Part shown: one piece after another, positions 1 to 64,000 of the stretch
Numbering within the stretch: the stretch's first letter is position 1
Layout: each line of letters starts with the position of its first letter
Source of the DNA: Pachyseris speciosa
Lineage: Eukaryota; Cnidaria; Anthozoa; Scleractinia; Pachyseridae
NCBI GenBank assembly: GCA_016490735.1
Contig: JAEMWC010000081.1
Span: 427,501 to 491,500 of the forward strand
DNA length: 64,000 nt
Reading direction: 5' to 3'
Made by a program: the position numbers and the translations under genes
Notes under the pieces: generated by a model
The model's input: the letters and a program-made list of their open reading frames with translations, nothing else
What the model was told of the DNA's origin: nothing
Databases searched by the model: none

Positions 1-88
1 TCTTTGAGGAAAGCACAGCAAATAAGCTAAGAAGCTTAAAAGTTCTTTACAGTAAAGGGTTAATGAGTAAAGAGAAGTATAAAAGTGT

Positions 89-1650
89 TTGTTTAAGTCA
101 ACAATGTCTAGTACAGGTAACTGTAAAAGAACTGGGCTTAAATTTATGCCCAATGCACCAGTTCCAAAGTTGCTCCCCTATGCAAAGCTGATTGAGTATG
201 TTAATTCAATCAACATAGGAAATGTACATGATTTTTGCGCTGACTTTTGCTACAACCTAGGTGATGATGACAAAGTCAATGGTGCTTATAAGGATGTGGA
301 GGAATTCCTATTAGAGCTAGCTGACATGTACATATGTCTTGAAAACTCTAGCACTCTAGAGCTAGTTAACTTTGACAAGCCTAACCATTTTAGGATTACT
401 AATGGAGCTGACGGGGCTCCTTTTGGTAAGGATGACGAAGCCACAGCGTGGCTTCTATCCTTTTTAAACAGTGGTGAGCGAATAGCAAGTGTTAATGAAA
501 CTTTTATCCTGTGTGGTGCCAATTGCAGTGAAAGCCATCCAGCAATGCATAGGTATGCTGAAAAGCTTATTTCAGATCTAACATCCATTGAAAAAAGTAC
601 TTATACTCTTCCAAGTTCAAAAACTAAGGTAACATTTTCGGTCGAACTTGTTCCTTCAGACATGAAATGGGTGTCAACATTTAGTGGTGAATTATCCAAT
701 GCAGCCTTCTACTTTTCTCCATTTGGAAATGTAAGTGAGGATGATAAATGTATAGTCAATGGCAGTCTTGGACCAGGGGATAATTGTACTTGGACGCCCT
801 GGGTATATGCTGAAAGACTAGAAGTGGCTTCTAAAGTAAATGCTAAGAAAGAAAAACTAGCTCAAAGCAAACTTGCAGAATCTACAAAGAGAACAAAACT
901 ATAAGCATATATTAAGAGCTTAAAATCCAGACAAGAATTTGACAAAGTTTACGCAGAACCACTGCATTGTGCAAACAATGCCTGGCAGCAGTTGCATGAA
1001 ATTATGCTTTCTCATGCCAATGACAAAAGTGGCTTACCATCAACATTCACAGATCCTTCTAAATTGCCAGAATGCCCATTAGCCTCTCACCTAGCCACAC
1101 TTAAAGAAATAGGGGCTAGTAGGCTCTATAAAAAAAGTGAGAAAGTGGATATCACAGGGCAGGAAAGGCTGCCTTTCTTAAAGTCAAAGGCCTGTTAGCA
1201 ATGAATCAGGCTTCTGATGTATCAGATGGGAGTGATGATGACTTTGTCCCAAAGAAGTTTAAAGCAGCAGAGAAAGATCAGGACATTCACACAATGAAGG
1301 GTGACATTATTGATGTGAAATGCATGGTAACTGAAATGCTTGCAGTTAACAAATCCTTGCCTTTGCCACTTGGAATCACAAAGCTTGTCAAAGAGGCATT
1401 CCAGTGTAAGATATGCAATGACACACCAATGAAACCACCAATAATTGCAACCAAATGTTGCAGCAGCCTCTAAGGTTGTGAAGAGTGTGTGAATACATGG
1501 TATGATGGTGTGAATGGACTTACCAAGTGCCACTGTAATGAGCCAAAAGGCTATGCATTTACATTACAGTTTAAGGGACTGTACGATTTCCTGACTGGAA
1601 TGAGAAAGGTTCTAAACACAACATCTGAAGATGATAATCTAGCTGAATAA
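89..1650 (+). pseudogene. Decayed transposon-like protein with C-terminal RING/U-box-like finger
   Basis: An open frame runs 89-904 and continues in the same frame past a TAA at 902-904 to 1198. A frameshift then leads to 1201-1473, and after one more TAA (1471-1473) the same frame continues to 1650. The C-terminal part holds a RING/U-box-like cysteine pattern (CKIC, then TKCCSS, GCEEC, KCHC) followed by GLYDFL near 1410-1610. The N-terminal part has conserved-looking acidic blocks (GADGAPFG, LVPSDMKW, FSGELSNA) that could be an RNase-H-like core, but I cannot assign the family. The jump near 1190 looks like an internal deletion. I infer a dead copy of a multicopy cnidarian element. A host gene is less likely given three lesions in 1.5 kb. 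Confidence 0.55.
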
Positions 1651-2229
1651 GAAATGCAAATTCAGTCATGTTGATCATCTTTAAATATAGTTGATATTTG
1701 ACAGCAAATAGTATATATTTGTGGTAGCTGTGTTTCTTGTGATAATCAAAGGAGTAAAACTTGAAGGCATGCAATAATATGTAACAGTTTGTAACAGTTT
1801 ATAAGGGTTGTCATTGAGCTGAGAGACGTTGTTGTTGATATTTCTTACAACATAAACCTCCGATATTTTGATGCTCATGTGTTGTCACAGTATTTGCTTG
1901 CCAGTGGGTGTCAATAGTCATGTTTAATGCTTCACTGTCAAATGTAGTGACACATTGACATTTCTTAATTATTTTTAAATTATTTTAAATGGTATTTTAT
2001 AAAGATGGTATTTTATAAAGATCAGCATTTTTACAAATTAAAATAAGAATTTATCATGTGGCTTGTGCCTGTTTTTCTGATTCAGCGTTCCACGTGCAGA
2101 CTGAAAATGATATTGATTCTGGGGTAATTCATTCCAACCTGGCATTTATCATGCTTTTTCAGGGGGCCCTTTGAATTCCCTTCCTATTACTTTGAAACAG
2201 ACAAGCAAAAATCATAGTTAATACTGTAG
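1651..2229. other. Non-coding spacer, AT-rich
   Basis: I see no coding signal, no inverted repeat and no tandem repeat here. A short direct duplication of GGTATTTTATAAAGAT occurs near 1990-2025. Confidence 0.5.
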
Positions 2230-2810
2230 TTAAGCGAAAGTTTTAAGTGAAATTGTGAGATCCATAAAATACTGCAGCCCGTCCTGAAACAACCTTGGCT
2301 GACCATTTACCAAATGGTGAAATATAGTACCAAAGCTTGAAAATCTCGATAGTAACTGAATCAGTCTTTGCTGTTGAAGGCATGGATAGTTGGCAAGGAG
2401 ATCAACTCCATATGGCTCAGGACAGTTGAGATGCCCTCCTTGATTTTCATAAGCAGCTACAGCATCTGCTACAGTTGGAAGGATACCTCGCTAACGAAGA
2501 GAAAATGCCTTGTTGTTTGTCATCAAGTCATCTGGAACACCCTTCCCTTAACACACAATTGTACTAATTGGTCAATTAATTCAGAATATTGGAAGGGTAC
2601 TTTTTTATTGTTGGAATTACTTGTTACTTGCATAAAAACTGATTTGCAAATACTGAAAGGTGAATGGATTTTACCAGGTATTGGGTGTTGGTTCCAGCTG
2701 TCAAACACTTGTTTTATTCCAGCTGCAGCCAGCTGGGTTGTAAAGGTGGACACTGAAAACTTGACCAGATCATCATCCATGTCTATCAGATCATCATTAA
2801 CCATGCTATT
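2230..2810 (-). pseudogene. C-terminal part of an rve-type integrase gene
   Basis: Read on the minus strand, one frame starts at about 2804 with MVNDDLIDMDDDLVKF and includes the block FDSWNQHPIPGK. After a frameshift near 2510 a second frame reads through AYENQGGHLNCPEPYG and LLSRFSSFGTIFH to a stop at 2230-2232. I recall these blocks as the region downstream of the catalytic core in a widespread fish/cnidarian family of integrase-like transposon proteins. The core exons of the same gene lie at 6851-7399 on the same strand. The LINE at 2.8-6.6 kb sits between the two halves and is on the opposite strand, so it inserted into this gene. Confidence 0.55.
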
Positions 2811-2849
2811 TTATACATGTTTAATGGCATAAGGTTAAGTTTTGACAAC

Positions 2850-5800
2850 ATGGCGGTCACAGGCGTGGAGCATCGATTGACTAATAACAGACCTTGTCGG
2901 CTTCACTCCTTCATATTGGCACTTATGTTATTTTCAATATGGAATGTTTACCAGCACACGTCTTATTTGTACGAAAACTCGGTAGATGTCACCCTGCTAA
3001 CGTTTATTTCTGATACAAGGATTGCAACTCGACTTCGCCGGCTGTCATGCACACGTAGAAGAACGTTTACTACATCACGTATTCCCTACAACGTCTCAGG
3101 AACAAGCTCCTTCCAACTACATTTAAAGTCCGGAGACATCCATCCTAACCCAGGACCGCATAGGAAAAGAACTAGTACCCCGAAATATCCCTGCGGTGAT
3201 TGTCAACTAACGGTGAGAAAGAATCAAGACGCCATATTGTGTGCGGAATGCAAAACCTGGTTCCATGCTAAATGCATTAATATGGGAAAACACATTTTCC
3301 AATATTATCTCGAGAATTACAGTCTTGATTGGACTTGTCTTCTTTGCTCCCTACCGAAATGTGGAAACTCTTTCTTTGATCAAAGCGGCGATGAACCAAT
3401 TCTTGAGTTGTCCTATTCTAATACGGACAACGAACAAGAAAATGCTAATGTGGATTCATTACCCGATTCACTACAAAGAACAAAGGACGCTCGTGAAATT
3501 CTTCTCATTCATATGAACGTAAATAGTCTTCAAAACAAAGTGGAAGAGATTGGATCATTAATCAAGGAATCTAAAGCTCAAGTCGTCTTTCTTACTGAGA
3601 CTAAGATCGACCGCACATATCCGGATTCGCAGTTTGCAGAGTGGCTATAATACATACAGGAATGATCGAAAAAAAGGTGGAGGTGGTGTAATGGCGTATA
3701 TTTCAGATAAACTACCTTCTAAACGGCTGGGATTGCCAAGAAAATTTACTACGATCGAGCCCCTGGCAATTCAGTCTAAATTTGGACGGTACGATGTAGT
3801 GATTCTGGGCATCTATAGGCCAGCCAAGCCGACTGGAAATAATTACCATGTTACCCTTGAGAAAGATCTACACGACCTGACATCATGGGCTTCAGTTCAG
3901 AAATCATTTTTGGTGATCACAGGCGACCTGAACCTCGACAGACTTCGTCCACTCTCGAGGGAAGGGAAAATCTTACGAGATCTGGAAGACACACACGGGT
4001 TGACTTGTGTCATAACTAGACCAACAAGGATTACTAATAACAGCCAAACATTAATTGATCTTATTTTAACCAATAAGCCAGAGCTATTTAAGGATTGTGG
4101 CGTTTGTGATGTCGGAATAAGTGATCACGCCCTGGTATATGGACTCATGAAAGAACGAAATGCCTTTTACGAAAGCAAGGTGCTGACTGTAAGAAGTTAC
4201 AAAGAACTGAATGAAAAGGAATTACAAATGGATTTAGACATGGCTCCTTGGCATGTAAGCAGCATCTTCGATTCAATAGACGACCAGCATTCCTATTGGC
4301 ACACTCTTCTCACTAGCATCATTAATGATCATATTCCGCTGAAAAAGATGAGAGTCCGTGCAGTAGACGTACCGTACATGACGCTCGAATGGAAAAAGGC
4401 AATTAGGAAAAAGAGGAGGTATGCAAAACGATATGCAAGAAACCCTACCGAGGAGAACCGAGAAGTAATGAAAACGTGGAGGAATACTGCTACAAGACTC
4501 CGGCGGAGAGCAATCAAAGAGTACTGGAACAAAAAAGCTGATGATCTGAAAACGAATCCTAGGAATTTCTACAGTGTTTTTAAGCCTTTTCTTCACTCAA
4601 AGTCGAAAAAGTGTGAAAACGTCCTACTTAACATAGATATCGAAGGTGTCATTGAACAGGATCAACGCAACATTGCGGAGCACTTTGCCAAATATTTCTC
4701 TTCAGTGGCTAACGACATCGGTGACACTCGTTTATTAGGTATGTCCGAGGACCAACTGTACCATCATGAGTGTGCACATGATAACGCAAAGCTGTAATCG
4801 TGGACCTCATGGTGACTCCTCACAATTTAGATTCCATATGCTTGAGCCGAATGAAATTGCGGTTGTGCTATCTAACTTGGATTCTACCAAGAGCACAGGT
4901 CACGACCAAATACCATCCAAGATCTTAAAGATAGCAAGTAGGGAGCTTTCTTTTCCCCTCGCTGACTTATATAACCGTTGCATCGAATCCTGTGATTGGC
5001 CACTGCAATGGAAGAAAGGTGACTGGGAACCCGTGTTTAAGAAAGATAACAAACAAGACATTAAGAACTATAGACCTGTTACAGTATTAACAGTGATAGG
5101 GAAAGTCTTTGAGCAGTTACTGAGCAAACAGCTGGCATCATTTATAGATCCAATGTTAGGCAACAAATTGACTGCATATCGAAAGGATCAGAGCTGTGAG
5201 ACCTCCCTCATTGGATTGGTGGAAAGATGGAAAAAGGCTCTTGACAACAGGAACGTTGTTGGAGTCTTGTCCACTGATATGTCAAAGGCATTTGATTCGC
5301 TGTACCCTCCCCTAATGATAAACAAACTGAGAGCATACGGTTTCTCTAACAACTCACTAGCCCTTATGCGATCATATTTCACAAATAGGAAAAACAGAGT
5401 TAGGATCAGTCAAGAAGCAACAAGCGGTTGGTACGCGACGACGAGAGGTTGTCCCCAGGGATCAAGCTTCGGGCCTCTTCTTTGGAATGTTTTCCAAAAC
5501 GATCTACACCTCTCCACTGACGAAAACAGGTTATTTATGTATGCTGATGACCACCAACTGTTCTCAGTGGCGAAGACAACTAACGAGGCGGAAAACATTT
5601 TAACTGAGGAAGGAAACAACATCTCTAAGTGGTATAACGACAATCTTTTACAGGGAAATTTTTCAAAGTATCAGGTGATGAGTCTGGGTCCGAAGAATTG
5701 TCACAAGGATCTACACATCGTTATTAATGACATCGTAATTGATCAGAAATCTGAGATAACACTCTTAGGAGTTACTTTAGACGATCGACTATCATTTTCG

Positions 5801-6384
5801 AATCATGTGAGCAATGTTTGTAGAAAAGCCTCCTGTCAAACGGGTGTTCTTCTGAGATTACGTAACCTTATTCCGACATCAGCTAAATTACACATTGTCA
5901 AATTTGCTATACTACCTCATCTCACATACTGTCAGACTGTCTGGCATTTTTGTCGTTCTTCTGATGCCAGAAAACTAGAACGAATTCAAGAACGAGCATT
6001 ACGTGCTGTTTATTGTGACTCTGAGGAACTCTTGCAAAGAGCGAGACTACCAACACTTTATACGCGAAGACTCCAGGCTATTGCAACCATAATGTATAAA
6101 GTCAAATATGGTCTGGCCCCCCTTACATTGCTGACTTATTTGTTGCTACTAGTTCTCAGTATCACCTTAGAAACTCTGATTTCGTCATACCGAGATTTCG
6201 GACTGTTGCTTATGGCAAACACAGCCTGACTTATCTAGGCCCTGTCATTTGGTCCAAACTTGACAAATCTATCAGATCGTCTGAATCATTAGACACTTTT
6301 AAAAACGCGTTAAAAAGGTTAATTTTACAAGCCTGCTGGATTATACTTGCAAAGACTGTTTTTTATGTAACAACTAACAACTGA
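2850..6384 (+). pseudogene. LINE polyprotein: leader, 2A-like, PHD, endonuclease, RT
   Basis: The likely start is the ATG at 2850 (MAVTGVEH), 11 codons inside the open frame. A hydrophobic stretch FILALMLFSIWNV follows, then SGDIHPNPGP (3147-3158 encodes NPGP). The PHD finger has Cys pairs CGDC and CAEC, then WFHAKC and TCLLC. Endonuclease motifs are HMNVNSLQNK, TETKID, GDLNLD and SDHALVYG. RT motifs are STKSTGHDQIPSK, NYRPVT, DMSKAFDSL, GCPQGSSFGPLLWN and the catalytic MYADDHQ near 5540. The frame shifts near 3640 (within the endonuclease), near 4780 (endonuclease to RT) and near 6115 (C-terminal domain). The last of these lets the C-terminus continue to a TGA at 6382-6384. Confidence 0.8.
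3147..3158 (+). other. 2A-like NPGP motif in LINE leader
   Basis: These codons give NPGP within SGDIHPNPGP, about 100 residues after the likely start and just before the PHD finger. The canonical ribosome-skipping 2A motif is D(V/I)ExNPGP. Here the Glu position is His, so activity is uncertain. 2A-like sequences behind signal-type leaders are known from other animal APE-type LINEs. Confidence 0.55.
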
Positions 6385-6591
6385 TCTTCAGATAATGCAT
6401 GACTCATTACCTATTCAATATACACATGTAAATACGTTTCATAATTGATTTTAATGCATGACTCACAGTTTATTCAATATATATATATATGTAAATATAT
6501 TTCTATTTTATTTACTTGATAACTAATTTTTAGCTAGGTGTCCCCAATTAGTATACATTGTATGCTAGCGATTTCGACACATTAATAAAGT

Positions 6592-6592
6592 T

Positions 6593-6626
<34 letters not shown>
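6592..6626 (+). repeat. CTTA tetranucleotide 3' tail of the LINE
   Basis: About eight perfect CTTA repeats directly follow the LINE 3' UTR (AATAAAG at about 6582). Such microsatellite tails mark the 3' terminus of CR1/L2-group elements. Confidence 0.8.
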
Positions 6627-6850
6627 CCACCCATTTCCTTTCACCTGGATGATTCTGTTGTAAGAGAGCAAGGGAATTCAAATTGAATTAAGCGATAAAA
6701 CTGCAAAAGTGGTGGAATACCATTTACATTCTCTGTCAGGTGCATCAGGGACAAGCTGCTCTGGGAACATGATTTTATAGCCAATAATTTTAATTTCGAT
6801 TTCCTTTGTTAAAATCTTCCAATCTTCTCCACGGCCACGTGCAGGCTTAC

Positions 6851-7399
6851 CTCTTTTGACATTGTTTGAATAAATGGCGCTCTTCTTGTGTTAGTTCTGT
6901 TCTCTTGGACATAATGTAGTAGGTAGAATTCGTTTCCATGGTCAACTCTTATCTGGTCCCACATGCCGTACTCTAAAACTGCAGGTCTGTTAATGAGCGA
7001 TGAAAATATAGAAATGAAGTTTTTATTTGATATGTTCAATGCAACATGACAATGATAGACTTAATATATGCTCACCTGTATATATGATCATAGATTACGG
7101 AGTTGTTCTTAACTGGCATTGATGCAAATGATACCAGTTTTCCACTGTACCCATCTGAAGCGCACACGAGTTAGCCCATACATAACAAGTTTTTCATTTT
7201 GATCGATGTGCAGTTTGTGTCCAAAGTAATCTGCCTTGTAAGGTAGTGGATTTATATTCCGTTGAACATTAGCACATCTTGCTGCATGATACAGCAGAGA
7301 GACTACAGACAAAGCTTTCCCAACACGTCTATCTCCAGCATCAATTCCCTTGCTTTTCAAGAATCCTTTTATCATTTGACGGCCCCAAGTTGATCCAAC
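6851..7399 (-). pseudogene. Integrase core exons (rve-type transposon gene)
   Basis: Two minus-strand exons can be placed. The first runs 7399 to 7077, with an acceptor CAG just upstream and donor GTGAGC at 7076-7071. It encodes VGKALSVVS, LYHAARCANVQRNINPLPYK and HIDQNEKLVMYG. A frameshift near 7160 is needed to read on into DGYSGK. The second runs 6986 to 6851, with donor GTAAGCC, and joins in frame to give YRPAVLEYGMWDQIRVDHGNEFY, an integrase core block with D-H-G. These continue the gene whose C-terminus is at 2230-2810. The exon that should lie between is not recognisable in 6630-6840, so the copy is dead. Confidence 0.6.
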
Positions 7400-8100
7400 C
7401 TGTAATAATGAAATAAATATATGGAAATAATTGTGAATCGAAATCTTTTTCAGTTTAATTCGGAAAATACCGCAAATGATCCATGTAAATAATGACGGTG
7501 CTTATAGCTTACCTGTTGAACTGCAGCTCGAATGTGCCGTTCAAGTTCTCTGCCCTCCCTCCTTGACATGCAAATTAGGTGCCCCAGGACTGGGCAAAAT
7601 TGAAAATTAAAATCAATTTTTTCATTTTCGCTAAATGAATTTTTCGATTTTCGACTTAAACAAAATTGAAAATACAATCAATTTTTCATTTTTTTGTTTC
7701 TTTCTTGTAACGATAATCTATTTTTTATTCATATGAAGCCTTCGAAATGGCAAAATAGTGTTAAATGAGGCAATATTTTAAATTTAGTATTTTAAATGTC
7801 AGTGTTTTTCTACAATATGGTAATTTTATTTATAAAAAACCGAGACGAAAGGCAAATTTTCATCTTAGTTCCAAATTGAAAATGAAATAGACGAATGACA
7901 CATGGACCAGTCACTTGCCAAGTTGAATGTTTCTTATAGGCCAACAAGGGGTAAAAATAGACCGGATGGGGAAAACTGGGGCATAGCTTCCTAGCGCATA
8001 CTGGGATCGGTTAGTTACCGCCAGATTTGAAAATTTTATACAATTTCCCACGTTTCGATACCAGTTTCATCAATACAGATCAAGATTTTTCCACGGACTT
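7400..8100. other. Non-coding stretch, no gene seen
   Basis: AT-rich DNA with an imperfect repeat of a short block (AAAATTGAAAAT...AATCAATTTTT) at about 7590-7690 that reads like a diverged duplication. No other structure was found. Confidence 0.4.
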
Positions 8101-8246
8101 ATGGCCCTTAAGTTTCACTTGCTCGTGTGTTTGCTGCTGTTGCTTCTATCTTTCATACCAGGCAGCAGAGCATACGGCAATGCGGATGGTACGGGAAACA
8201 ATTATTCGGCAGATGCTGTTCCTTCATTCCTATGCGAAATTAACAA
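8101..8246 (+). CDS. Candidate first exon with signal peptide
   Basis: An ATG at 8101 opens a 48-codon frame. It begins MALKFHLLVCLLLLLLSF and continues to PGSRAYGNADG, a textbook signal peptide with an SRA/YG-type cleavage site. It then runs into a strong donor (GTAAGT at 8247). It is too short for standard ORF lists. The next plausible acceptor is TTTCAG at 8442-8447, but the phases do not match the frame used downstream. Either another exon is missing or an indel has occurred. The product would be secreted or be a leader of a retroelement protein. I do not recognise the family. Confidence 0.4.
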
Positions 8247-8447
8247 GTAAGTGTTCCTATATTACTGTACTTCAGTGAGCTTTTTATCTCTGCTTGAAGG
8301 TTCAGTTCGGGTACTGAGGATGAGGATGCCAATTAGTAAAAAGGTCGCAGTCGTTAACATATTGCTAGGGTAAAATCAGATTGGCGTTTTGAGTCAAACA
8401 TTTCAAATAATATTAACTTGCCGGGGTCTACATCTCATTTCTTTCAG

Positions 8448-8790
8448 CTTTCTCATTATCCAAGGAGAATAAAAACGGCGCAGAAAATGGTTGCAACTCC
8501 GCAATAGCTGCTGTTGTGAAGAGAATTTTTGAAGAATCCGTTGTTGGCGATGTTGTTGTTAACAGCCGTATTCTAAACGTCTTCAAAAAGATTTCAATAT
8601 TGCAAATGGCTTGTAGATGTGCGAGCAAGGCAGGAGGAAAATCACTGGCAAAGCTGTTGAACGCATGGAAAACTGGACCGAAATATCAGTTCAAAATTTA
8701 CTACAATGAAGTTGAGGTGCAGAAGGTGAAGACACAGTGTGAAATCCTCCGAGGGCAGTTACGCCAACTCTACCGGATTATCCGGGAGTC
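8448..8790 (+). pseudogene. Unrecognised exon, helical, Lys/Arg-rich
   Basis: The sequence follows a polypyrimidine tract and CAG. One frame reads FSLSKENKNGAENGCNS, then VVKRIFEESVVGDVVVNS and CRCASKAGGKSLAKLL, ending near LRGQLRQLYRI. It has the composition of a real protein but no motif I can name. From about 8780 the frame runs into a CCGGGAG-rich repeat, so the 3' end is probably lost. Confidence 0.35.
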
Positions 8791-8855
8791 TCCCGGATAC
8801 GGAACGAATCTCCCGGTCTCCCGTACGGGTGACCAATTCTCCCGGATAAATACGA
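8775..8855. repeat. Short palindromic CCGGGAGA-type repeat
   Basis: Direct and inverted copies of TCCGGGAGTCTCCCGGAT-type sequence (TATCCGGGAG, TCTCCCGGATA, TCTCCCGGTCTCCCG, TCTCCCGGATAAAT) cluster within about 80 bp. It looks like a small inserted repeat that truncates the preceding exon. Confidence 0.5.
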
Positions 8856-9174
8856 CTTTGAACCTTTTTTAAGACTTTGTTCAATTTTACGCTCAAGACG
8901 CATCCTCAGATGGAGAGAATTTCAATTTTTGAAAATCGTTTTACCGTTTCTTAATGCATTTCAGCATCTCTGACTTTCAAACACACTAGACGTTGACAGA
9001 AACTAAACAAAAAGGCTTTCTTTCGTTTTCGTTTGTTAGCGCGGGGATATAAAGATATGTCTGATTGCATCTCCGTTTAACCAATCACAATTCTCGATAT
9101 AAGCGCTTTGGTTTCCGCAAATTTCCAGCTCAAGCTTGCCACCTCATCAGTCGTGAGTGATTGTAAGATTCACA

Positions 9175-9316
9175 ATGGCGGTAGATTTTTCTTGTATTCA
9201 GAAGGAGCTGCTGGGCTATGTACCCCTTGGATTTAAGCAAGCCAGAAATTTTACTGTTGAAAAGGTGAAAACCATACCTACTTTGACTCTCCAACCAAAT
9301 ATTGCAAATACTCAAG
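9175..9316 (+). CDS. Candidate first exon, 47 codons
   Basis: An ATG (context CACAATGGCG) opens MAVDFSCIQKELLGYVPLGF and reads without stop to a donor (CTCAAG|GTTAGT). Start context and splice donor together suggest a 5' coding exon. No downstream exon could be linked by reading, and the family is not recognised. Confidence 0.35.
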
Positions 9317-10314
9317 GTTAGTTTCCTTTGTTTAATAGAATAACAACGTGTTACTCATGATCACTGTTTTCTTTTTTAGCAGCTTGTGCTCTTGGTTTGT
9401 TTTTGGCAACAAAACTAAACTATATATACAAGCGTATGCTGTTGTCTTGGCTTTTACAAATGAAAATGCTATGGCTGTACATGCAGATCACTAGATGAGG
9501 CAGTAAATTATTTTGCGGTAACTTAATTCGCTGTGGCTATTTTCCTGCAGCCCGATTTTTTAGCACTTCTAGTATAAAGTCGAAAGAAATTGGACAATCC
9601 AAACTGTGATATCTAAATTATGGGGACGCTTAAAAATTCAGTTCAGCGCTTAAAAAATTCATTTCAAATCCGAAACTACATTTACGTTGAGTATGGGGAC
9701 AAGAAGTCATGAGTTTTAAAATTAAAGGTCATGATGCAGCTGGACTTCCAGTGAAGAGCCATTAGTTCGTAACCCCTGCACGCTTTGGTCAAAGCTTCAT
9801 GAATGTTCGCTAATTCGCTACACAGAAGTAAATTCTTGATACCCTAAAAAGGCATTGCTTTATTCAAAATACCTTTCAGAGCTGGATTTACTTGAAGGAA
9901 TTAAAATAAAAAAGCTTCTAGCAGTTCTTGTGTGACACTTCCATTACGTGATGCGTCTATTCTCTCGCTTTCTCTCCTTCTCTCTCCATGACGGGAATTT
10001 GCTGCAGGCCGGGGACCGACGCAAGACCCTTCTCTCCTCTCTCAGTCATGCTTTTGTATATCATTTTTTCCAATAAAGCAACAATGATAAAAAGATTTAG
10101 CGTTTTAAAACCTTAACCGGCTGCCAGTCTTTTAACTACAGCGGATAAGCGCTTTGGAATAATAAAAGCCCTTTGAAAACGTGTTTATCTGATTTTCAAG
10201 TGATTGATCCGGAAAGAGAGAAATTTTGTATGCTGTTTAAAGTCCATTCATGCCATAAAAGAAACGTTTTTTAAACTTTGAAAATTATACATGATTATTT
10301 CATACAGGTATGAC
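9317..10314. other. Non-coding stretch
   Basis: No open frame of interest, no inverted repeat. It contains a CT-rich patch (TCTCTCGCTTTCTCTCC) at about 9960-9990. Confidence 0.4.
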
Positions 10315-10595
10315 AGGGGCGTAGCCAGGATTTTTCAAAGGGGGGGGGGGGGGTCACAGTATGTCACACCCAGGGTACTCAGTACATCGTCATGTCGAGA
10401 ATACTTTGATGCGAAACAAATCTCAACAGTGAGCTTTCTAACTGTGGTCTTTGGGGCCAAAGTATTGAAACTTCTTCAGATTTGCGCCTTTTCGCCACCT
10501 AAATATTGTGTTGTCCATTTTAGAAATAAAAAGCCTACCAAAGGGGGGGGGGGGGGTCACGGGCACCCCAGGACCCACCCTCTCGCTACGCCCTT
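10315..10595. mobile_element. Small TIR repeat (MITE-like), about 280 bp
   Basis: It starts GGGGCGTAGCCAGGA and ends TCTCGCTACGCCCTT, so about 10 bp (GGGCGTAGC) is inverted at the two ends. Inside are two poly(G) runs of 12-14 at about 10340 and 10545. No convincing target duplication is visible. The ORFs read across it are chance. Confidence 0.5.
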
Positions 10596-10636
10596 GTAAA
10601 CGATATTTCATAACTCTGCCGACTGCGGTCATTGTT

Positions 10637-11297
10637 GCTGTTGTTTTTGGTAATTTTATTTTTTCTTTATTTACGAAATGATGAAATAAAAAGCGACTAA
10701 AAGATGGGAAAAAAACTTTCCGACTTCGACATATACTGGCCCATTTTTACTTCTATCTGTGTCAGGTTTTAAGGATACCATTGCCGAGAAATTGTTTCCC
10801 CAAGATGGCCCGCTGGGACATATACTATAACTGCTGATAAACGTTTCCAACTCGACGCTGTTGTTTTTGGTAATTTTATTTTTTCTTTATTTACGAAATG
10901 ATGAAATAAAAAGCAACTAAAAGATGGGAAAAAAACTTTCCGACTTCGATATATACTGGCCCATTTTTACTTCTATCTGTGTCAGGTTTTAAGGATACCA
11001 TTGCCGAGAAATTGTTTCCCCAAGATGGCCCGCTGGGACATATACTATAACTGCTGATAAACGTTTCCAACTCGACGCTGTTGTTTTTGGTAATTTTAGT
11101 TTTTCTTTATTTACGAAATGATGAAATAAAAAGCAACTAAAAGATGGGAAAAAAAACTTTCCGACTTCGATATATACTGGCCCATTTTTACTTCTATCTG
11201 TGTCAGGTTTTAAGGATACCATTGCCGAGAAATTGTTTCCCCAAGATGGCCCACTGGGACATATACTATAACTGCCGATAAACGTTTCCAACTCGAC
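10637..11297 (+). repeat. Three tandem copies of a 220-bp unit
   Basis: Units begin at 10637, 10857 and 11077 with GCTGTTGTTTTTGGTAATTT and end with CGTTTCCAACTCGACG. Copies are nearly identical, with single substitutions and a one-base poly(A) length change in the third. The near identity implies recent amplification. Confidence 0.9.
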
Positions 11298-11756
11298 GGA
11301 GTTTCACATGTAGAATGTATTTCCATAAACCGTAGGTTGAAACTAAAAGATAAACGAACTAAAAGTTACAACATGAATAAAAAGAATTGCACCAGCTGCC
11401 AACGAAATACAGCTAACAAGAAACGACGATAAAGACTATACTTACATTGTTACGGCTACTAAAAAACTGCGAAATAAACTGCCTTAGGCGAGATCCTCAC
11501 TGCGGGAAACTAAAATAAGAAACTTGCGCGTAGCGTGACTGCCAAGAAATGACTGTAAACCAAAAAGCAAGAAAACTAAGGCTTATAAGGCAAACACTGT
11601 AATTACATGCACAAAACGACGAGACTAAAAAAAAAGGTGTAAATTGTGATGAACTGTAGAAAAAAGTCGGAACGAAGGTGTGACACACAAAACAATAAAA
11701 CACTAACGAGCAGGCTACAGACTAGAAAACAAATTAGCGCCTAGGGATCTTACATA
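11298..11756. other. Non-coding spacer
   Basis: A-rich DNA with many stops in all frames. Nothing recognisable. Confidence 0.4.
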
Positions 11757-13172
11757 TACCTATTCAAACATATGGTGATGGCAACTGCCTGTACAGAGCA
11801 ACGTCAAGAATACTGAGTGGCGATGAAAACATGCATGTGGAGTTCGGACATTTATTGAGCTATGTATCAATAAATCGCAGTATTTAAGTGATGCCTTTCT
11901 GAAACAGTTAACTGGATTAGATAACTGTATCGATAAGCTCTTTAAAAGCAGCTTTGATACTTTGTCAGTTGCTAAGAACAAGGATAAAGAACAACGTTAT
12001 CGTGAGTCTTTTGAAGCTGGCATTCTAAACACCATCAAACCATGCGAATTTTCAAATATGTGGCATATATTTGCACTGTGCAATGTAATTGGATGCTCTA
12101 TAAAGTCAGTCTATCATGGTGTCATTGGCTCCCTTATTGACTGCAGTTATATGAACATCTGCATCCAGCCCATTAATAAGCGATGTTCATCAACAGCCAT
12201 CGTCATGTGGACAAACACTATTCTTACAGACCTGCGAGGGTGGTTTCCTAATCACTTTGTCCCTCTAATACCTGAAGCCTTAGTTGTCTTACTTGGAAAG
12301 TCAGCAAGGACCTATGCTCAAGTAGCATCAGACGCCAAGAAAAAGGAAACATCACCAAGCACAAAAAGAACAGCAACAGATTCTAACACACACTAGAGAA
12401 AAAAAAAGTCTGTTCCAAGTCCAGCTAATGTCCGGAAAGAGAACTCAAGTAACAAGAGAAAAGAAATTCCAGTTACCAAAAGCAATGTGCAGAAGAAGAC
12501 CAAATACCAGGGATCTTTCCAATATAAAACTAGCTTCGATCCCTCTTGGACTGACCAATGGTCGCGTATTGTATCGTGTCTCGAGTCGAAACACAGTTTC
12601 TATTGCACTGTATGCAAAAGGACAGTGTCCTGCAGTAAGCAAGGTGTTCGTGATGTAAAAGTTCACATGGAAACAAACGTGCAACAAAATAACGCAAAGG
12701 GAATGAAGAACCAGTCTACTTTATTCCAAGTATGCGCATCAACTCAAAATAAGCAGGATAAGGTACGTAAAAGTGTTTATTTGTTCAAAATATTTTAACA
12801 AGTTACTGTTGATCACCTTTCACCGTTGTTATGATTGACGAAGCTCACAAAACTGGTAACTAGCATGTAAATAATTGTACGAGTGAGAAGGAAAAAAACA
12901 AAAACAAATCATAACCGGTACTGTGGCAAAGAATATTTATGTTCGCAATTTAATATACATTTAACTTTTAATTTTTTTTTCATTTAGGTCACCTCAGCAG
13001 AAGTTAAGATGGCTGCAGCAATAGTCGACAACAACATCCCATTTGCTGCAGCTGACACTTTTAGTCCCTTATTCAAAGACATGTTTCCTGACTCTGAAAT
13101 CGCCAAGTCCTTTGCCTCAGCAAGAACAAAAACAACGAGTATTGTTAATGGAGCTTTAAAACCATACTTCAG
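11757..13172 (+). pseudogene. OTU-like (vertnin-type) plus BED-like zinc finger gene fragment
   Basis: The first exon reads YGDGNCLYRATSRILSGDE, the OTU protease-like signature with D and C (about 11778-11830), as in the vertnin OTU-like domain. After a one-base deletion near 11846 the frame continues (KSQYLSDAFLKQL, EFSNMWHIFALCNVIGCS, CIQPINKR) to a TAG at 12394-12396. In the same frame it goes on through a basic linker to FDPSWTDQWSRIVSC and FYCTVCKRTVSCSKQGVRDVKVH, a CxxC...H BED-like finger. Exon 1 ends at 12762 (donor GTACGT). Exon 2 (12988-13172) joins in phase and reads VTSAEVKMAAAIVDNN and FKDMFPDSEIAKSFASART before donor GTATAT. The RNase-H part expected of a hAT protein is absent. 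Two lesions make it a pseudogene. Confidence 0.6.
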
Positions 13173-13416
13173 GTATATGTTCATTTGGCAGCATGCTTAT
13201 ATCAGAACAGAAATTGAGTGAACAAAACGGAATTTAGAGCATTTAGAACAAAATGAAACAGAAATCGGCGAAACAGAACACAAATAGACGATGTCTCAAT
13301 TTCTATTGTTTTTCCCACGAACCGAGTGGAACCTGAGTAAGAGCCAGTTGAACATTATAATGTATGATAATGTATAAAACCCATTCCCGCTCAAAGAAAT
13401 TTATTCCACTTTCAAC

Positions 13417-16400
13417 ATGGCTGCGTGAAGGGAAGACCTTCCATCCAGGTGCCTTTCTTTACTTGAAGAGGTCAAAGACCTCATCGAGACACATAACAGC
13501 GAGCAAAGTGGCTCACAGAACTCCAGTGAATCAGCACAAAGAGTTAGTCTTCCATCATCTTCCTTGCCACAGACACAGACGAGTAACCAACAGTGAGTGA
13601 TGCAAAATTTTCGTAGTCTTTTTGCACCATATGTCGCCGGCACTTCTTCTTGCAGGCCCCCGCCGGCGAAGAAGCCATGGGGCTATTTTCAAGTTAAAGA
13701 AACGTGGATGGATGACTTTTTTTGTCTTGCATCCACATCTGCAAAATGCGTTCCTCGACGTCCCGAGAAAATAGCTTAACAAAACGCCGGGCTGGGGCGA
13801 AGAAAGGTTGTTTTTTCAAGCAAAAGATCTTTTGTCGATGTAAAGGAAAAACTGGAGAGTGTTTACCCCAAATTAAAAAATTGGTGGCGGTTTTGAATTG
13901 CTGAGGATGAGCTCTCCAAGTGCAAAGCTTGCTCTAATCAATCCTCCGGCTGGAGGATATTCTGTGCCTTTCCTGCGGTATGCTGCGGGACTTATCCAGG
14001 CACTGGCCTACATTAGGCCACTCCAAATGGACCTCGACATGTCAGCGGGTGAAAGTGCTGAGGAGCCTGAGCAGGTATGTGTTTCCAATTGCTGCAACTA
14101 CTAAGAATAATAATTTAATTGTAAAACTTCAGGTAGCTTTTAGCCATTTAATGAGCAATTAGCTAGTACATTTAAATGGAAGTAGTATCAAGACACCCAG
14201 ACACAAATATAATTTTGTTGTTGATTGTCAAGCTTTGCAGCCTGGAAAAAAAAACTTTACAACAACCTGTACCTATTTCTATGGAAATCATATTTGGGAT
14301 ATCATAGTCTGCATTGTTGGTTTTGTATATGAGCAAGTAGGTGAGAGTATAGATAGAATGAGATATAGATAGAATGAGATACATCTGGGTATTGTCCTCA
14401 CCCTTGAGGCTCACTTTACGATGAGGCACCTGACAACACACTTTCCAGTTTTACTAGGGGGGGGGGGGGGGGTATATTTTTTTGGTTTTTGGAAGTAAAC
14501 AGACTTATGTTAACAACTGCTTGTTTTCAAGGTCCGAGACAAATTACCTACAGTGACTGTAAAGTGCCTGGAATGCCAGGAAGATGTTTCAATGGCAAAA
14601 TTCCGGCAGCATAAAGCACATTGCAAAATGAAGTGGTAAGTTCACTTTGGTCTTTAAACTTAGCTTTTGTTTCTTATTTGAAGCTTCCTCTATACCATGA
14701 ATAGTTTTCTCTATGTTCATTTGGCAGTATGCACTATTTGGTACATAACAACTTACCTTAGTATTCTTTGCTGTATTACCCAGTATTTTTTATTACTTAA
14801 TTTCCTTCCAGAATGGATCTAATTATAATTTTTGTTTGTCACTAGCCCATCTTCAAGTGTCCTTGACCTAGATAACCAGGATACTAAAGAAGTTGAAACA
14901 TCTCTCTCCATGTTGTCCCAGATCTTCTCTGATAAACCAAAAGAGGTGATTGAAGAGGCAGTGAGGAGGGCAGAGGGCAAATGGAAATGTTGGTTTGGCT
15001 GCACAAGAGATTCTGGAAGGTGAATAATACCATTCAGTACAAACCCATGTATAAGGACCTAAAAAGTTAAGAACTTGTTAGGCTAAAATACTCATTTCAA
15101 ACCCCCTTTCCATAAGAACCTATTTAGCTTAAAATTATCAGTAGGTTCTTAACAAAAATGAAGGCAGATGAAAATAGAAAAAAAAATGGTCTAGGCTTCA
15201 GTCAGTAAGAATCAAAGAATGGACACTAAAATGAAATTGAAACTGGTTATCATCTAAACTGTATTCTAGATAATTATTTAACACAGCACTATTACATATC
15301 ACATATGCTCTGTAGTAGTTATCTGTGCTGATCGCTAGTTCCCCTATGAAATTAAGACCTAAGTTGCCTAAAATCCCACTAAATACCATTTCTATAACAA
15401 ACTATTTAGGCTAAGTTAAAAAATATAGGTTCTGATATGTGGGTTTTTACTGTGGTACAGTCCATATCACCCAGAGGGGGTATACAGTAGAAGTGTTAGT
15501 CATTTCCTCAGTTTTTTTGTCCAAGGTCTTCCTAACGATTTGTTCCTAATACATTGCATATGTCTTGTTGTAAATGTAGAGAAGGATATGTCCTCTGACT
15601 CTTCTGGCCCAAGTACTAGCTCCTTGCATTCTTCTTGTTTTGTACCAGAAACATCAGGTAATTTGAACCCATTATCATGTTATTCATTTCAGGTTACTAG
15701 GGCATGTTTTTGAGTCTGTTTATTTCCTAGGTTGCTTTTTTGTTTGTTTTTTTGTCCCCCCCCTCCCGCCCCCCCACCCCACCCCCCTCTTCGACGGTAA
15801 GCACCCTCACAGGGTATGCCATAAAATGATATGTGCCCCAGTTGATTGATTGAATTATTACTATCCCAACCCATGGGAGAAGGTTGGCCACACCACCAGG
15901 GTCTATGTACCCTACAGTACAGCAGTGTGGGTTCTTCTTACGTCCTTAAAGATGGGTGTAAGTGTAAATTTATGTTTACTAAACTAAGATTAGCAATAAC
16001 GTTATTACAATTTAAGGGCAATCACGTCCCTTTACCACATAAGTACGAATAATTATTAGGTTAAGATGTATTTTTACATTGATGTAGTAGCTGATGAATT
16101 TTCCCGTGGATAAATAAAGATGAAGTGAACTTACATGAGTAATGTCTTCAATGATATGCTCTTTACGTACTATTTCTTGTCAATTAGACAACCTGTACAT
16201 TTTCATCTTATCACATAAGGGTGCAATTCTGTATTAAGTTCTTTTTTTTTTTGCTAGGAAATATCCTTTTTTTGCATCTACTTAATCAAAGTTATAGGCA
16301 TAACAACACTGAAGATCTTTTGTTGTACAGCTTTTTATTTTCACCCGTATACTGTACATTGTATTTTGACAGATGCCAGTAACCTGATCCACATTGGAAT

Positions 16401-16584
16401 TGACACTATATCAGACTCAGAGTTATTAGAAAGTCCATTCGACATGGCTAGCACACCACCAGCAGCCAAGGTCTTCTCAACTCTGGAAGAATTAATGCAG
16501 CCCGTGCAAAAATACGTCCTGCCTGGGCCAGCCTTGGCCGGCCTGGGCCAGCCCAGGCCTGCCCTGGCCAGCCTGGTCCAGTAA
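13417..16584 (+). pseudogene. Multi-exon CUE-domain gene copy, 3' end missing
   Basis: Exon 1 starts at ATG 13417 but meets TGA at codon 4. Its frame then reads LLEEVKDLIETHNSEQ, crosses TGA 13594 and reads FRSLFAPYVAGTSS and GYFQVKETWMDDFFCLAS. It crosses TAA at about 13777, then a frameshift near 13895 leads to SSPSAKLALINPPAGGY before a donor after 14074. Exon 2 (14532-14635) has the zinc-binding-like VKCLECQEDVSMAKFRQHKAHC. Exon 3 (14846-15019) has VETSLSMLSQIFSDKPKEV, a CUE domain pattern, with one indel. Exon 4 (15580-15657) and exon 5 (from 16373) join in phase. I recall this architecture from cnidarian genes annotated as G2E3-like with a C-terminal HECT domain. Here no HECT sequence follows; the frame enters GGCC repeats. 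Introns are retained, so it is not a processed copy. Confidence 0.6.
14457..14472. repeat. Poly(G) run of 16
   Basis: Uninterrupted G tract inside intron 1 of the CUE gene copy. Similar tracts occur at about 10340, 10545, 49748 and 62597, and a C tract at 63476. Confidence 0.9.
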
Positions 16585-16775
16585 ATGGATGAAACAATGC
16601 TTGGCCCAGCCTGGCCCAGCCTGGCCCAGCCAGGCCTTGGATGGCCAAGGCCGGCCCAGGCCAGTCAAACTTGGGTTTATGGAGAATTCTGCTGGCCTGG
16701 GCCGGCCCTGCCTTTACTTGGCCAGCCGATATTACAGTGTACTTGTTCAGAAAGCTTTTACTGGCCTCAGCTGGC
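16515..16775. repeat. GGCC/CCTGGGCCAGCC-rich low-complexity block
   Basis: Repeats of CTGGCCCAGC, TTGGCCGGCC and related words make a self-complementary GC island inside AT-rich DNA. It begins inside the last exon of the CUE gene copy at about 16520, so it replaces or interrupts that coding region. Frames across it encode GPALAGLGQP-like peptides only because of the repeat. Confidence 0.8.
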
Positions 16776-16799
16776 CCTGATGAGCTTAAGTCAGTATAT

Positions 16800-18475
16800 G
16801 CTGGACTTTTAACTAAGGGGGAAGCCTGTTCCAGGTGTTCAGATTGTGGCGAGCAGCAAAGGTTATTGCAATAATGAAAGATGTTGCAGTGTGTAGGAAA
16901 GACGAGGACAGACTGGGGAGAGGGGTCTCATGCAGTTCTTCACAATTTTTTATCATTATTTAGTAAGTAGGAAGATATTGGTTGTTTACCATTTAGAAAA
17001 AAACCCGGAAATTTTGGTTGGAATGTAAATGGAAAGCCTATTTTGGTCTTCCCAAACTGAAAATTTCTGGGGAAAATGGAATTTCTTGAAAGGTAGTCAA
17101 AAATTCCTAAACGGAAATGTGAGTTCCATTTGCTCATTTCTACCATTTCCAGGCCTTTCAGCTTGGATTGCTTTGTAAACCTGACCGTTGGGAATGTTTG
17201 TGTAAATGGAAGACGCACACCTCAGGGAGATTTTCATTTTGGTGTTTGATGCGTTTACTGCAACAGTCGACAAACTGGCCTTCCCATGTTAAATGTGGTA
17301 AAGAACTATTTTCTACATGGTGTGTTTTCCTCGTTTGTGTCTATCAGGTAAATGCTAATATTCTGTGAGCAAAGAATTTCCAACAGTAAAAGCATGCACA
17401 TAATTATGCCTTGTGTGTAAACATCTGCTGGAGAAGCATTTGACAGCTGAATTTAACCTCACGTTTCCATTCCAATGTGCTAACTACATACATGTTATGC
17501 TTTATTTGTTCAGACTGAAATTTGTTCGATCTACTTAACCATGTCTTCATAAAACGTTGACAGGGTGCCTAAATTGTTTGTTTCCCTTTCAGGCAAGGAT
17601 GGTAGAAAAATAGATAAGTTTACTTAGAATTAGGCGAGCCACTAGGGATACAAAAAATAAATATAACTTACTGCACTGTTTGAAAGATTCCAAGTCATAA
17701 AAGAATGTTGAGGACGGTCGTTTAAAATAATTTAGGGAAAAGAAATAAACTGGTTTTGTAGATATTTAAGCATTTATTTGCACTGTAACCTTTTTGTTCA
17801 GCTCACATAAAACACTCACTAAATGTTCGTAGCGCTTCCAGCAAACAATTCATCCACTGCTTCCACTGGCAAACAAGAAACTTACACAGTTTGTTGGCTG
17901 ATCCTGTTGTAAATGGTAACTCCTTGAAAAGTTCCTCTATACACCGTTTTGCTTCCAAAGACGCAAGTTTGATGAAGTGACAGAGTGAAGTTAAGAAGCA
18001 ACAAGTGAAGTGATTTTTGCTCATTTTCGGATTTGATTGTTGCAGTAGTTTTTCTTTCACCTAGACCACTTTAAGTTGATAAAACCACACAAAAATGTTT
18101 CCTTTTATCTCTGAGTACTTATATAAGCCATGTGTTTCTTCAGGGAACCTCTTGTTTTCCCAATTAATCCATCGCAAGATCGCCTTGAACTTCCCTCGAA
18201 CACTTCAGTCCGCCATATTGAATTTGAAAAAGCTAGTTCCCAGGAAGGCCGTGAGACCATTGACGCATGTGCAACTCGACTTGAACGTCACATGCCGTGT
18301 GTAAACAATGCGAAAGTGAACAGGGCTGAAAAACGCCTGCGCATGTGCATTGACCTGCGGCAAAAAACGCAGGCTCAGGTGCGAGCTTATTCAAAATGAC
18401 TCCCATTTCGCGGGAAGTAAACGGAAGGCATTTAAATTGAAAAAATAAGACCACACAAAAAAAGAATTTTTCTAA
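16800..18475. other. Long non-coding stretch
   Basis: No gene recognised. An 85-codon minus-strand frame at 17803-18060 and an 89-codon plus frame at 18130-18399 have no supporting motifs. The region directly upstream of the three-exon gene (18100-18470) could include its promoter, but no TATA or initiator was distinctive. Confidence 0.4.
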
Positions 18476-18729
18476 CAATCTAGTCGGTGTAGAAACTGTG
18501 GAAAAATTGTTTTCGCGTCGCAAACGGCCTTTCGTGTGAGTTTTTTTGGTAAAGTTGCGAACTCGACTGAAAGAAAATTATCGCCAATGCTTACTTCACT
18601 AGCAATCTAGTCGGTGTAGAAACTGTGGAAAAATTGTTTTCGCGTCGCAAACGGCCTTTCATGTGAGTTTTTTGGGTAAAGTTGCGAACTCGACTGAAAG
18701 AAAATTATCGCCAATGCTTACTTCACTAT
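18476..18729 (+). repeat. 127-bp tandem duplication over a gene start
   Basis: CAATCTAGTCGGTGTAGAAA begins at 18476 and again at 18603. The two 127-bp copies differ at only about three positions. Each contains ATGCTTACTTCACTA. In the downstream copy this ATG (18714) opens the three-exon gene. In the upstream copy (18587) it is followed by a stop after six codons. Confidence 0.92.
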
Positions 18730-19596
18730 GTTGGCTTTTTCTGGGCATTTTGCCGTCCGTGTTTGGATGTTGGTTCGCTGGTAAAACCAGGAATAACAAA
18801 GAGGTTTGTTACGGCGAATTTAAGCCACTACCACCAAGGTTAGCGAGAGCGGCCAATGTGTCGGAACATGCATTAGTTTGCCTAAGACATCGTCGAGTGA
18901 TTGAGAGGCAGAACAGGCGTTGCTCTTCACCATTTGAAGGGAAACATTCGAAGAAACTGACAGAAATTCCAGGAAGTCTTTATGAAATAATCGATGACTA
19001 CGGAAAACAAAACGAAAATTGTCGACCAGGGAGCAAGTGGTGCCACACCTGTAAAGTAAAGCTCTACAAAAATGCCGAAGGAGAAAGTGCTATGGCAATT
19101 AAGAAACGAAGGAGGGTAAATATTATTTCGCACTTCCCTAATAATTGTGTATTGTTTCATCAAGTCAGTTACAAGTACCCATGTTCTAAATACAGACATC
19201 TTTTATGTTGCATTCGTTGTAGAAAACGGATATGATGACCAGTTCAACAGACAAAGAAAGAGACTTTTACGAGCTTTACAAACAGCAGGCTAAAAGATGT
19301 CACACCCTAGCAACAGATCTGGATACTGTGAAACAGCAGCTCACAGAGATGAAAGGTTTTATAAATTTACTAGGCCTAGCTGCTATTAAATTTAAAATTT
19401 ATTTAACATTGCCCCCAGAATTTTGTATTTGAAAAATTTGATTCACTTTATTTCAGAATCAACAATTGAAAAAAAGTTGGAAGATTTCCAAAAGGCCCTG
19501 TACAGGCACCAAGTCACCACCCCTGACATCAAGATTTACAGTCCAGATTCCATGCAACGAGACACGGCTACTTTTTTGGAAGTGCCTACGCCTTAG
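18714..19596 (+). CDS. Three-exon gene of unknown function (224 aa), intact by reading
   Basis: Exon 1 is 18714-19115 (donor GTAAAT), exon 2 is 19223-19355 (acceptor TTGTAG, donor GTTTTA), exon 3 is 19457-19596 (acceptor TTTCAG, stop TAG). Phases join cleanly with no lesion. Exon 1 starts MLTSLCWLFLGILPSVFGCW, then carries spaced cysteines (VCYGEFKPLPPRLARAA, ALVCLRHRR, RRCSSPF, KWCHTCKVKL), suggesting a zinc-binding domain. Exon 2 (DFYELYKQQAKRCHTLATDL) and exon 3 are helical, probably coiled coil. AATAAA at about 19823 can serve polyadenylation. I do not recognise the family. Its 3' flank contains a repeat shared with 60-61.5 kb, so it may belong to a repeat family rather than be single copy. 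The hydrophobic start could be a signal peptide or a buried helix. Confidence 0.55.
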
Positions 19597-19839
19597 GGGT
19601 TATCCTGCTAAGTTTTTACTACCCATTTTCAGGGAGATTAGCTATAGGAACAGGAAGAAATGGTTTTCTAAGCCTGTAAGAGTACTTACGCATAGACGTG
19701 TGGTGTTCAAAATGCCTTTAATTGCAGTCATATTGGAATCAAGAAAGTTATTCTTAACCATTTACTTAACCTTAGTACTATCGTTAGTTATAAAGCTACC
19801 AATACGTTAGTACATCTATGTAAATAAACAATTTTTGGG

Positions 19840-20095
19840 GGTCACGATTTAATGTCCCAAAATTAACTATTGCACATTTTGTGACCTAGGATTTACGTTG
19901 TATCCTGTGCGTATTTGTTTGTGGGTGTTTTTTGTTGTTCACACCCTACTTTGAACGTGCTTTATACTGTAAACGTTTAATATAAAAGTAGTTCAATTTG
20001 CAATCTTGTCAAATCCCTGATGATCGGACAAAACCGGTTGGATAATAAACATAGTTGACAAGATCTGTTGCTGTGTGCCGCTCACTAGTTTTTGT
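19840..20095 (+). repeat. Repeat R, copy 1
   Basis: Shares with the reverse complement of about 60070-60430 the blocks CACGATTTAA, AGGATTTAC...ATCCTGTGC, GTTCACACCCTAC and GTTGACAAGATCTGTT. It also contains CCCTGATGATCGGACAAAACCGGTTGG, noted because CTGATGA plus a small stem resembles a hammerhead start, but the GAAA element is missing. Confidence 0.6.
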
Positions 20096-20099
20096 TAAA

Positions 20100-21389
20100 A
20101 AATTTAAAAAAAATTAAAAAAAAAATTCAGAAAATTGTCCGAACCGGAAGACTTGAAACGTCATACCACTGCCATGCTTAAGTTAAATTTAGTTCTCAAA
20201 TTTTAATAGTTTGGCACAACCATAGCGCAACCTTTAGAACAGGCCTTAGATAGCTGTAATCAACGCTGAATTAGTAAACTCACTTTACATATACTGTGAA
20301 ACGTAGGCTGCTCGGATGTAGTGAACATCATAACATGCTTTTACGCTTCGTCTTTTCAACTTGGGCCAGTTCGTTGATAATTATAAGACACAGTAACTGT
20401 GAACAGTTACCACAACCAGTTGCCATTTTCATCTCGAGAAAGACTTGTTTCGAATTTCGCTCACTTTGCCTTGCTGTTTGCTTTTGTTACCATGAAAATA
20501 CTTTTATCACAAAGCTTAGATAAACATTAAATAAGCAAAGTGCTCTTCGGTTTTCAACTGCATGACAATGTGAATGAGCTCAAAAACGTCTTTTTTGTTT
20601 GCCTTAGAATAAGTGCTTTTACTTTATGTTAACATTGCCGGAAAAAGGGCAACAGCCATCACATCTGCTGATGTTGTGGTAATTAACAAACTTCATCGAC
20701 TGAAATATGATACCTCTGGTTGCTTAGCACAACATCAATCTGCCCTCAATAAAATATTTTCTACGGCTTTATGCGAGAATTCCGTTCAATAAATCAAGGC
20801 CACTGTTGAAGTACTCAACAAGAATTGTATTTGTCTTTCAATGAAAATAAATGTGTTTATATTTTTAGAAAAGCCTTTCATCTCGTGAAAACGTGGTTTA
20901 TCTCTCTCCAGATCTGTTGTTTGTTAAACGTCATCAATTAAAGCAATCAAATTTCATTCTCAGTCGAACAGTTTTGGGTAATGGTCAGTATCGGTGTATC
21001 CAGTCAAATGTTGTTCTTATTTTTGGGTCATGGTCGGAATGTTGCATGTTACCTAGCTAGCTAGCTAGCTCACTTTTTACAGCAGAGTCGATAGCAATAG
21101 TGTGGGATATCACAGGTATTCCACACAAAAACGAGCATAATTTTTGCACTTTTTCCAAAAGTAGCACTGCTAGCATAATCGGCATATTTTTAGTTTTTTT
21201 GAAGGGAACATTACCAGAGTCATGACTTGCTTGGTCTCTAAGATTGATTAGTTCTGTCCATGGTTCAGTCTATTTTCATTCGTCTGGGGGAGGGGAAAAA
21301 GGTTACCGCAATACTGCATCCTTGGTCGTGTAGAGAACTGGGCACACAGGAAGTAAAGATTGTGTTGGTCCCAGTTACCACTTTCACAG
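20100..21389. other. Non-coding stretch
   Basis: No gene seen. A CTAG tetranucleotide run lies at about 21053-21069. Confidence 0.4.
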
Positions 21390-23668
21390 GCAACAAAATG
21401 GCATCAAGCAACTTAGAAGGAGAACAGCTGCCTGATAGGCCAGAACCTGCTGAAATTGCCAGAGTCCGGAGCCTAAAGACAACCAACAGCAAATACAAGA
21501 CCAAGGGGGCATCTGATGTGAAAAAGGCCTATTACATGATCGCATAAATCAGTTTCCAAATCAGCATCTAAGTGCTGGAGGCAACACGATATTTTGCACA
21601 GCTTGCAGAGAAGTTGTTTCATCAAAGAAGAGCATTTTGTCATCCCATTGTGCTTCCAAAAAACACGCCAGTGTGAAAGAAAAGATCAAGAAGTCGAAGT
21701 TGAGAGAACAAACCATTACCGAAGCACTTAGTTGAGAGAATAGTCATCAAGACAGCACGCTACCACTAACTGAGCGAGCATACTGACAGGAAGTAGTGGG
21801 GGAGTTTTGAAGTCAGGGATTCCTATTGGAAAAATAGACAGGCTTACTTACCAGTAGCACCAATATCGGGCAGTACAAAGCCCTCATTTCAAGCAGGAAG
21901 TTGCTAGGATAAAGAAAGATCTGTGCCAGGAGAGGTAGAGATGACAAGGGACGTATCAGTAATTTTTGATGGAAGCACTAGGCAAGGCAAGGCGATTGCA
22001 GTGATCATTCACTTCATTGATGACAGATGGAATATAACGCAGCGCCTCATACGAATTGACATCTGCTCCAAGTCAGTAAATTCAGAAGGGCTGGCAAGAG
22101 TTCTCAAATCCCATGCAATAAATTTGGAATAAGGGGGAAAGTCATTGCTTGCAGCAATGAAAGATGGGGCAAGTGTTAATGAAGTAGGATGGTAGTCATC
22201 TTTCCAGAAATGCTGAATGTTGTTTGCTTTTCCTACACACTCGACAATGTTGGCAACCATCTGGATATTCCTACTATTCTGGAGTTTGGAAACCTGTGGA
22301 TTCAGCTCTTCAGTCACAGCCACAAAGCAAAACTGGTGTGGCAGATCCTGACCAGTCGCAAGCAAAAGTCATACTGTGGAACATGCTGGTGGACAAAATG
22401 GGAGGTGTTCAAGCAGCTGTTAGAGCAGGTTGGAGATGTTGAGCAATTTTTACAAGAGGCGGAGGTAGATAGAATCGCTCCGCGTATTGTACCACAGCTT
22501 CAAGCTATTCTCGCAGATCCGGAGCGCCTTGTCAATCTCAAGCTTGAGCTAGCTGCCACCATACACCCCTCTGTAACAGACCTGGTGACACAACCTGGTG
22601 GGTTATTTTGACCTCCCTGGCACCTGGTGGTTTTTTAAAAACTCCTTGGTGAATTTTATTCTTCCCTGGTGTAGAATTTTAGTTTCCCTGGTGAGGCGTT
22701 CTCCCCTGCAAGGAAAAGTCATGAGTTTGGAATTCCGTTCTTATTTCTGTTATATGAAAACTTTTTAAAGGATCGGGAATTACATGTGGTATGCTGTTGT
22801 ACAAAAGAATTGCAGGCTTGGGAAGCGCTCTTAAGAAACATGCGCAGTTTGTCTCTTTCTATTGGCTCCCTCTGGCCAAATTGTGCGGGCTCTGACCATT
22901 GACCGGCTCGTGTAGGAAAATGGTGGATGGTTCGAATAAATGTGGAGATTCTGAGCATGTTTCTGATAACAGCACAAGCAGTGAAACTTCTTGATCTTCC
23001 TTGTTTTCCTCCGAGGCCAGCAACGAGTACTGAAAGCCATGCATTTTGTCAAGGCCACCTGTGACTTGGAAGGTGATTGCCTCTTGTGTTTTCGTGCTAT
23101 GAGAGGTTGAAGGCTGTTGCCGAAGCCTGCCAGGCTCCTCATTTTCCTAATATATGTGCAGTTGCTGTTGCAATTTGCCAATGAAGATGCTACACAGGTC
23201 GCCATGACTCTTGAACAGAGGGCCAAATCGTGTGTTCAGCCAGCTATACAGTGGTTCTTGCGGAAGTTTAATGTGGAGCTTTATGACAGCCTCGGCCTTC
23301 AAAGCTGCAAGAGTCCTGTGCCCACTGTCCAGTGGTTGAGACGTACCCCCACTACGGTAGAAGCCCTCAGGATCTTCCCGTTTCTCAACAGTGATGCAAC
23401 CATCAAGAGAGAGAGCTACTGCAGTATGTCGCTGCTGCCCAAGATGTGGTCATTCAATGCAAGGAAAACAAAGTGGAGTGGTGGAAGCTCCACGCAGAGT
23501 GACTTCCTTGTTGGTTCTCCGCCATCAAGAAGGTGCTCCTGGTTCAGCCATCTTCTACTGCTTCAGAGAGAGTTTTTAGCATACTCTCAGAGTCGTTCAA
23601 TGACCAGCAGGAGAGTGCACTGTCAGATTACTTACAAGCAAGTGTGATGCTGCAATATAACAAGCGCT
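21390..23668 (+). pseudogene. hAT transposase pseudogene
   Basis: The N-terminal region (about 21400-21735) reads DRPEPAEIARVRSLKTTNSK, KGASDVKKAYY and, after frameshift, TIFCTACREVVSSKK...SHCASKKH, a BED-type finger. The catalytic region at 21930-22560 includes VSVIFDGSTRQGKAIAVIIH, RLIRIDICSKSVNSEGLARVL, LNVVCFSYTLDNVGNHLDIP and WWTKWEVFKQLLEQ. The C-terminus (about 23040-23668) includes LKAVAEACQAPHFPNI, QWFLRKFNVELYD and the hAT dimerisation block VLLVQPSSTASERVFSILS, ending at TAA 23666-23668. Several stops and frameshifts, plus an insertion at about 22575-23035, make it non-functional. Confidence 0.8.
22575..23035. other. Insertion inside the hAT pseudogene
   Basis: The hAT protein homology stops after LELAATIHP and resumes near HFVKAT-like sequence at about 23040. 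The inserted DNA begins with repeated CCTGGTG words (CACAACCTGGTGGG, CACCTGGTGG, CCCTGGTG) at 22590-22700, reminiscent of a short interspersed repeat. No family name can be given. Confidence 0.45.
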
Positions 23669-23849
23669 AAGCTATATCAGAACATATTAAATGTGATGCT
23701 CACAAGTACATTTTAAGTCACCGCTTCTAGTCTGGAATGAAGTGCAGTAGTTAGTTGTGTTTTATCAGAGCAAGTGTGAAACTCAAGATAAAGAAAATAT
23801 GATGCTTTATTAACAATAAATATGTAATTTTGGTTTTTGGACTAATTTT

Positions 23850-24742
23850 GTTTTTTATTTTTGAGCTCAAATACCACCAGTATTGGATACCACCAGTGCA
23901 ACCTTCTATTGCCCTTGAAAGCTACTTGGAGCACGTCAAGGTAAGCATTGCTGAAATACACATAGAAAAGCCAAAATACAATCTGTCACGCAACGAACAC
24001 GTTGCAGTCAAATAACTAAAAAACAACACTGCCATAAACTTAAAACAAGCTGATAAAGGCAGCACAGCAGTGATCCTTAATAAAAAGACAAAATTCAAGA
24101 GGCTGAGGTCCAGCTAAAAAACAAAGACCATTATCAACCTCTTAAAGAGCCGATGGTCACTGAGAAGTTACAAAGAGTAAATGAGATTATTACTCATCTC
24201 CACCAAGGCAAACACATAGATGACATGACAGAAAAATGGCTTTCACAAACTCCTAATCCGCCAAGTATACCAATTTTCTACACTCACAAAAATCCACAAA
24301 CCAAAACCGGTCAGCACAACTATAATTTCGGGCTGCAAAGGACCGACTGAGAGACTATCGTCCTTTGTGGACAATTTGCCTCAACCCATTGCTAGACAAC
24401 TGAAATCGTACCTGAAAGACAACTTTATAGAAGGAACGAACGTTTTACATGATACACTCTTGGTATCAATGGATGTTACAAGCTTGTATACAAAAACTCC
24501 ACAAGAGGAAGGAATTACTACCATATGCAGAACATACGAGAATTTTCACAAAAACAACCCTCCCGTCCTACCCCATTATCTCAAAGAAATGCTCGGCCTT
24601 ATACTCAAGGATAATTCGTTCCAATTCAATGGAGAAAATTATCTTCAAATTCATGGAACAGCGATGGGAACGAAAATGGCGGTTGCTTTTGCCAACATAT
24701 TCACACTCATGCAATATTCATTATCCTGTGTGACGACGTATT
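23850..24742 (+). pseudogene. Penelope-like RT fragment
   Basis: Frames give SYLEHVKVSIAEIH, INLKQADKGSTAVILNK, TKIHKPKPVSTTIISG, RLSSFVDNLPQPIARQLKSY, VLHDTLLVSMDVTSLYT and IHGTAMGTKMAVAFANIF. These are the ordered motifs of Penelope reverse transcriptases, including KADKG, SMDVTSLY (catalytic Asp) and GTAMGTKMA. It breaks off before the catalytic xxDD motif and lacks the GIY-YIG domain. Frameshifts occur near 24010-24290. A separate Penelope C-terminal end lies at 61485. Confidence 0.75.
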
Positions 24743-24799
24743 AGGCATTATATAAACCTGAATAATATATGCAGAGTTATTCAGTTTGCAAAGTCTGCC

Positions 24800-25015
24800 A
24801 TGGATGTGGATCAGGACGATTCTCCTCCAGTACGGCATGCTGCCATTTTGTTGTCGGAGCTACAGCAGGCTGTGCTGCCTTTGCAGCCACAAGCTCCTGT
24901 GCAGGAAAGTCAGGCGGGTGTGTCTGGGAATGTTGCCAGTTTGGAACAAACTAATGCTGCTGGGCCACGTGCTGCACCCTCAAACTCTGCTTCGACCTCG
25001 GAGGAGACGTTACAG
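24800..25015 (+). CDS. First exon of a retroelement-like gene
   Basis: ATG 24800 opens 72 codons (MDVDQDDSPPVRHAAILLSE, then a Gln/Ala/Ser-rich tail) ending in phase 0 at a donor (TTACAG|GTTTGT). The next exon in phase 0 begins at 30774. The 5.76-kb intron between them is mostly the pogo-like transposon inserted at 25201-29437. Linking the exons is my inference from phase, orientation and composition. The family could be a DIRS-type or other retroelement Gag-like region. Confidence 0.4.
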
Positions 25016-25200
25016 GTTTGTTTCCCTTCACCTATTTAATTCACCTAACGTTTGCTGTTTTGTGGGGTGAATTTTGGTTTAGGAGCGAATTTTTTTACAG
25101 GATGACTTGTTATTTATTTTTCCACTATCGGCAAGTCAGTACTATTGGGGATGTATTACCGCCTTTTTGGCAAGGTTACTGAATAGCGAGGATATGTGTA

Positions 25201-25225
25201 AGGTATTCGACCCTATTGTCGGACA
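25201..25225 (+). repeat. Left TIR of pogo-like element
   Basis: Exact inverted match to 29413-29437. It is preceded by TA. Confidence 0.92.
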
Positions 25226-26209
25226 GAACCAGATGTCGGACAAAGAAAAGTTTTCCTTTTATTTTACGAAAAACTCAAATGAAGACGAAAGACAAAGTGT
25301 TTACATGGAAAAGCAAATAAACAACATTCTACTCACCGACTCTGTTGTCGATTTCTGCCGCATTAAATGAAATATAAGCTTCTTACGATCTGTTACAAAA
25401 ATGGCGCTTACCGTTTAAATCCAAAAATTTCATAACACGTGCGAAATATCTCTTCAAAGCGCGCATCAAAGTGTGCATCAAAATGAAAAGAACATCGTCC
25501 TTGAGACCTTCGTCCTCCATTTTGCATCCCATGAAGCTTTTCAGGTCTGTTTTAGGCGGAATCTGCTGTCTTAGGTATCGTTTTTCACATTGGCCCGCGA
25601 TACCTATTCTCGGACAGCCAGCTGACCAGAAAACAAAGATTGCGCGCGCTTATTCACAGCGGGAGTTTTGAGGTTATGAAAATGTTTTTCGGATAGTTTT
25701 TTTGTAATTAAAAAAGCTTTTTTAGCCTATTCTGGTTGAAAGAAAGTAAGGTAAGATAAATTACATTTTTTCAGCTATAGTATTATTAGCCAAATCCACG
25801 TGGTGCCACACAAGTATTGGTGTAAATGCGCCTCAATCAGTTCTTTTTTTTTTAGACTTTCTGGCGCCATGATGCAAAATTATTAAGCTTTTAAGTTAAT
25901 TTAACATTTACTTTGTAGTGACTTGAAAAGAGGCGTTAAGGGAATGACATGTTATAAGAGAGGGTAAGAGTAGGGGGTGTGGCTACAAGGAGGAGGTCTG
26001 GGCTCCATTTTTTATTTCCAATTTTATTGAGTGTTGTACAGGCTACATCAACTATGAAAGACAAGGTCAAATAATTTTTTTTCATGAAATTTAATTCTGA
26101 AAATGCTTTCAATTGATTCAAATGAAATTGGCCATGGTTTTTCAAAATATAGATAGATATGTGCAAACGCGGTTGTAATTTTCCATATTTCCATATTTGT
26201 AGGGCCGCA

Positions 26210-28741
26210 ATGCCCCGCTCAAAGAAATCCCTGCAATGGGAAGAAAACAACATGATCGCTGCTATTGAAAGTGTGAGGGGTGGGGGGAAGTCCATCCGAG
26301 AAGCTGCGGCTGAATTTAACGTGCCTAAGTCTACACTTGGTGATAGAGTCAAAGGTCGAGTCGTTCATGGTGCGAAGAATGGCCCCGAAACTCTTCTCAC
26401 CAAGGAAGACGAGGAAAAGTTGGTGGCATATCTAATCGACGTCAGCAAAAAGGGGTATGGCAAAAGCAAGGAGATCATTATCTTTATGGCTACACAAATG
26501 GCTGTAAAACGAGGAAAGGAAGTTAAAGGGGGAATATTGAGTGAAAAGTGGTGCAGGGGATTCCTCAAACGAAATCCAGCTATATCCCTACGGGCATCAC
26601 AAAACTTTGGAGAGGTGAGGACTTTGGTCCAAAGACCAACCATTGAAGCATTCTATCGTCGTTTGCTGGAGACAATGGCTGAAAACCAGTTTGGCAGCCT
26701 TCTGGAAAAGCCCCACCTAATTTTCAACGCAGACGAGAGCGGATTCGAATTCGATGCCATAAATAAGATCGTCGCAGCTGCAAAGGGCATGAAGCACGTA
26801 CCCCGCATATCCAAGGGGCAGCACGAGAAGGTCACCGTTCTCGCCTGTGCCGCAGCTGCCGGTAACAGTCTCCCTCCCATGTTTATCTTTAAGTCCCCAA
26901 GTGGAAGAATTCCAAACAGAGTACAGGAAGGGGCACCACCCGGAACGCTCTTCACCGCCCAAAAGTCCGGTTGGATTGACAAGGACTTGTACTTGAAATG
27001 GTTCGACGAGCTCTTCCTCAAGTCCATACCAGCAGAACGGCCAGCGTTGCTTATTGTCGATGGTCACAAGGCACATGTCACAGAAGATGTTATTAGGCTA
27101 GCGGCAGCAAATAGAATCCTTGTATTCTGTCTTCCCGCCCATGCCTCACACTTGCTCCAGCCTCTTGATCTTTCGCTTTTTGGCCCCCTAAAGAAAGGAT
27201 GGATGCGCGCATGTGCTGCCTTTCATCACCTGACGTCCGCTGTCGTCACCCAGCGTAACTTTGCGAAAATTTTCAACATTGCGTGGAATTCTAGCAACAC
27301 CCCAGAAGTAGTAAGAGGAGGATTTAGGAGGTCAGGTATTTATCCATTTAACCCCCAGGCCTTCGATTACAGCAAGTTAGCCCCAAGCAATCCAGAAGCC
27401 GGTCCAACGTCGTCTTTGTCTGTGACGCAACCAGTGGTGCCTTCAGCCCATTTAGCAGAGCCCCTACGGCCGTCTTCAATACCAGGGCAATCACCTCTGT
27501 TATCAAATCCTCTGCCATTAGCAGGACAACCATCGTCGTCCTCAACATCCTTACTGCAGCTGCCACAACTGTCTGCGACATCAGGGCAATCACCACCATC
27601 GTTAACATCCTTGTCGCAGGAGTCACAACTTTTTCCATCAGTGGAGCAACCACCGCTACCATTTCCACAGCTATCTTCCCGTCTCGATGAGACTTCATCT
27701 CTGCCTTATCCTTCGGCAGTTGACCTACTCCTGCCCATGACTTCCCCATTGTTTCCATCCAATAACAATAATCAGCCGCCATCACTGGCCTCCTTGTCCC
27801 CTCCCGAGCATCATTCGACACCGCAGTCTGCGTCCACACACATATTTGATGCGTTGGTGTCCCTTGAGAAGAGCGTTGGAAGACAGGAAAGAGAAAGGTT
27901 TCGCCGTCGGCTAGAAAATGGTTTCGACTTAACTTCGGATGAAACCTACAATGAGTGGAAGAGTCTACGCAGCCAAGTAGGCCATGGGAGAGGAGGTTGC
28001 CCATGCAAATCGGCCTGTTCCTGTTCCTGCAATGGTGTAGGATTTTGTGATTGCGTGGGTCATGGTGTATGTGCAACGGAAAGAAATGAACCATCAACCG
28101 GCAGAGCCGAAACGTCACCACCTGAACATCGAAGCCCAGTCATTCCTCAGCCATACTCCATCTCGACTCCATCCGGCGATGTGTTTATTGACAAAGACCT
28201 TTGTGACATTATGCTGAGACCTATGCGTGAGGTTCGAGGTGCACAGAAACGGCAACGGAGCAAAGATCCCCATCTTGACCCTGGAAATCAGTGCATAACA
28301 GGCAAAGTTTTCCTCCAGGCGATAACATCTGAAAACGAAAGGAAAAGAAAAGAAATTGAGGAAAAGGAAGAAAAAAGAAAAGAGAAAGCCAGGTTGGCCA
28401 CAGAAAAAAAGCGCAAAATTGAAGAGAAGAAAGAGAAAAAGAGAAAAGAAAACGAAGAAAAAGAGAAAAAGAAAAGAGAAAGAAACGAGAAAGCGAAAAA
28501 ATCAAAGAAACAAAAAGGTGCAGTAGTAGACGCCTACCTTGCAGATGTGGCTTCCTATTCGTGCACAAAGTGCGGCAAATCCTACGATAAAGACGGAGAC
28601 GATGTGTGGGTGGAATGTGACTTCTGTGATGGGTGGTTCCACCTTTATTGCACAGATTTACCTGTCCTTGATGACTTAGGTGACAATGTGGATTATACCT
28701 GTGAGATATGTGTTGCAAACGGATTCCCAGCACACAAATAG
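26210..28741 (+). CDS. Pogo-like DD35D transposase with C-terminal PHD finger (843 aa)
   Basis: The start is taken at ATG 26210 (MPRSKKSLQWEENNM); the frame is open 17 codons further up, but homology-like sequence begins here. Order: psq-type helix-turn-helix (residues about 5-50, SIREAAAEFNVPKSTLGDRV), CENP-B-type HTH (about 60-130, ILSEKWCRGFLKRNP), then the DDE_1 catalytic core with D175 (FNADESGFEF), D284 (LLIVDGHKAHV) and D320 (LLQPLDLSLFGPLKKGW), a DD35D spacing. A Ser/Pro/Gln-rich linker, a Cys cluster (CPCKSACSCSCNGVGFCDC, about 598-616) and a Lys/Glu-rich coiled coil (about 707-768) follow. The C-terminal PHD finger spans about 785-834 (CTKC, CDFC, WFHLYC, CEIC). No stop or frameshift. 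It should cut and paste this element in the nucleus. The PHD may read chromatin; that is inference. Confidence 0.92.
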   Translation: MPRSKKSLQWEENNMIAAIESVRGGGKSIREAAAEFNVPKSTLGDRVKGRVVHGAKNGPETLLTKEDEEKLVAYLIDVSKKGYGKSKEIIIFMATQMAVKRGKEVKGGILSEKWCRGFLKRNPAISLRASQNFGEVRTLVQRPTIEAFYRRLLETMAENQFGSLLEKPHLIFNADESGFEFDAINKIVAAAKGMKHVPRISKGQHEKVTVLACAAAAGNSLPPMFIFKSPSGRIPNRVQEGAPPGTLFTAQKSGWIDKDLYLKWFDELFLKSIPAERPALLIVDGHKAHVTEDVIRLAAANRILVFCLPAHASHLLQPLDLSLFGPLKKGWMRACAAFHHLTSAVVTQRNFAKIFNIAWNSSNTPEVVRGGFRRSGIYPFNPQAFDYSKLAPSNPEAGPTSSLSVTQPVVPSAHLAEPLRPSSIPGQSPLLSNPLPLAGQPSSSSTSLLQLPQLSATSGQSPPSLTSLSQESQLFPSVEQPPLPFPQLSSRLDETSSLPYPSAVDLLLPMTSPLFPSNNNNQPPSLASLSPPEHHSTPQSASTHIFDALVSLEKSVGRQERERFRRRLENGFDLTSDETYNEWKSLRSQVGHGRGGCPCKSACSCSCNGVGFCDCVGHGVCATERNEPSTGRAETSPPEHRSPVIPQPYSISTPSGDVFIDKDLCDIMLRPMREVRGAQKRQRSKDPHLDPGNQCITGKVFLQAITSENERKRKEIEEKEEKRKEKARLATEKKRKIEEKKEKKRKENEEKEKKKRERNEKAKKSKKQKGAVVDAYLADVASYSCTKCGKSYDKDGDDVWVECDFCDGWFHLYCTDLPVLDDLGDNVDYTCEICVANGFPAHK

Positions 28742-29412
28742 AACAAGTATTGACTCTGCTGGCTTTTTTACCTTTGTTTGACTTTAGGTAGCTTTGCACA
28801 TTGATTTGATGTAAGCTTACAGCTCCATGCCTTTGACTAAGGTTTCCAAAATGTTGTGGCATAGAAGTGTATGCAAGAAAGCCCAGCATTGCTTTGAAAC
28901 GTTATACTGTTAGTCGCTTAATAGGCTTACAAAAAGAAATATGAACCCTCTTTTGAGAAGACAATAGGTCAAAAGTACCCAAAACAAGGACAAGTTAACC
29001 TGTGACAGACGCCCAAGACTGCTTGTGACTGCCACGTGTTGCGATATTTCGCTCAACGCTAAGAGGATGCTTTGAAATGTGCATACATGAAGTACCACAT
29101 GAATAAACAGTTGTTTACGGTGTTTGAGCTGCTGTTTGAATATTTTTTTATTGTCATTATGCTAAGAAAAGTGGGTGTCCGACAATAGGAAAATGCGTCC
29201 GACAATAGGACTATGTGTCCGAAATCCAGGTAAGTCTGTCCGACAATTGGTTTCTAGGATTTATTGCTAAGAAATAGGATTCGCGAGGAAATCTTTGTCT
29301 ATAACTGAAAGGATTCACAGAAATTTCTTCGACAAAATCGTGGAAATTCATACAAGACGAAATTATGGCAGAATTGAATCTGGTTTTTGTGCGGTGGCGA
29401 TAAAAGCTTAAG

Positions 29413-29437
29413 TGTCCGACAATAGGGTCGAATACCT
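29413..29437 (-). repeat. Right TIR of pogo-like element
   Basis: Exact inverse of the left end. It is followed by TA that merges into a TATATA run. Confidence 0.92.
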
Positions 29438-29439
29438 TA

Positions 29440-30773
29440 TATATATATATATATTTATTGAATACTGAACTTCGGATGTCAGATTTCCAGCGTTTTCAAT
29501 GGCTAGCCAGACACAGGCTGTCAGCTCATATACCTGCACTACCTTATATGGTCAATGAACGCTTCAGCAAAACGAGAAAGCTAAATAAAAATTTCCCTGG
29601 AAACTGCAGCCACTAAAACATTGAGTCGTCTCGCAGCGGAATTAAGGAGTGAAATTTTGAAACTGGAACCGAATACAAATGGCATTCAAATTTTCATTGC
29701 TGAGTGTTTTAGAACAAGAAACAGCGCTGGGATCATGTTAAAAAATTTGTTGCAATGCTAAGAAAATTTTCCGGCTGTTGAATGATTAGCTAATAGCAAA
29801 ACACACTTTTATTTACATAAATATACCTAAATAGTTTTTGAACTTAAGTAAACGAAATTGAAAAAATGTATTCAATGACGTTACCAATCTGTAACTATGC
29901 TCACAGGCCAGTCTATTCAAAACAAACTGAACAAACAACAACTTCAGCTAAAATTTGCAGCAATAATCCACTATTGAAAACCTTTCTAGCGATCAGTGAC
30001 ACTTTTTCAAAATTAACACTTATTGAAAATGTTCTGACTTGCACTTGATGCAACACATCAATCATCAGCATCAAACTTTCCGGTTACAGATATGTTTTTG
30101 TTAAAAATAAGAACTGCCGTTCTTGTTGTTTTTGTTATTCTGTTCGGCCGCAGTTCCAGTTTTTGTTGCATGCATCCAGACAAATTTCTATAAGCCATTT
30201 TCTTGAAGCATTACCTGGACATTTGTCTTGCTTGTCTCTCATATATCTTGTTTCCTACCAGATCTGGTAATACAATGTTCCACTCCATCAAAATAAATTG
30301 AAATTGTGTCTTTATTTCCATAGTTGAGAAGCAGCAGCAGCAGCAAAAGAGCGATCTCCTAATGTTGTTAAAGTCTTGAATTTCACAGGGTTCAGTAGCA
30401 GTCCATCACAATCGGAGCGTAACTTGTATTTACATGCTTCTTTAAGATTAATAAGTTCCTTGAGATAATAAGGCACTACATAATAAGGCGATAATAAGTC
30501 TTGTTGCTCAGATTTTGACCTGTGTAGTTCTTATTGAGCCTACAGGTTTTTTCCTTTGTTCTAGGGGCTAGGGTTAACCTTATTTTCATTCTTGGGTCAG
30601 GAGAGATGATGCCACAAGCAATTTGTCAAAATATGGCATTCCCTTGTTGCCTTGACCTCTACGTCAGGCTATGGTAATCATCTTCTCTAGGCGTGGGTTG
30701 GGGGGAACCATTGATAATTTTTTCCCTTCTATTTCGTTGCTTATCTTTTTTCCTTGGTTTTCTTGTGTTATAG
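29440..30773. other. Rest of the host intron, non-coding
   Basis: Starts with a TA dinucleotide run and a stretch with no coding signal. A polypyrimidine tract and TTATAG at 30768-30773 form the acceptor for the next exon. A CAG microsatellite lies at about 30331-30345. Confidence 0.45.
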
Positions 30774-31304
30774 AACCAAATTGGTGAGACGGGTGTTGTG
30801 GGAGGGTCTTTTTCTGTGACTGAAGTGCAGCAAATGGCTGTGAAGAGTTATGTTCAATGGGTGTGGTTGGATGGAACCCACGCCCCAGGTCTAGGGGAGA
30901 CGATTAATGTTCACAGCATTTTGTCTAGCATTCTGAGAGTTTGTTCTGGGGAATTCGCGTCTGTAGGGGAGATGAATTTTTGGGATCTGAAAGTTTTTCT
31001 AGCAGGCGAGGTTCATAATCCTGTTTGCGCCTGGGATGTCATTCTACAGGGTTACGAGAGAAGAGAGAATATTTTTGAATACTTCTCTAGGGGAGTCAGT
31101 GCCCTGGGTGTTCACTATGACAGTCCTGCTCCTCTGAGGAATGCCTTCCGAAACTATTCGTCATGCAAGGGATTTGAAAATTTTATATCAAAGAGAGATT
31201 CGTTCCGGCATTTTGACATGGGCTGTGAAAGTATGGTAATGGAGCAAAACTTTAAAAGAATGCTCCTCGTTCGAGAGGCAAGAAAACTAGCAATGAAAAC
31301 GTAA
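30774..31304 (+). pseudogene. Second exon of retroelement-like gene, 3' truncated
   Basis: From the acceptor the frame reads NQIGETGVVGGSFSVTEVQQ, APGLGETINVHSILSSILRV, GEMNFWDLKVFLAGEVHNPV and CAWDVILQGYERRENI, then SPAPLRNAFRNYSSCKGFEN. This resembles the region just upstream of the RT in cnidarian DIRS-like or related retroelement polyproteins. After FISK the homology-like sequence ends and no RT follows. The last codons (ARKLAMKT then stop) lie inside the inverted arm at 31283-31381, so LINE A's insertion has trimmed the 3' end. Confidence 0.4.
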
Positions 31305-31564
31305 AGCTTGTGGGATGTGGCTGGAGTGACAAGGATACTTCACAAATTAATGCGATAAAGTAAGCAAAAGCCACTCAAAAGCTGTCCATGGCTGCTAATG
31401 ATTGGGCTTAATCTTTGCTTTGGTAGATTTAAGGGGTAATGCCCGCTACATTGTGGCCTTAGTGCCTTTTGAGTGGCTTCAGCTTACTTTATCACATTAA
31501 TTTGTGAAGTATCCTTGTCACTCCAGTCACATCCCACAAGCTTTATGTTTTCATTGCTTGTTTT
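31283..31564. repeat. Fold-back at the 5' end of LINE A
   Basis: The arm 31283-31381 is the inverse of 31466-31564 with about ten differences over 99 bp, enclosing an 84-nt loop. Shared words include GATACTTCACAAATTAAT and TGTGGGATGT. It arises because part of the LINE 5' unit is present inverted just upstream of the element, as expected from twin priming or a 5' template switch. Confidence 0.85.
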
Positions 31565-31640
31565 ATTGATATGTGGGTACTTGAGCCTGAACATTAGCTA
31601 TGCCATGCTGATGAGGCCCAACAAGGCCGAAACAGCTGTC
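31387..31640 (+). ncRNA. Permuted hammerhead-ribozyme unit (254 nt) in LINE 5' region
   Basis: The 3' end holds a canonical hammerhead core: CTGATGA (31608-31614), stem II GGCC-CAACAA-GGCC (31615-31628), GAAA (31629-31632), then ACAG/CTGT as a loopless stem III, and cleavage nucleotide C at 31640 (context CTGTC). The stem I partner is not just downstream but at the start of the unit. CATGGC (31387-31392) pairs with GCCATG (31602-31607). GCTAATG (31394-31400) pairs with CATTAGC (31592-31598), with a small U/UAU bulge between. The unit itself begins right after GCTGTC (31381-31386), the same cleavage context. A circular or dimeric RNA of this unit would therefore form a complete type I hammerhead, as in retrozymes and Penelope elements. 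Activity is not shown. Confidence 0.65.
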
Positions 31641-31772
31641 TTTCGCTTTCCTTGTTTTTTTTTTCCGAGGCAGTCTAAGTACCCGCCAGGGGAGAAAGGC
31701 AAAGCCTCCCCCCTGCTTTCTCAAAGCGTGTGAGTTAAATGTCTTGGTGATGTTTTTCTTTTTTTCTTAGCC

Positions 31773-33186
31773 ATGACTGATGATTTGAGCACGCCCTCAA
31801 GTTGGGCTGAAAATGTAACCGTTAATGAGTCTGATGCTTTTCCGTGTGCTTCCACGACTTCTGTGACCATGGATGCTCCTGATGCTCGTTTGTATTATAG
31901 TGTGGCAGCTCTGTCCTGTTCTGACGTTCTAGGAGATCTTGGTGATTTGTCGGAGATTCTGGATTATCTTCCGACTGCTTTTGAATGTGAGCATTTTGAC
32001 GAAGGCAACTTTATGTACAGCATATTTTATCGCCCGTGAATGTCTCAGTACCAAGGATATTTTTGATGCTCTGGCCAGAGATGGCATCCCTGCCAGGAAG
32101 GTTCGCTGCATTCAGCGTAAGTTGGACAATGACATTCATATCACCTTCACAGATAAGGCCATCTGCAAGAAGTTTGTTAAAATGACATCTTTCAGTGTTC
32201 AACATAATTCTTATTATGTTCGATCTCCTTCCAGACTTCACACCTTTTTTACTATTTACAATGCCCCAAATGAGATGCCTGATGATGTGCTTATCTCTCG
32301 TTTACCCCCGTACTGTAAAGTCATTCATTGTCGCTGTGGAAAGCTCTACGATCAGCCCAAAGTTTCTAATGGCTTGTGACATTTTCGGGAGACTATTATC
32401 CCAAGTCTGATGCTGATGATGATGCTACCGTTGACAAGAATAACGATGGTGATGACGAGGATGATGACATGCAGACGGCGGATAGTGATTCTCTTGCAGA
32501 TGTTAGCAAACACCAACAGCTTGTTTCATCTGCTATGCCTACTGCTGTCCTACCTGTTACAACTGCCGTGGTTTCTTCTGCTTCTACTGCTCCCAGTACT
32601 AGTGCCTCCAGCACTCCTGCTCAACCTGTTGTCTCCAATGTTTCTACTCAACTTAATGTTTTCTCTGGTACCTCTTCCGCTGGTATTTGCCGCGGTACTC
32701 CTGTACCTTCTTTGCTTCCTGAGGTGTCTGCTGACAGTTCTACTGCTCCCCGTGTTCTCAACTCACAAGGCCTTCTGGATACTACACCCAGTTTTTTCAC
32801 CCTCTACGCATTTCAAGTCTTCTTCCCTGCCGTCCGTGTTTTCTCCGTCTGCCAGTGGCCATCTCTCTGGATCTGCATCCAATGTGGAGTCTGCGAGGGC
32901 TGCTTCTGGCTCGTCCCAGGCTTTGTCCGGTTCTCTATCTCAAAAGCTCTCTTCGAAATCTTCTGGTCGTCGCAAGCCTGCCCCTTTTTCCAACTTGCAG
33001 GTCAGTACTATGCGTAAACCAACTGCTACTGTTAAGGTTTCTACTCCGAGGAGATCTGCGCAGTCTTCACAGTCTTCACAGCTCTCCAGGCCACATCAAC
33101 CTATGGATACTTGTGGTATCGGGCCGTGTAATCGATCTTCGTCTTCTGTTGAATCTGGCATCGCCCGTAAGTCTGCTCCCTCTTAG
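31773..33186 (+). pseudogene. LINE A ORF1 (RNA-binding protein)
   Basis: Begins MTDDLSTPSSWAENVTVNES at ATG 31773 after a TTTTCTTAG tract. A frameshift near 31990 leads to ARECLSTKDIFDALARDGIP and CIQRKLDNDIHITFTDK, an RRM-like nucleic-acid binding pattern in Tx1/L1-type ORF1s, ending at SRLPPYCKVIHC. Further shifts near 32370 and 32790 lead to an acidic then Ser-rich tail ending TAG 33184-33186. The zinc knuckles seen in LINE 2 ORF1 are not found here, so that block is deleted. ORF2 starts two bases after the stop. Confidence 0.65.
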
Positions 33187-33188
33187 TC

Positions 33189-34133
33189 ATGCCTTTATTA
33201 TTATTATTGTTTGTTGTGAAGCTTCTTTCACTTAATTCAAGGGGTTTTGATTTACGTAAGGAGTTAATGATTTTTGATCGTGCTAACAGTTATGATTTTT
33301 GTTTTGTTCAGGAAACTCATGTTTCTTGTTCCAGTAGGCTCACTGCCCTGTCTGCTGGGTGGTCTGGCCCTAGTTTCCGGTCGTCTGCCTTTGGCAGACA
33401 GGGTGGTGTGGCTATTCTTGTTTCCGATCGTTTTGATGGTGAGATTTTATCCTGGCGCAAAGATTCTGATGGCCGTGTTCTTAGTTTATTAACTACGTCT
33501 AATGGTTTCAAGATTAATTTCATTAATATTGATGCTCCTGTTAATTTAACCCATCGTAAAATCTTCTTTGAAAATCTTCCTGTGGATGCTATTATCCTAG
33601 GTGGAGATTTAAATTGTTATGAAAGTGAGCTTGACAAACTTGGCGGTAATGTTTTTGTTGCAAAATATTTAGCAGACTTTCATTCTTGTTTTAGACTTTC
33701 TGATGCTTGGCGTAAACTTTATCCCAGATTGCGCCAATACTCTTGGTTTAATTCGGATTTTTCAATTGGCAGTCGCCTTGATAAGTTTTTTGTTTCTTTT
33801 AATCTTGCTTCCTCTGTTCGTTCCTGTGATATTCTCCCATGTTGTTTTTCAGATCACAATTTCATTAGCTTGCAAGTTTGTTTGAATAATGATTATGCAC
33901 GTGGTCCTGGTCTGTGGAAATTTAATAACTTGCTGCTTTCAGATACTGATTTTTCGACCTGCGTTGATAATTTTCTATCTATTAAGGACTGGTGGGATTT
34001 TTTTAAACGTTCTTTACGTGCTGAAATTGTTTCTTATTCCAAACTTAAGCGCAGAGAATTATTCCACGAGCGTGCCAAGCTCACTAATCGTCTAATTAGT
34101 TGTAAGCAGCGTCTTTGTCAAGGGGACAATTTT
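33189..34133 (+). pseudogene. LINE A ORF2, endonuclease half
   Basis: ATG 33189 opens a frame with the AP-endonuclease motifs LLSLNSRGF (Asn), VQETHVSC (Glu), ILGGDLNCYE (Asp, Asn), SRLDKFFVS and CFSDHNFI (Asp-His). This frame is undamaged through GLWKFNNLL to LCQGDNF, where it is cut by the insertion of LINE B. It resumes at 41247 with the same GGGGACAATTT. Confidence 0.75.
34117..34133 (+). repeat. Target-site duplication flanking LINE B
   Basis: GTCAAGGGGACAATTTT here and GTCAGGGGGACAATTTT at 41247-41263 differ at one base. They bound the minus-strand LINE, whose poly(A) tail reads as the T run after 34133. Confidence 0.85.
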
Positions 34134-35717
34134 TTTTTTCACAAATCATATTTTACACCCATAAGACTAAGTTTACACAATAAAAGAAGGAGAAAAGAGA
34201 AAAAAAAAACTAAATAAAATGAAAGCCTGTCGGTCGCCAGTCATGACTAACTGATAAATTGATTATTCTTATTCTTATTTATTATTATTATTTTTTAAAC
34301 TTGTAATGCTAAGTGTATTATATAATATTGTATGTGTTATATGATATTTACGTACATACTTACACTACACTACCACTTATACTTGCACTACTTACAAACG
34401 CCAAGAATAGAAAGGAAAAAATACAATATTATAAAGACAGAAAAAATTTCCATTTGTTCTTGAATTCTTTCTCCTTATTAGAAATGATGCCAGGTATTTC
34501 TCTAAATTTATTTTTTCACGCACAAGTGAGACGAAATCCTCAAATTGGTGCGTTATGGCATTTAAAGCGTTGACATATAAGAAATATTTACTCAAAATAA
34601 TGAGATGGTTGAGGGCTAAACAATAAGTGTGACAGCGAGTAATTCTGAACATAACTTCTAATTCTGACAGAAGCAGTTTCGTGTTACTAGAGAGTGAATA
34701 CCATTCCTGGAACCTATTCCAAAATGAAGTCGACTGCGTACAATGTATAAACAAATGCCACATGGTCTGACACTCAGAAGGACAAAAGGGGCAGGAGGGC
34801 GAGGCAACTTTCTTCATTTTGTACAACAAGCTATTCGTTGGTAAAATTCGTTGAATAATTTTATATTGGAACATCGTTAATTTAATTGCTTTTGTGGCTT
34901 TGAAAGGTAAGAGGTAAATGTTATTTAAGTCATTCATCTCGCTGCAGCACGCTAAAGTTTTTTCTCAACAGTGGGCGGAGGTAGATCTTCAAGGTTTAAC
35001 AGCATTGCATATATTGTCTTGCATGTCAGTGAACCAATTGAAGTGGAAGGCGTAACTGGGTTTTCAGAACCTTCTTGCAATAGTTTCTTCGAAGTTTGGG
35101 GAATAGAAGAAAGAATGCTACAATATTGTAAAAAGTTACATTTTAGTTTGAATTTATTGCAAAAAGAGTTAAACGGAAGGAAACGGCCCTCACAGGAGTC
35201 AAAAAGGTCCGAGATACCATTGCATGATACCAATGAGGAAAGTATACCATTTTCCTTTTCACAGTTATAAATCGGTTGTTCCAGATTGTCTGTGAGAGAA
35301 CCTCATTTTTATTTTTGGGCGTGGTTGTTGCGATGTTTTGCCAGTAAAAAACAATTTGTTTGTAGAAGGCTGGAAGATGGTTGTCTAGGTCAAGGAGATT
35401 ATAATCATAATTGCATTTAAACAATTCAGTTCCGCCAACACTGGCAAGGAGCAATTTTGGTATGTACTGCCATGGAGCATCCGAATTAGAACATAACCGT
35501 TTAACCCAGTTTAACTTAAGCGCCTTATCAAAGAGAGAAAAGTCCTTTATTTTGGCAGGTTTGTGATTCCAAATAAAATCGAAAGTGATCTTATTTACTT
35601 CTTTGCTGAAGTCCTTAGGGGTGTCCATGACACTGCAGATAAAGACGAGTTTTGAAAGTGCTAATGTTTTAATTATATTTATCCTACCAAAGATAGTAAG
35701 GTCTCTTTGGGACCATA

Positions 35718-37360
35718 TGTGACCCTCCACAGGAAAACAGTCACTAAGGTGAACGCACGCACACGGCACGGTCGCACGTTAAAACAAAAGAAGCATGTCT
35801 TAACACGGTGGCTGCGTGTTAGTCACTTTCCTCATTAGTGTCCAAGTTATTGTTTTCCTTTGCACGCTGAAGACAATGCAGCGTGTTGAGATTCCTGCGT
35901 GCGATATCGCACGTATCAACACGGTGACCGTGTCAGAAGTTTTATTGTCTCCAGATATCAAGCAGAGATTTCGAGGCCTCAGCTTTTTTCTTTCCAAAAA
36001 AGCTTTGGAAAGTCATGATCGTAAAGTCGCTGCAACAAGCAGCGGGATTGCAGATTTGTCCTCAATTCCGTACATGACCACAGATACAAAGTAGATTTAC
36101 TAGGCAAGTTAAAGAAGGAACTTCCCTTCACTCACTTTAAGGTTTTCAAAGGGCCGGCTATTTTTTGGTTTGTATTCGAGTTTGAATTTTCACTCGTTTC
36201 CCACGCATGGAACGAATCAACCGAAACCACCAAAATGAGACACTAACTTCTTTTGAACGACCATTCTGCATTTGCCCATCAACAAACAGGTCACAGAAAT
36301 TTTGAAAAAACTAATGGGAATGAACCGTGATTTAACACCATCCAAAAACACCATTCAACTTAAAGGCAAGCGAGATTTATACCCAAATAATTTTATGGTT
36401 TACTTGTGCTAATCCTCAAATTCGCTGAGATGTTGCGTTATCTGACCCCGCCATCAAGTCTCGTAACCTTGCTGATCAGATTTCAAACTACAGTATGCAA
36501 ATTTGTCTTAAATCAGTCAGGAGTGTAAAATGAAAAACAACAGCAGTGAAACTAAAAAATATTTAGTTTTCTTTTCATCAGAACAAAAGAATAATAAAAA
36601 GACCACGAAGCATGTCTGGGAAATTTTTGCAAGAGGTCAATCAGTTCCCGAAAATACGAAAACATTCAGACAATAATTCCCGTGTAACAGTCGCCGCAAG
36701 TGACAGGGCTTCGATAAGTCTCGCTCATTCCCACGAAGTGCATCGCATGACAACACAAATTCTTTACAAACGTTTTGTGTATGGCCTTTAAAATTCATCC
36801 AGAAAGCATTGCCTCGACATTAAGTCCGCTGTTTCGTGCTTCGTTTGGAGATAAAACAAACCAGCAACTTGTCTAATTTCAAGAAGTTTCAAAAAGCGAA
36901 ACGCACCAGCTGATCGATAGAAATAAACATTACTCCTCGGAGCGAAAAGAAACGCGATCCAACTGCTGTGATGAGCACTTTTAACGATGAGAATTAGAGG
37001 CATTTTATTGTGCTCCGCAGTACCGCAGATACTGGTTTCAATGGTAAAAGAAAAACGATTCTCCATTAACGTAATCCGGTAAGCATGGAACCCGTTAAAA
37101 GATGTCTAGCGTGTGTACAAACAAAGACATTACCGTGTTAATACCATGTTAATCCATCGTGCTAAATATACAAAGCTCTACCGTGTTAGAATCGTGCAAA
37201 CAAAGACCACAAACACGCTACTACACGTTCCATTGTTCTTGTTTGCACATATATGAATATACGCACGATAAGCGTGTTGTGTCCGAATCGTGCGAGCGTG
37301 TTGCTACCGTGCCGTGTGCGTGCGTTCACCTTTGTGACTGTTTTCCCGTGGAGGGTCACA
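35718..37360. mobile_element. Non-autonomous TIR DNA transposon, 1643 bp
   Basis: Ends match as inverted repeats over about 55 bp with two mismatches, beginning TGTGACCCTCCAC, with TA on each flank. Many CACGGT/ACACGCT-type words recur near both ends (for example AACACGGTGACCGTG at about 35918 and TACCGTGTTA at about 37131), probable subterminal binding sites. No transposase is recognisable; the 92-codon frames inside look like chance. It sits in LINE B ORF2, and its removal rejoins that protein. Confidence 0.88.
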
Positions 37361-37824
37361 TATATGCAATGTTTTCTTTAACGATCCTAATTTTTCAAAA
37401 AAATTTTTCTTTTCAGACGCTTCTAGATTGTATGTAAAATGCATTCCAAGCGCGTAACCCGTTCATTTGGAGATCAAGGGGTGCATCTTTCCTGTGGCGC
37501 ATGGAGCCAAGCCATTATCAGCATTTCAGATTTTGTTCGATTTATTTTCAGGTCAGAGCACTTTTCGAAAGGTGACAATAAATCGGATAAGTTTGACCTC
37601 TTTATTTTCACCTATGGTAATACCTTTTATTTCTTTTGAACATCTAATACTGTGTGCAAGTAACTCAATAGCAATAACGAATAGGGTGCCGGAAAGTGGG
37701 CAACCTTGACGCACTCCACGTTCTAGATAAAAGTGTTTTGAGGCGTATCCGTTATTCAAAACACAACTAGAGATATCTTTATAGAACACTTTTATCCATT
37801 GATGAAGGTCAAGACCGAAGTTAA

Positions 37825-38265
37825 AGTGTCTATATCGTCTTCTGGTTTTTGGTGGTTCTGATATGTACATAAGGAGTAGATAGCTGTTCAAAAAGGTTTT
37901 TTCAGATTCCGCCTTGTTTTTGCCCTGAAATCGTCGTTCAAATTTCCCGCTTGAGCCACACCCATCAAACTTGACCGAGCTAGTAAGGGGCATGGGTATA
38001 TTCCTGATCTGACGTCACAAACTGCTTTGCATGCATGTTTACAAAGACTTAATGAGGTGCAAATCACTTTGTGACGTCAGATCAGGAATAGACCCACTCC
38101 CCTTACTAGCTCGGTCAAGTTTGATGGGCATGGCTCAAGCGGGAAATTTGAACGACGATTTATGGGCAACACCACAGCGGAATTTGAAAAAAAATTTTTG
38201 AACAGCAATCTACTCCTTATGTCTGCACCAGAACCACAAAAAACATAGAAGACGAGAAAGACACT
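37825..38265. mobile_element. Palindromic MITE with TTAA target duplication, 441 bp
   Basis: Almost the whole element is one long inverted repeat: AGTGTC...GACACT ends, arms of about 200 bp (for example AAATTTCCCGCTTGAGCCA on both sides), centre near 38035. TTAA flanks it at 37821-37824 and 38266-38269, which points to piggyBac-type mobilisation. It interrupts LINE B RT between VFLDFENA and FNFGLDLHQW. Confidence 0.9.
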
Positions 38266-40284
38266 TTAAACGTTTCGAGGCATTTTCGAAATCCAAAAAC
38301 ACAGCTACCCCTGAGATATTCTTCTGTTTAGTGAAATGCATTGTGTCTGATATTAGCCTAATGCTTTCCCCAATGAACCTTCCCTTAACATACCCGGATT
38401 GGCAGGGATGAATTAAATGTGGCAAGATCTTTTCCAAGCACAGAGCAATAGTTTTCGTTGCTATTTTATAGGCTACATTCAGTAATGATACAGGTCGCCA
38501 ATTCTTTAAATATTTGGTTTTCTTTTTCTTTTTCGGGATTAAAGAAATAATCCCTTGGCGTTGAGAGATAGAAAGAGTTCCATTTTGAAAGGCGTAATTA
38601 AAGCTGCTTACCATAAAACGAGCCTAGTAAGTTCCAAAAGTAGTGGTAAAATTCAGGGGTGAGCCCATCCGTACCAGGAGTCTTATTGTTTTCCATAGTC
38701 TTTAACGCGCGCTCACACTCATCAATAGACATATCACCTTTCCACGTTTTCGCGATCTCTTCTGATAATGAATTTTCTGTTTCGAAGAAATCGTTGAAAA
38801 TTGGGCAGTTGGGATCTTTATTTCTTGACGTATAAATTTCTTTGAAAAAGCGCTCTTCCTCCTCAAGGATGTCCTTAGGGTTTGTAATTTTGTTGCCATC
38901 GTTGATTACTAAGGACATTATATGTTTCTTTTTTTGGTTACTTTTTTCTAAGTTATAAAAATATTTGCTATTCCTCTTGCCATGCTCGTACCAGTGCGCT
39001 CTACTGCGCACAATTGTTCCTCGTGTTCTGATCTCTGTAATTTTTGAAAGCTTAGTTTTTATTCTCTCCAGTTCAGATTTAAGAGAATCGCTGTATGATG
39101 TCTGGAGTTGGGTCTGTAATCTCATCATTTCCGACAAAAGAGTTGATTTTAAATGTTAACAGTTCCACGTAATTAGTATCTGAGAGCAAGGAGTTGTTAA
39201 ACTTCCAGAACCCAGGTCCCCAAGGGAGCTCACGTTTGTTAAGGAACAAGGAGAGAGCAACGGCGGAGTGATCTGAATAAATGTTTGGGAGTATTTTGCA
39301 CTCTTTCACGCGGTCTTTTAGCTGCTTTGAAATAAGGAAATAGTCAAGTCTACACTATATTTTCATTGATGGGTTAGCCCATGTGAAGCCCAGTTGATCT
39401 GGATTCTTGAAGCGCCAGGAATCGAGTAAATTGTGTTTTGATTAACGATTGAAGCTCATTGAGAGAAGCTTTTTTTCCGTCAATTGGTCTACCACCGTTT
39501 TTGTCTAAAGTGCTAATTGTGCAGTTGAAATCACCTCCTAGCACGAGACTGTCGTCGGCGTACGGACTTAGGAATTCTTTTGAAAGGTCTCTGAGGAATA
39601 CAACTTGTTGGGTTGCATCGTTTGGTGCATAAACGTTAACCAAAACTATTTTGGTACCATCAATAATAATCTCGGCTAAAATACACCTGCCATAATTATC
39701 TGCAGTAATTTTTTTGAAGTTAACGTCAAGACGTGGTTTGAATAAAATCATAACTCCTCTACTATGAGAAGAGCCGTGGCTGAACACGATTTTGCCTCCC
39801 CATTCCATTTCCCATCTTTTGATAGATTCCGGTGAGGAATAAGTTTCTTGCAAGAAAATGATATCCGATTGTTGCTGATGCAACCAACGAAAAACTTGTC
39901 TTCGCTTTCTCGAACTGTTTAGCCCTCTTATGTTAAGTGATAACATTTAGTTTCTGATCAAGAGATAGATGTGATATCCAAGCAATAACCAATAACAAAG
40001 TTGTCTTAATAATGTGCTCATGCTGCGACTGATATTCAGCATTACAAGGCTTGATTCTATTTGCGCTGTTAACAACAGAACAACTTTGACAAACATGACA
40101 GAAGAACAAGCTAAAAAGGAAAGACATACTAAGAGAAATGACACAATTCTAACTATTACCGACTTACCCAAAGCTTTGTGCGGTCTTTGACTGGATGGAG
40201 AGCGTGGAAAGTCGCAGCTCTTAAGCAGGTTGTTAAGAAGTATAAAGCAAACTAAAATTTAGAGCTTATTCTACCTTAATTGTT

Positions 40285-41152
40285 CATTAAGCGCCCATAG
40301 AAAGGAAATTGTAAGTTTCTTCACCACGGTAAAGAGCACCGTCGATGATCAGCTTTTTGACGTTGAGGTATGCAGCCTTCTCGCGCTTGGCTGCCTTTAG
40401 TACCGGGTATAGTTTCTTTCTTATTTCATCAACTCTTTAGGGAAATTGTCGGACATTCCAAATCCGGTACGTCTTGGGAGATTCTTGATGAACGATTTGA
40501 TAAAAACTTTGTCTTGAAAATCCGTCAGCTTTACTATAATCGGCCACGGTTGAGAATTTCGGCCATTTGATTGTGTTCACTTCGTAATTCTATGAGCTCT
40601 GTCAAAACGAATCTATTCTTCATCAACTTGCAGGATTTTCAGCTTCGTACACATGAATTCTCCAAGGGTGAGCTTGGTGTCGCTGTTAGATTCGTTTTCA
40701 CGTTCCTTTATGCCAAAGAATTTCATATTACCTCTACGACTGTGACATTCGAGATTAACATGTCGGCGATGTAGCTCTTTAAAAGCGCGCTCGATGCATT
40801 CACTAGAGTTGTTGGTCGCTTCTCGTTTGAAGTTTGCATCATTTATTACGGATTTGAGATCCTCAATCTCTGCTTGTGAATACTCCAAGCTCGTTTGCAG
40901 GGATTTATTTTCTTCCTCGAGGAGAGTTATCCTCTTTTTATAAGTTTCCAATTCGGGAAGTATACCTAAAAGCATGTAGAGTTTCTCTTCAATGCCGGAG
41001 AGCCTAAAGTTTGTTGTTTCGAAGCATTCTTCGCACCCTTGCTTGTGATGTTGATCAGACACGTCTTCTTCATCAGTTTGAGAGCTACCTTCCCTTGTCC
41101 GTTTTCTGCTGCTTTCTGCGGCTTCCTTTCTTTTTGCTGGTTCATCAGGCAT
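40285..41152 (-). pseudogene. LINE B ORF1 (L1 ORF1p-like)
   Basis: ATG at 41152 gives MPDEPAKRKEAAESSRKRTR, a coiled coil (LEEENKSLQTSLEYSQAEIE) and the RRM-like segment HVNLECHSRRGNMKFFGIKE. After a stop near 40613 and a frameshift the C-terminal domain follows (FYQIVHQESPKTYRI, EIRKKLYPVLKAAKRE) to about 40285. The order coiled coil, RRM, CTD is that of L1 ORF1 proteins. Confidence 0.75.
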
Positions 41153-41246
41153 TATAAATAGATAATAAATGAATCCTAACCACTGCCCTGGCTGCAAAAA
41201 CTGAAAAATCACTACGAGCACATTTTCGGCGTGACCGCCATCTTGA

Positions 41247-43805
41247 GTCAGGGGGACAATTTTGTCGTTTCAACAATTGTCTCCCTCGAATCTCGACTTA
41301 AAGAGCTTACCTTAAGGGACCTGGAAAGTGCCAAAATTCATAGTCGGGTTCAATGGTTTGAAGACGGTGAGAAGCCCACACACTTTTCCTTTAAATTAGA
41401 ACGTGAGCGCATGGATCGTAATTTTGTGTGTTCTTTTTTAAATGCAGATGGGATTCGAGGTTTTTGCCCGTGAGGGAATTGAACATGCGCACGTGTGTTT
41501 TTATAGTGATTTATTTTCCCCTGAGCCTATTGATCCCATTTGTAAACGACTGCTACAAGATTTTGCTTGTTCTCTCACTGCAAGTGATCACGATTTCTGT
41601 ATGAGGCCCTTTCTTTATCTGAGCTAGCCGAGTCTCTCTCTTCTCTTAATCTTGGTAGGTCCCTTGGTCCCGACGGTTCTACTGCTGAATTCTATAGAGC
41701 TTTTTGGCACCTTTTGGGTCCTTCCTTTTTAAGAGTTGCTTGTGAATGTTTTACTGACGGAGCGCTGTCTGATTCCATGAAGGGTAGCGCTACCCGACTA
41801 ATTTTCAAAATGCGAGGTGACAGGAAAAGTCTGAAAAATTGGCATCCCATCAGTTTGCTTAATGTAGATTATAAGATTATTTCTAAAGCTATCACTTGTC
41901 GCCTTTCTCGTGTTCTAGGTTTTGTTGTTGACCCGGACCAGACTTGTTCTGTGCCAGGCCGATCGATTTCGTCCAATGTTGTTTTATTACGGGACTGATG
42001 AGACGGCAATTCTCATTAGCCTTGACCAGGACACTGCTTTTGATTGTGTCGACCGTTCGTTTTTAACAGATCTTCTCTGTCACCTTGGTTTTGGCCCAAA
42101 TTTTCTGAGATGGGTTCACACCTTTTACGAGGGCGCTTACATGTGAATTCTTCTCAATGGATGGTTAACTGAGAAAATTCCTTACGTCGTGGGGTGAGGC
42201 AGGGTGACCCCTTGTCCCCCCTGCTTTATGTTTGATGTATTGAGGCTCTTGCTTGTCAAATTCGCAGTTGTCCTGAGATCAGGGGCTTTCTCTTGCATGG
42301 TGCCCGCAGCCGCCAGGCTAAAGTTCGTTTGTACAGTGATGATACTACGGCAATTTTGAAAGATTTTCGGTCTCTTGTTAAAATATTGATGTTATTTCTA
42401 TTTATGAGAGGGGTTCTGGTGCGAAGTTAAATAAGTCCAAAACTTAGGCCATGTGGCTGGGTTCGTGGAAGGATAGAAGTGATGAGCCACTTGGCCTCAC
42501 TTGGGTACGTAAAATAAAGGTTTTAGGTGTAGTTTTCGGCACTGTTCCTACCAAATTTGATAATTGGCAGCCCTGTCTTAACAAGTTAGAGGGATCCCTT
42601 GATCTTTGGAAATCTCGGTCACTGTCCTTTGTTGGTAAGAGCATTTTAATTAATGTTCTTGCCCTTAGTAAATTACTTTATCTCGGGAGATTTCTTATTA
42701 TGCCCGCATGGGTGCTTGCGCGTGTCAATCAATTGATTTGGCCTTTTCTTTGAGGTTCTCGTTGTGAAACCGTGAGTAGGAACACTTGCTTTTTACACCA
42801 GAGTGCAGGGGGGTTGGGCATTTGCAATTTGGCCTTGAAATGCGATGCCCTTCGTTTAAGTTGCATGATTTCCACCGTCAGTTCCTCCGAGGACTCTGGT
42901 TTTTTCCTATGTAATTCGTTGGCCGATGCCTTGCATCCATGCGGGCTGAGTGGGCTGGCTTGCATGATTCTTCCACTCCTAACACAAGTCATCCCACTCC
43001 TTTCTATGATGTTTGTCTTCGCGTTCTAGCTCAAGTTTCGTCTGTTGATGATCTTGTATCTCGTAAGATTTATAGTTCTCTCCTCTCGCATCGTTCTTCT
43101 TCCCCTCTTCTCCTGAAGTTCTGGTCTTCTTTTCTCCCTCGTCCTTCTTCTCTTGATTGTTACTGGTCTCTTGTCCAGGATCGTTTTACTGAAAATTTTG
43201 ATCTTTTGTGGTTGATTGCCTTGCGCGGTATCAAGGTCCGTGATTCTTTAAAGCGTTGGGTCATCATAATTTCTGGGGTTTGTGCGTCGTGCCCTAGACA
43301 GGAGACTATCGATCATTGTTTTCTTAATTGCCCTCGTGTTAAGTGTGTGAACCCATTTTAAGCCGATTCTGTCTGTCCTACTGTGTCTTAATTTCCGTGT
43401 TAATTGTCTTTTTCTTTTTATGGCCCGCAGTTTCTGCCAAGAGGGCCAGAGTTGCACATTTTCTTCTTAAGTCCATCCTCTACGGCATTTGGGTGTTTCG
43501 CAATAAGGCCGTCTTTTTCAATGGTAAAGAAGACCATAGGGCTATCATTCGTTCGAATTTCGTTGGACTCTATTCGGCTCTCCGAATCCTGTTTTGCTGA
43601 GTCTTGGCTAATTGACGATTTCTGTGTCGTGGAGGATGGGCTTGTCAGGATCTTTATTAAGTCGTCGTTCTTTCATGTCTGTGCATTGTCTGTGCACTAT
43701 TCATTGACTATATCATCAAAGGCCCTATATAAGGAATTTGTTTGGCCTGTGGCCTCAGGGACTTTATTTAGGGGTTTTGTTTTGTATCAGATCGCCTACT
43801 CTGGA
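41247..43805 (+). pseudogene. LINE A ORF2, RT half
   Basis: Resumes after the duplicated target: SLESRLKELTLRDLESAKIH, VQWFEDGEKPTHFSFKLE, then in other frames RSLGPDGSTAEFYR, LKNWHPISLLNVDYKIIS, LISLDQDTAFDCVDRSFL, LRRGVRQGDPLSPLLY, VRLYSDDTTAILKDF (active site, YSDD) and the finger CASCPRQETIDHCFLNC. At least six frameshifts or stops, so inactive. The 3' UTR follows, with AATAAA at about 43891. Confidence 0.75.
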
Positions 43806-43923
43806 TAAACGTTGACTGTCTGATGTACTTCTGAATATTGCATGTGCCTTTGTTTTATTGTCTTTGTCTTTTAATGTGTTTTCATCTGTGAATAAACTTT
43901 CTTATACAACCGAGACAGCTGTC

Positions 43924-44162
43924 CATGGCTGCTAATGCTTGGGCTCAATCTTTGCTTTGGTAGATTTAAGGGGTAATGCCCGCTACCTTGTGGCCTTAGT
44001 GCCTTTTGAATGGCTTCAGCTTACTTAATCAAATTAATTTCTGAAGTATCCTTGTCACTCCAGCCACATCCCACAAGCTTTACGTTTTCATTGCTTGTTC
44101 TATTGATATGTGGGTACTTGAGCCTGAGCATTAGCTATGCCATGCTGATGAGGCCTAACAAG
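43924..44162 (+). repeat. Second copy of the hammerhead unit, truncated
   Basis: About 94% identical by eye to 31387-31624. Stem I partners CATGGC (43924) and GCCATG (44139-44144) and core CTGATGA (44145-44151) are kept, but identity ends at AACAAG (44162), so GAAA and stem III are lost. Immediately upstream, at the LINE A/LINE 2 junction, CCGAGACAGCTGTC (43910-43923) resembles the missing half (CCGAAACAGCTGTC) with one A to G change. Confidence 0.7.
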
Positions 44163-44178
44163 TTGGGATAACTGCTGA

Positions 44179-45729
44179 TTGGCCCACATAGCAGCATCTT
44201 CACCCCCCAGTTGTCAGCATGAGAAAAGGACAAATATCTTCACAAGGAATCCAGCGGATGCGAATGCGAAAGCGGATGAGAATGCGAATGGTGATGTTGT
44301 CACCGAAACGCCAGTCTTATTTTCCAAGGAAAACAATACTTCCCAGGGGTCCAAGTCCCCAGAGGCTGAGGAACGAGAAGATTTCGTTCCTGCACCGAGT
44401 GTTTTGCAGGATTTATATGCGAGTGGGGCTCATTTTGCTAAAGTCCCCGGCAACACGTGTTCCTTTGGAAAAAATGGTGTATGTCTGAAGGAGTTCTTTG
44501 TGTACTTCATAATAGACACCGTCTGCTCTAGCCAGGACATTCTAGAAGGGCTTGACAAAGCAGGCCTGGACATTGACACAATTAATTCAATACAGCACCG
44601 CGCTTCAAACAACCTGTGGATTGTGTCCTTTGAATCTAGTGACGCTAAAAATGTTGCCCTCGGCCTTCAAGAAGTTTGGATCAATGGTTACCAAGTTTTC
44701 TTGGGGGATTGTGAAAGGAAAGTGGTACTTGTTAAAGTTTTTGAAGCTCTGACTGAATTGCCGGATACGATTTAATTGGGCGGCTCTTGGCGTACGGAAA
44801 GGGTTTTTCTTTTTGTTGCGATAGAGTTGCGACTTCTATTTTTAATGGAATTCGTACTGCTCGAATTCGCCTTCAGATGGACATCCTGTCCACTGTTTTT
44901 ATTGCAGGCGAGTTCATTTGTATCTAGGTCAACTGAAGACCTGTCGTCGTTGCGGGACTCTAATCATTTGGCTGCGAGTTGTTCCTCTGTTCATTGTTTC
45001 AATTGTGAGAAACCTGGACACCGCATGGAAGATTGAGAGGAGTCTACTCGGTGTTGTATTTGCCTTTCCAATGAGCATCCCGCCCTGGATTGTCCATTCT
45101 TGTACAGTGCAAACATTGACATTCAGCCTTCCAATTCATCATATGCTGATGTTGCGAAGACCGTAACTTACCCGCCGACCGTAATTTCCCAACCGGCCAT
45201 GTCACCCTCATACGCGAGTATGGCCTCACGTTTGCCGGAAAAAGTAGAGGCCGGGCATCTACTCAATTGAATTCCAGTGGTAAAAAGGCTCAGCAAAATT
45301 CCCCTAAGATGAATAGTGCGACGGTAGTACCCGAGAAGAGTGAGGGAGAGGAAGAGAGAGGAAAGGAAGGAAGAGGACAGGAGGAAGGAAGAAGAAAAGA
45401 GGAAGGATGATCAGAAGGAAGATCGTAAAAGAAACTCTCGAAAAAATGCTGATGCATTGTTGGACAGTGAGCGGGTTCCCGATCGTCCACGCGAATCCCG
45501 TGAGTAGGATCGTGAACACGATGGACACCGGGACCGTGAGTACGAACGTGCTTCGACGCGGGACTGCTATCGGGATCGCGATCACCATCGCGAGCGGGAT
45601 TACGATAGTTATGATGACCGTCATAGATCAAGAACCCGTGAGCGAGATCACAGCAATAACTCTGGATCTGACTCTGATGAGGTGTCTCAGTGGGTAAGAG
45701 TACGAAGGAGGAGGAGGGGTTGCCATTAG
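44179..45729 (+). pseudogene. LINE 2 ORF1 with zinc knuckles
   Basis: The frame from 44179 includes NTCSFGKNGVCLKEFF, DILEGLDKAGLDIDTINSIQ and NNLWIVSFESSDAKNVAL (RRM-like). It shifts near 44775, then reads TARIRLQMDILSTVF and three CCHC-type knuckles: CRRCGT...C, CFNCEKPGHRMED, and CCICLSNEHPALDC. An Arg/Asp-rich tail ends VRRRRRGCH at TAG 45727-45729. Frameshifts and a TGA at about 45034 disable it. Tx1-type ORF1 proteins carry this RRM plus CCHC order. Confidence 0.65.
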
Positions 45730-45744
45730 CGCCAATTCTAACAG

Positions 45745-46643
45745 TTGCCACCTTAAATGCTCGGGGTTAATTACCCCCGGTAGATGTGATCTAGCCTGAC
45801 ATGAATTGTCTCGGGCTGATTTTGATATTGTCTTATTACAGGAGACTCATGTCTCTTGCAAATTACAAGCTGATAAAATTGCGCGGAAATGGTCTGGTGA
45901 TTGTCTCTGGTCTTTTGGGAGTGGCCGGTCGGCCGGTGTTGGCTTGCTCTCCTAGATTCCAGGGCAAGATTTCTTGATATGTTTTTTATTCTGATGGCAG
46001 AGTTATTAGTGCATTGGTGCTTTTGGGGTCACACAAATTTAACATTTACGCTCCAAATACCGTTTCTGAGCACAGGGCCTTCTTTGGACAATTACATTCC
46101 TATTTTCTTTCTCCTGTTCGTTTGATCGCTGGCGATTTTAATTGTATTGATAATGTTCTTGATCGCTTACATTGCTCTGAAAATCGCCTGCCTGATAAAT
46201 GTGTTCTTCGTAATTTCATGTCTGATTGCTTACTTGTTGATATTTGGTGTAAACAAAATCCGCGTGGGATTTCTTTTACTCGGGCTAACAGTTCTCAGGC
46301 ATCGCGCCTTGATCGTTTTTTGGTTTCTCAAAGTTAAGTGAAATACGTTTGCGTAAACAAAGTTTTACCGTGTCCTTTTTCGGACCATGATTTTGCTGTT
46401 TTAAATCTGTCTGTTGATAATCGCCCTGGTCCTCGAAACAGTATTTGGAAATTTAACACTGCCCTTTTGTTTGATGTAGACTTTAAGCGTGAATTGTCAG
46501 CGCTCATTAATAGTCACAAGGGTGGTATTGCTGATTTCTGTTCTCTGGGGAAATGGTGGGATAGTTTAAAACTTGTTATCCACAACGCATGCATTGGCTT
46601 TTCTTATCGTAAGTGTAAAATTGCCAATCTCGAACGTAATTAG
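45745..46643 (+). pseudogene. LINE 2 ORF2, endonuclease half
   Basis: Opens TVATLNARG (Asn motif), then LLQETHVSC, KFNIYAPNTVSEHRAFFGQL, LIAGDFNCIDNVLDR, SQASRLDRFLVSQS and CPFSDHDFAVLNL across several frames, ending GPRNSIWKFNTAL and KIANLERN at 46640. Element X begins there. Confidence 0.65.
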
Positions 46644-46780
46644 TAGCGGAGCTCCGGCGGCCCGAAGGGCCGCCAAGCGGAGCACCATACCTACAGAAAC
46701 CCGTCAACTGTTTTTCTCATGGTAAAAATGGCTAGCGGTATTGCTCGTGGGCGCATACGCACGACGACGACGACGGAGTC

Positions 46781-46811
<31 letters not shown>

Positions 46812-46825
46812 CATAATAATCCAAC

Positions 46826-47104
46826 ATGGCAGCTATACTCCACCTGGCCCAGCTGACCAGCTACTTTACAGCGTACGTCTTTGATACTGGACATCTATCT
46901 TATAGCCAAATTGACACCTGTGAAAACAAGGTATCTGCTGACCATTGTCACGTGACCATATTGCGGGCTCAAGTTAAGACCTCATCGAGGTCAGCTGTTT
47001 TTTTGAAGTTGACCGCTGACCAGGTACTTGCTTTCGATTGGATCGCAGGCTCAAGCCAGGTGTGGGACACCCATAAGTTTTCGCGCGCTTTCTGCGGCTC
47101 GTAA
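46826..47104 (+). CDS. Unrecognised 92-codon ORF in element X
   Basis: ATG in context CCAACATGGCAGC, reading MAAILHLAQLTSYFTAYVFD to FSRAFCGS. No motif known. It may be the 5' exon of element X's own gene. Confidence 0.25.
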   Translation: MAAILHLAQLTSYFTAYVFDTGHLSYSQIDTCENKVSADHCHVTILRAQVKTSSRSAVFLKLTADQVLAFDWIAGSSQVWDTHKFSRAFCGS

Positions 47105-47200
47105 TTTCACATTCAGTTGGTTTCTTTATTTTGAGCAAAACAACTTCATCTTCTTCGATCGAAGTTTGTCTTTCACGTAAAAGGCATAAAAATCAAGAAC

Positions 47201-47542
47201 TTGTCAAAAGATACTCCGGAAGGTAAATTTTCAAGTGATGAAAGGAAGGACTTTTCTCAGGAAAAGCTTCAAACTTGGATCAACTGTGCGGTTGAAAACA
47301 GTATAATTCAACGCTTCAAGGGTTTTACTTCTCCGCGGCATCTTGCATCTCACCAAGAAAAGTCACTTAACAGTTCACCGGTATTAATGGCAGGAATGAG
47401 TAGCTCAAACTCTGTGGAAGAAGCTCCTTCTTTGGACAAACCGTTTGCTATTTTTGCTGATGCTTGTTTTTACTTTACTGAAGCTTACGTATTTTCAAGT
47501 GGTAGAAACCTCTACAACACGGCGCAGGACAGTGAGGTAAAT
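47201..47542 (+). CDS. Unrecognised exon candidate in element X
   Basis: Reads SKDTPEGKFSSDERKDFSQE, LQTWINCAVENSIIQRFKGF and ADACFYFTEAYVFSSGRNL, then reaches AGTGAG|GTAAAT, a donor-like end at about 47536. Protein-like composition suggests real coding sequence of an unknown element protein. Confidence 0.3.
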
Positions 47543-47545
47543 TAA

Positions 47546-49740
47546 ATAAATAGAAGCTTAACATTTGGTTTAATCGTTGTTACTTTTGTTCAGGAATGAA
47601 ACTTGTCTTTTTCTCTCGAATGGATATAAATAAGAATCATCTGTACTCGTTTTGGACGCAAAGAAGTAGTTGAATTGTTTGTTTGTTTTGTTACGTTGAT
47701 TTCTTTGCAAGCGAACGCATGTTTTTACTCGGCTTGGCTGACTGTTTTTCCACCTTGGTACTTCAACACCGTTAAGAAACTTTTGCCCTTATCTTAATAA
47801 CACGTAATCACAATGAGTCCTCGTAAAATTAAGCATTAAAGGCGGAAACTCAAGCTCGAGAAAAAAAAAAGCCAATCAAATGCATGTGCACCTCTCAAAA
47901 TCTGACATAAAGTTGTCAAAATGCTGTCAAAAATGTCAAAGACCAGCGCGCTTCACTAGTCATTTGAAAAACGTTTTAGAGGTCTTCGTCGAAAGCGGCC
48001 TGTAAACAACAGTATTAAGTTTTGCCGTCTATAAACATGTCTTAATTTGTTTGAACCGGTAAGAATCAGCGTTTGGATGTTAAAACCACCGAAATGGGTT
48101 GACTGGCTGGGCTGGCTTTGATAAATTTTATAGTGAACGGGTCTGCGAGAGAAATGCTGGTGTGGTTTGGCAAGCGCTTTCTTCGTTAACTTGATGACGC
48201 TTTGCCACTGAGAATCATTAATTGAAGAAGGTTCTTGGGAAGACATGGGAAGTACCAGTAAAACTATCAAAGCTCTTATCGTTTTGTGTCAGCCAAGGAA
48301 AGATTTTGTGGGAAATGGCGCTATTATTCAGCTCTCTCGCGTTCCGAGTGATTGCTGCCTCAGTGATTCCTGTTGACTGCTCTAAACGATCAGGTGTGGA
48401 CCTCTTTTTTGTCTTTTCTACGGACATTTATGTCAAAATTGCTAATCAATTTTTGTTACTTGTCTAATTTCTCCACCTTCTCCAAGAATCTTCGAAGAAA
48501 TATTATTCGTATTGTGCTTTGTTTTCTTGTAATACTTATGTTTGTTGGAATGTCGGTAGTTTTGCAAACGAGTTGTTTCGCAAACGGTCAGTTCGCAAAC
48601 GTCTCACAGAAAAATAACGGAGATTTATGGGGATTTACTTTCCCCAATTATTCTCCAGTCATGCACTTTTTTTTTGTATCAACTTAGATATATTCGCATG
48701 AAAAGGAATTATTAAACGTAAAACTTAAAATTAAACTTAAAGTAAGCGCTTTCTCATCAATGTTACACATTCTTTGGACTTCCTTCTCCTGTATGCAGTC
48801 TTTCAATTAATTTTATTCATAGCTGGTCACACCAATCTTGTGATATGTTTGGATGACATTTGGCACTAATGTTTAATGAGATTTTTGATGTTTGATGAAG
48901 TATGTTGTGCAATTTCAAATGTGCATGGAGAAATGTGAAACTAGTCCTTACCTTTCTTGCAAAATAGAAAATCAAGTTAAGATGGCTAACACAGATTTCC
49001 AGCACTTTTGCTTTGGTGAATCATTACCTTACAACCCCATACTACATTGTTAATTACCTTGATAGTGATATCAACCAAATGCCCAATATTTTATTATCAA
49101 GTTGCTTAGTCTTGCACTTGGCTGGCCAGAAGAGCAGCTGGATTTCTTTTTGAAAACACTGAAGGTGCATTGATTGATGAGCTTAATGTCAGCAAGAAGT
49201 TTTTTGCAATAGTAAGGTCAAGAAGTAACTGATCACAAGAAATATCTTGGTCTTAATGCATATAATCTAAATATTTTTATTGATTTCCATGTATCTTTCT
49301 TTCATAATTTTTTTGAAGCATACATATATCCAGAGGATACACAATTTCTGATTTCCAACTGTCTCATGGGAGGCTTTGGATAACTGAAATTGCATTCTTT
49401 ATGAAGTGATGATCTGAATCACTATATATCTGATGTCGGATACTGATTCAAAATAGCATTCACCAGGCTTCTCCACCAATTTCTAGTGGCTCTAAACCAT
49501 AACTAAGTAGCCTACAGTTGAACGGGGAAACAGACCTGTCCTTAGGTATTGCTCTAAGTTGTTAAGAAATGTTTTGTTTTAAAAATTTATAGATGCAAAC
49601 TAGCGTTGCAGGTTCTTTTTTACACAAAGTATTAAAGATTGTTTTTAAAAAAACCTACCTCAATATTTTTATTTTGCTTTTCAACATCTCCAAACTCAAT
49701 TTGCAAAGGAATTTTTATTTCCTTACTCAATAGAACGCTT
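47546..49740. other. Interior of element X without recognised gene
   Basis: A minus-strand frame at 48218-48427 (MSVEKTKKRSTPDRLEQSTG) has protein-like composition but no identifiable domain. The rest is AT-rich and non-coding. Confidence 0.35.
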
Positions 49741-50128
49741 GTTCTTAGGGGGGGGGGGGGGGGATGGGGGTCCAAATCCGTAAAAGGGGGTTCATATCTG
49801 CTAGCAGTTCTGGACTAGGGGGTCCAAATCTGATCCACAAGCAGATCTTGACTGGAGGGTCCAAATCCACTGTGCCAGTTGCTCAGATCACCTTTCCATA
49901 CAATTTTTTGCAGCATTGGGTCTGTAGCTTGAGTGAGGTCAGATGGGTGATATGACAAGCAGACTATATGTAAATGCCAGTAGAAAAAGAATGCTTTTGG
50001 AGCTCCGCTTTTAGGCTTGGCTAAATATATATATTAGTAGTAGTCTTTATTTCACTGATAAAATACATATCAAGTGTTACATGGATTATATATAACTATT
50101 AAATACTTAAAAATGCGCCAAATATGCA

Positions 50129-51799
50129 TTAATTACCAATAGTTAAATTGTAATTAAAACTAAGTCTGTTAATAAAAGAATTCTTGAAACGCTCAGTATT
50201 ACAAATTGGAAATGTAGGCTTGACTTGTCTAAGCTTAAGGGTAGCAGGGTTAATCCTAGGAAGGGAGTGATGTAAAGGATGACGTTCCCACTTGCTTAAT
50301 TTCTTAAAAATACCTTTATCGGACTTTTCTAAGCAATTAATAATGGAAACAGGAGTGGACGTGTATCTTCGTTTATGACAACGATCAAGGAAACATTGTA
50401 TGGTATTAAGTTCTGGTGGAGATGAACCATATACAGATATTCCATACATAAGCTTAGGCAAAACTAGAGTGCTGAATAATTTATCCAACTCCGCCTGACA
50501 ATACCCTTCCTTCCTTAGAGTTCTTAGAATATATAGACATTTATTAGCTGCGGCCAGCTAATTCTTGACATGAACAGAGAACCTACAATTTTCCTGAAAT
50601 GTAACCCCTAAAATACATAGTTCTGGATGTTGCTGGATATTCTTTACTGTCTCTAGTACATTATTGTAGCCTTTCATTCGGAAAACCATTTCTTTACATT
50701 TAGAGAAATTACATTTCATGCAATTATTGATTGACCATTCTGTAAAGTTGTTCACTACATGAATTGCAGTATTACTTTCACCATCCTTCCAAACAGGAAT
50801 AATTAGAGTGGAATCATCTGCATACTTGAACAACGAAGAGTTAGACTCTGGATCTGTTTGCAGATCATTTATGAATATATTAAATAAATAGGGGCCACTA
50901 ACACTTCCTTGCGTGGTGCCTTTGTTCACGCTGATCCAATCACAAGCAACGCTATTGCAGACAACCCGTTGTCTCCTATCAGTGAGAAAACTTAAGTACC
51001 AATTAAAAATATATGGATTAAGCGGCAGGAGTTTAAGTTTGGAAAATAACAGATCTTTTTTAACAGTGTCAAAGGCCTTGCTGAAGTCCATCGCAAACAC
51101 CCTTACTGCATTGCATCCCTTTTGATCCAAAGACTTAAGAATTTCATGTTGCATTGTTAACAGAGCGCCAGTACAGCTGCCACCTTCTCTATAAGCAAAC
51201 TGTGTGGGACTCAAGCTACTCTAGACAATGTTCTTAACGTAGGACTTATAAACAACCTTTTCGAATGCTCTAGCAATAACCGGGGTTATGTTTATTCCTC
51301 TAAAGTCCCCATTTTCCTTGGGAGTTTCAACCTTGGGAAGAGATAAGAGAAGGGATAAGAGAGTACTCCTCGCGTAAGAGATATGCTTCGCGGAACCGAA
51401 GCATGAACCCTGTTGTCTGCCGTTATTAACAGCACATTTTGGCAAATGTTTCTCACTCTTCCTGTCATCTTCCGGCCCAGGATTAGTAGAGATATCCTTG
51501 AAAATTGTAATGTTTAGCACAGGTTCCAAGTCTGGAGCACTGAGTAGGATATAACCATGTTTATATAGGACAAAAATTCCACGATGCAACCGTGCTACCT
51601 GTTGCCTCGTGTGCTTGATCCAACATGCCGTTTTCAATTGCAAACTTTCCGTAAATCCAAGCCTTCTTGCGAATTCGCCTTTCCTTGGCGATCCAAGAGC
51701 GTCAGCAGAATGATAATCACCAGAAGCAGGCTTAAAATAACTAATAAAAATTGAAATAATTATAAAAATGTACGGAGCTAATTTAAGTTTGGCTGCCAT
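50129..51799 (-). pseudogene. LINE C protein: leader, 2A-like, RT (endonuclease lost)
   Basis: ATG 51799 gives [20 protein letters not shown], a signal-type leader, then [10 protein letters not shown]. From [15 protein letters not shown] the frame passes straight into the RT block [20 protein letters not shown], so the endonuclease and most of the N-terminal half are missing without loss of frame. RT motifs are [41 protein letters not shown] and [11 protein letters not shown] (active site). The whole 557-codon frame is broken only by two TAG codons (about 51226 and 50558). The C-terminus runs LVLPKLMYGISVYGSS to 50129. Confidence 0.75.
51473..51484 (-). other. 2A-like NPGP motif in LINE C
   Basis: Encodes NPGP within [10 protein letters not shown], about 100 residues after a signal-type leader. 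The canonical Glu is Ser here. Confidence 0.5.
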
Positions 51800-52142
51800 G
51801 TTCCGGCGCCGGCGCAGTGTTCAACTTCGTTTCTCTTCGTTTCTCGTTTGACTAAAGCCGGTTACAGACGAGCAAGTTTTCCTTGACAAGTTTTGACTTG
51901 ACAAACTTTATTTGCTGGTGTGTAAAGGCAAAATTGTCAAGTTTTTCCTTGACAAGTGCACTTGTTAAAAACTAGCATGCCAGTTTTTGAACAAGTGCAC
52001 TTGTCAAGGAAAAACTTGACACATTGCAGAACTTGTTCGTCTGTACGTGTCGACAAGGAAAACTTGTCAAGAAAATTGAGAAATTGCGGGCGCACAGAGG
52101 TTTTGTTCTTGTGATGGGTAGGTACGTGGTGTATGGGGAATT

Positions 52143-53128
52143 ATGGCAGATGACAACATGGCAGGGAAAAGCACTTTTTGTTGGACCGATTCCGCTACAT
52201 CACTTCTCCTCGAAAGCCTACGATCACGAGAAAGCTTGTGGAATAGCAAAGTAGATTCCTATAGGGACCGTAACAAGAAAAAGACTGAACAGGAAGAGAT
52301 TATTCAGCTGTTAAGAGATGAAGTTCCTGATATAGATCTTCCCACGCTGAAAAGTAAGCTTGAAGACTGCGTATCTTTATGAGTAAGCTTGCAATCATTA
52401 TAAATGTACTTTATTGAAAGAGAATAGATATTTCACATTCAAAGAGAAAAATTCTGTGACGTTCGTGTATCGCTATTGCCTTTAATTTGAAATAATCAGC
52501 AATGATGTGTTTTTTACATTATCTAATTTTAATTTTTGCTATAAGGTAAAATCCAGAGTCTGCGAACTACCTATAGAGAAGAAGTAAGAAAAGTAAAGAA
52601 GTCCGAGGGCACTGGAAGTGGTGGAAGTGGTATATATGTCCCTAAATGGAAGCATTTTGAAGAATGTTCTTTCCTAGAAGATGTCATTGTGTCAAATCAT
52701 CCAACCTTTTCCAATGTCACATCATGTGAATCTCCTAGTACACCGAGTAGCAGTTCTACTGGTGATCTTGATGAAACAGAAAGTGAGACGAGCCCACACG
52801 CTGCAACAATCAGTCAGCAACCAAGGAAAAAGAAAAAAATGCACAGTAGATGGAAACCACAGCATCAGATTTAAGCGAGCTCGCCAAAGGTGCAGCCAGC
52901 TCTTCCAAGGAAGATGATGAATGGGAAATATTTGGAAGAGATGTTGCCAATTCTATACGTGCAATAAAGAACGAGGACTTACAACGTCGCGCAAAATTTG
53001 CTATTCAAGCAGCTACATTTCAAACAACAGAACATTCAATGCAACACCAAGTCTCCCAGCCTGCAGCAGCCTCAAATTTATACTGCTATACATATGAAGG
53101 CCAAGACACTAATTACCATACTTTTTAG
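52143..53128 (+). pseudogene. Harbinger accessory MADF-domain protein
   Basis: Exon 1 52143-52353 starts MADDNMAGKSTFCWTDSATS and reads LLLESLRSRESLWNSKV, a MADF domain. It splices (donor GTAAGC, acceptor ATAAG at 52545) in phase into exon 2: KIQSLRTTYREEVRKVKKSE and YVPKWKHFEECSFL complete the domain. A frameshift near 52840 separates the C-terminal FGRDVANSIRAIKNEDLQRR, a BESS-like dimerisation motif, ending 53128. Such proteins carry Harbinger transposase to DNA and nucleus. Confidence 0.8.
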
Positions 53129-53451
53129 TCTGCTGCTTGTTTCATCCACTGTTTTTGTTTCAGCACTGTGCTACATTTGAAGATTACAATGTAACTCAAC
53201 TGGCAGTCTGTATGATTAACAAACCATTGTTAATTATTGTACTTACAAAGTCTTTTGATATTCCATAAAGTTGTATTCTTATATAAAACTGTTTGTTTAC
53301 TTTGCCTTTGGCTCTTAATACAATTAAACAGAAGTGAAACAATATTTAATTATTGAGTGTTACAGAAGTATGACAAACAAAAATCATACCACTCTTTTAC
53401 ATGTAAATTTTGAATTCAAAACAAAAGGCAAATTGCACTGAGAGAAAAATG

Positions 53452-54839
53452 TCACTCAGTCCTAGCCCACTGAAAGTCTACAGCTCCTTCAGAAAAGAAG
53501 TATTCTTTTAGGAGTTCTCGTACTTCTCTGGCTTGTTGGCTTGATGGCCTCCCACCTGGAGCTGGTCTCGAGTCTGTAACAGCAGTAGTATTATCTATCA
53601 GGTCTCGCCACCCACCTGGTGTAACAGTGCCCATTTCATTCTCACTATCCAGGAATCCTGGGGACAATAGATTCTGCCTTGTTTTGTCATGAGGAAATTG
53701 TGTAGAACAAGGCATGCTCGGACAACTTGCATTGCATTTGTAATATTTAATTCCATTGTACGTAGTAATACTCTGAACCTAGCACAAAGTATGCCAAATG
53801 CATTTTCTACTATTCTTCTTGCCCTAGAAAGGCGATAGTTGAAAACTTTTTCATCACCCATGGCAGTTCTACGTGGGTATGGTTTCATGAGATTTTCATC
53901 CAGTGCAAATGCTTCATCACCTAATATAAAATAGGGAATATCAGAAACTCTACTCTGCCCTACCTTTTCTGGTGGAGGGAAATATTCAGATTTACATATT
54001 GCCCCCAGACTGCCATGTTTAAAAATTCCACCATCGGACTGACTGCCCGCTGCACCCAAATAAAAAGCAATAAACTTTGCATTTGCATCTGCAATTGCTA
54101 ACAGGACAAAAGTAAATTGTTTTTTGTAATTAAAGTACTCAGAGCCAGTGTTGGGTGGGGCTTAAACGTTCATGTGTTTTCCATCAATAGCTCCCACTGC
54201 ATGGGGGAACTGCCATTTGGACTCGAATTCATCAGCCAACTGTAACCATTGTGATTTTGAGGATGGCATACCCATGTACTCTTCTTTCAGTACATCATAC
54301 AAAGCATGACACACCTCTGGAACAAACTCAGCAATTGCAGCCACAGACATACGAAAGGCATATCTCAGTTGTGTATATGATTGTCCAGAGGCCAGAAAAT
54401 GAAGGGTGACATACAGTTTCTCGTGTGCAGATATGCAATCACGCATAGTGGTGTTTTGCATTGTAATGTAGGGTTTAACCTTTTCCAGAACTTCATCAAA
54501 CAAAGTGGCATCCATACTGCAACGTAAATCGAGAAATGTTTCATTAGCACCAACTAAACAACCCATACATCATTGCATACGTCTGTTATCAAGTATGATC
54601 AGAATATAGTATTGTACTGACCGGAAAAAGTTGTGAAAACTTCCATCATCCTCTTCTCTTAGTTCTTGCACCAAATTGCTTGCGAAACCTTGAGACTGAT
54701 GCCGTCTTTGCGTTGCCCAAGGGCGAACCCACCACCTCTGATTCACATGTCTCTTCGAGTGCTCATATTGCATAAGTAAAACAAAACCAAGACCGCAAGC
54801 CAGCAACTTTTTTTCTCTCGTCAAATAAGCTTGTGCCAT
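53452..54839 (-). pseudogene. Harbinger transposase (HARBI1-like, DDE_Tnp_4)
   Basis: Exon 1 runs from ATG 54839 to 54622 (MAQAYLTREKKLLACGLGF, donor GTCAGT). Exon 2 from 54516 joins in phase and reads FFR then MDATLFDEVLEKVKPYI. Catalytic residues lie in GAIDGKHMNV (D), FILGDEAFAL (D) and RRIVENAFGIL (E). Two lesions: TAA right after KHMNV at about 54161, and a frameshift near 53675 before the C-terminus FLDSENEMGTVTPGGWRDL, which ends at 53452. One stop and one shift only, so recently dead. Confidence 0.88.
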
Positions 54840-55074
54840 GATCAAAAAACGAAAATGGCGCCCAGTGTTTTGTTTTTTTTGTCATCCGCTGTGTATTTGT
54901 ATTGCTGGCTATGGTAAAAACTTGTCAAAGAAAACTTGTAATTTGTTCACACCAGCAAATAAAACTTGTCAAGGCAAAACTTGTCGAAGAAAACTTGTCG
55001 TTCATACACATGAGCAAATGAAAATTGTCAACGAGACTTGTCAAAGAAAACTTACTCGTCTGTAACCGGCTTAA

Positions 55075-56600
55075 ATGTTTAATCTGGGCCAAGCATGCCT
55101 TTTCACAAGGTGACCATTCTATGTCTTCGGAAATAAGAGACCACGAAAGTGCCCTTTCGTCCCTCCTATTACGGGAGGCGGAGGGTGCAAGAATTCGCTC
55201 ACGTGCCAAATGGATCGAGGAAGGTGAGAAACCAACTCGATATTTCTTTCGGCTCGAGCAAAAGCGAGCTGAGAAGAATTCGTTTGTCTCCTTGATTCAA
55301 ATGGTGTGGAGAAAACGTCACAGTCTGATGTTGAGTCTATTCTTGTGGACTTTTACAAAAATCTTTTCACCAAAGTTGACCTTGACGCACAGATTCAAGC
55401 TGAAATAATTGACAACCTTGAATTTTCATTAATGGACCTTGAACGCGAAAGCTGTGAGAGTGAAATAATGAAAGATGAGCTTTTTTCTGCCCTGAAAGGC
55501 CTTCAGACTGGTAAATCGCCTGGGTCTGATGGTCTTCCACCTGAATTTTATCTGTCTTTCTGGGATGATTTGGGCGACATTCTCGTTTTAGTTCTTGACG
55601 AAAATTATCGTTTGGGGTCCTAACTGACAGCCAGCGTGAGGGCCTCTTGCGCTTGCTGTACAAAAAGGATGATAGGCGATTGCCGAAAAATTGGCGTCCA
55701 ATATCTCTCCTAAACACAGATTATAAACTGGCATCCAAGGTAATCACAGAGCGTTTAAAACCGGTGATGAGTTCTATTGTTCATCACAATCAAACGTGCA
55801 GCGTAGTGGGAAGATCGATTTATTCTACATGTAACTTACAGTTAATCTGTGATACACTCGATATGATTGAGAAAACTGATGAAACTGGCATTCTTGTTAC
55901 GCTAGACCAGGAAATAGCTTTTGATCGCATTGACCATGGTTTTCTCATGTGCACTCTTTCTAAATTTGGTGTTGGTCCTTCCTTTTGTCGCTGGGTGCGC
56001 CTCTTTTATAATGATGTCTTTTCATGTATTATCTGTAATGGCAATCTCACTAAGGCCATTTTCCTTGAGAGGGGAGTGAGGCAGGGTTGTCCCCTGTCTC
56101 CCCTTCTTTATGTCTTGGTATCAGAGGTTTTGTCAACTCAAATTAGGAAATGTAAGTAAATCAAGGGCTTCTGGCTTCCCGGAGCTGGGGTCTTCAATTT
56201 AAAATCTCCCAGTACGCCGATGATGCCACTAAATTTGTTAAAAGCGAGCTTTCTCTCTGTCATCTTTTGTGTGTTGTGCAAAGGTATGAACTAGGCTCAG
56301 GCGCCAAGCTCAACTCCTCCAAGTCAGAGGCTATGTGGCTTGGGCGGTAGAGAACGAATGGCGCCTCTCCCTTCCGCTTAAATTGGGAATAGAAAATGAA
56401 AATTTTAGGGGTCTATTTTTCAAATGGCCTAGTATCTGTCGAGTCGATAACTGGAAATCGAAGCTTGACAAACTAGAAACCGTTCTTAATTTATGGAAAC
56501 AGAGAGAGCTGTCTTTTTCAGGCCGTGCAATGATTGTTAATGTACTTGGTGCTAGCCGGTTTTGGCACGTTTATCGCGTGCCGTTTGTTTCAGAATTATT
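55075..56600 (+). pseudogene. LINE 2 ORF2, RT half
   Basis: LIWAKHAFSQGDHSMSSEIR, AKWIEEGEKPTRYFFRLEQK, GKSPGSDGLPPEFYLSFWDD, LPKNWRPISLLNTDYKLASK, VTLDQEIAFDRIDHGFL and RGVRQGCPLSPLLYVLVSE, then in another frame QYADDATKFVKS (active site) and FSNGLVSVDNWKSKLDKL. It ends near 56600, before the C-terminal finger, where the 39-bp minisatellite starts. It aligns motif by motif with the LINE A RT half. Confidence 0.75.
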
Positions 56601-56689
56601 TATCGACGTGATGTTATATCCTGTATATTCTATGTATTATATTTAGCCTTGGTATTATTTGTTTGTTATCTATGAGATTGGTACATTTA

Positions 56690-58090
56690 CTATTTTGATT
56701 TCAATTTACTGCCGTGATGTAACGTTTTTTGCCTTGATACCAATTTACTACCGAAACATGACTTTTTCTGCCTTGAGATCAAAGGCTAACGGCATTTCCT
56801 ACCTTGAAATCAACTTCTGCCGTGATGCGATTTTTCTACCTTGATATCAATTTGCTGCAGTGATGAGAGTTTTTCTACCTTGACATCACCTTCTGCCGTG
56901 ATGCAACCTTTTCTACCTTCATATCATTTTACTGCAGTGATGCAGCGTTTACTACCTTGATACATTTCACTGCCGTGATGTAAACTTTTCTACCGTGATA
57001 CATTTCACTGCTGTGATGCAAACTTTTCTACCTTGATATCATTTCACTGCTGTGATGCAGCATTTTCTACCTTGATATCATTTTACTGCCATGATGACTT
57101 TTTCTACCTTGATACTTGATGCAACATTTTCTACCTTGATATCATTTAACTGCCGTGATGCAACATTTTCTACCATATCATTTTACTGCCGTGACGCGAC
57201 TTTTTCTACCTAGATATCACTTTACTGCTGTGATGAGAGTTTTTCTACCGTGATACATTTCACTGCCATGATGCAAACTTTTCTACCTTGATATCAACTT
57301 CTGCTTTGATGTAACATTTTCTACCTTGATATGATATCGTGATGGATTTCTACCTTGATATCAATTTGCTGCCGTGATGAGAGTTTTTCTACCTTGATAT
57401 CATTTTACTGCTGTGATGTAACATTTTCTACCTTGATATCATTTTACTGCTGTGATGCAACATTTTCTACCTTGATATCATTTTACTGCCGTGATGTAAC
57501 ATTTTCTACCTTGATATCATTTTACTGCCGTGATGTAACATTTTCTACCTTGATATCATTTTACTGCTGTGATGCAACATTTTCTACCTTGATATCATTT
57601 TACTGCCGTGATGTAACATTTTCTACCTTGATATCATTTTACTGCCGTGATGCAACATTTTCTACCTTGATATCATTTTACTGCCGTGATGTAACATTTT
57701 CTACCTTGATATCATTTTACTGCCGTGATGCAACATTTTCTACCTTGATATCATTTTACTGCCGTGATGCAACATTTTCTACCTTAATATCATTTTACTG
57801 CCGTGATGCAACATTTTCTTAACCTTGATATCAATTTACTACCGTGATGGATTTCTACCTTGATATCAATTTGCTGCCGTGATGAGAGTTTTTCTACCTT
57901 GAAATCAACTTCTGCCATGATGCGATTTTTCTACCTTGATATCAATTTGCTGCCGTGATGAGAGTTTTTCTATCTTGATATCAACTTCTGCCGTAATGTG
58001 ACTTTTTCTACCTTGATATCTATTTGCTGCTGTGATGAGAGTGTTTCTACCTTGATATCATTTTACTACCATGATTTGGCTTTTTTCTCC
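56690..58090 (+). repeat. 39-bp minisatellite (about 35 units)
   Basis: Unit TTTTCTACCTTGATATCATT followed by TTACTGCCGTGATGTAACA. Perfect 39-bp spacing holds in 57380-57800; flanking units are shorter and diverged. Because 39 is a multiple of three and the unit has no stop in one frame, a 155-codon ORF (57355-57822) of FYCRDVTFSTLIS repeats appears. I regard this as a repeat effect, not a gene. Confidence 0.92.
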
Positions 58091-58138
58091 CTTGCTATCA
58101 ATTTACCACTAAATTAATGCGGTAATGTTTTTAACAGT

Positions 58139-58480
58139 GCGTCGGCGAACAAGCAAACGTTTTGCTACTCGGGGCAAATGCTCAGGTTGAAATCATACTA
58201 TGGCCAAGAATCTAGAGTGGTATAGCTTTATTTGTTTACAAACCCCTCTCGAATGAATGTTTTTCTTAGTATGAATTCAACGTTGGCGGTGAATGATAAC
58301 AGATAATATTCAGATGTCATCGTTTGTTATGCGCCCACTAAATTTTGACCTCTCCTGGCTCGCCGCATTTCCTGTCACGTACAACAGCGCGTCGGTGAAC
58401 AAGCAAACGTTTTGCTACCCGGGGCAAGTGCTCAGGTTGAAATTATACTATGGCCGAGAATCTAGAATGGTATATTTTTC
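58139..58480 (+). repeat. 250-bp-spaced direct duplication over integrase start
   Basis: GCGTCGGCGAACAAGCAAAC at 58139 and GCGTCGGTGAACAAGCAAAC at 58389 head two copies of about 90 bp. Both include the ATGGCC(A/G)AGAATCTAGA start. Only the second leads into the integrase frame. Confidence 0.88.
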
Positions 58481-59543
58481 TTGATTCAGTTGAAGGTTTG
58501 TGTCGTGAAGTAGAACATAGAATACACTCGTCGGATGCGAACACTCTACAAGAGTTTTTATCCAGGCTCCAGGCTAAAAGAACAGTTTGCGAAAGGATCA
58601 TCAGAGTTTCTCTTGCCCTCGCAGTGGATGCCTCTGTTTCGGAAGATGTACAGGGAAACGTCAAACGGTTAAGCAATTCAATACAATATCTGATTGATGA
58701 TGTTGAGCGCCAGTTGCATTCAGTTGACTCTACTGCTTACAGCTCTTCCACATTATCTGAAACTCTTGTTCATCGCAGTGGTTGTGTGGGGAGGCCTAAA
58801 CTTGTCCTTAACCTGACTCAGATAGACTATCTTCGCAGCTGGCAGTTTATACGGACAAGGATAACCCACACCCTATGCATTTCACGAACAACGCTATGGA
58901 GGCGACTGAAAGAAGTCAATTTCAATTTCCAAGAAAGCCGATTTACAATAATTTCTGACTTTGATCTCGAGCAACAAGTGGCATAAAGGCCGGATTCGAA
59001 AATTGTGGGGAGAGAATGGTTATTGGCATCCTTTGTTCTAGGGGTGTACATGTTCCACAACATCGCGTAAGAGATATCATTCGTCGTATTGACCCTATAA
59101 ACAGTGCCCTTCGTTGGCGGGCTATGCATCCCAGATACCAATACGATGTTCCGGGACCCAACGCCCTCTGGCACATAGATGGATCACACAAAATTATTTG
59201 GTGGGGGTTTGTGGTTCATGGCGGCATTGACGCCTTCTCCAGACTTGTGGTATTTTTGAAATGTGCAACGAATAACCGTGCAGAAACAGTGATGTCTAGC
59301 TTCATCGGGGGTACTAGAAAATATGGGATTCCTTCGCGTGTTCGCTCCGACCACGGTGGGGAAAACATCGAAGTTGGCAACTTTATGGAGTCAGTCAGGG
59401 GAAGAAATCGTGGTTCCCATATACAGGGTTCATCCGTACATAATCAGCAAATAGAAAGGCTACACAGAGACACTACACGGTGTTGTCTCTCTAGCTTTTA
59501 TTTGACCTTCTGGAATGTAGTGTCCAGCAGAAGGCTGGTGTAA
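58450..59543 (+). pseudogene. rve-type integrase (transposon protein), frameshifted
   Basis: ATG 58450 opens MAENLEWYIFLDSVEGLCRE. The frame continues through GRPKLVLNLTQIDYLRS and an HTH (HTLCISRTTLWRRLKEVNFN) to a stop at 58984. A one-base shift near 58978 restores GIKAGFENCGERMVIGILC and the catalytic core: ALWHIDGSHKI (D), IPSRVRSDHGGENIEV (D) and SVHNQQIERLHRDT (E), a DD34E spacing. The C-terminus departs from the family pattern after FYLTFWNV. Only one frameshift interrupts the core. It belongs to the same broad integrase group as the gene at 2.2-7.4 kb, but is a different subfamily. Confidence 0.7.
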
Positions 59544-59753
59544 CGACGGCATGATGGGACGGTTACTCAAAGACGAGAGCGCCAAACCTAGCACGCGACC
59601 TACATTTTGAGCAAGAGTGTTATCTCCTTGTAGAGAGTGCGCAATGCTAGAAGCACTTGAACTCGTCGAAGGGGCCTGAGAGTCAGAAGGCCGGTAGCTC
59701 TGTATGAGAGTCACAAGCTGTTGCAGTAAATCCGGATTGTTAATATTACTCAT
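59460..59753 (-). CDS. Hypothetical minus-strand ORF, Ser-rich
   Basis: MSNINNPDLLQQLVTLIQSY followed by a Ser-rich stretch and LGLALSSLSNRPIMPSL. The first 70 codons look coding; the last 25 are antisense to the integrase. It may be a first exon of another element. Unrecognised. Confidence 0.25.
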   Translation of the reverse strand: MSNINNPDLLQQLVTLIQSYRPSDSQAPSTSSSASSIAHSLQGDNTLAQNVGRVLGLALSSLSNRPIMPSLHQPSAGHYIPEGQIKARETTPCSVSV

Positions 59754-60069
59754 TTGGAGACTGCCTAACTGTAGAAAGAGATTCGCCTGACTTTGGAGTT
59801 ATAGCGTGTCTAGCCAATATCCCGGTACAACTGAAGGCACTAACTGGAGTACCGTTTGCTGATATTTATAACAAGACAATTTAATAATATACTGGCCCTA
59901 CTGACGTGGGAGCATAGAATGTCAAAGGTATCATTTAATGTTTCGGCGGAAAACACTAGATACAGGTGTTAAAGGCTACTCAAAGGGCGGACGCCTTTAA
60001 CACTTACTGTTTGTCAGAAAGCCGACATGAAGACGATAACGAAGTTTTTCAATGTCTGTTTTTATCATA

Positions 60070-60525
60070 ACACAATAACTAGCAAGCAGCTCACAGAAAC
60101 AGATCTTGTCAACTTTGTTTGTTATACAACCGATTGCGTTTGATCACATGCAGTACAGATCACGACTTAATTAGAAATTGTAATAAGACTGTAAAAGGGA
60201 CCAACGTTTGTACAAATTAGCGTTGAAAAGCAAAAACCACCCACCACAATCATTACAGATCAGTATCTTTGCCTTTTCCCACGGAACTGAGTTTTGTACT
60301 TAGTAGGGTGTGAACAGCAAGAAAACAACCCACTCAGGAACCACAGTGCACAGGATAGAATGTAAATCCTGCATCACCATGCAATGATAAAGTTTGGGGC
60401 TCAAGATTTAACGTTAAATCGTGAGCACAAAACTTTGAAAACGTTATTCTTACGTAGATCTGCTGACGTATTGGTAGATTTAGAATGAACTAAAGAAGAA
60501 AGCTTTGGTGAATACTTTAGAATAA
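60070..60525 (-). repeat. Repeat R, copy 2
   Basis: Contains AACAGATCTTGTCAAC, GTAGGGTGTGAACAGCAA, GCACAGGATAGAATGTAAAT and GATTTAACGTTAAATC, matching in reverse the repeat at 19840-20095. Its right part (about 60290-60525) is also repeated in the same orientation at 61245-61480. Confidence 0.6.
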
Positions 60526-61244
60526 CGTTTTTTATTCCAACTGCAAAACTTTGATAAAAAAATTTCAAAAATGAAAACAAAAATATTTAAAACATGAAAA
60601 AATACCGAAAATTGTCAAACATTGACAAACAAAGGGTTATATTCTTCTCTTGACCTTCTTGTTAACGCAGGGCGCGAAAGAACAAACAACATTCAAGTTG
60701 ACATCCTTATAGAATGCACTGGCTACTGTACTGTAAGATCCCTTCACACTTATCAAAGATTACTAACAACATTTAAAAAAAAGTTAAAGGGAAATTGTGT
60801 CCGATTTCTTGCAAGGAACAACAAACGGTCCGTAGGTGATGGCAGGGATAATTGTTGATGACATTCCAAGACTTAAAACAATCAGTAAATGCCATCGAAA
60901 AGGAGGGAACTGGACCGTTTATTTTTCAAGTAGTATGGTTATTTTTTACGTTAACGAGTATAGTTTGCACTAAAGTAGGGGTTATGTGTTAAAATGTGAT
61001 GGTTTTAGTAGGAAAAGGCGTTATGTGCCTCATTCCTATTGCAAGTTATTTTAGTGTTCATTGGGTCCGCTTTTCCCTTCCAAGAATCTAAGCTGCACCC
61101 AGCTTTCATCAACAGTGGGAGTATGAGATATCCTGTGCCAAACAAAGGAGACAGTTGGAGGCAAAGGAAAGCTAAATGTTCTTATCGCTACAATAGCGCT
61201 CATGTGTTATCAAGAGATACGTTATTGATCTGTATTCTTGATGT
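60526..61244. other. Spacer between repeat R copies
   Basis: No gene recognised. A 78-codon frame at 60622 has no motif. Confidence 0.35.
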
Positions 61245-61480
61245 CTTTGCCTTTCCAAAGGAACTAGTTTTGTATTAACAGGAAAAAAAAAACAACCCAC
61301 TAACGACAGTGCGCAGATCCAGCACTACAACATGTGCAATGTGAAAGTTTGGGACTCACGATTTGACGTTAAATCGTGCACGAGCGCCAAACATTTTCTT
61401 CTTACGTAGCTCTGCTGACGTATTGGTAGATTTCGAATGAACTATAGAAGTAAGCTTTGGCGAATGCTTTAGAATGTTAT
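61245..61480 (-). repeat. Repeat R, copy 3 (partial)
   Basis: Shares CTTACGTAG(A/C)TCTGCTGACG, TATTGGTAGATTT and GACGTTAAATCGTG with copy 2. It ends directly at the Penelope GIY-YIG frame. Confidence 0.6.
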
Positions 61481-61484
61481 CTAT

Positions 61485-61763
61485 TGTATAACCTGCACAT
61501 TATGCAAAAAGTTATACATCGGCGAAACAGGAAGACGACTAGGAGAACATCTTTGTGATGTTGAGAAAGATGACAAAGACGCATCCAAACCTGTCGCTCG
61601 GCATTTTAATCTCCCTAACCATTCCAAACAACACATGTCGATCTCCGGCCTTTCCCTACATCAAGGTACCACGGAAAGCCATAAAAATCTCGAGCAAAAA
61701 CTGATCTTTCTAATTGGCACTCTTAATCCCCACGGTATCAACGAGCGTTTTTCATTCCATTAA
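61485..61763 (+). CDS. Penelope GIY-YIG endonuclease end (92 codons)
   Basis: Frame opens CITCTLCKKLYIGETGRR, with the zinc-binding cysteines and the YIG motif. It continues VARHFNLPNHSKQHMSI, KNLEQKLIFLIGTLNPHGIN (Glu and Asn of the GIY-YIG fold) to TAA 61761-61763, uninterrupted. This is the C-terminal domain of a Penelope-like element; everything upstream is lost (repeat R lies there). The Penelope RT fragment at 23850 is a separate copy. Confidence 0.75.
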   Translation, partial: CITCTLCKKLYIGETGRRLGEHLCDVEKDDKDASKPVARHFNLPNHSKQHMSISGLSLHQGTTESHKNLEQKLIFLIGTLNPHGINERFSFH

Positions 61764-61857
61764 TTTATTCCTGTTTTTCACGTTACCACGTTACCACCAA
61801 TAGCGTAGCTCCATTTTCTGCATATAAACCATACACAACCCACAATTCTTCGATTTG

Positions 61858-61890
61858 CTGCGATGAAGGGCTAACGCTCGAAACGTCAGC
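61858..61890 (+). ncRNA. Hammerhead-like motif after the Penelope ORF
   Basis: GATGAAGGGCTAACGCTCGA followed by AACGTCAGC gives stem II GGGC/GCTC, then GAAA and a loopless AC/GT stem III with cleavage context GTC. The flank GATTTG pairs with CAAATC downstream. The catalytic CTGATGA reads CTGCGATGA, so the core is probably degenerate. Penelope elements are known to carry such type I hammerheads about here. Confidence 0.5.
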
Positions 61891-61924
61891 TAATCAAATC
61901 CCTGTACGGTGGTCAAATTACATT

Positions 61925-61959
<35 letters not shown>

Positions 61960-62222
61960 CTCCCCTCAAACCAGTCTGTCAAATCCTGTTTCAACAATTT
62001 CCACAGGCGAAGATGCCCACTTACATATATCTCATAACAAACAGGGTAAAAACAAGCAGTATGATAGTCTGTCTGAAGCTGACAAGGAAAAAGGAAGCTG
62101 TTATCAACAAGCTAAGTATCCTGGCAAGTATTGATTGACTATCAATCAATATCAGTAAATGAAAAGACTCAAGTCTCAACCAACATATCCAAATAATTCA
62201 TCTTTTTTTTTGTCATGCACAG

Positions 62223-62420
62223 AAAGAAGATGGAAAACGTCCTGACCACACCATTAAATTAAAGATTAGTGGTGATGGGGCAAGAATGACAAAGCTTACC
62301 AACTATATCATTCTAAGCTTTTGCATCCTGAATGGGTCAGAGGATGTTCTATCTGCCAGAGATGACTTCATGACAAACTCATTAATGATAGTAACACTGC
62401 AGTGTAATAACAAAAGCTAG
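62223..62420 (+). pseudogene. Exon fragment of an unassigned transposon protein
   Basis: After an acceptor-like TGCACAG the frame reads KEDGKRPDHTIKLKISGDGA, RMTKLTNYIILSFCILNGSE to TAG 62418-62420. KISGDGARMT resembles the first strand and Asp of RNase-H-like transposases. Truncated. Confidence 0.35.
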
Positions 62421-63650
62421 GCTTTTTAATGTTTCTCCTCCGAAACAAGTTACTATGTTTGATTTCTTTCAGCTACAAACTAAATTAGTTTTGCTGATGC
62501 ATAGAACGAAATCAATGAAGTAATTGCTGATGGAGAGGTAGAGATACTGTCTGGACAAAAAGTACCAGTGGAAGTGTTTTTGGGTGCGTACGAGCTGGGG
62601 GGGGGGGGGCTGTAGCACCCCCAGCTGCAGGAAATTATGTAATTTTTCGGGCAAAATGCTCTTGATTTGGGAAACGACACTTCGGTGAAAACATTAAAAA
62701 TTAATGCTGTTGGCATGATTTCCAAAAGTCGTAAATAAAGTTTCTAGTTAGTTACTTTTCAGGTGATTAGATGCCCGAAAGTGGTTTCTTCAGAGATGTG
62801 GTAATTTGAATAATATCGTGTAAAATGTAAAGTGTATCATTTCGCTGGCATCTGCTGCAGTTTGCACCTAATTTTCGCACCAATTCCACGGAGAGCAGGA
62901 GAACGTTTTGACACAATTCCATTAAGTAATTTGTTTTGCTACTCCAGGCAGACCAATGCCTGTTCAATCGATTCAAGAAAAATTATGTGTAAAAATCAAT
63001 AAAGACAGTGGCAGAAGTCACTGACGTATTGCATGAAAACAGCCTTGATGAAATGACACCAGAGTTCTTGAAGGTCGCGTCCATTTAGGCCGTTATTCCC
63101 GCAACATCATGCTCGGTGGAATGTTCGCTCAGTGGACTCTGGTTGTTGAAGACTTACCTTCGTAACACCATGGGGCAGCATAGACTCAATAGCCTCGCTA
63201 TCATCTGTATTGAGCACGCCAACAGTATGGACAAGATGATTGACATTTTCGGACAACGCCATGGAAGAAAGACCTTTTTCTTTTACTACATTTTAGATTA
63301 CATTGAATTGAGACTGTTGCTAGAATTAAGTATGCAAGCTTTCAATTTAACTATTCTTCAAATTATAGCAGATTCATTACATGCGAAAATGATGAACATC
63401 TGCGTTTGCATCCCAATTTCAAACCTCACGCTTTTGGGTGTTGCATAACTTTTTCGGGCAATAAAGTCACTGCCTCCCCCCCCCCCCCCCCCCCCCCCAA
63501 GTCCGAAGGTGCCCGTACGCCCATGCATGGGAACATAATATTACTACAAAGCACCACCCATCACACAGTGTAACATTACACTGTGTTCATTAACTGTAGA
63601 TTGTTATGTTGACAAGCCTTTGTTTTCTTATTTTAGATGGGATATGTCCA
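62421..63650. other. Non-coding with homopolymer runs
   Basis: Poly(G) at 62597-62609 and poly(C)23 at 63476-63498. No gene seen; a 110-codon frame at 63116 has no motif. Confidence 0.4.
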
Positions 63651-63672
63651 AACCTGACACACTACCACAGCG

Positions 63673-63921
63673 ATGCCATATGCCTTACCCTGGCTCAAGT
63701 ATCACAATATGAGATCCGCTTCCAATAACAATATAACAATACCAGCTTGTAAAAGGAACTTTGGCCTTAAAACGTTGCACTCAAGCGCTTGCCGTTTGTG
63801 GAACACTCTTGATCCCAAACTTGAGTCACTCTCCCATACTAATTTTAAAAATGACTTATTTAAACTTTACTGTAGTAGGAATTCCTTTCTTGATCATTTT
63901 AAGATTTATAAAACCTTTTAG
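63673..63921 (+). pseudogene. 3' end of a CR1/L2-type LINE
   Basis: Reads LKYHNMRSASNNNITIPAC, KTLHSSACRLWNTLDPKLES and SHTNFKNDLFKLYCSRNSF to a TAG at 63919-63921: the conserved C-terminal tail of CR1/L2/Rex-type RT proteins (tyrosine/arginine block, LWNxL, FKxxL). 5' truncated. Its 3' UTR runs to the window edge. Confidence 0.6.
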
Positions 63922-64000
63922 TTTCATTAGCAGTCAATTAATCAATATTGTATTACTAGTAGTTCATTATGTAAATTTGGTTGGTAGATTATATAGGTAG

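Follow-up and report, generated by a model that had tools for sequence, protein, structure and literature searches.

A tandem retrozyme-like hammerhead repeat in the coral Pachyseris speciosa, probably split by an inserted Tx1-like LINE

Introduction

How does a full set of hammerhead ribozyme parts come to lie at the very 5' border of a LINE? The question is raised by a locus in Pachyseris speciosa (GenBank assembly GCA_016490735.1, contig JAEMWC010000081.1, positions 427,501 to 491,500), in which a 254-nt segment is directly followed by a non-LTR retrotransposon of Tx1-like type. The initial annotation took this segment for a hammerhead in permuted order, serving as the 5' leader of an autonomous LINE. 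We analyzed the locus together with its surroundings, i.e. the whole stretch of 64,000 nucleotides, hereafter the window, whose first letter is position 1. The units, LINEs and ORFs are on the plus strand unless otherwise stated.

Results

The hammerhead unit

The 254-nt unit (unit 1, 31387..31640) runs from one predicted cleavage site to the next, and both its length and the predicted sites bear out the annotation's view of it as exactly one cleavage-to-cleavage monomer. Its initial CATGGC begins at 31387, immediately 3' of the motif AGCTGTC (31380..31386), which ends at a predicted cleavage site and which, judging from the sequence and a junction scan, is possibly the final 7 nt of a lost upstream unit. 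The 3' strand of stem I (CATGGC T GCTAATG) occupies 31387..31400, and the 5' strand (CATTAGC TAT GCCATG) lies at 31592..31607, with GCCATG at 31602-31607; both are thus within the unit. The core (31608..31640), matched by RF00163 below its gathering score and by a custom descriptor, consists of CTGATGA (31608-31614), the sequence GGCC CAACAA GGCC forming stem II, GAAA, and CAGCTGTC up to 31640, i.e. the palindrome of a loopless stem III ending in GTC. All of these letters, from the core and stems II and III to the two strands of stem I, are as initially described. The unit has a G+C content of 43% and a predicted fold with z = -4.12, none of 200 shuffles (0/200) being equally stable.

The ribozyme looks permuted because the 3' strand of stem I also stands at the start of unit 1. 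The parts do occur in that order in the sequence, but the arrangement reads as a tandem hammerhead junction split by an insertion (see below). A custom descriptor for permuted hammerheads, applied to both strands, matched two sites in the window, namely unit 1 (6 bp in each of stems I and III) and a second site at 16091, with 3 bp in stem III and 8 bp in stem I. As the same descriptor gave 9 matches when the 64 kb were dinucleotide-shuffled 150 times, the permuted arrangement is by itself not overwhelming.

Searching the whole window with Rfam yielded no family match at gathering score, and the sole hammerhead at E up to 5 was HH9 (E 0.43, 22.6 bits against a gathering score of 52). When 601 nt were searched, RF00163 (Hammerhead_1) matched 31602-31646 (E 1.3e-4, 27.6 bits against a gathering score of 34), with stem I left unpaired because TTTCGC comes after GTC. 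Exact-pattern scans of viral contigs and of genome contigs gave 0 matches each, a viral-contig search for relatives gave two stretches matching a pattern, of which 0 were confirmed, and a search with the 59-aa conceptual translation of the doubled unit returned no candidate; all of these were uninformative.

LINE1 and its nested insertion

The adjoining element, LINE1 (31641..43909), is 5139 nt long when its nested insertion and one duplication copy are left out. It begins at 31641 with TTTCGCTTTCC, and its ORF1 has an ATG at 31773 and a frame that is broken further on. ORF2 starts off with an apurinic-type endonuclease (PF03372, match at 33234-34130), after which the match to relatives breaks off at about 34130 and restarts at about 41243 (among the matches listed, in 9 of 68 relatives), so that ORF2 resumes at about 41247, past the nested LINE. 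The reverse transcriptase part was identified by tblastn with relatives, e.g. P0002, which bears PF00078, and a zf-RVT domain (PF13966, E 3.4e-9) is found at 43203-43343. Endonuclease, reverse transcriptase and zf-RVT together are the domain set of a Tx1-like LINE, and one of the 68 relatives (P0062) is named 'Transposon TX1 uncharacterized 149 kDa protein, partial [Acropora cervicornis]'. LINE1 thus resembles Tx1-clade LINEs in its endonuclease and zf-RVT, the placement being made by domains and this one name. LINE1 has no poly(A) end, and an AATAAA is found at 43891. A search for homologues of its C-terminal piece (43404-43805) gave 12 candidates, 0 of which scored; the 3' end past zf-RVT (43343) is therefore placed by its position, the AATAAA and the target-site duplication.

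The interruption is due to another LINE on the minus strand (34134..41246), a third one in the window of broadly this type, which has a poly(A) end and carries no hammerhead unit at its 5' end. It is bounded by target-site duplications GTCAAGGGGACAATTTT (34117..34133) and GTCAGGGGGACAATTTT (41247..41263), identical at 16 of 17 positions. Within it, an inverted repeat of 187 nt with 88% complementarity is found at 37845-38244.

A second unit beyond LINE1

By comparing the window with itself, a second copy of the hammerhead unit was found past the 3' end of LINE1 (43917-44162, 95% identity over 246 nt). This unit 2 (43924..44162) agrees with unit 1 at 227 of 239 positions. LINE1 is bracketed by a 14-bp target-site duplication with one mismatch, the left copy being CCGAAACAGCTGTC (31627..31640) and the right copy CCGAGACAGCTGTC (43910..43923, 13/14 identical), with an exact stretch of 9 bp (ACAGCTGTC). 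Unit 2, which starts with CATGGCTGCTAATG, comes immediately after the right copy, and the two are in exact register. Consequently, the same unit is present on both sides of LINE1, head to tail and in register.

When the flanks are joined as they would stand without LINE1, the parts of a type I hammerhead become complete: CATTAGC TAT GCCATG, CTGATGA, stem II, GAAA, CAGCTGTC and finally CATGGC T GCTAATG of the next unit. A classical type I descriptor, which had 0 matches in the window and 1 in 150 shuffled windows, had 1 match in this joined empty site. In Rfam, the occupied locus stayed below the gathering score. Among 1379 GTC sites on both strands of the window, 5 are followed by at least 6 bases complementary to the 5' strand of stem I, and both unit starts (6 bp each) are among these. 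The joined site has a predicted fold of -43.0 kcal/mol with a long stem I, as compared to -27.6 for the occupied site at equal length, a difference that should not be overread, as the minimum-energy fold forms stems I and II but has part of the core paired (GCUG with CAGC) instead of the hammerhead junction.

Between unit 1 and unit 2, two changes in stem I improve the pairing (15/205, A.A to C-G; 23/197, U.G to C-G). Placed on the whole predicted fold, unit 2 breaks 4 of 74 testable pairs against a null mean of 5.0 (P 0.36), which gives the fold no support; the energy test gave P 0.02.

Unit 2 stops after AACAAG and thereby lacks GAAA and stem III. The portion missing from its end is GCCGAAACAGCTGTC, after which the CATGGC of a next unit would come. 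A decayed continuation past 44162 was rejected, as the remaining 15 nt aligned with the next 40 nt at chance level only, an equally good score being reached by 562 of 5000 shuffles and by 383 of the window's 3198 40-mers.

Apart from these two direct units, the 64-kb window contains only a partial unit in inverted orientation. The latter (31279..31381, minus strand) is 103 nt long, is by alignment 93% complementary to 31466-31568, with which it forms a foldback, and abuts the AGCTGTC of unit 1. It may stem from snap-back copying or from an inverted insertion. A minus-strand Rfam match to MIR5048 at 31294-31553 (E 9.2e-14, 64.4 bits against a gathering score of 160) was read as this foldback and discarded.

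LINE2 and comparison of the LINEs

The sequence following unit 2 belongs to a different Tx1-like LINE. The first part of this LINE2 (44163..46640), with an ORF1 in which zinc knuckles were recognized by eye and an endonuclease match reaching 46637, abuts unit 2 at 44163, within the hammerhead. An apparent continuation with the reverse transcriptase region (RVT_1) is found after other insertions at 55037..56577, placed by homology only. No clear target-site duplication for the interruption, and no 3' end of LINE2, was found in the window. A tandem array whose period is about 38-39 bp (56683-58106) interrupts or ends LINE2.

The first halves of LINE1 and LINE2 have only short DNA matches in common (E 0.05 or worse), and their reverse transcriptase halves have no DNA match in the self-comparison of the window at E 1e-10. 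At the protein level, the endonucleases are 33% identical over 257 aligned positions and the reverse transcriptase halves about 45-53% identical in the three best-scoring matched pieces. Since the units are 95% identical while the DNA likeness of the two LINEs is at noise level, the unit did not descend together with them.

Other features of the window

At 10637-11298, a 220-bp repeat occurs three times in tandem with 97-99% identity, and an Rfam search at E up to 1 detected in it no hammerhead and nothing above gathering score. An ORF at 24229-24744 has the motifs TKIHKP and HGTAMGTKMA and looks like a fragment of a Penelope-type reverse transcriptase, although without support from Pfam, NCBIfam or PDB sequences; if it is one, it would be a possible mobiliser of retrozymes. 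Upstream of an ORF with a LINE endonuclease lies an ORF at 2757-3650, in which we assume a PHD-like region and a 2A-peptide-like sequence (GDIHPNPGP). Finally, an unbroken transposase-like frame of 862 aa (26153-28741) contains DDE_1, HTH_psq and a C-terminal PHD finger.

Discussion

With the units lying head to tail and the hammerhead parts complete where the flanks are joined, LINE1 appears to have been inserted into a retrozyme-like repeat. We therefore hold it to be highly probable that the locus is a tandem repeat of this kind, encoding a type I hammerhead and split by a Tx1-like LINE. At least two units would first have lain head to tail, and the LINE would then have inserted exactly between them, presumably by target-primed reverse transcription. 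In doing so, it would have duplicated the short target CCGARACAGCTGTC, which is the GAAA, stem III and GTC end of the hammerhead, and parted the core and the 5' strand of stem I on the left from the 3' strand of the next unit's stem I on the right. The landing of another LINE in LINE1 would be a later event, and LINE2 abuts unit 2. As long as the dimer was uninterrupted, its transcripts would be expected to cut themselves at GUC/CAUGGC into 254-nt monomers, which a host ligase may circularise, and the repeat itself may have been mobilised by the reverse transcriptase of another element. The predicted cleavage position is exactly where LINE1 has its 5' junction, a coincidence to be expected in about 1 of 254 random insertions, which speaks against this reading unless it is luck.

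Reading the unit as a 5' leader that is native to a Tx1-like LINE and trims its RNA in the manner of the HDV-like ribozymes of R2 has the linear order of the parts in its favor, as AGCTGTC, the cut, stem I, the core and ACAGCT follow each other as in a hammerhead open at stem III, with 6 bp in stem III as well as in stem I. Such a ribozyme would cut at 31386/31387 and be kept at the 5' end of the LINE RNA, and there are two Tx1-like LINEs in the window that each have a unit directly 5'. The unit is, however, also present past the 3' end of LINE1, in register, and a short piece of hammerhead sequence stands duplicated at the two ends of LINE1, so that the annotation of the unit as the leader of an autonomous element is not supported. 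Nor does a leader passed on with this type of LINE fit the 95% identity of the units next to LINE DNA that is alike at noise level only, the loss of GAAA and stem III from unit 2, or the third, nested LINE, which lacks the unit altogether. An R2-like ribozyme belonging to the LINE is accordingly very improbable here, judging by the LINEs of the window. Somewhat less so, though still improbable, is a chimera formed by template jumping, in which the reverse transcriptase of the LINE copied its own RNA up to the 5' end and then jumped to the 3' end (GUC) of a self-cleaved retrozyme RNA. End-to-end jumping by LINE-type reverse transcriptases does occur, and it would account for unit 1 ending exactly at the predicted cleavage position C31640. 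The right flank would then also have to be an in-register retrozyme unit, preceded by CCGAGACAGCTGTC, while a single insertion into a dimer accounts for both sides together.

The units could also be imagined as direct terminal repeats of a composite element, like the pseudo-LTRs of Penelope-like elements, given that LINE1 is flanked by two units of equal orientation. By definition, the reverse transcriptase enclosed in Penelope-like elements is of Penelope type, with no apurinic-type endonuclease. The element enclosed here has the LINE-type endonuclease PF03372 as well as the zf-RVT domain PF13966, and a composite element would leave unexplained both the short duplication beside the right unit and the different LINE after unit 2, so that we give this idea hardly any credence, even though hammerheads are possible in Penelope-like pseudo-LTRs according to the excerpted text of PMC7761336.

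The split repeat belongs to a known kind. Retrozyme monomers of about 225 and 245 bp, with tandem type I hammerheads, are described for the coral Acropora millepora in the excerpted text of Cervera and de la Peña (2020, PMC7229834). As far as that text goes, the metazoan non-LTR retrozymes and the locus in P. speciosa have in common the unit size (here 254 nt), the tandem layout with the parts of one type I hammerhead per junction, a G+C content below 50% and a strongly self-paired predicted RNA. The two 95% identical in-register units also fall within the size range of the short head-to-tail repeats of retrozymes (about 150-450 bp), and the values of 43% G+C and z = -4.12 agree with their composition and pairing. 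Size, layout, G+C content and ribozyme type hence support the likeness to retrozymes that the initial annotation had pointed out. What differs is that the direct units in P. speciosa number only two and are separated by a LINE, and that a partial unit lies inverted upstream of them.

There are also likenesses to other ribozyme-bearing retroelements. As in R2, whose 5' ribozyme is HDV-like, a motif for self-cleavage lies next to a LINE's 5' end, but the ribozyme in this case is part of the target repeat and not of the LINE, as it flanks LINE1 on both sides together with a duplication and is missing from the nested LINE. The excerpted text of PMC7761336 attributes to Penelope-like elements and Terminons a type I hammerhead with a tiny stem III, as found here, and direct copies on both sides of a retroelement are another similarity; the difference is that the element enclosed in our case is a LINE with an apurinic-type endonuclease, and that the copies are read as target DNA.

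Some Tx1-like LINEs might even use the conserved hammerhead core of retrozymes (CCGAAACAGCTGTC) as a specific landing site, a suggestion that we regard as doubtful, since two insertions are too few. LINE1 and LINE2, with their noise-level DNA likeness, sit at adjacent units in the same orientation, and, counted in positions of the unit, LINE2 has its 5' junction at 239/240 and LINE1 its 3' junction only one base further on, at 240/241, provided that the duplication is 14 bp. The 5' junction of LINE1, for its part, is the predicted cleavage position itself. With a 14-bp duplication, the first nick of LINE1 would be CTGTTTCGG/CC, which is not T-rich, while that of the nested LINE would be AATTTT/. 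Other target-specific LINEs land in snRNA or rRNA genes. The Tx1 clade is rich in target-specific LINEs, according to the excerpted text of PMC4640811, and among the matches listed in a literature search no title dealt with hammerhead repeats as the insertion site or target of a LINE.

A LINE with a hammerhead leader would have been new, and that claim is now removed. In its place, the locus illustrates how an insertion at the junction of a tandem ribozyme can make a ribozyme next to the element look perfect and permuted, the lesson being that the other end of a LINE, as well as any nested insertions, should be inspected before a 5' ribozyme is assigned to it. If it should be true that LINEs of this clade target hammerhead repeats, an abundant circular-RNA repeat would constitute a new class of landing site.
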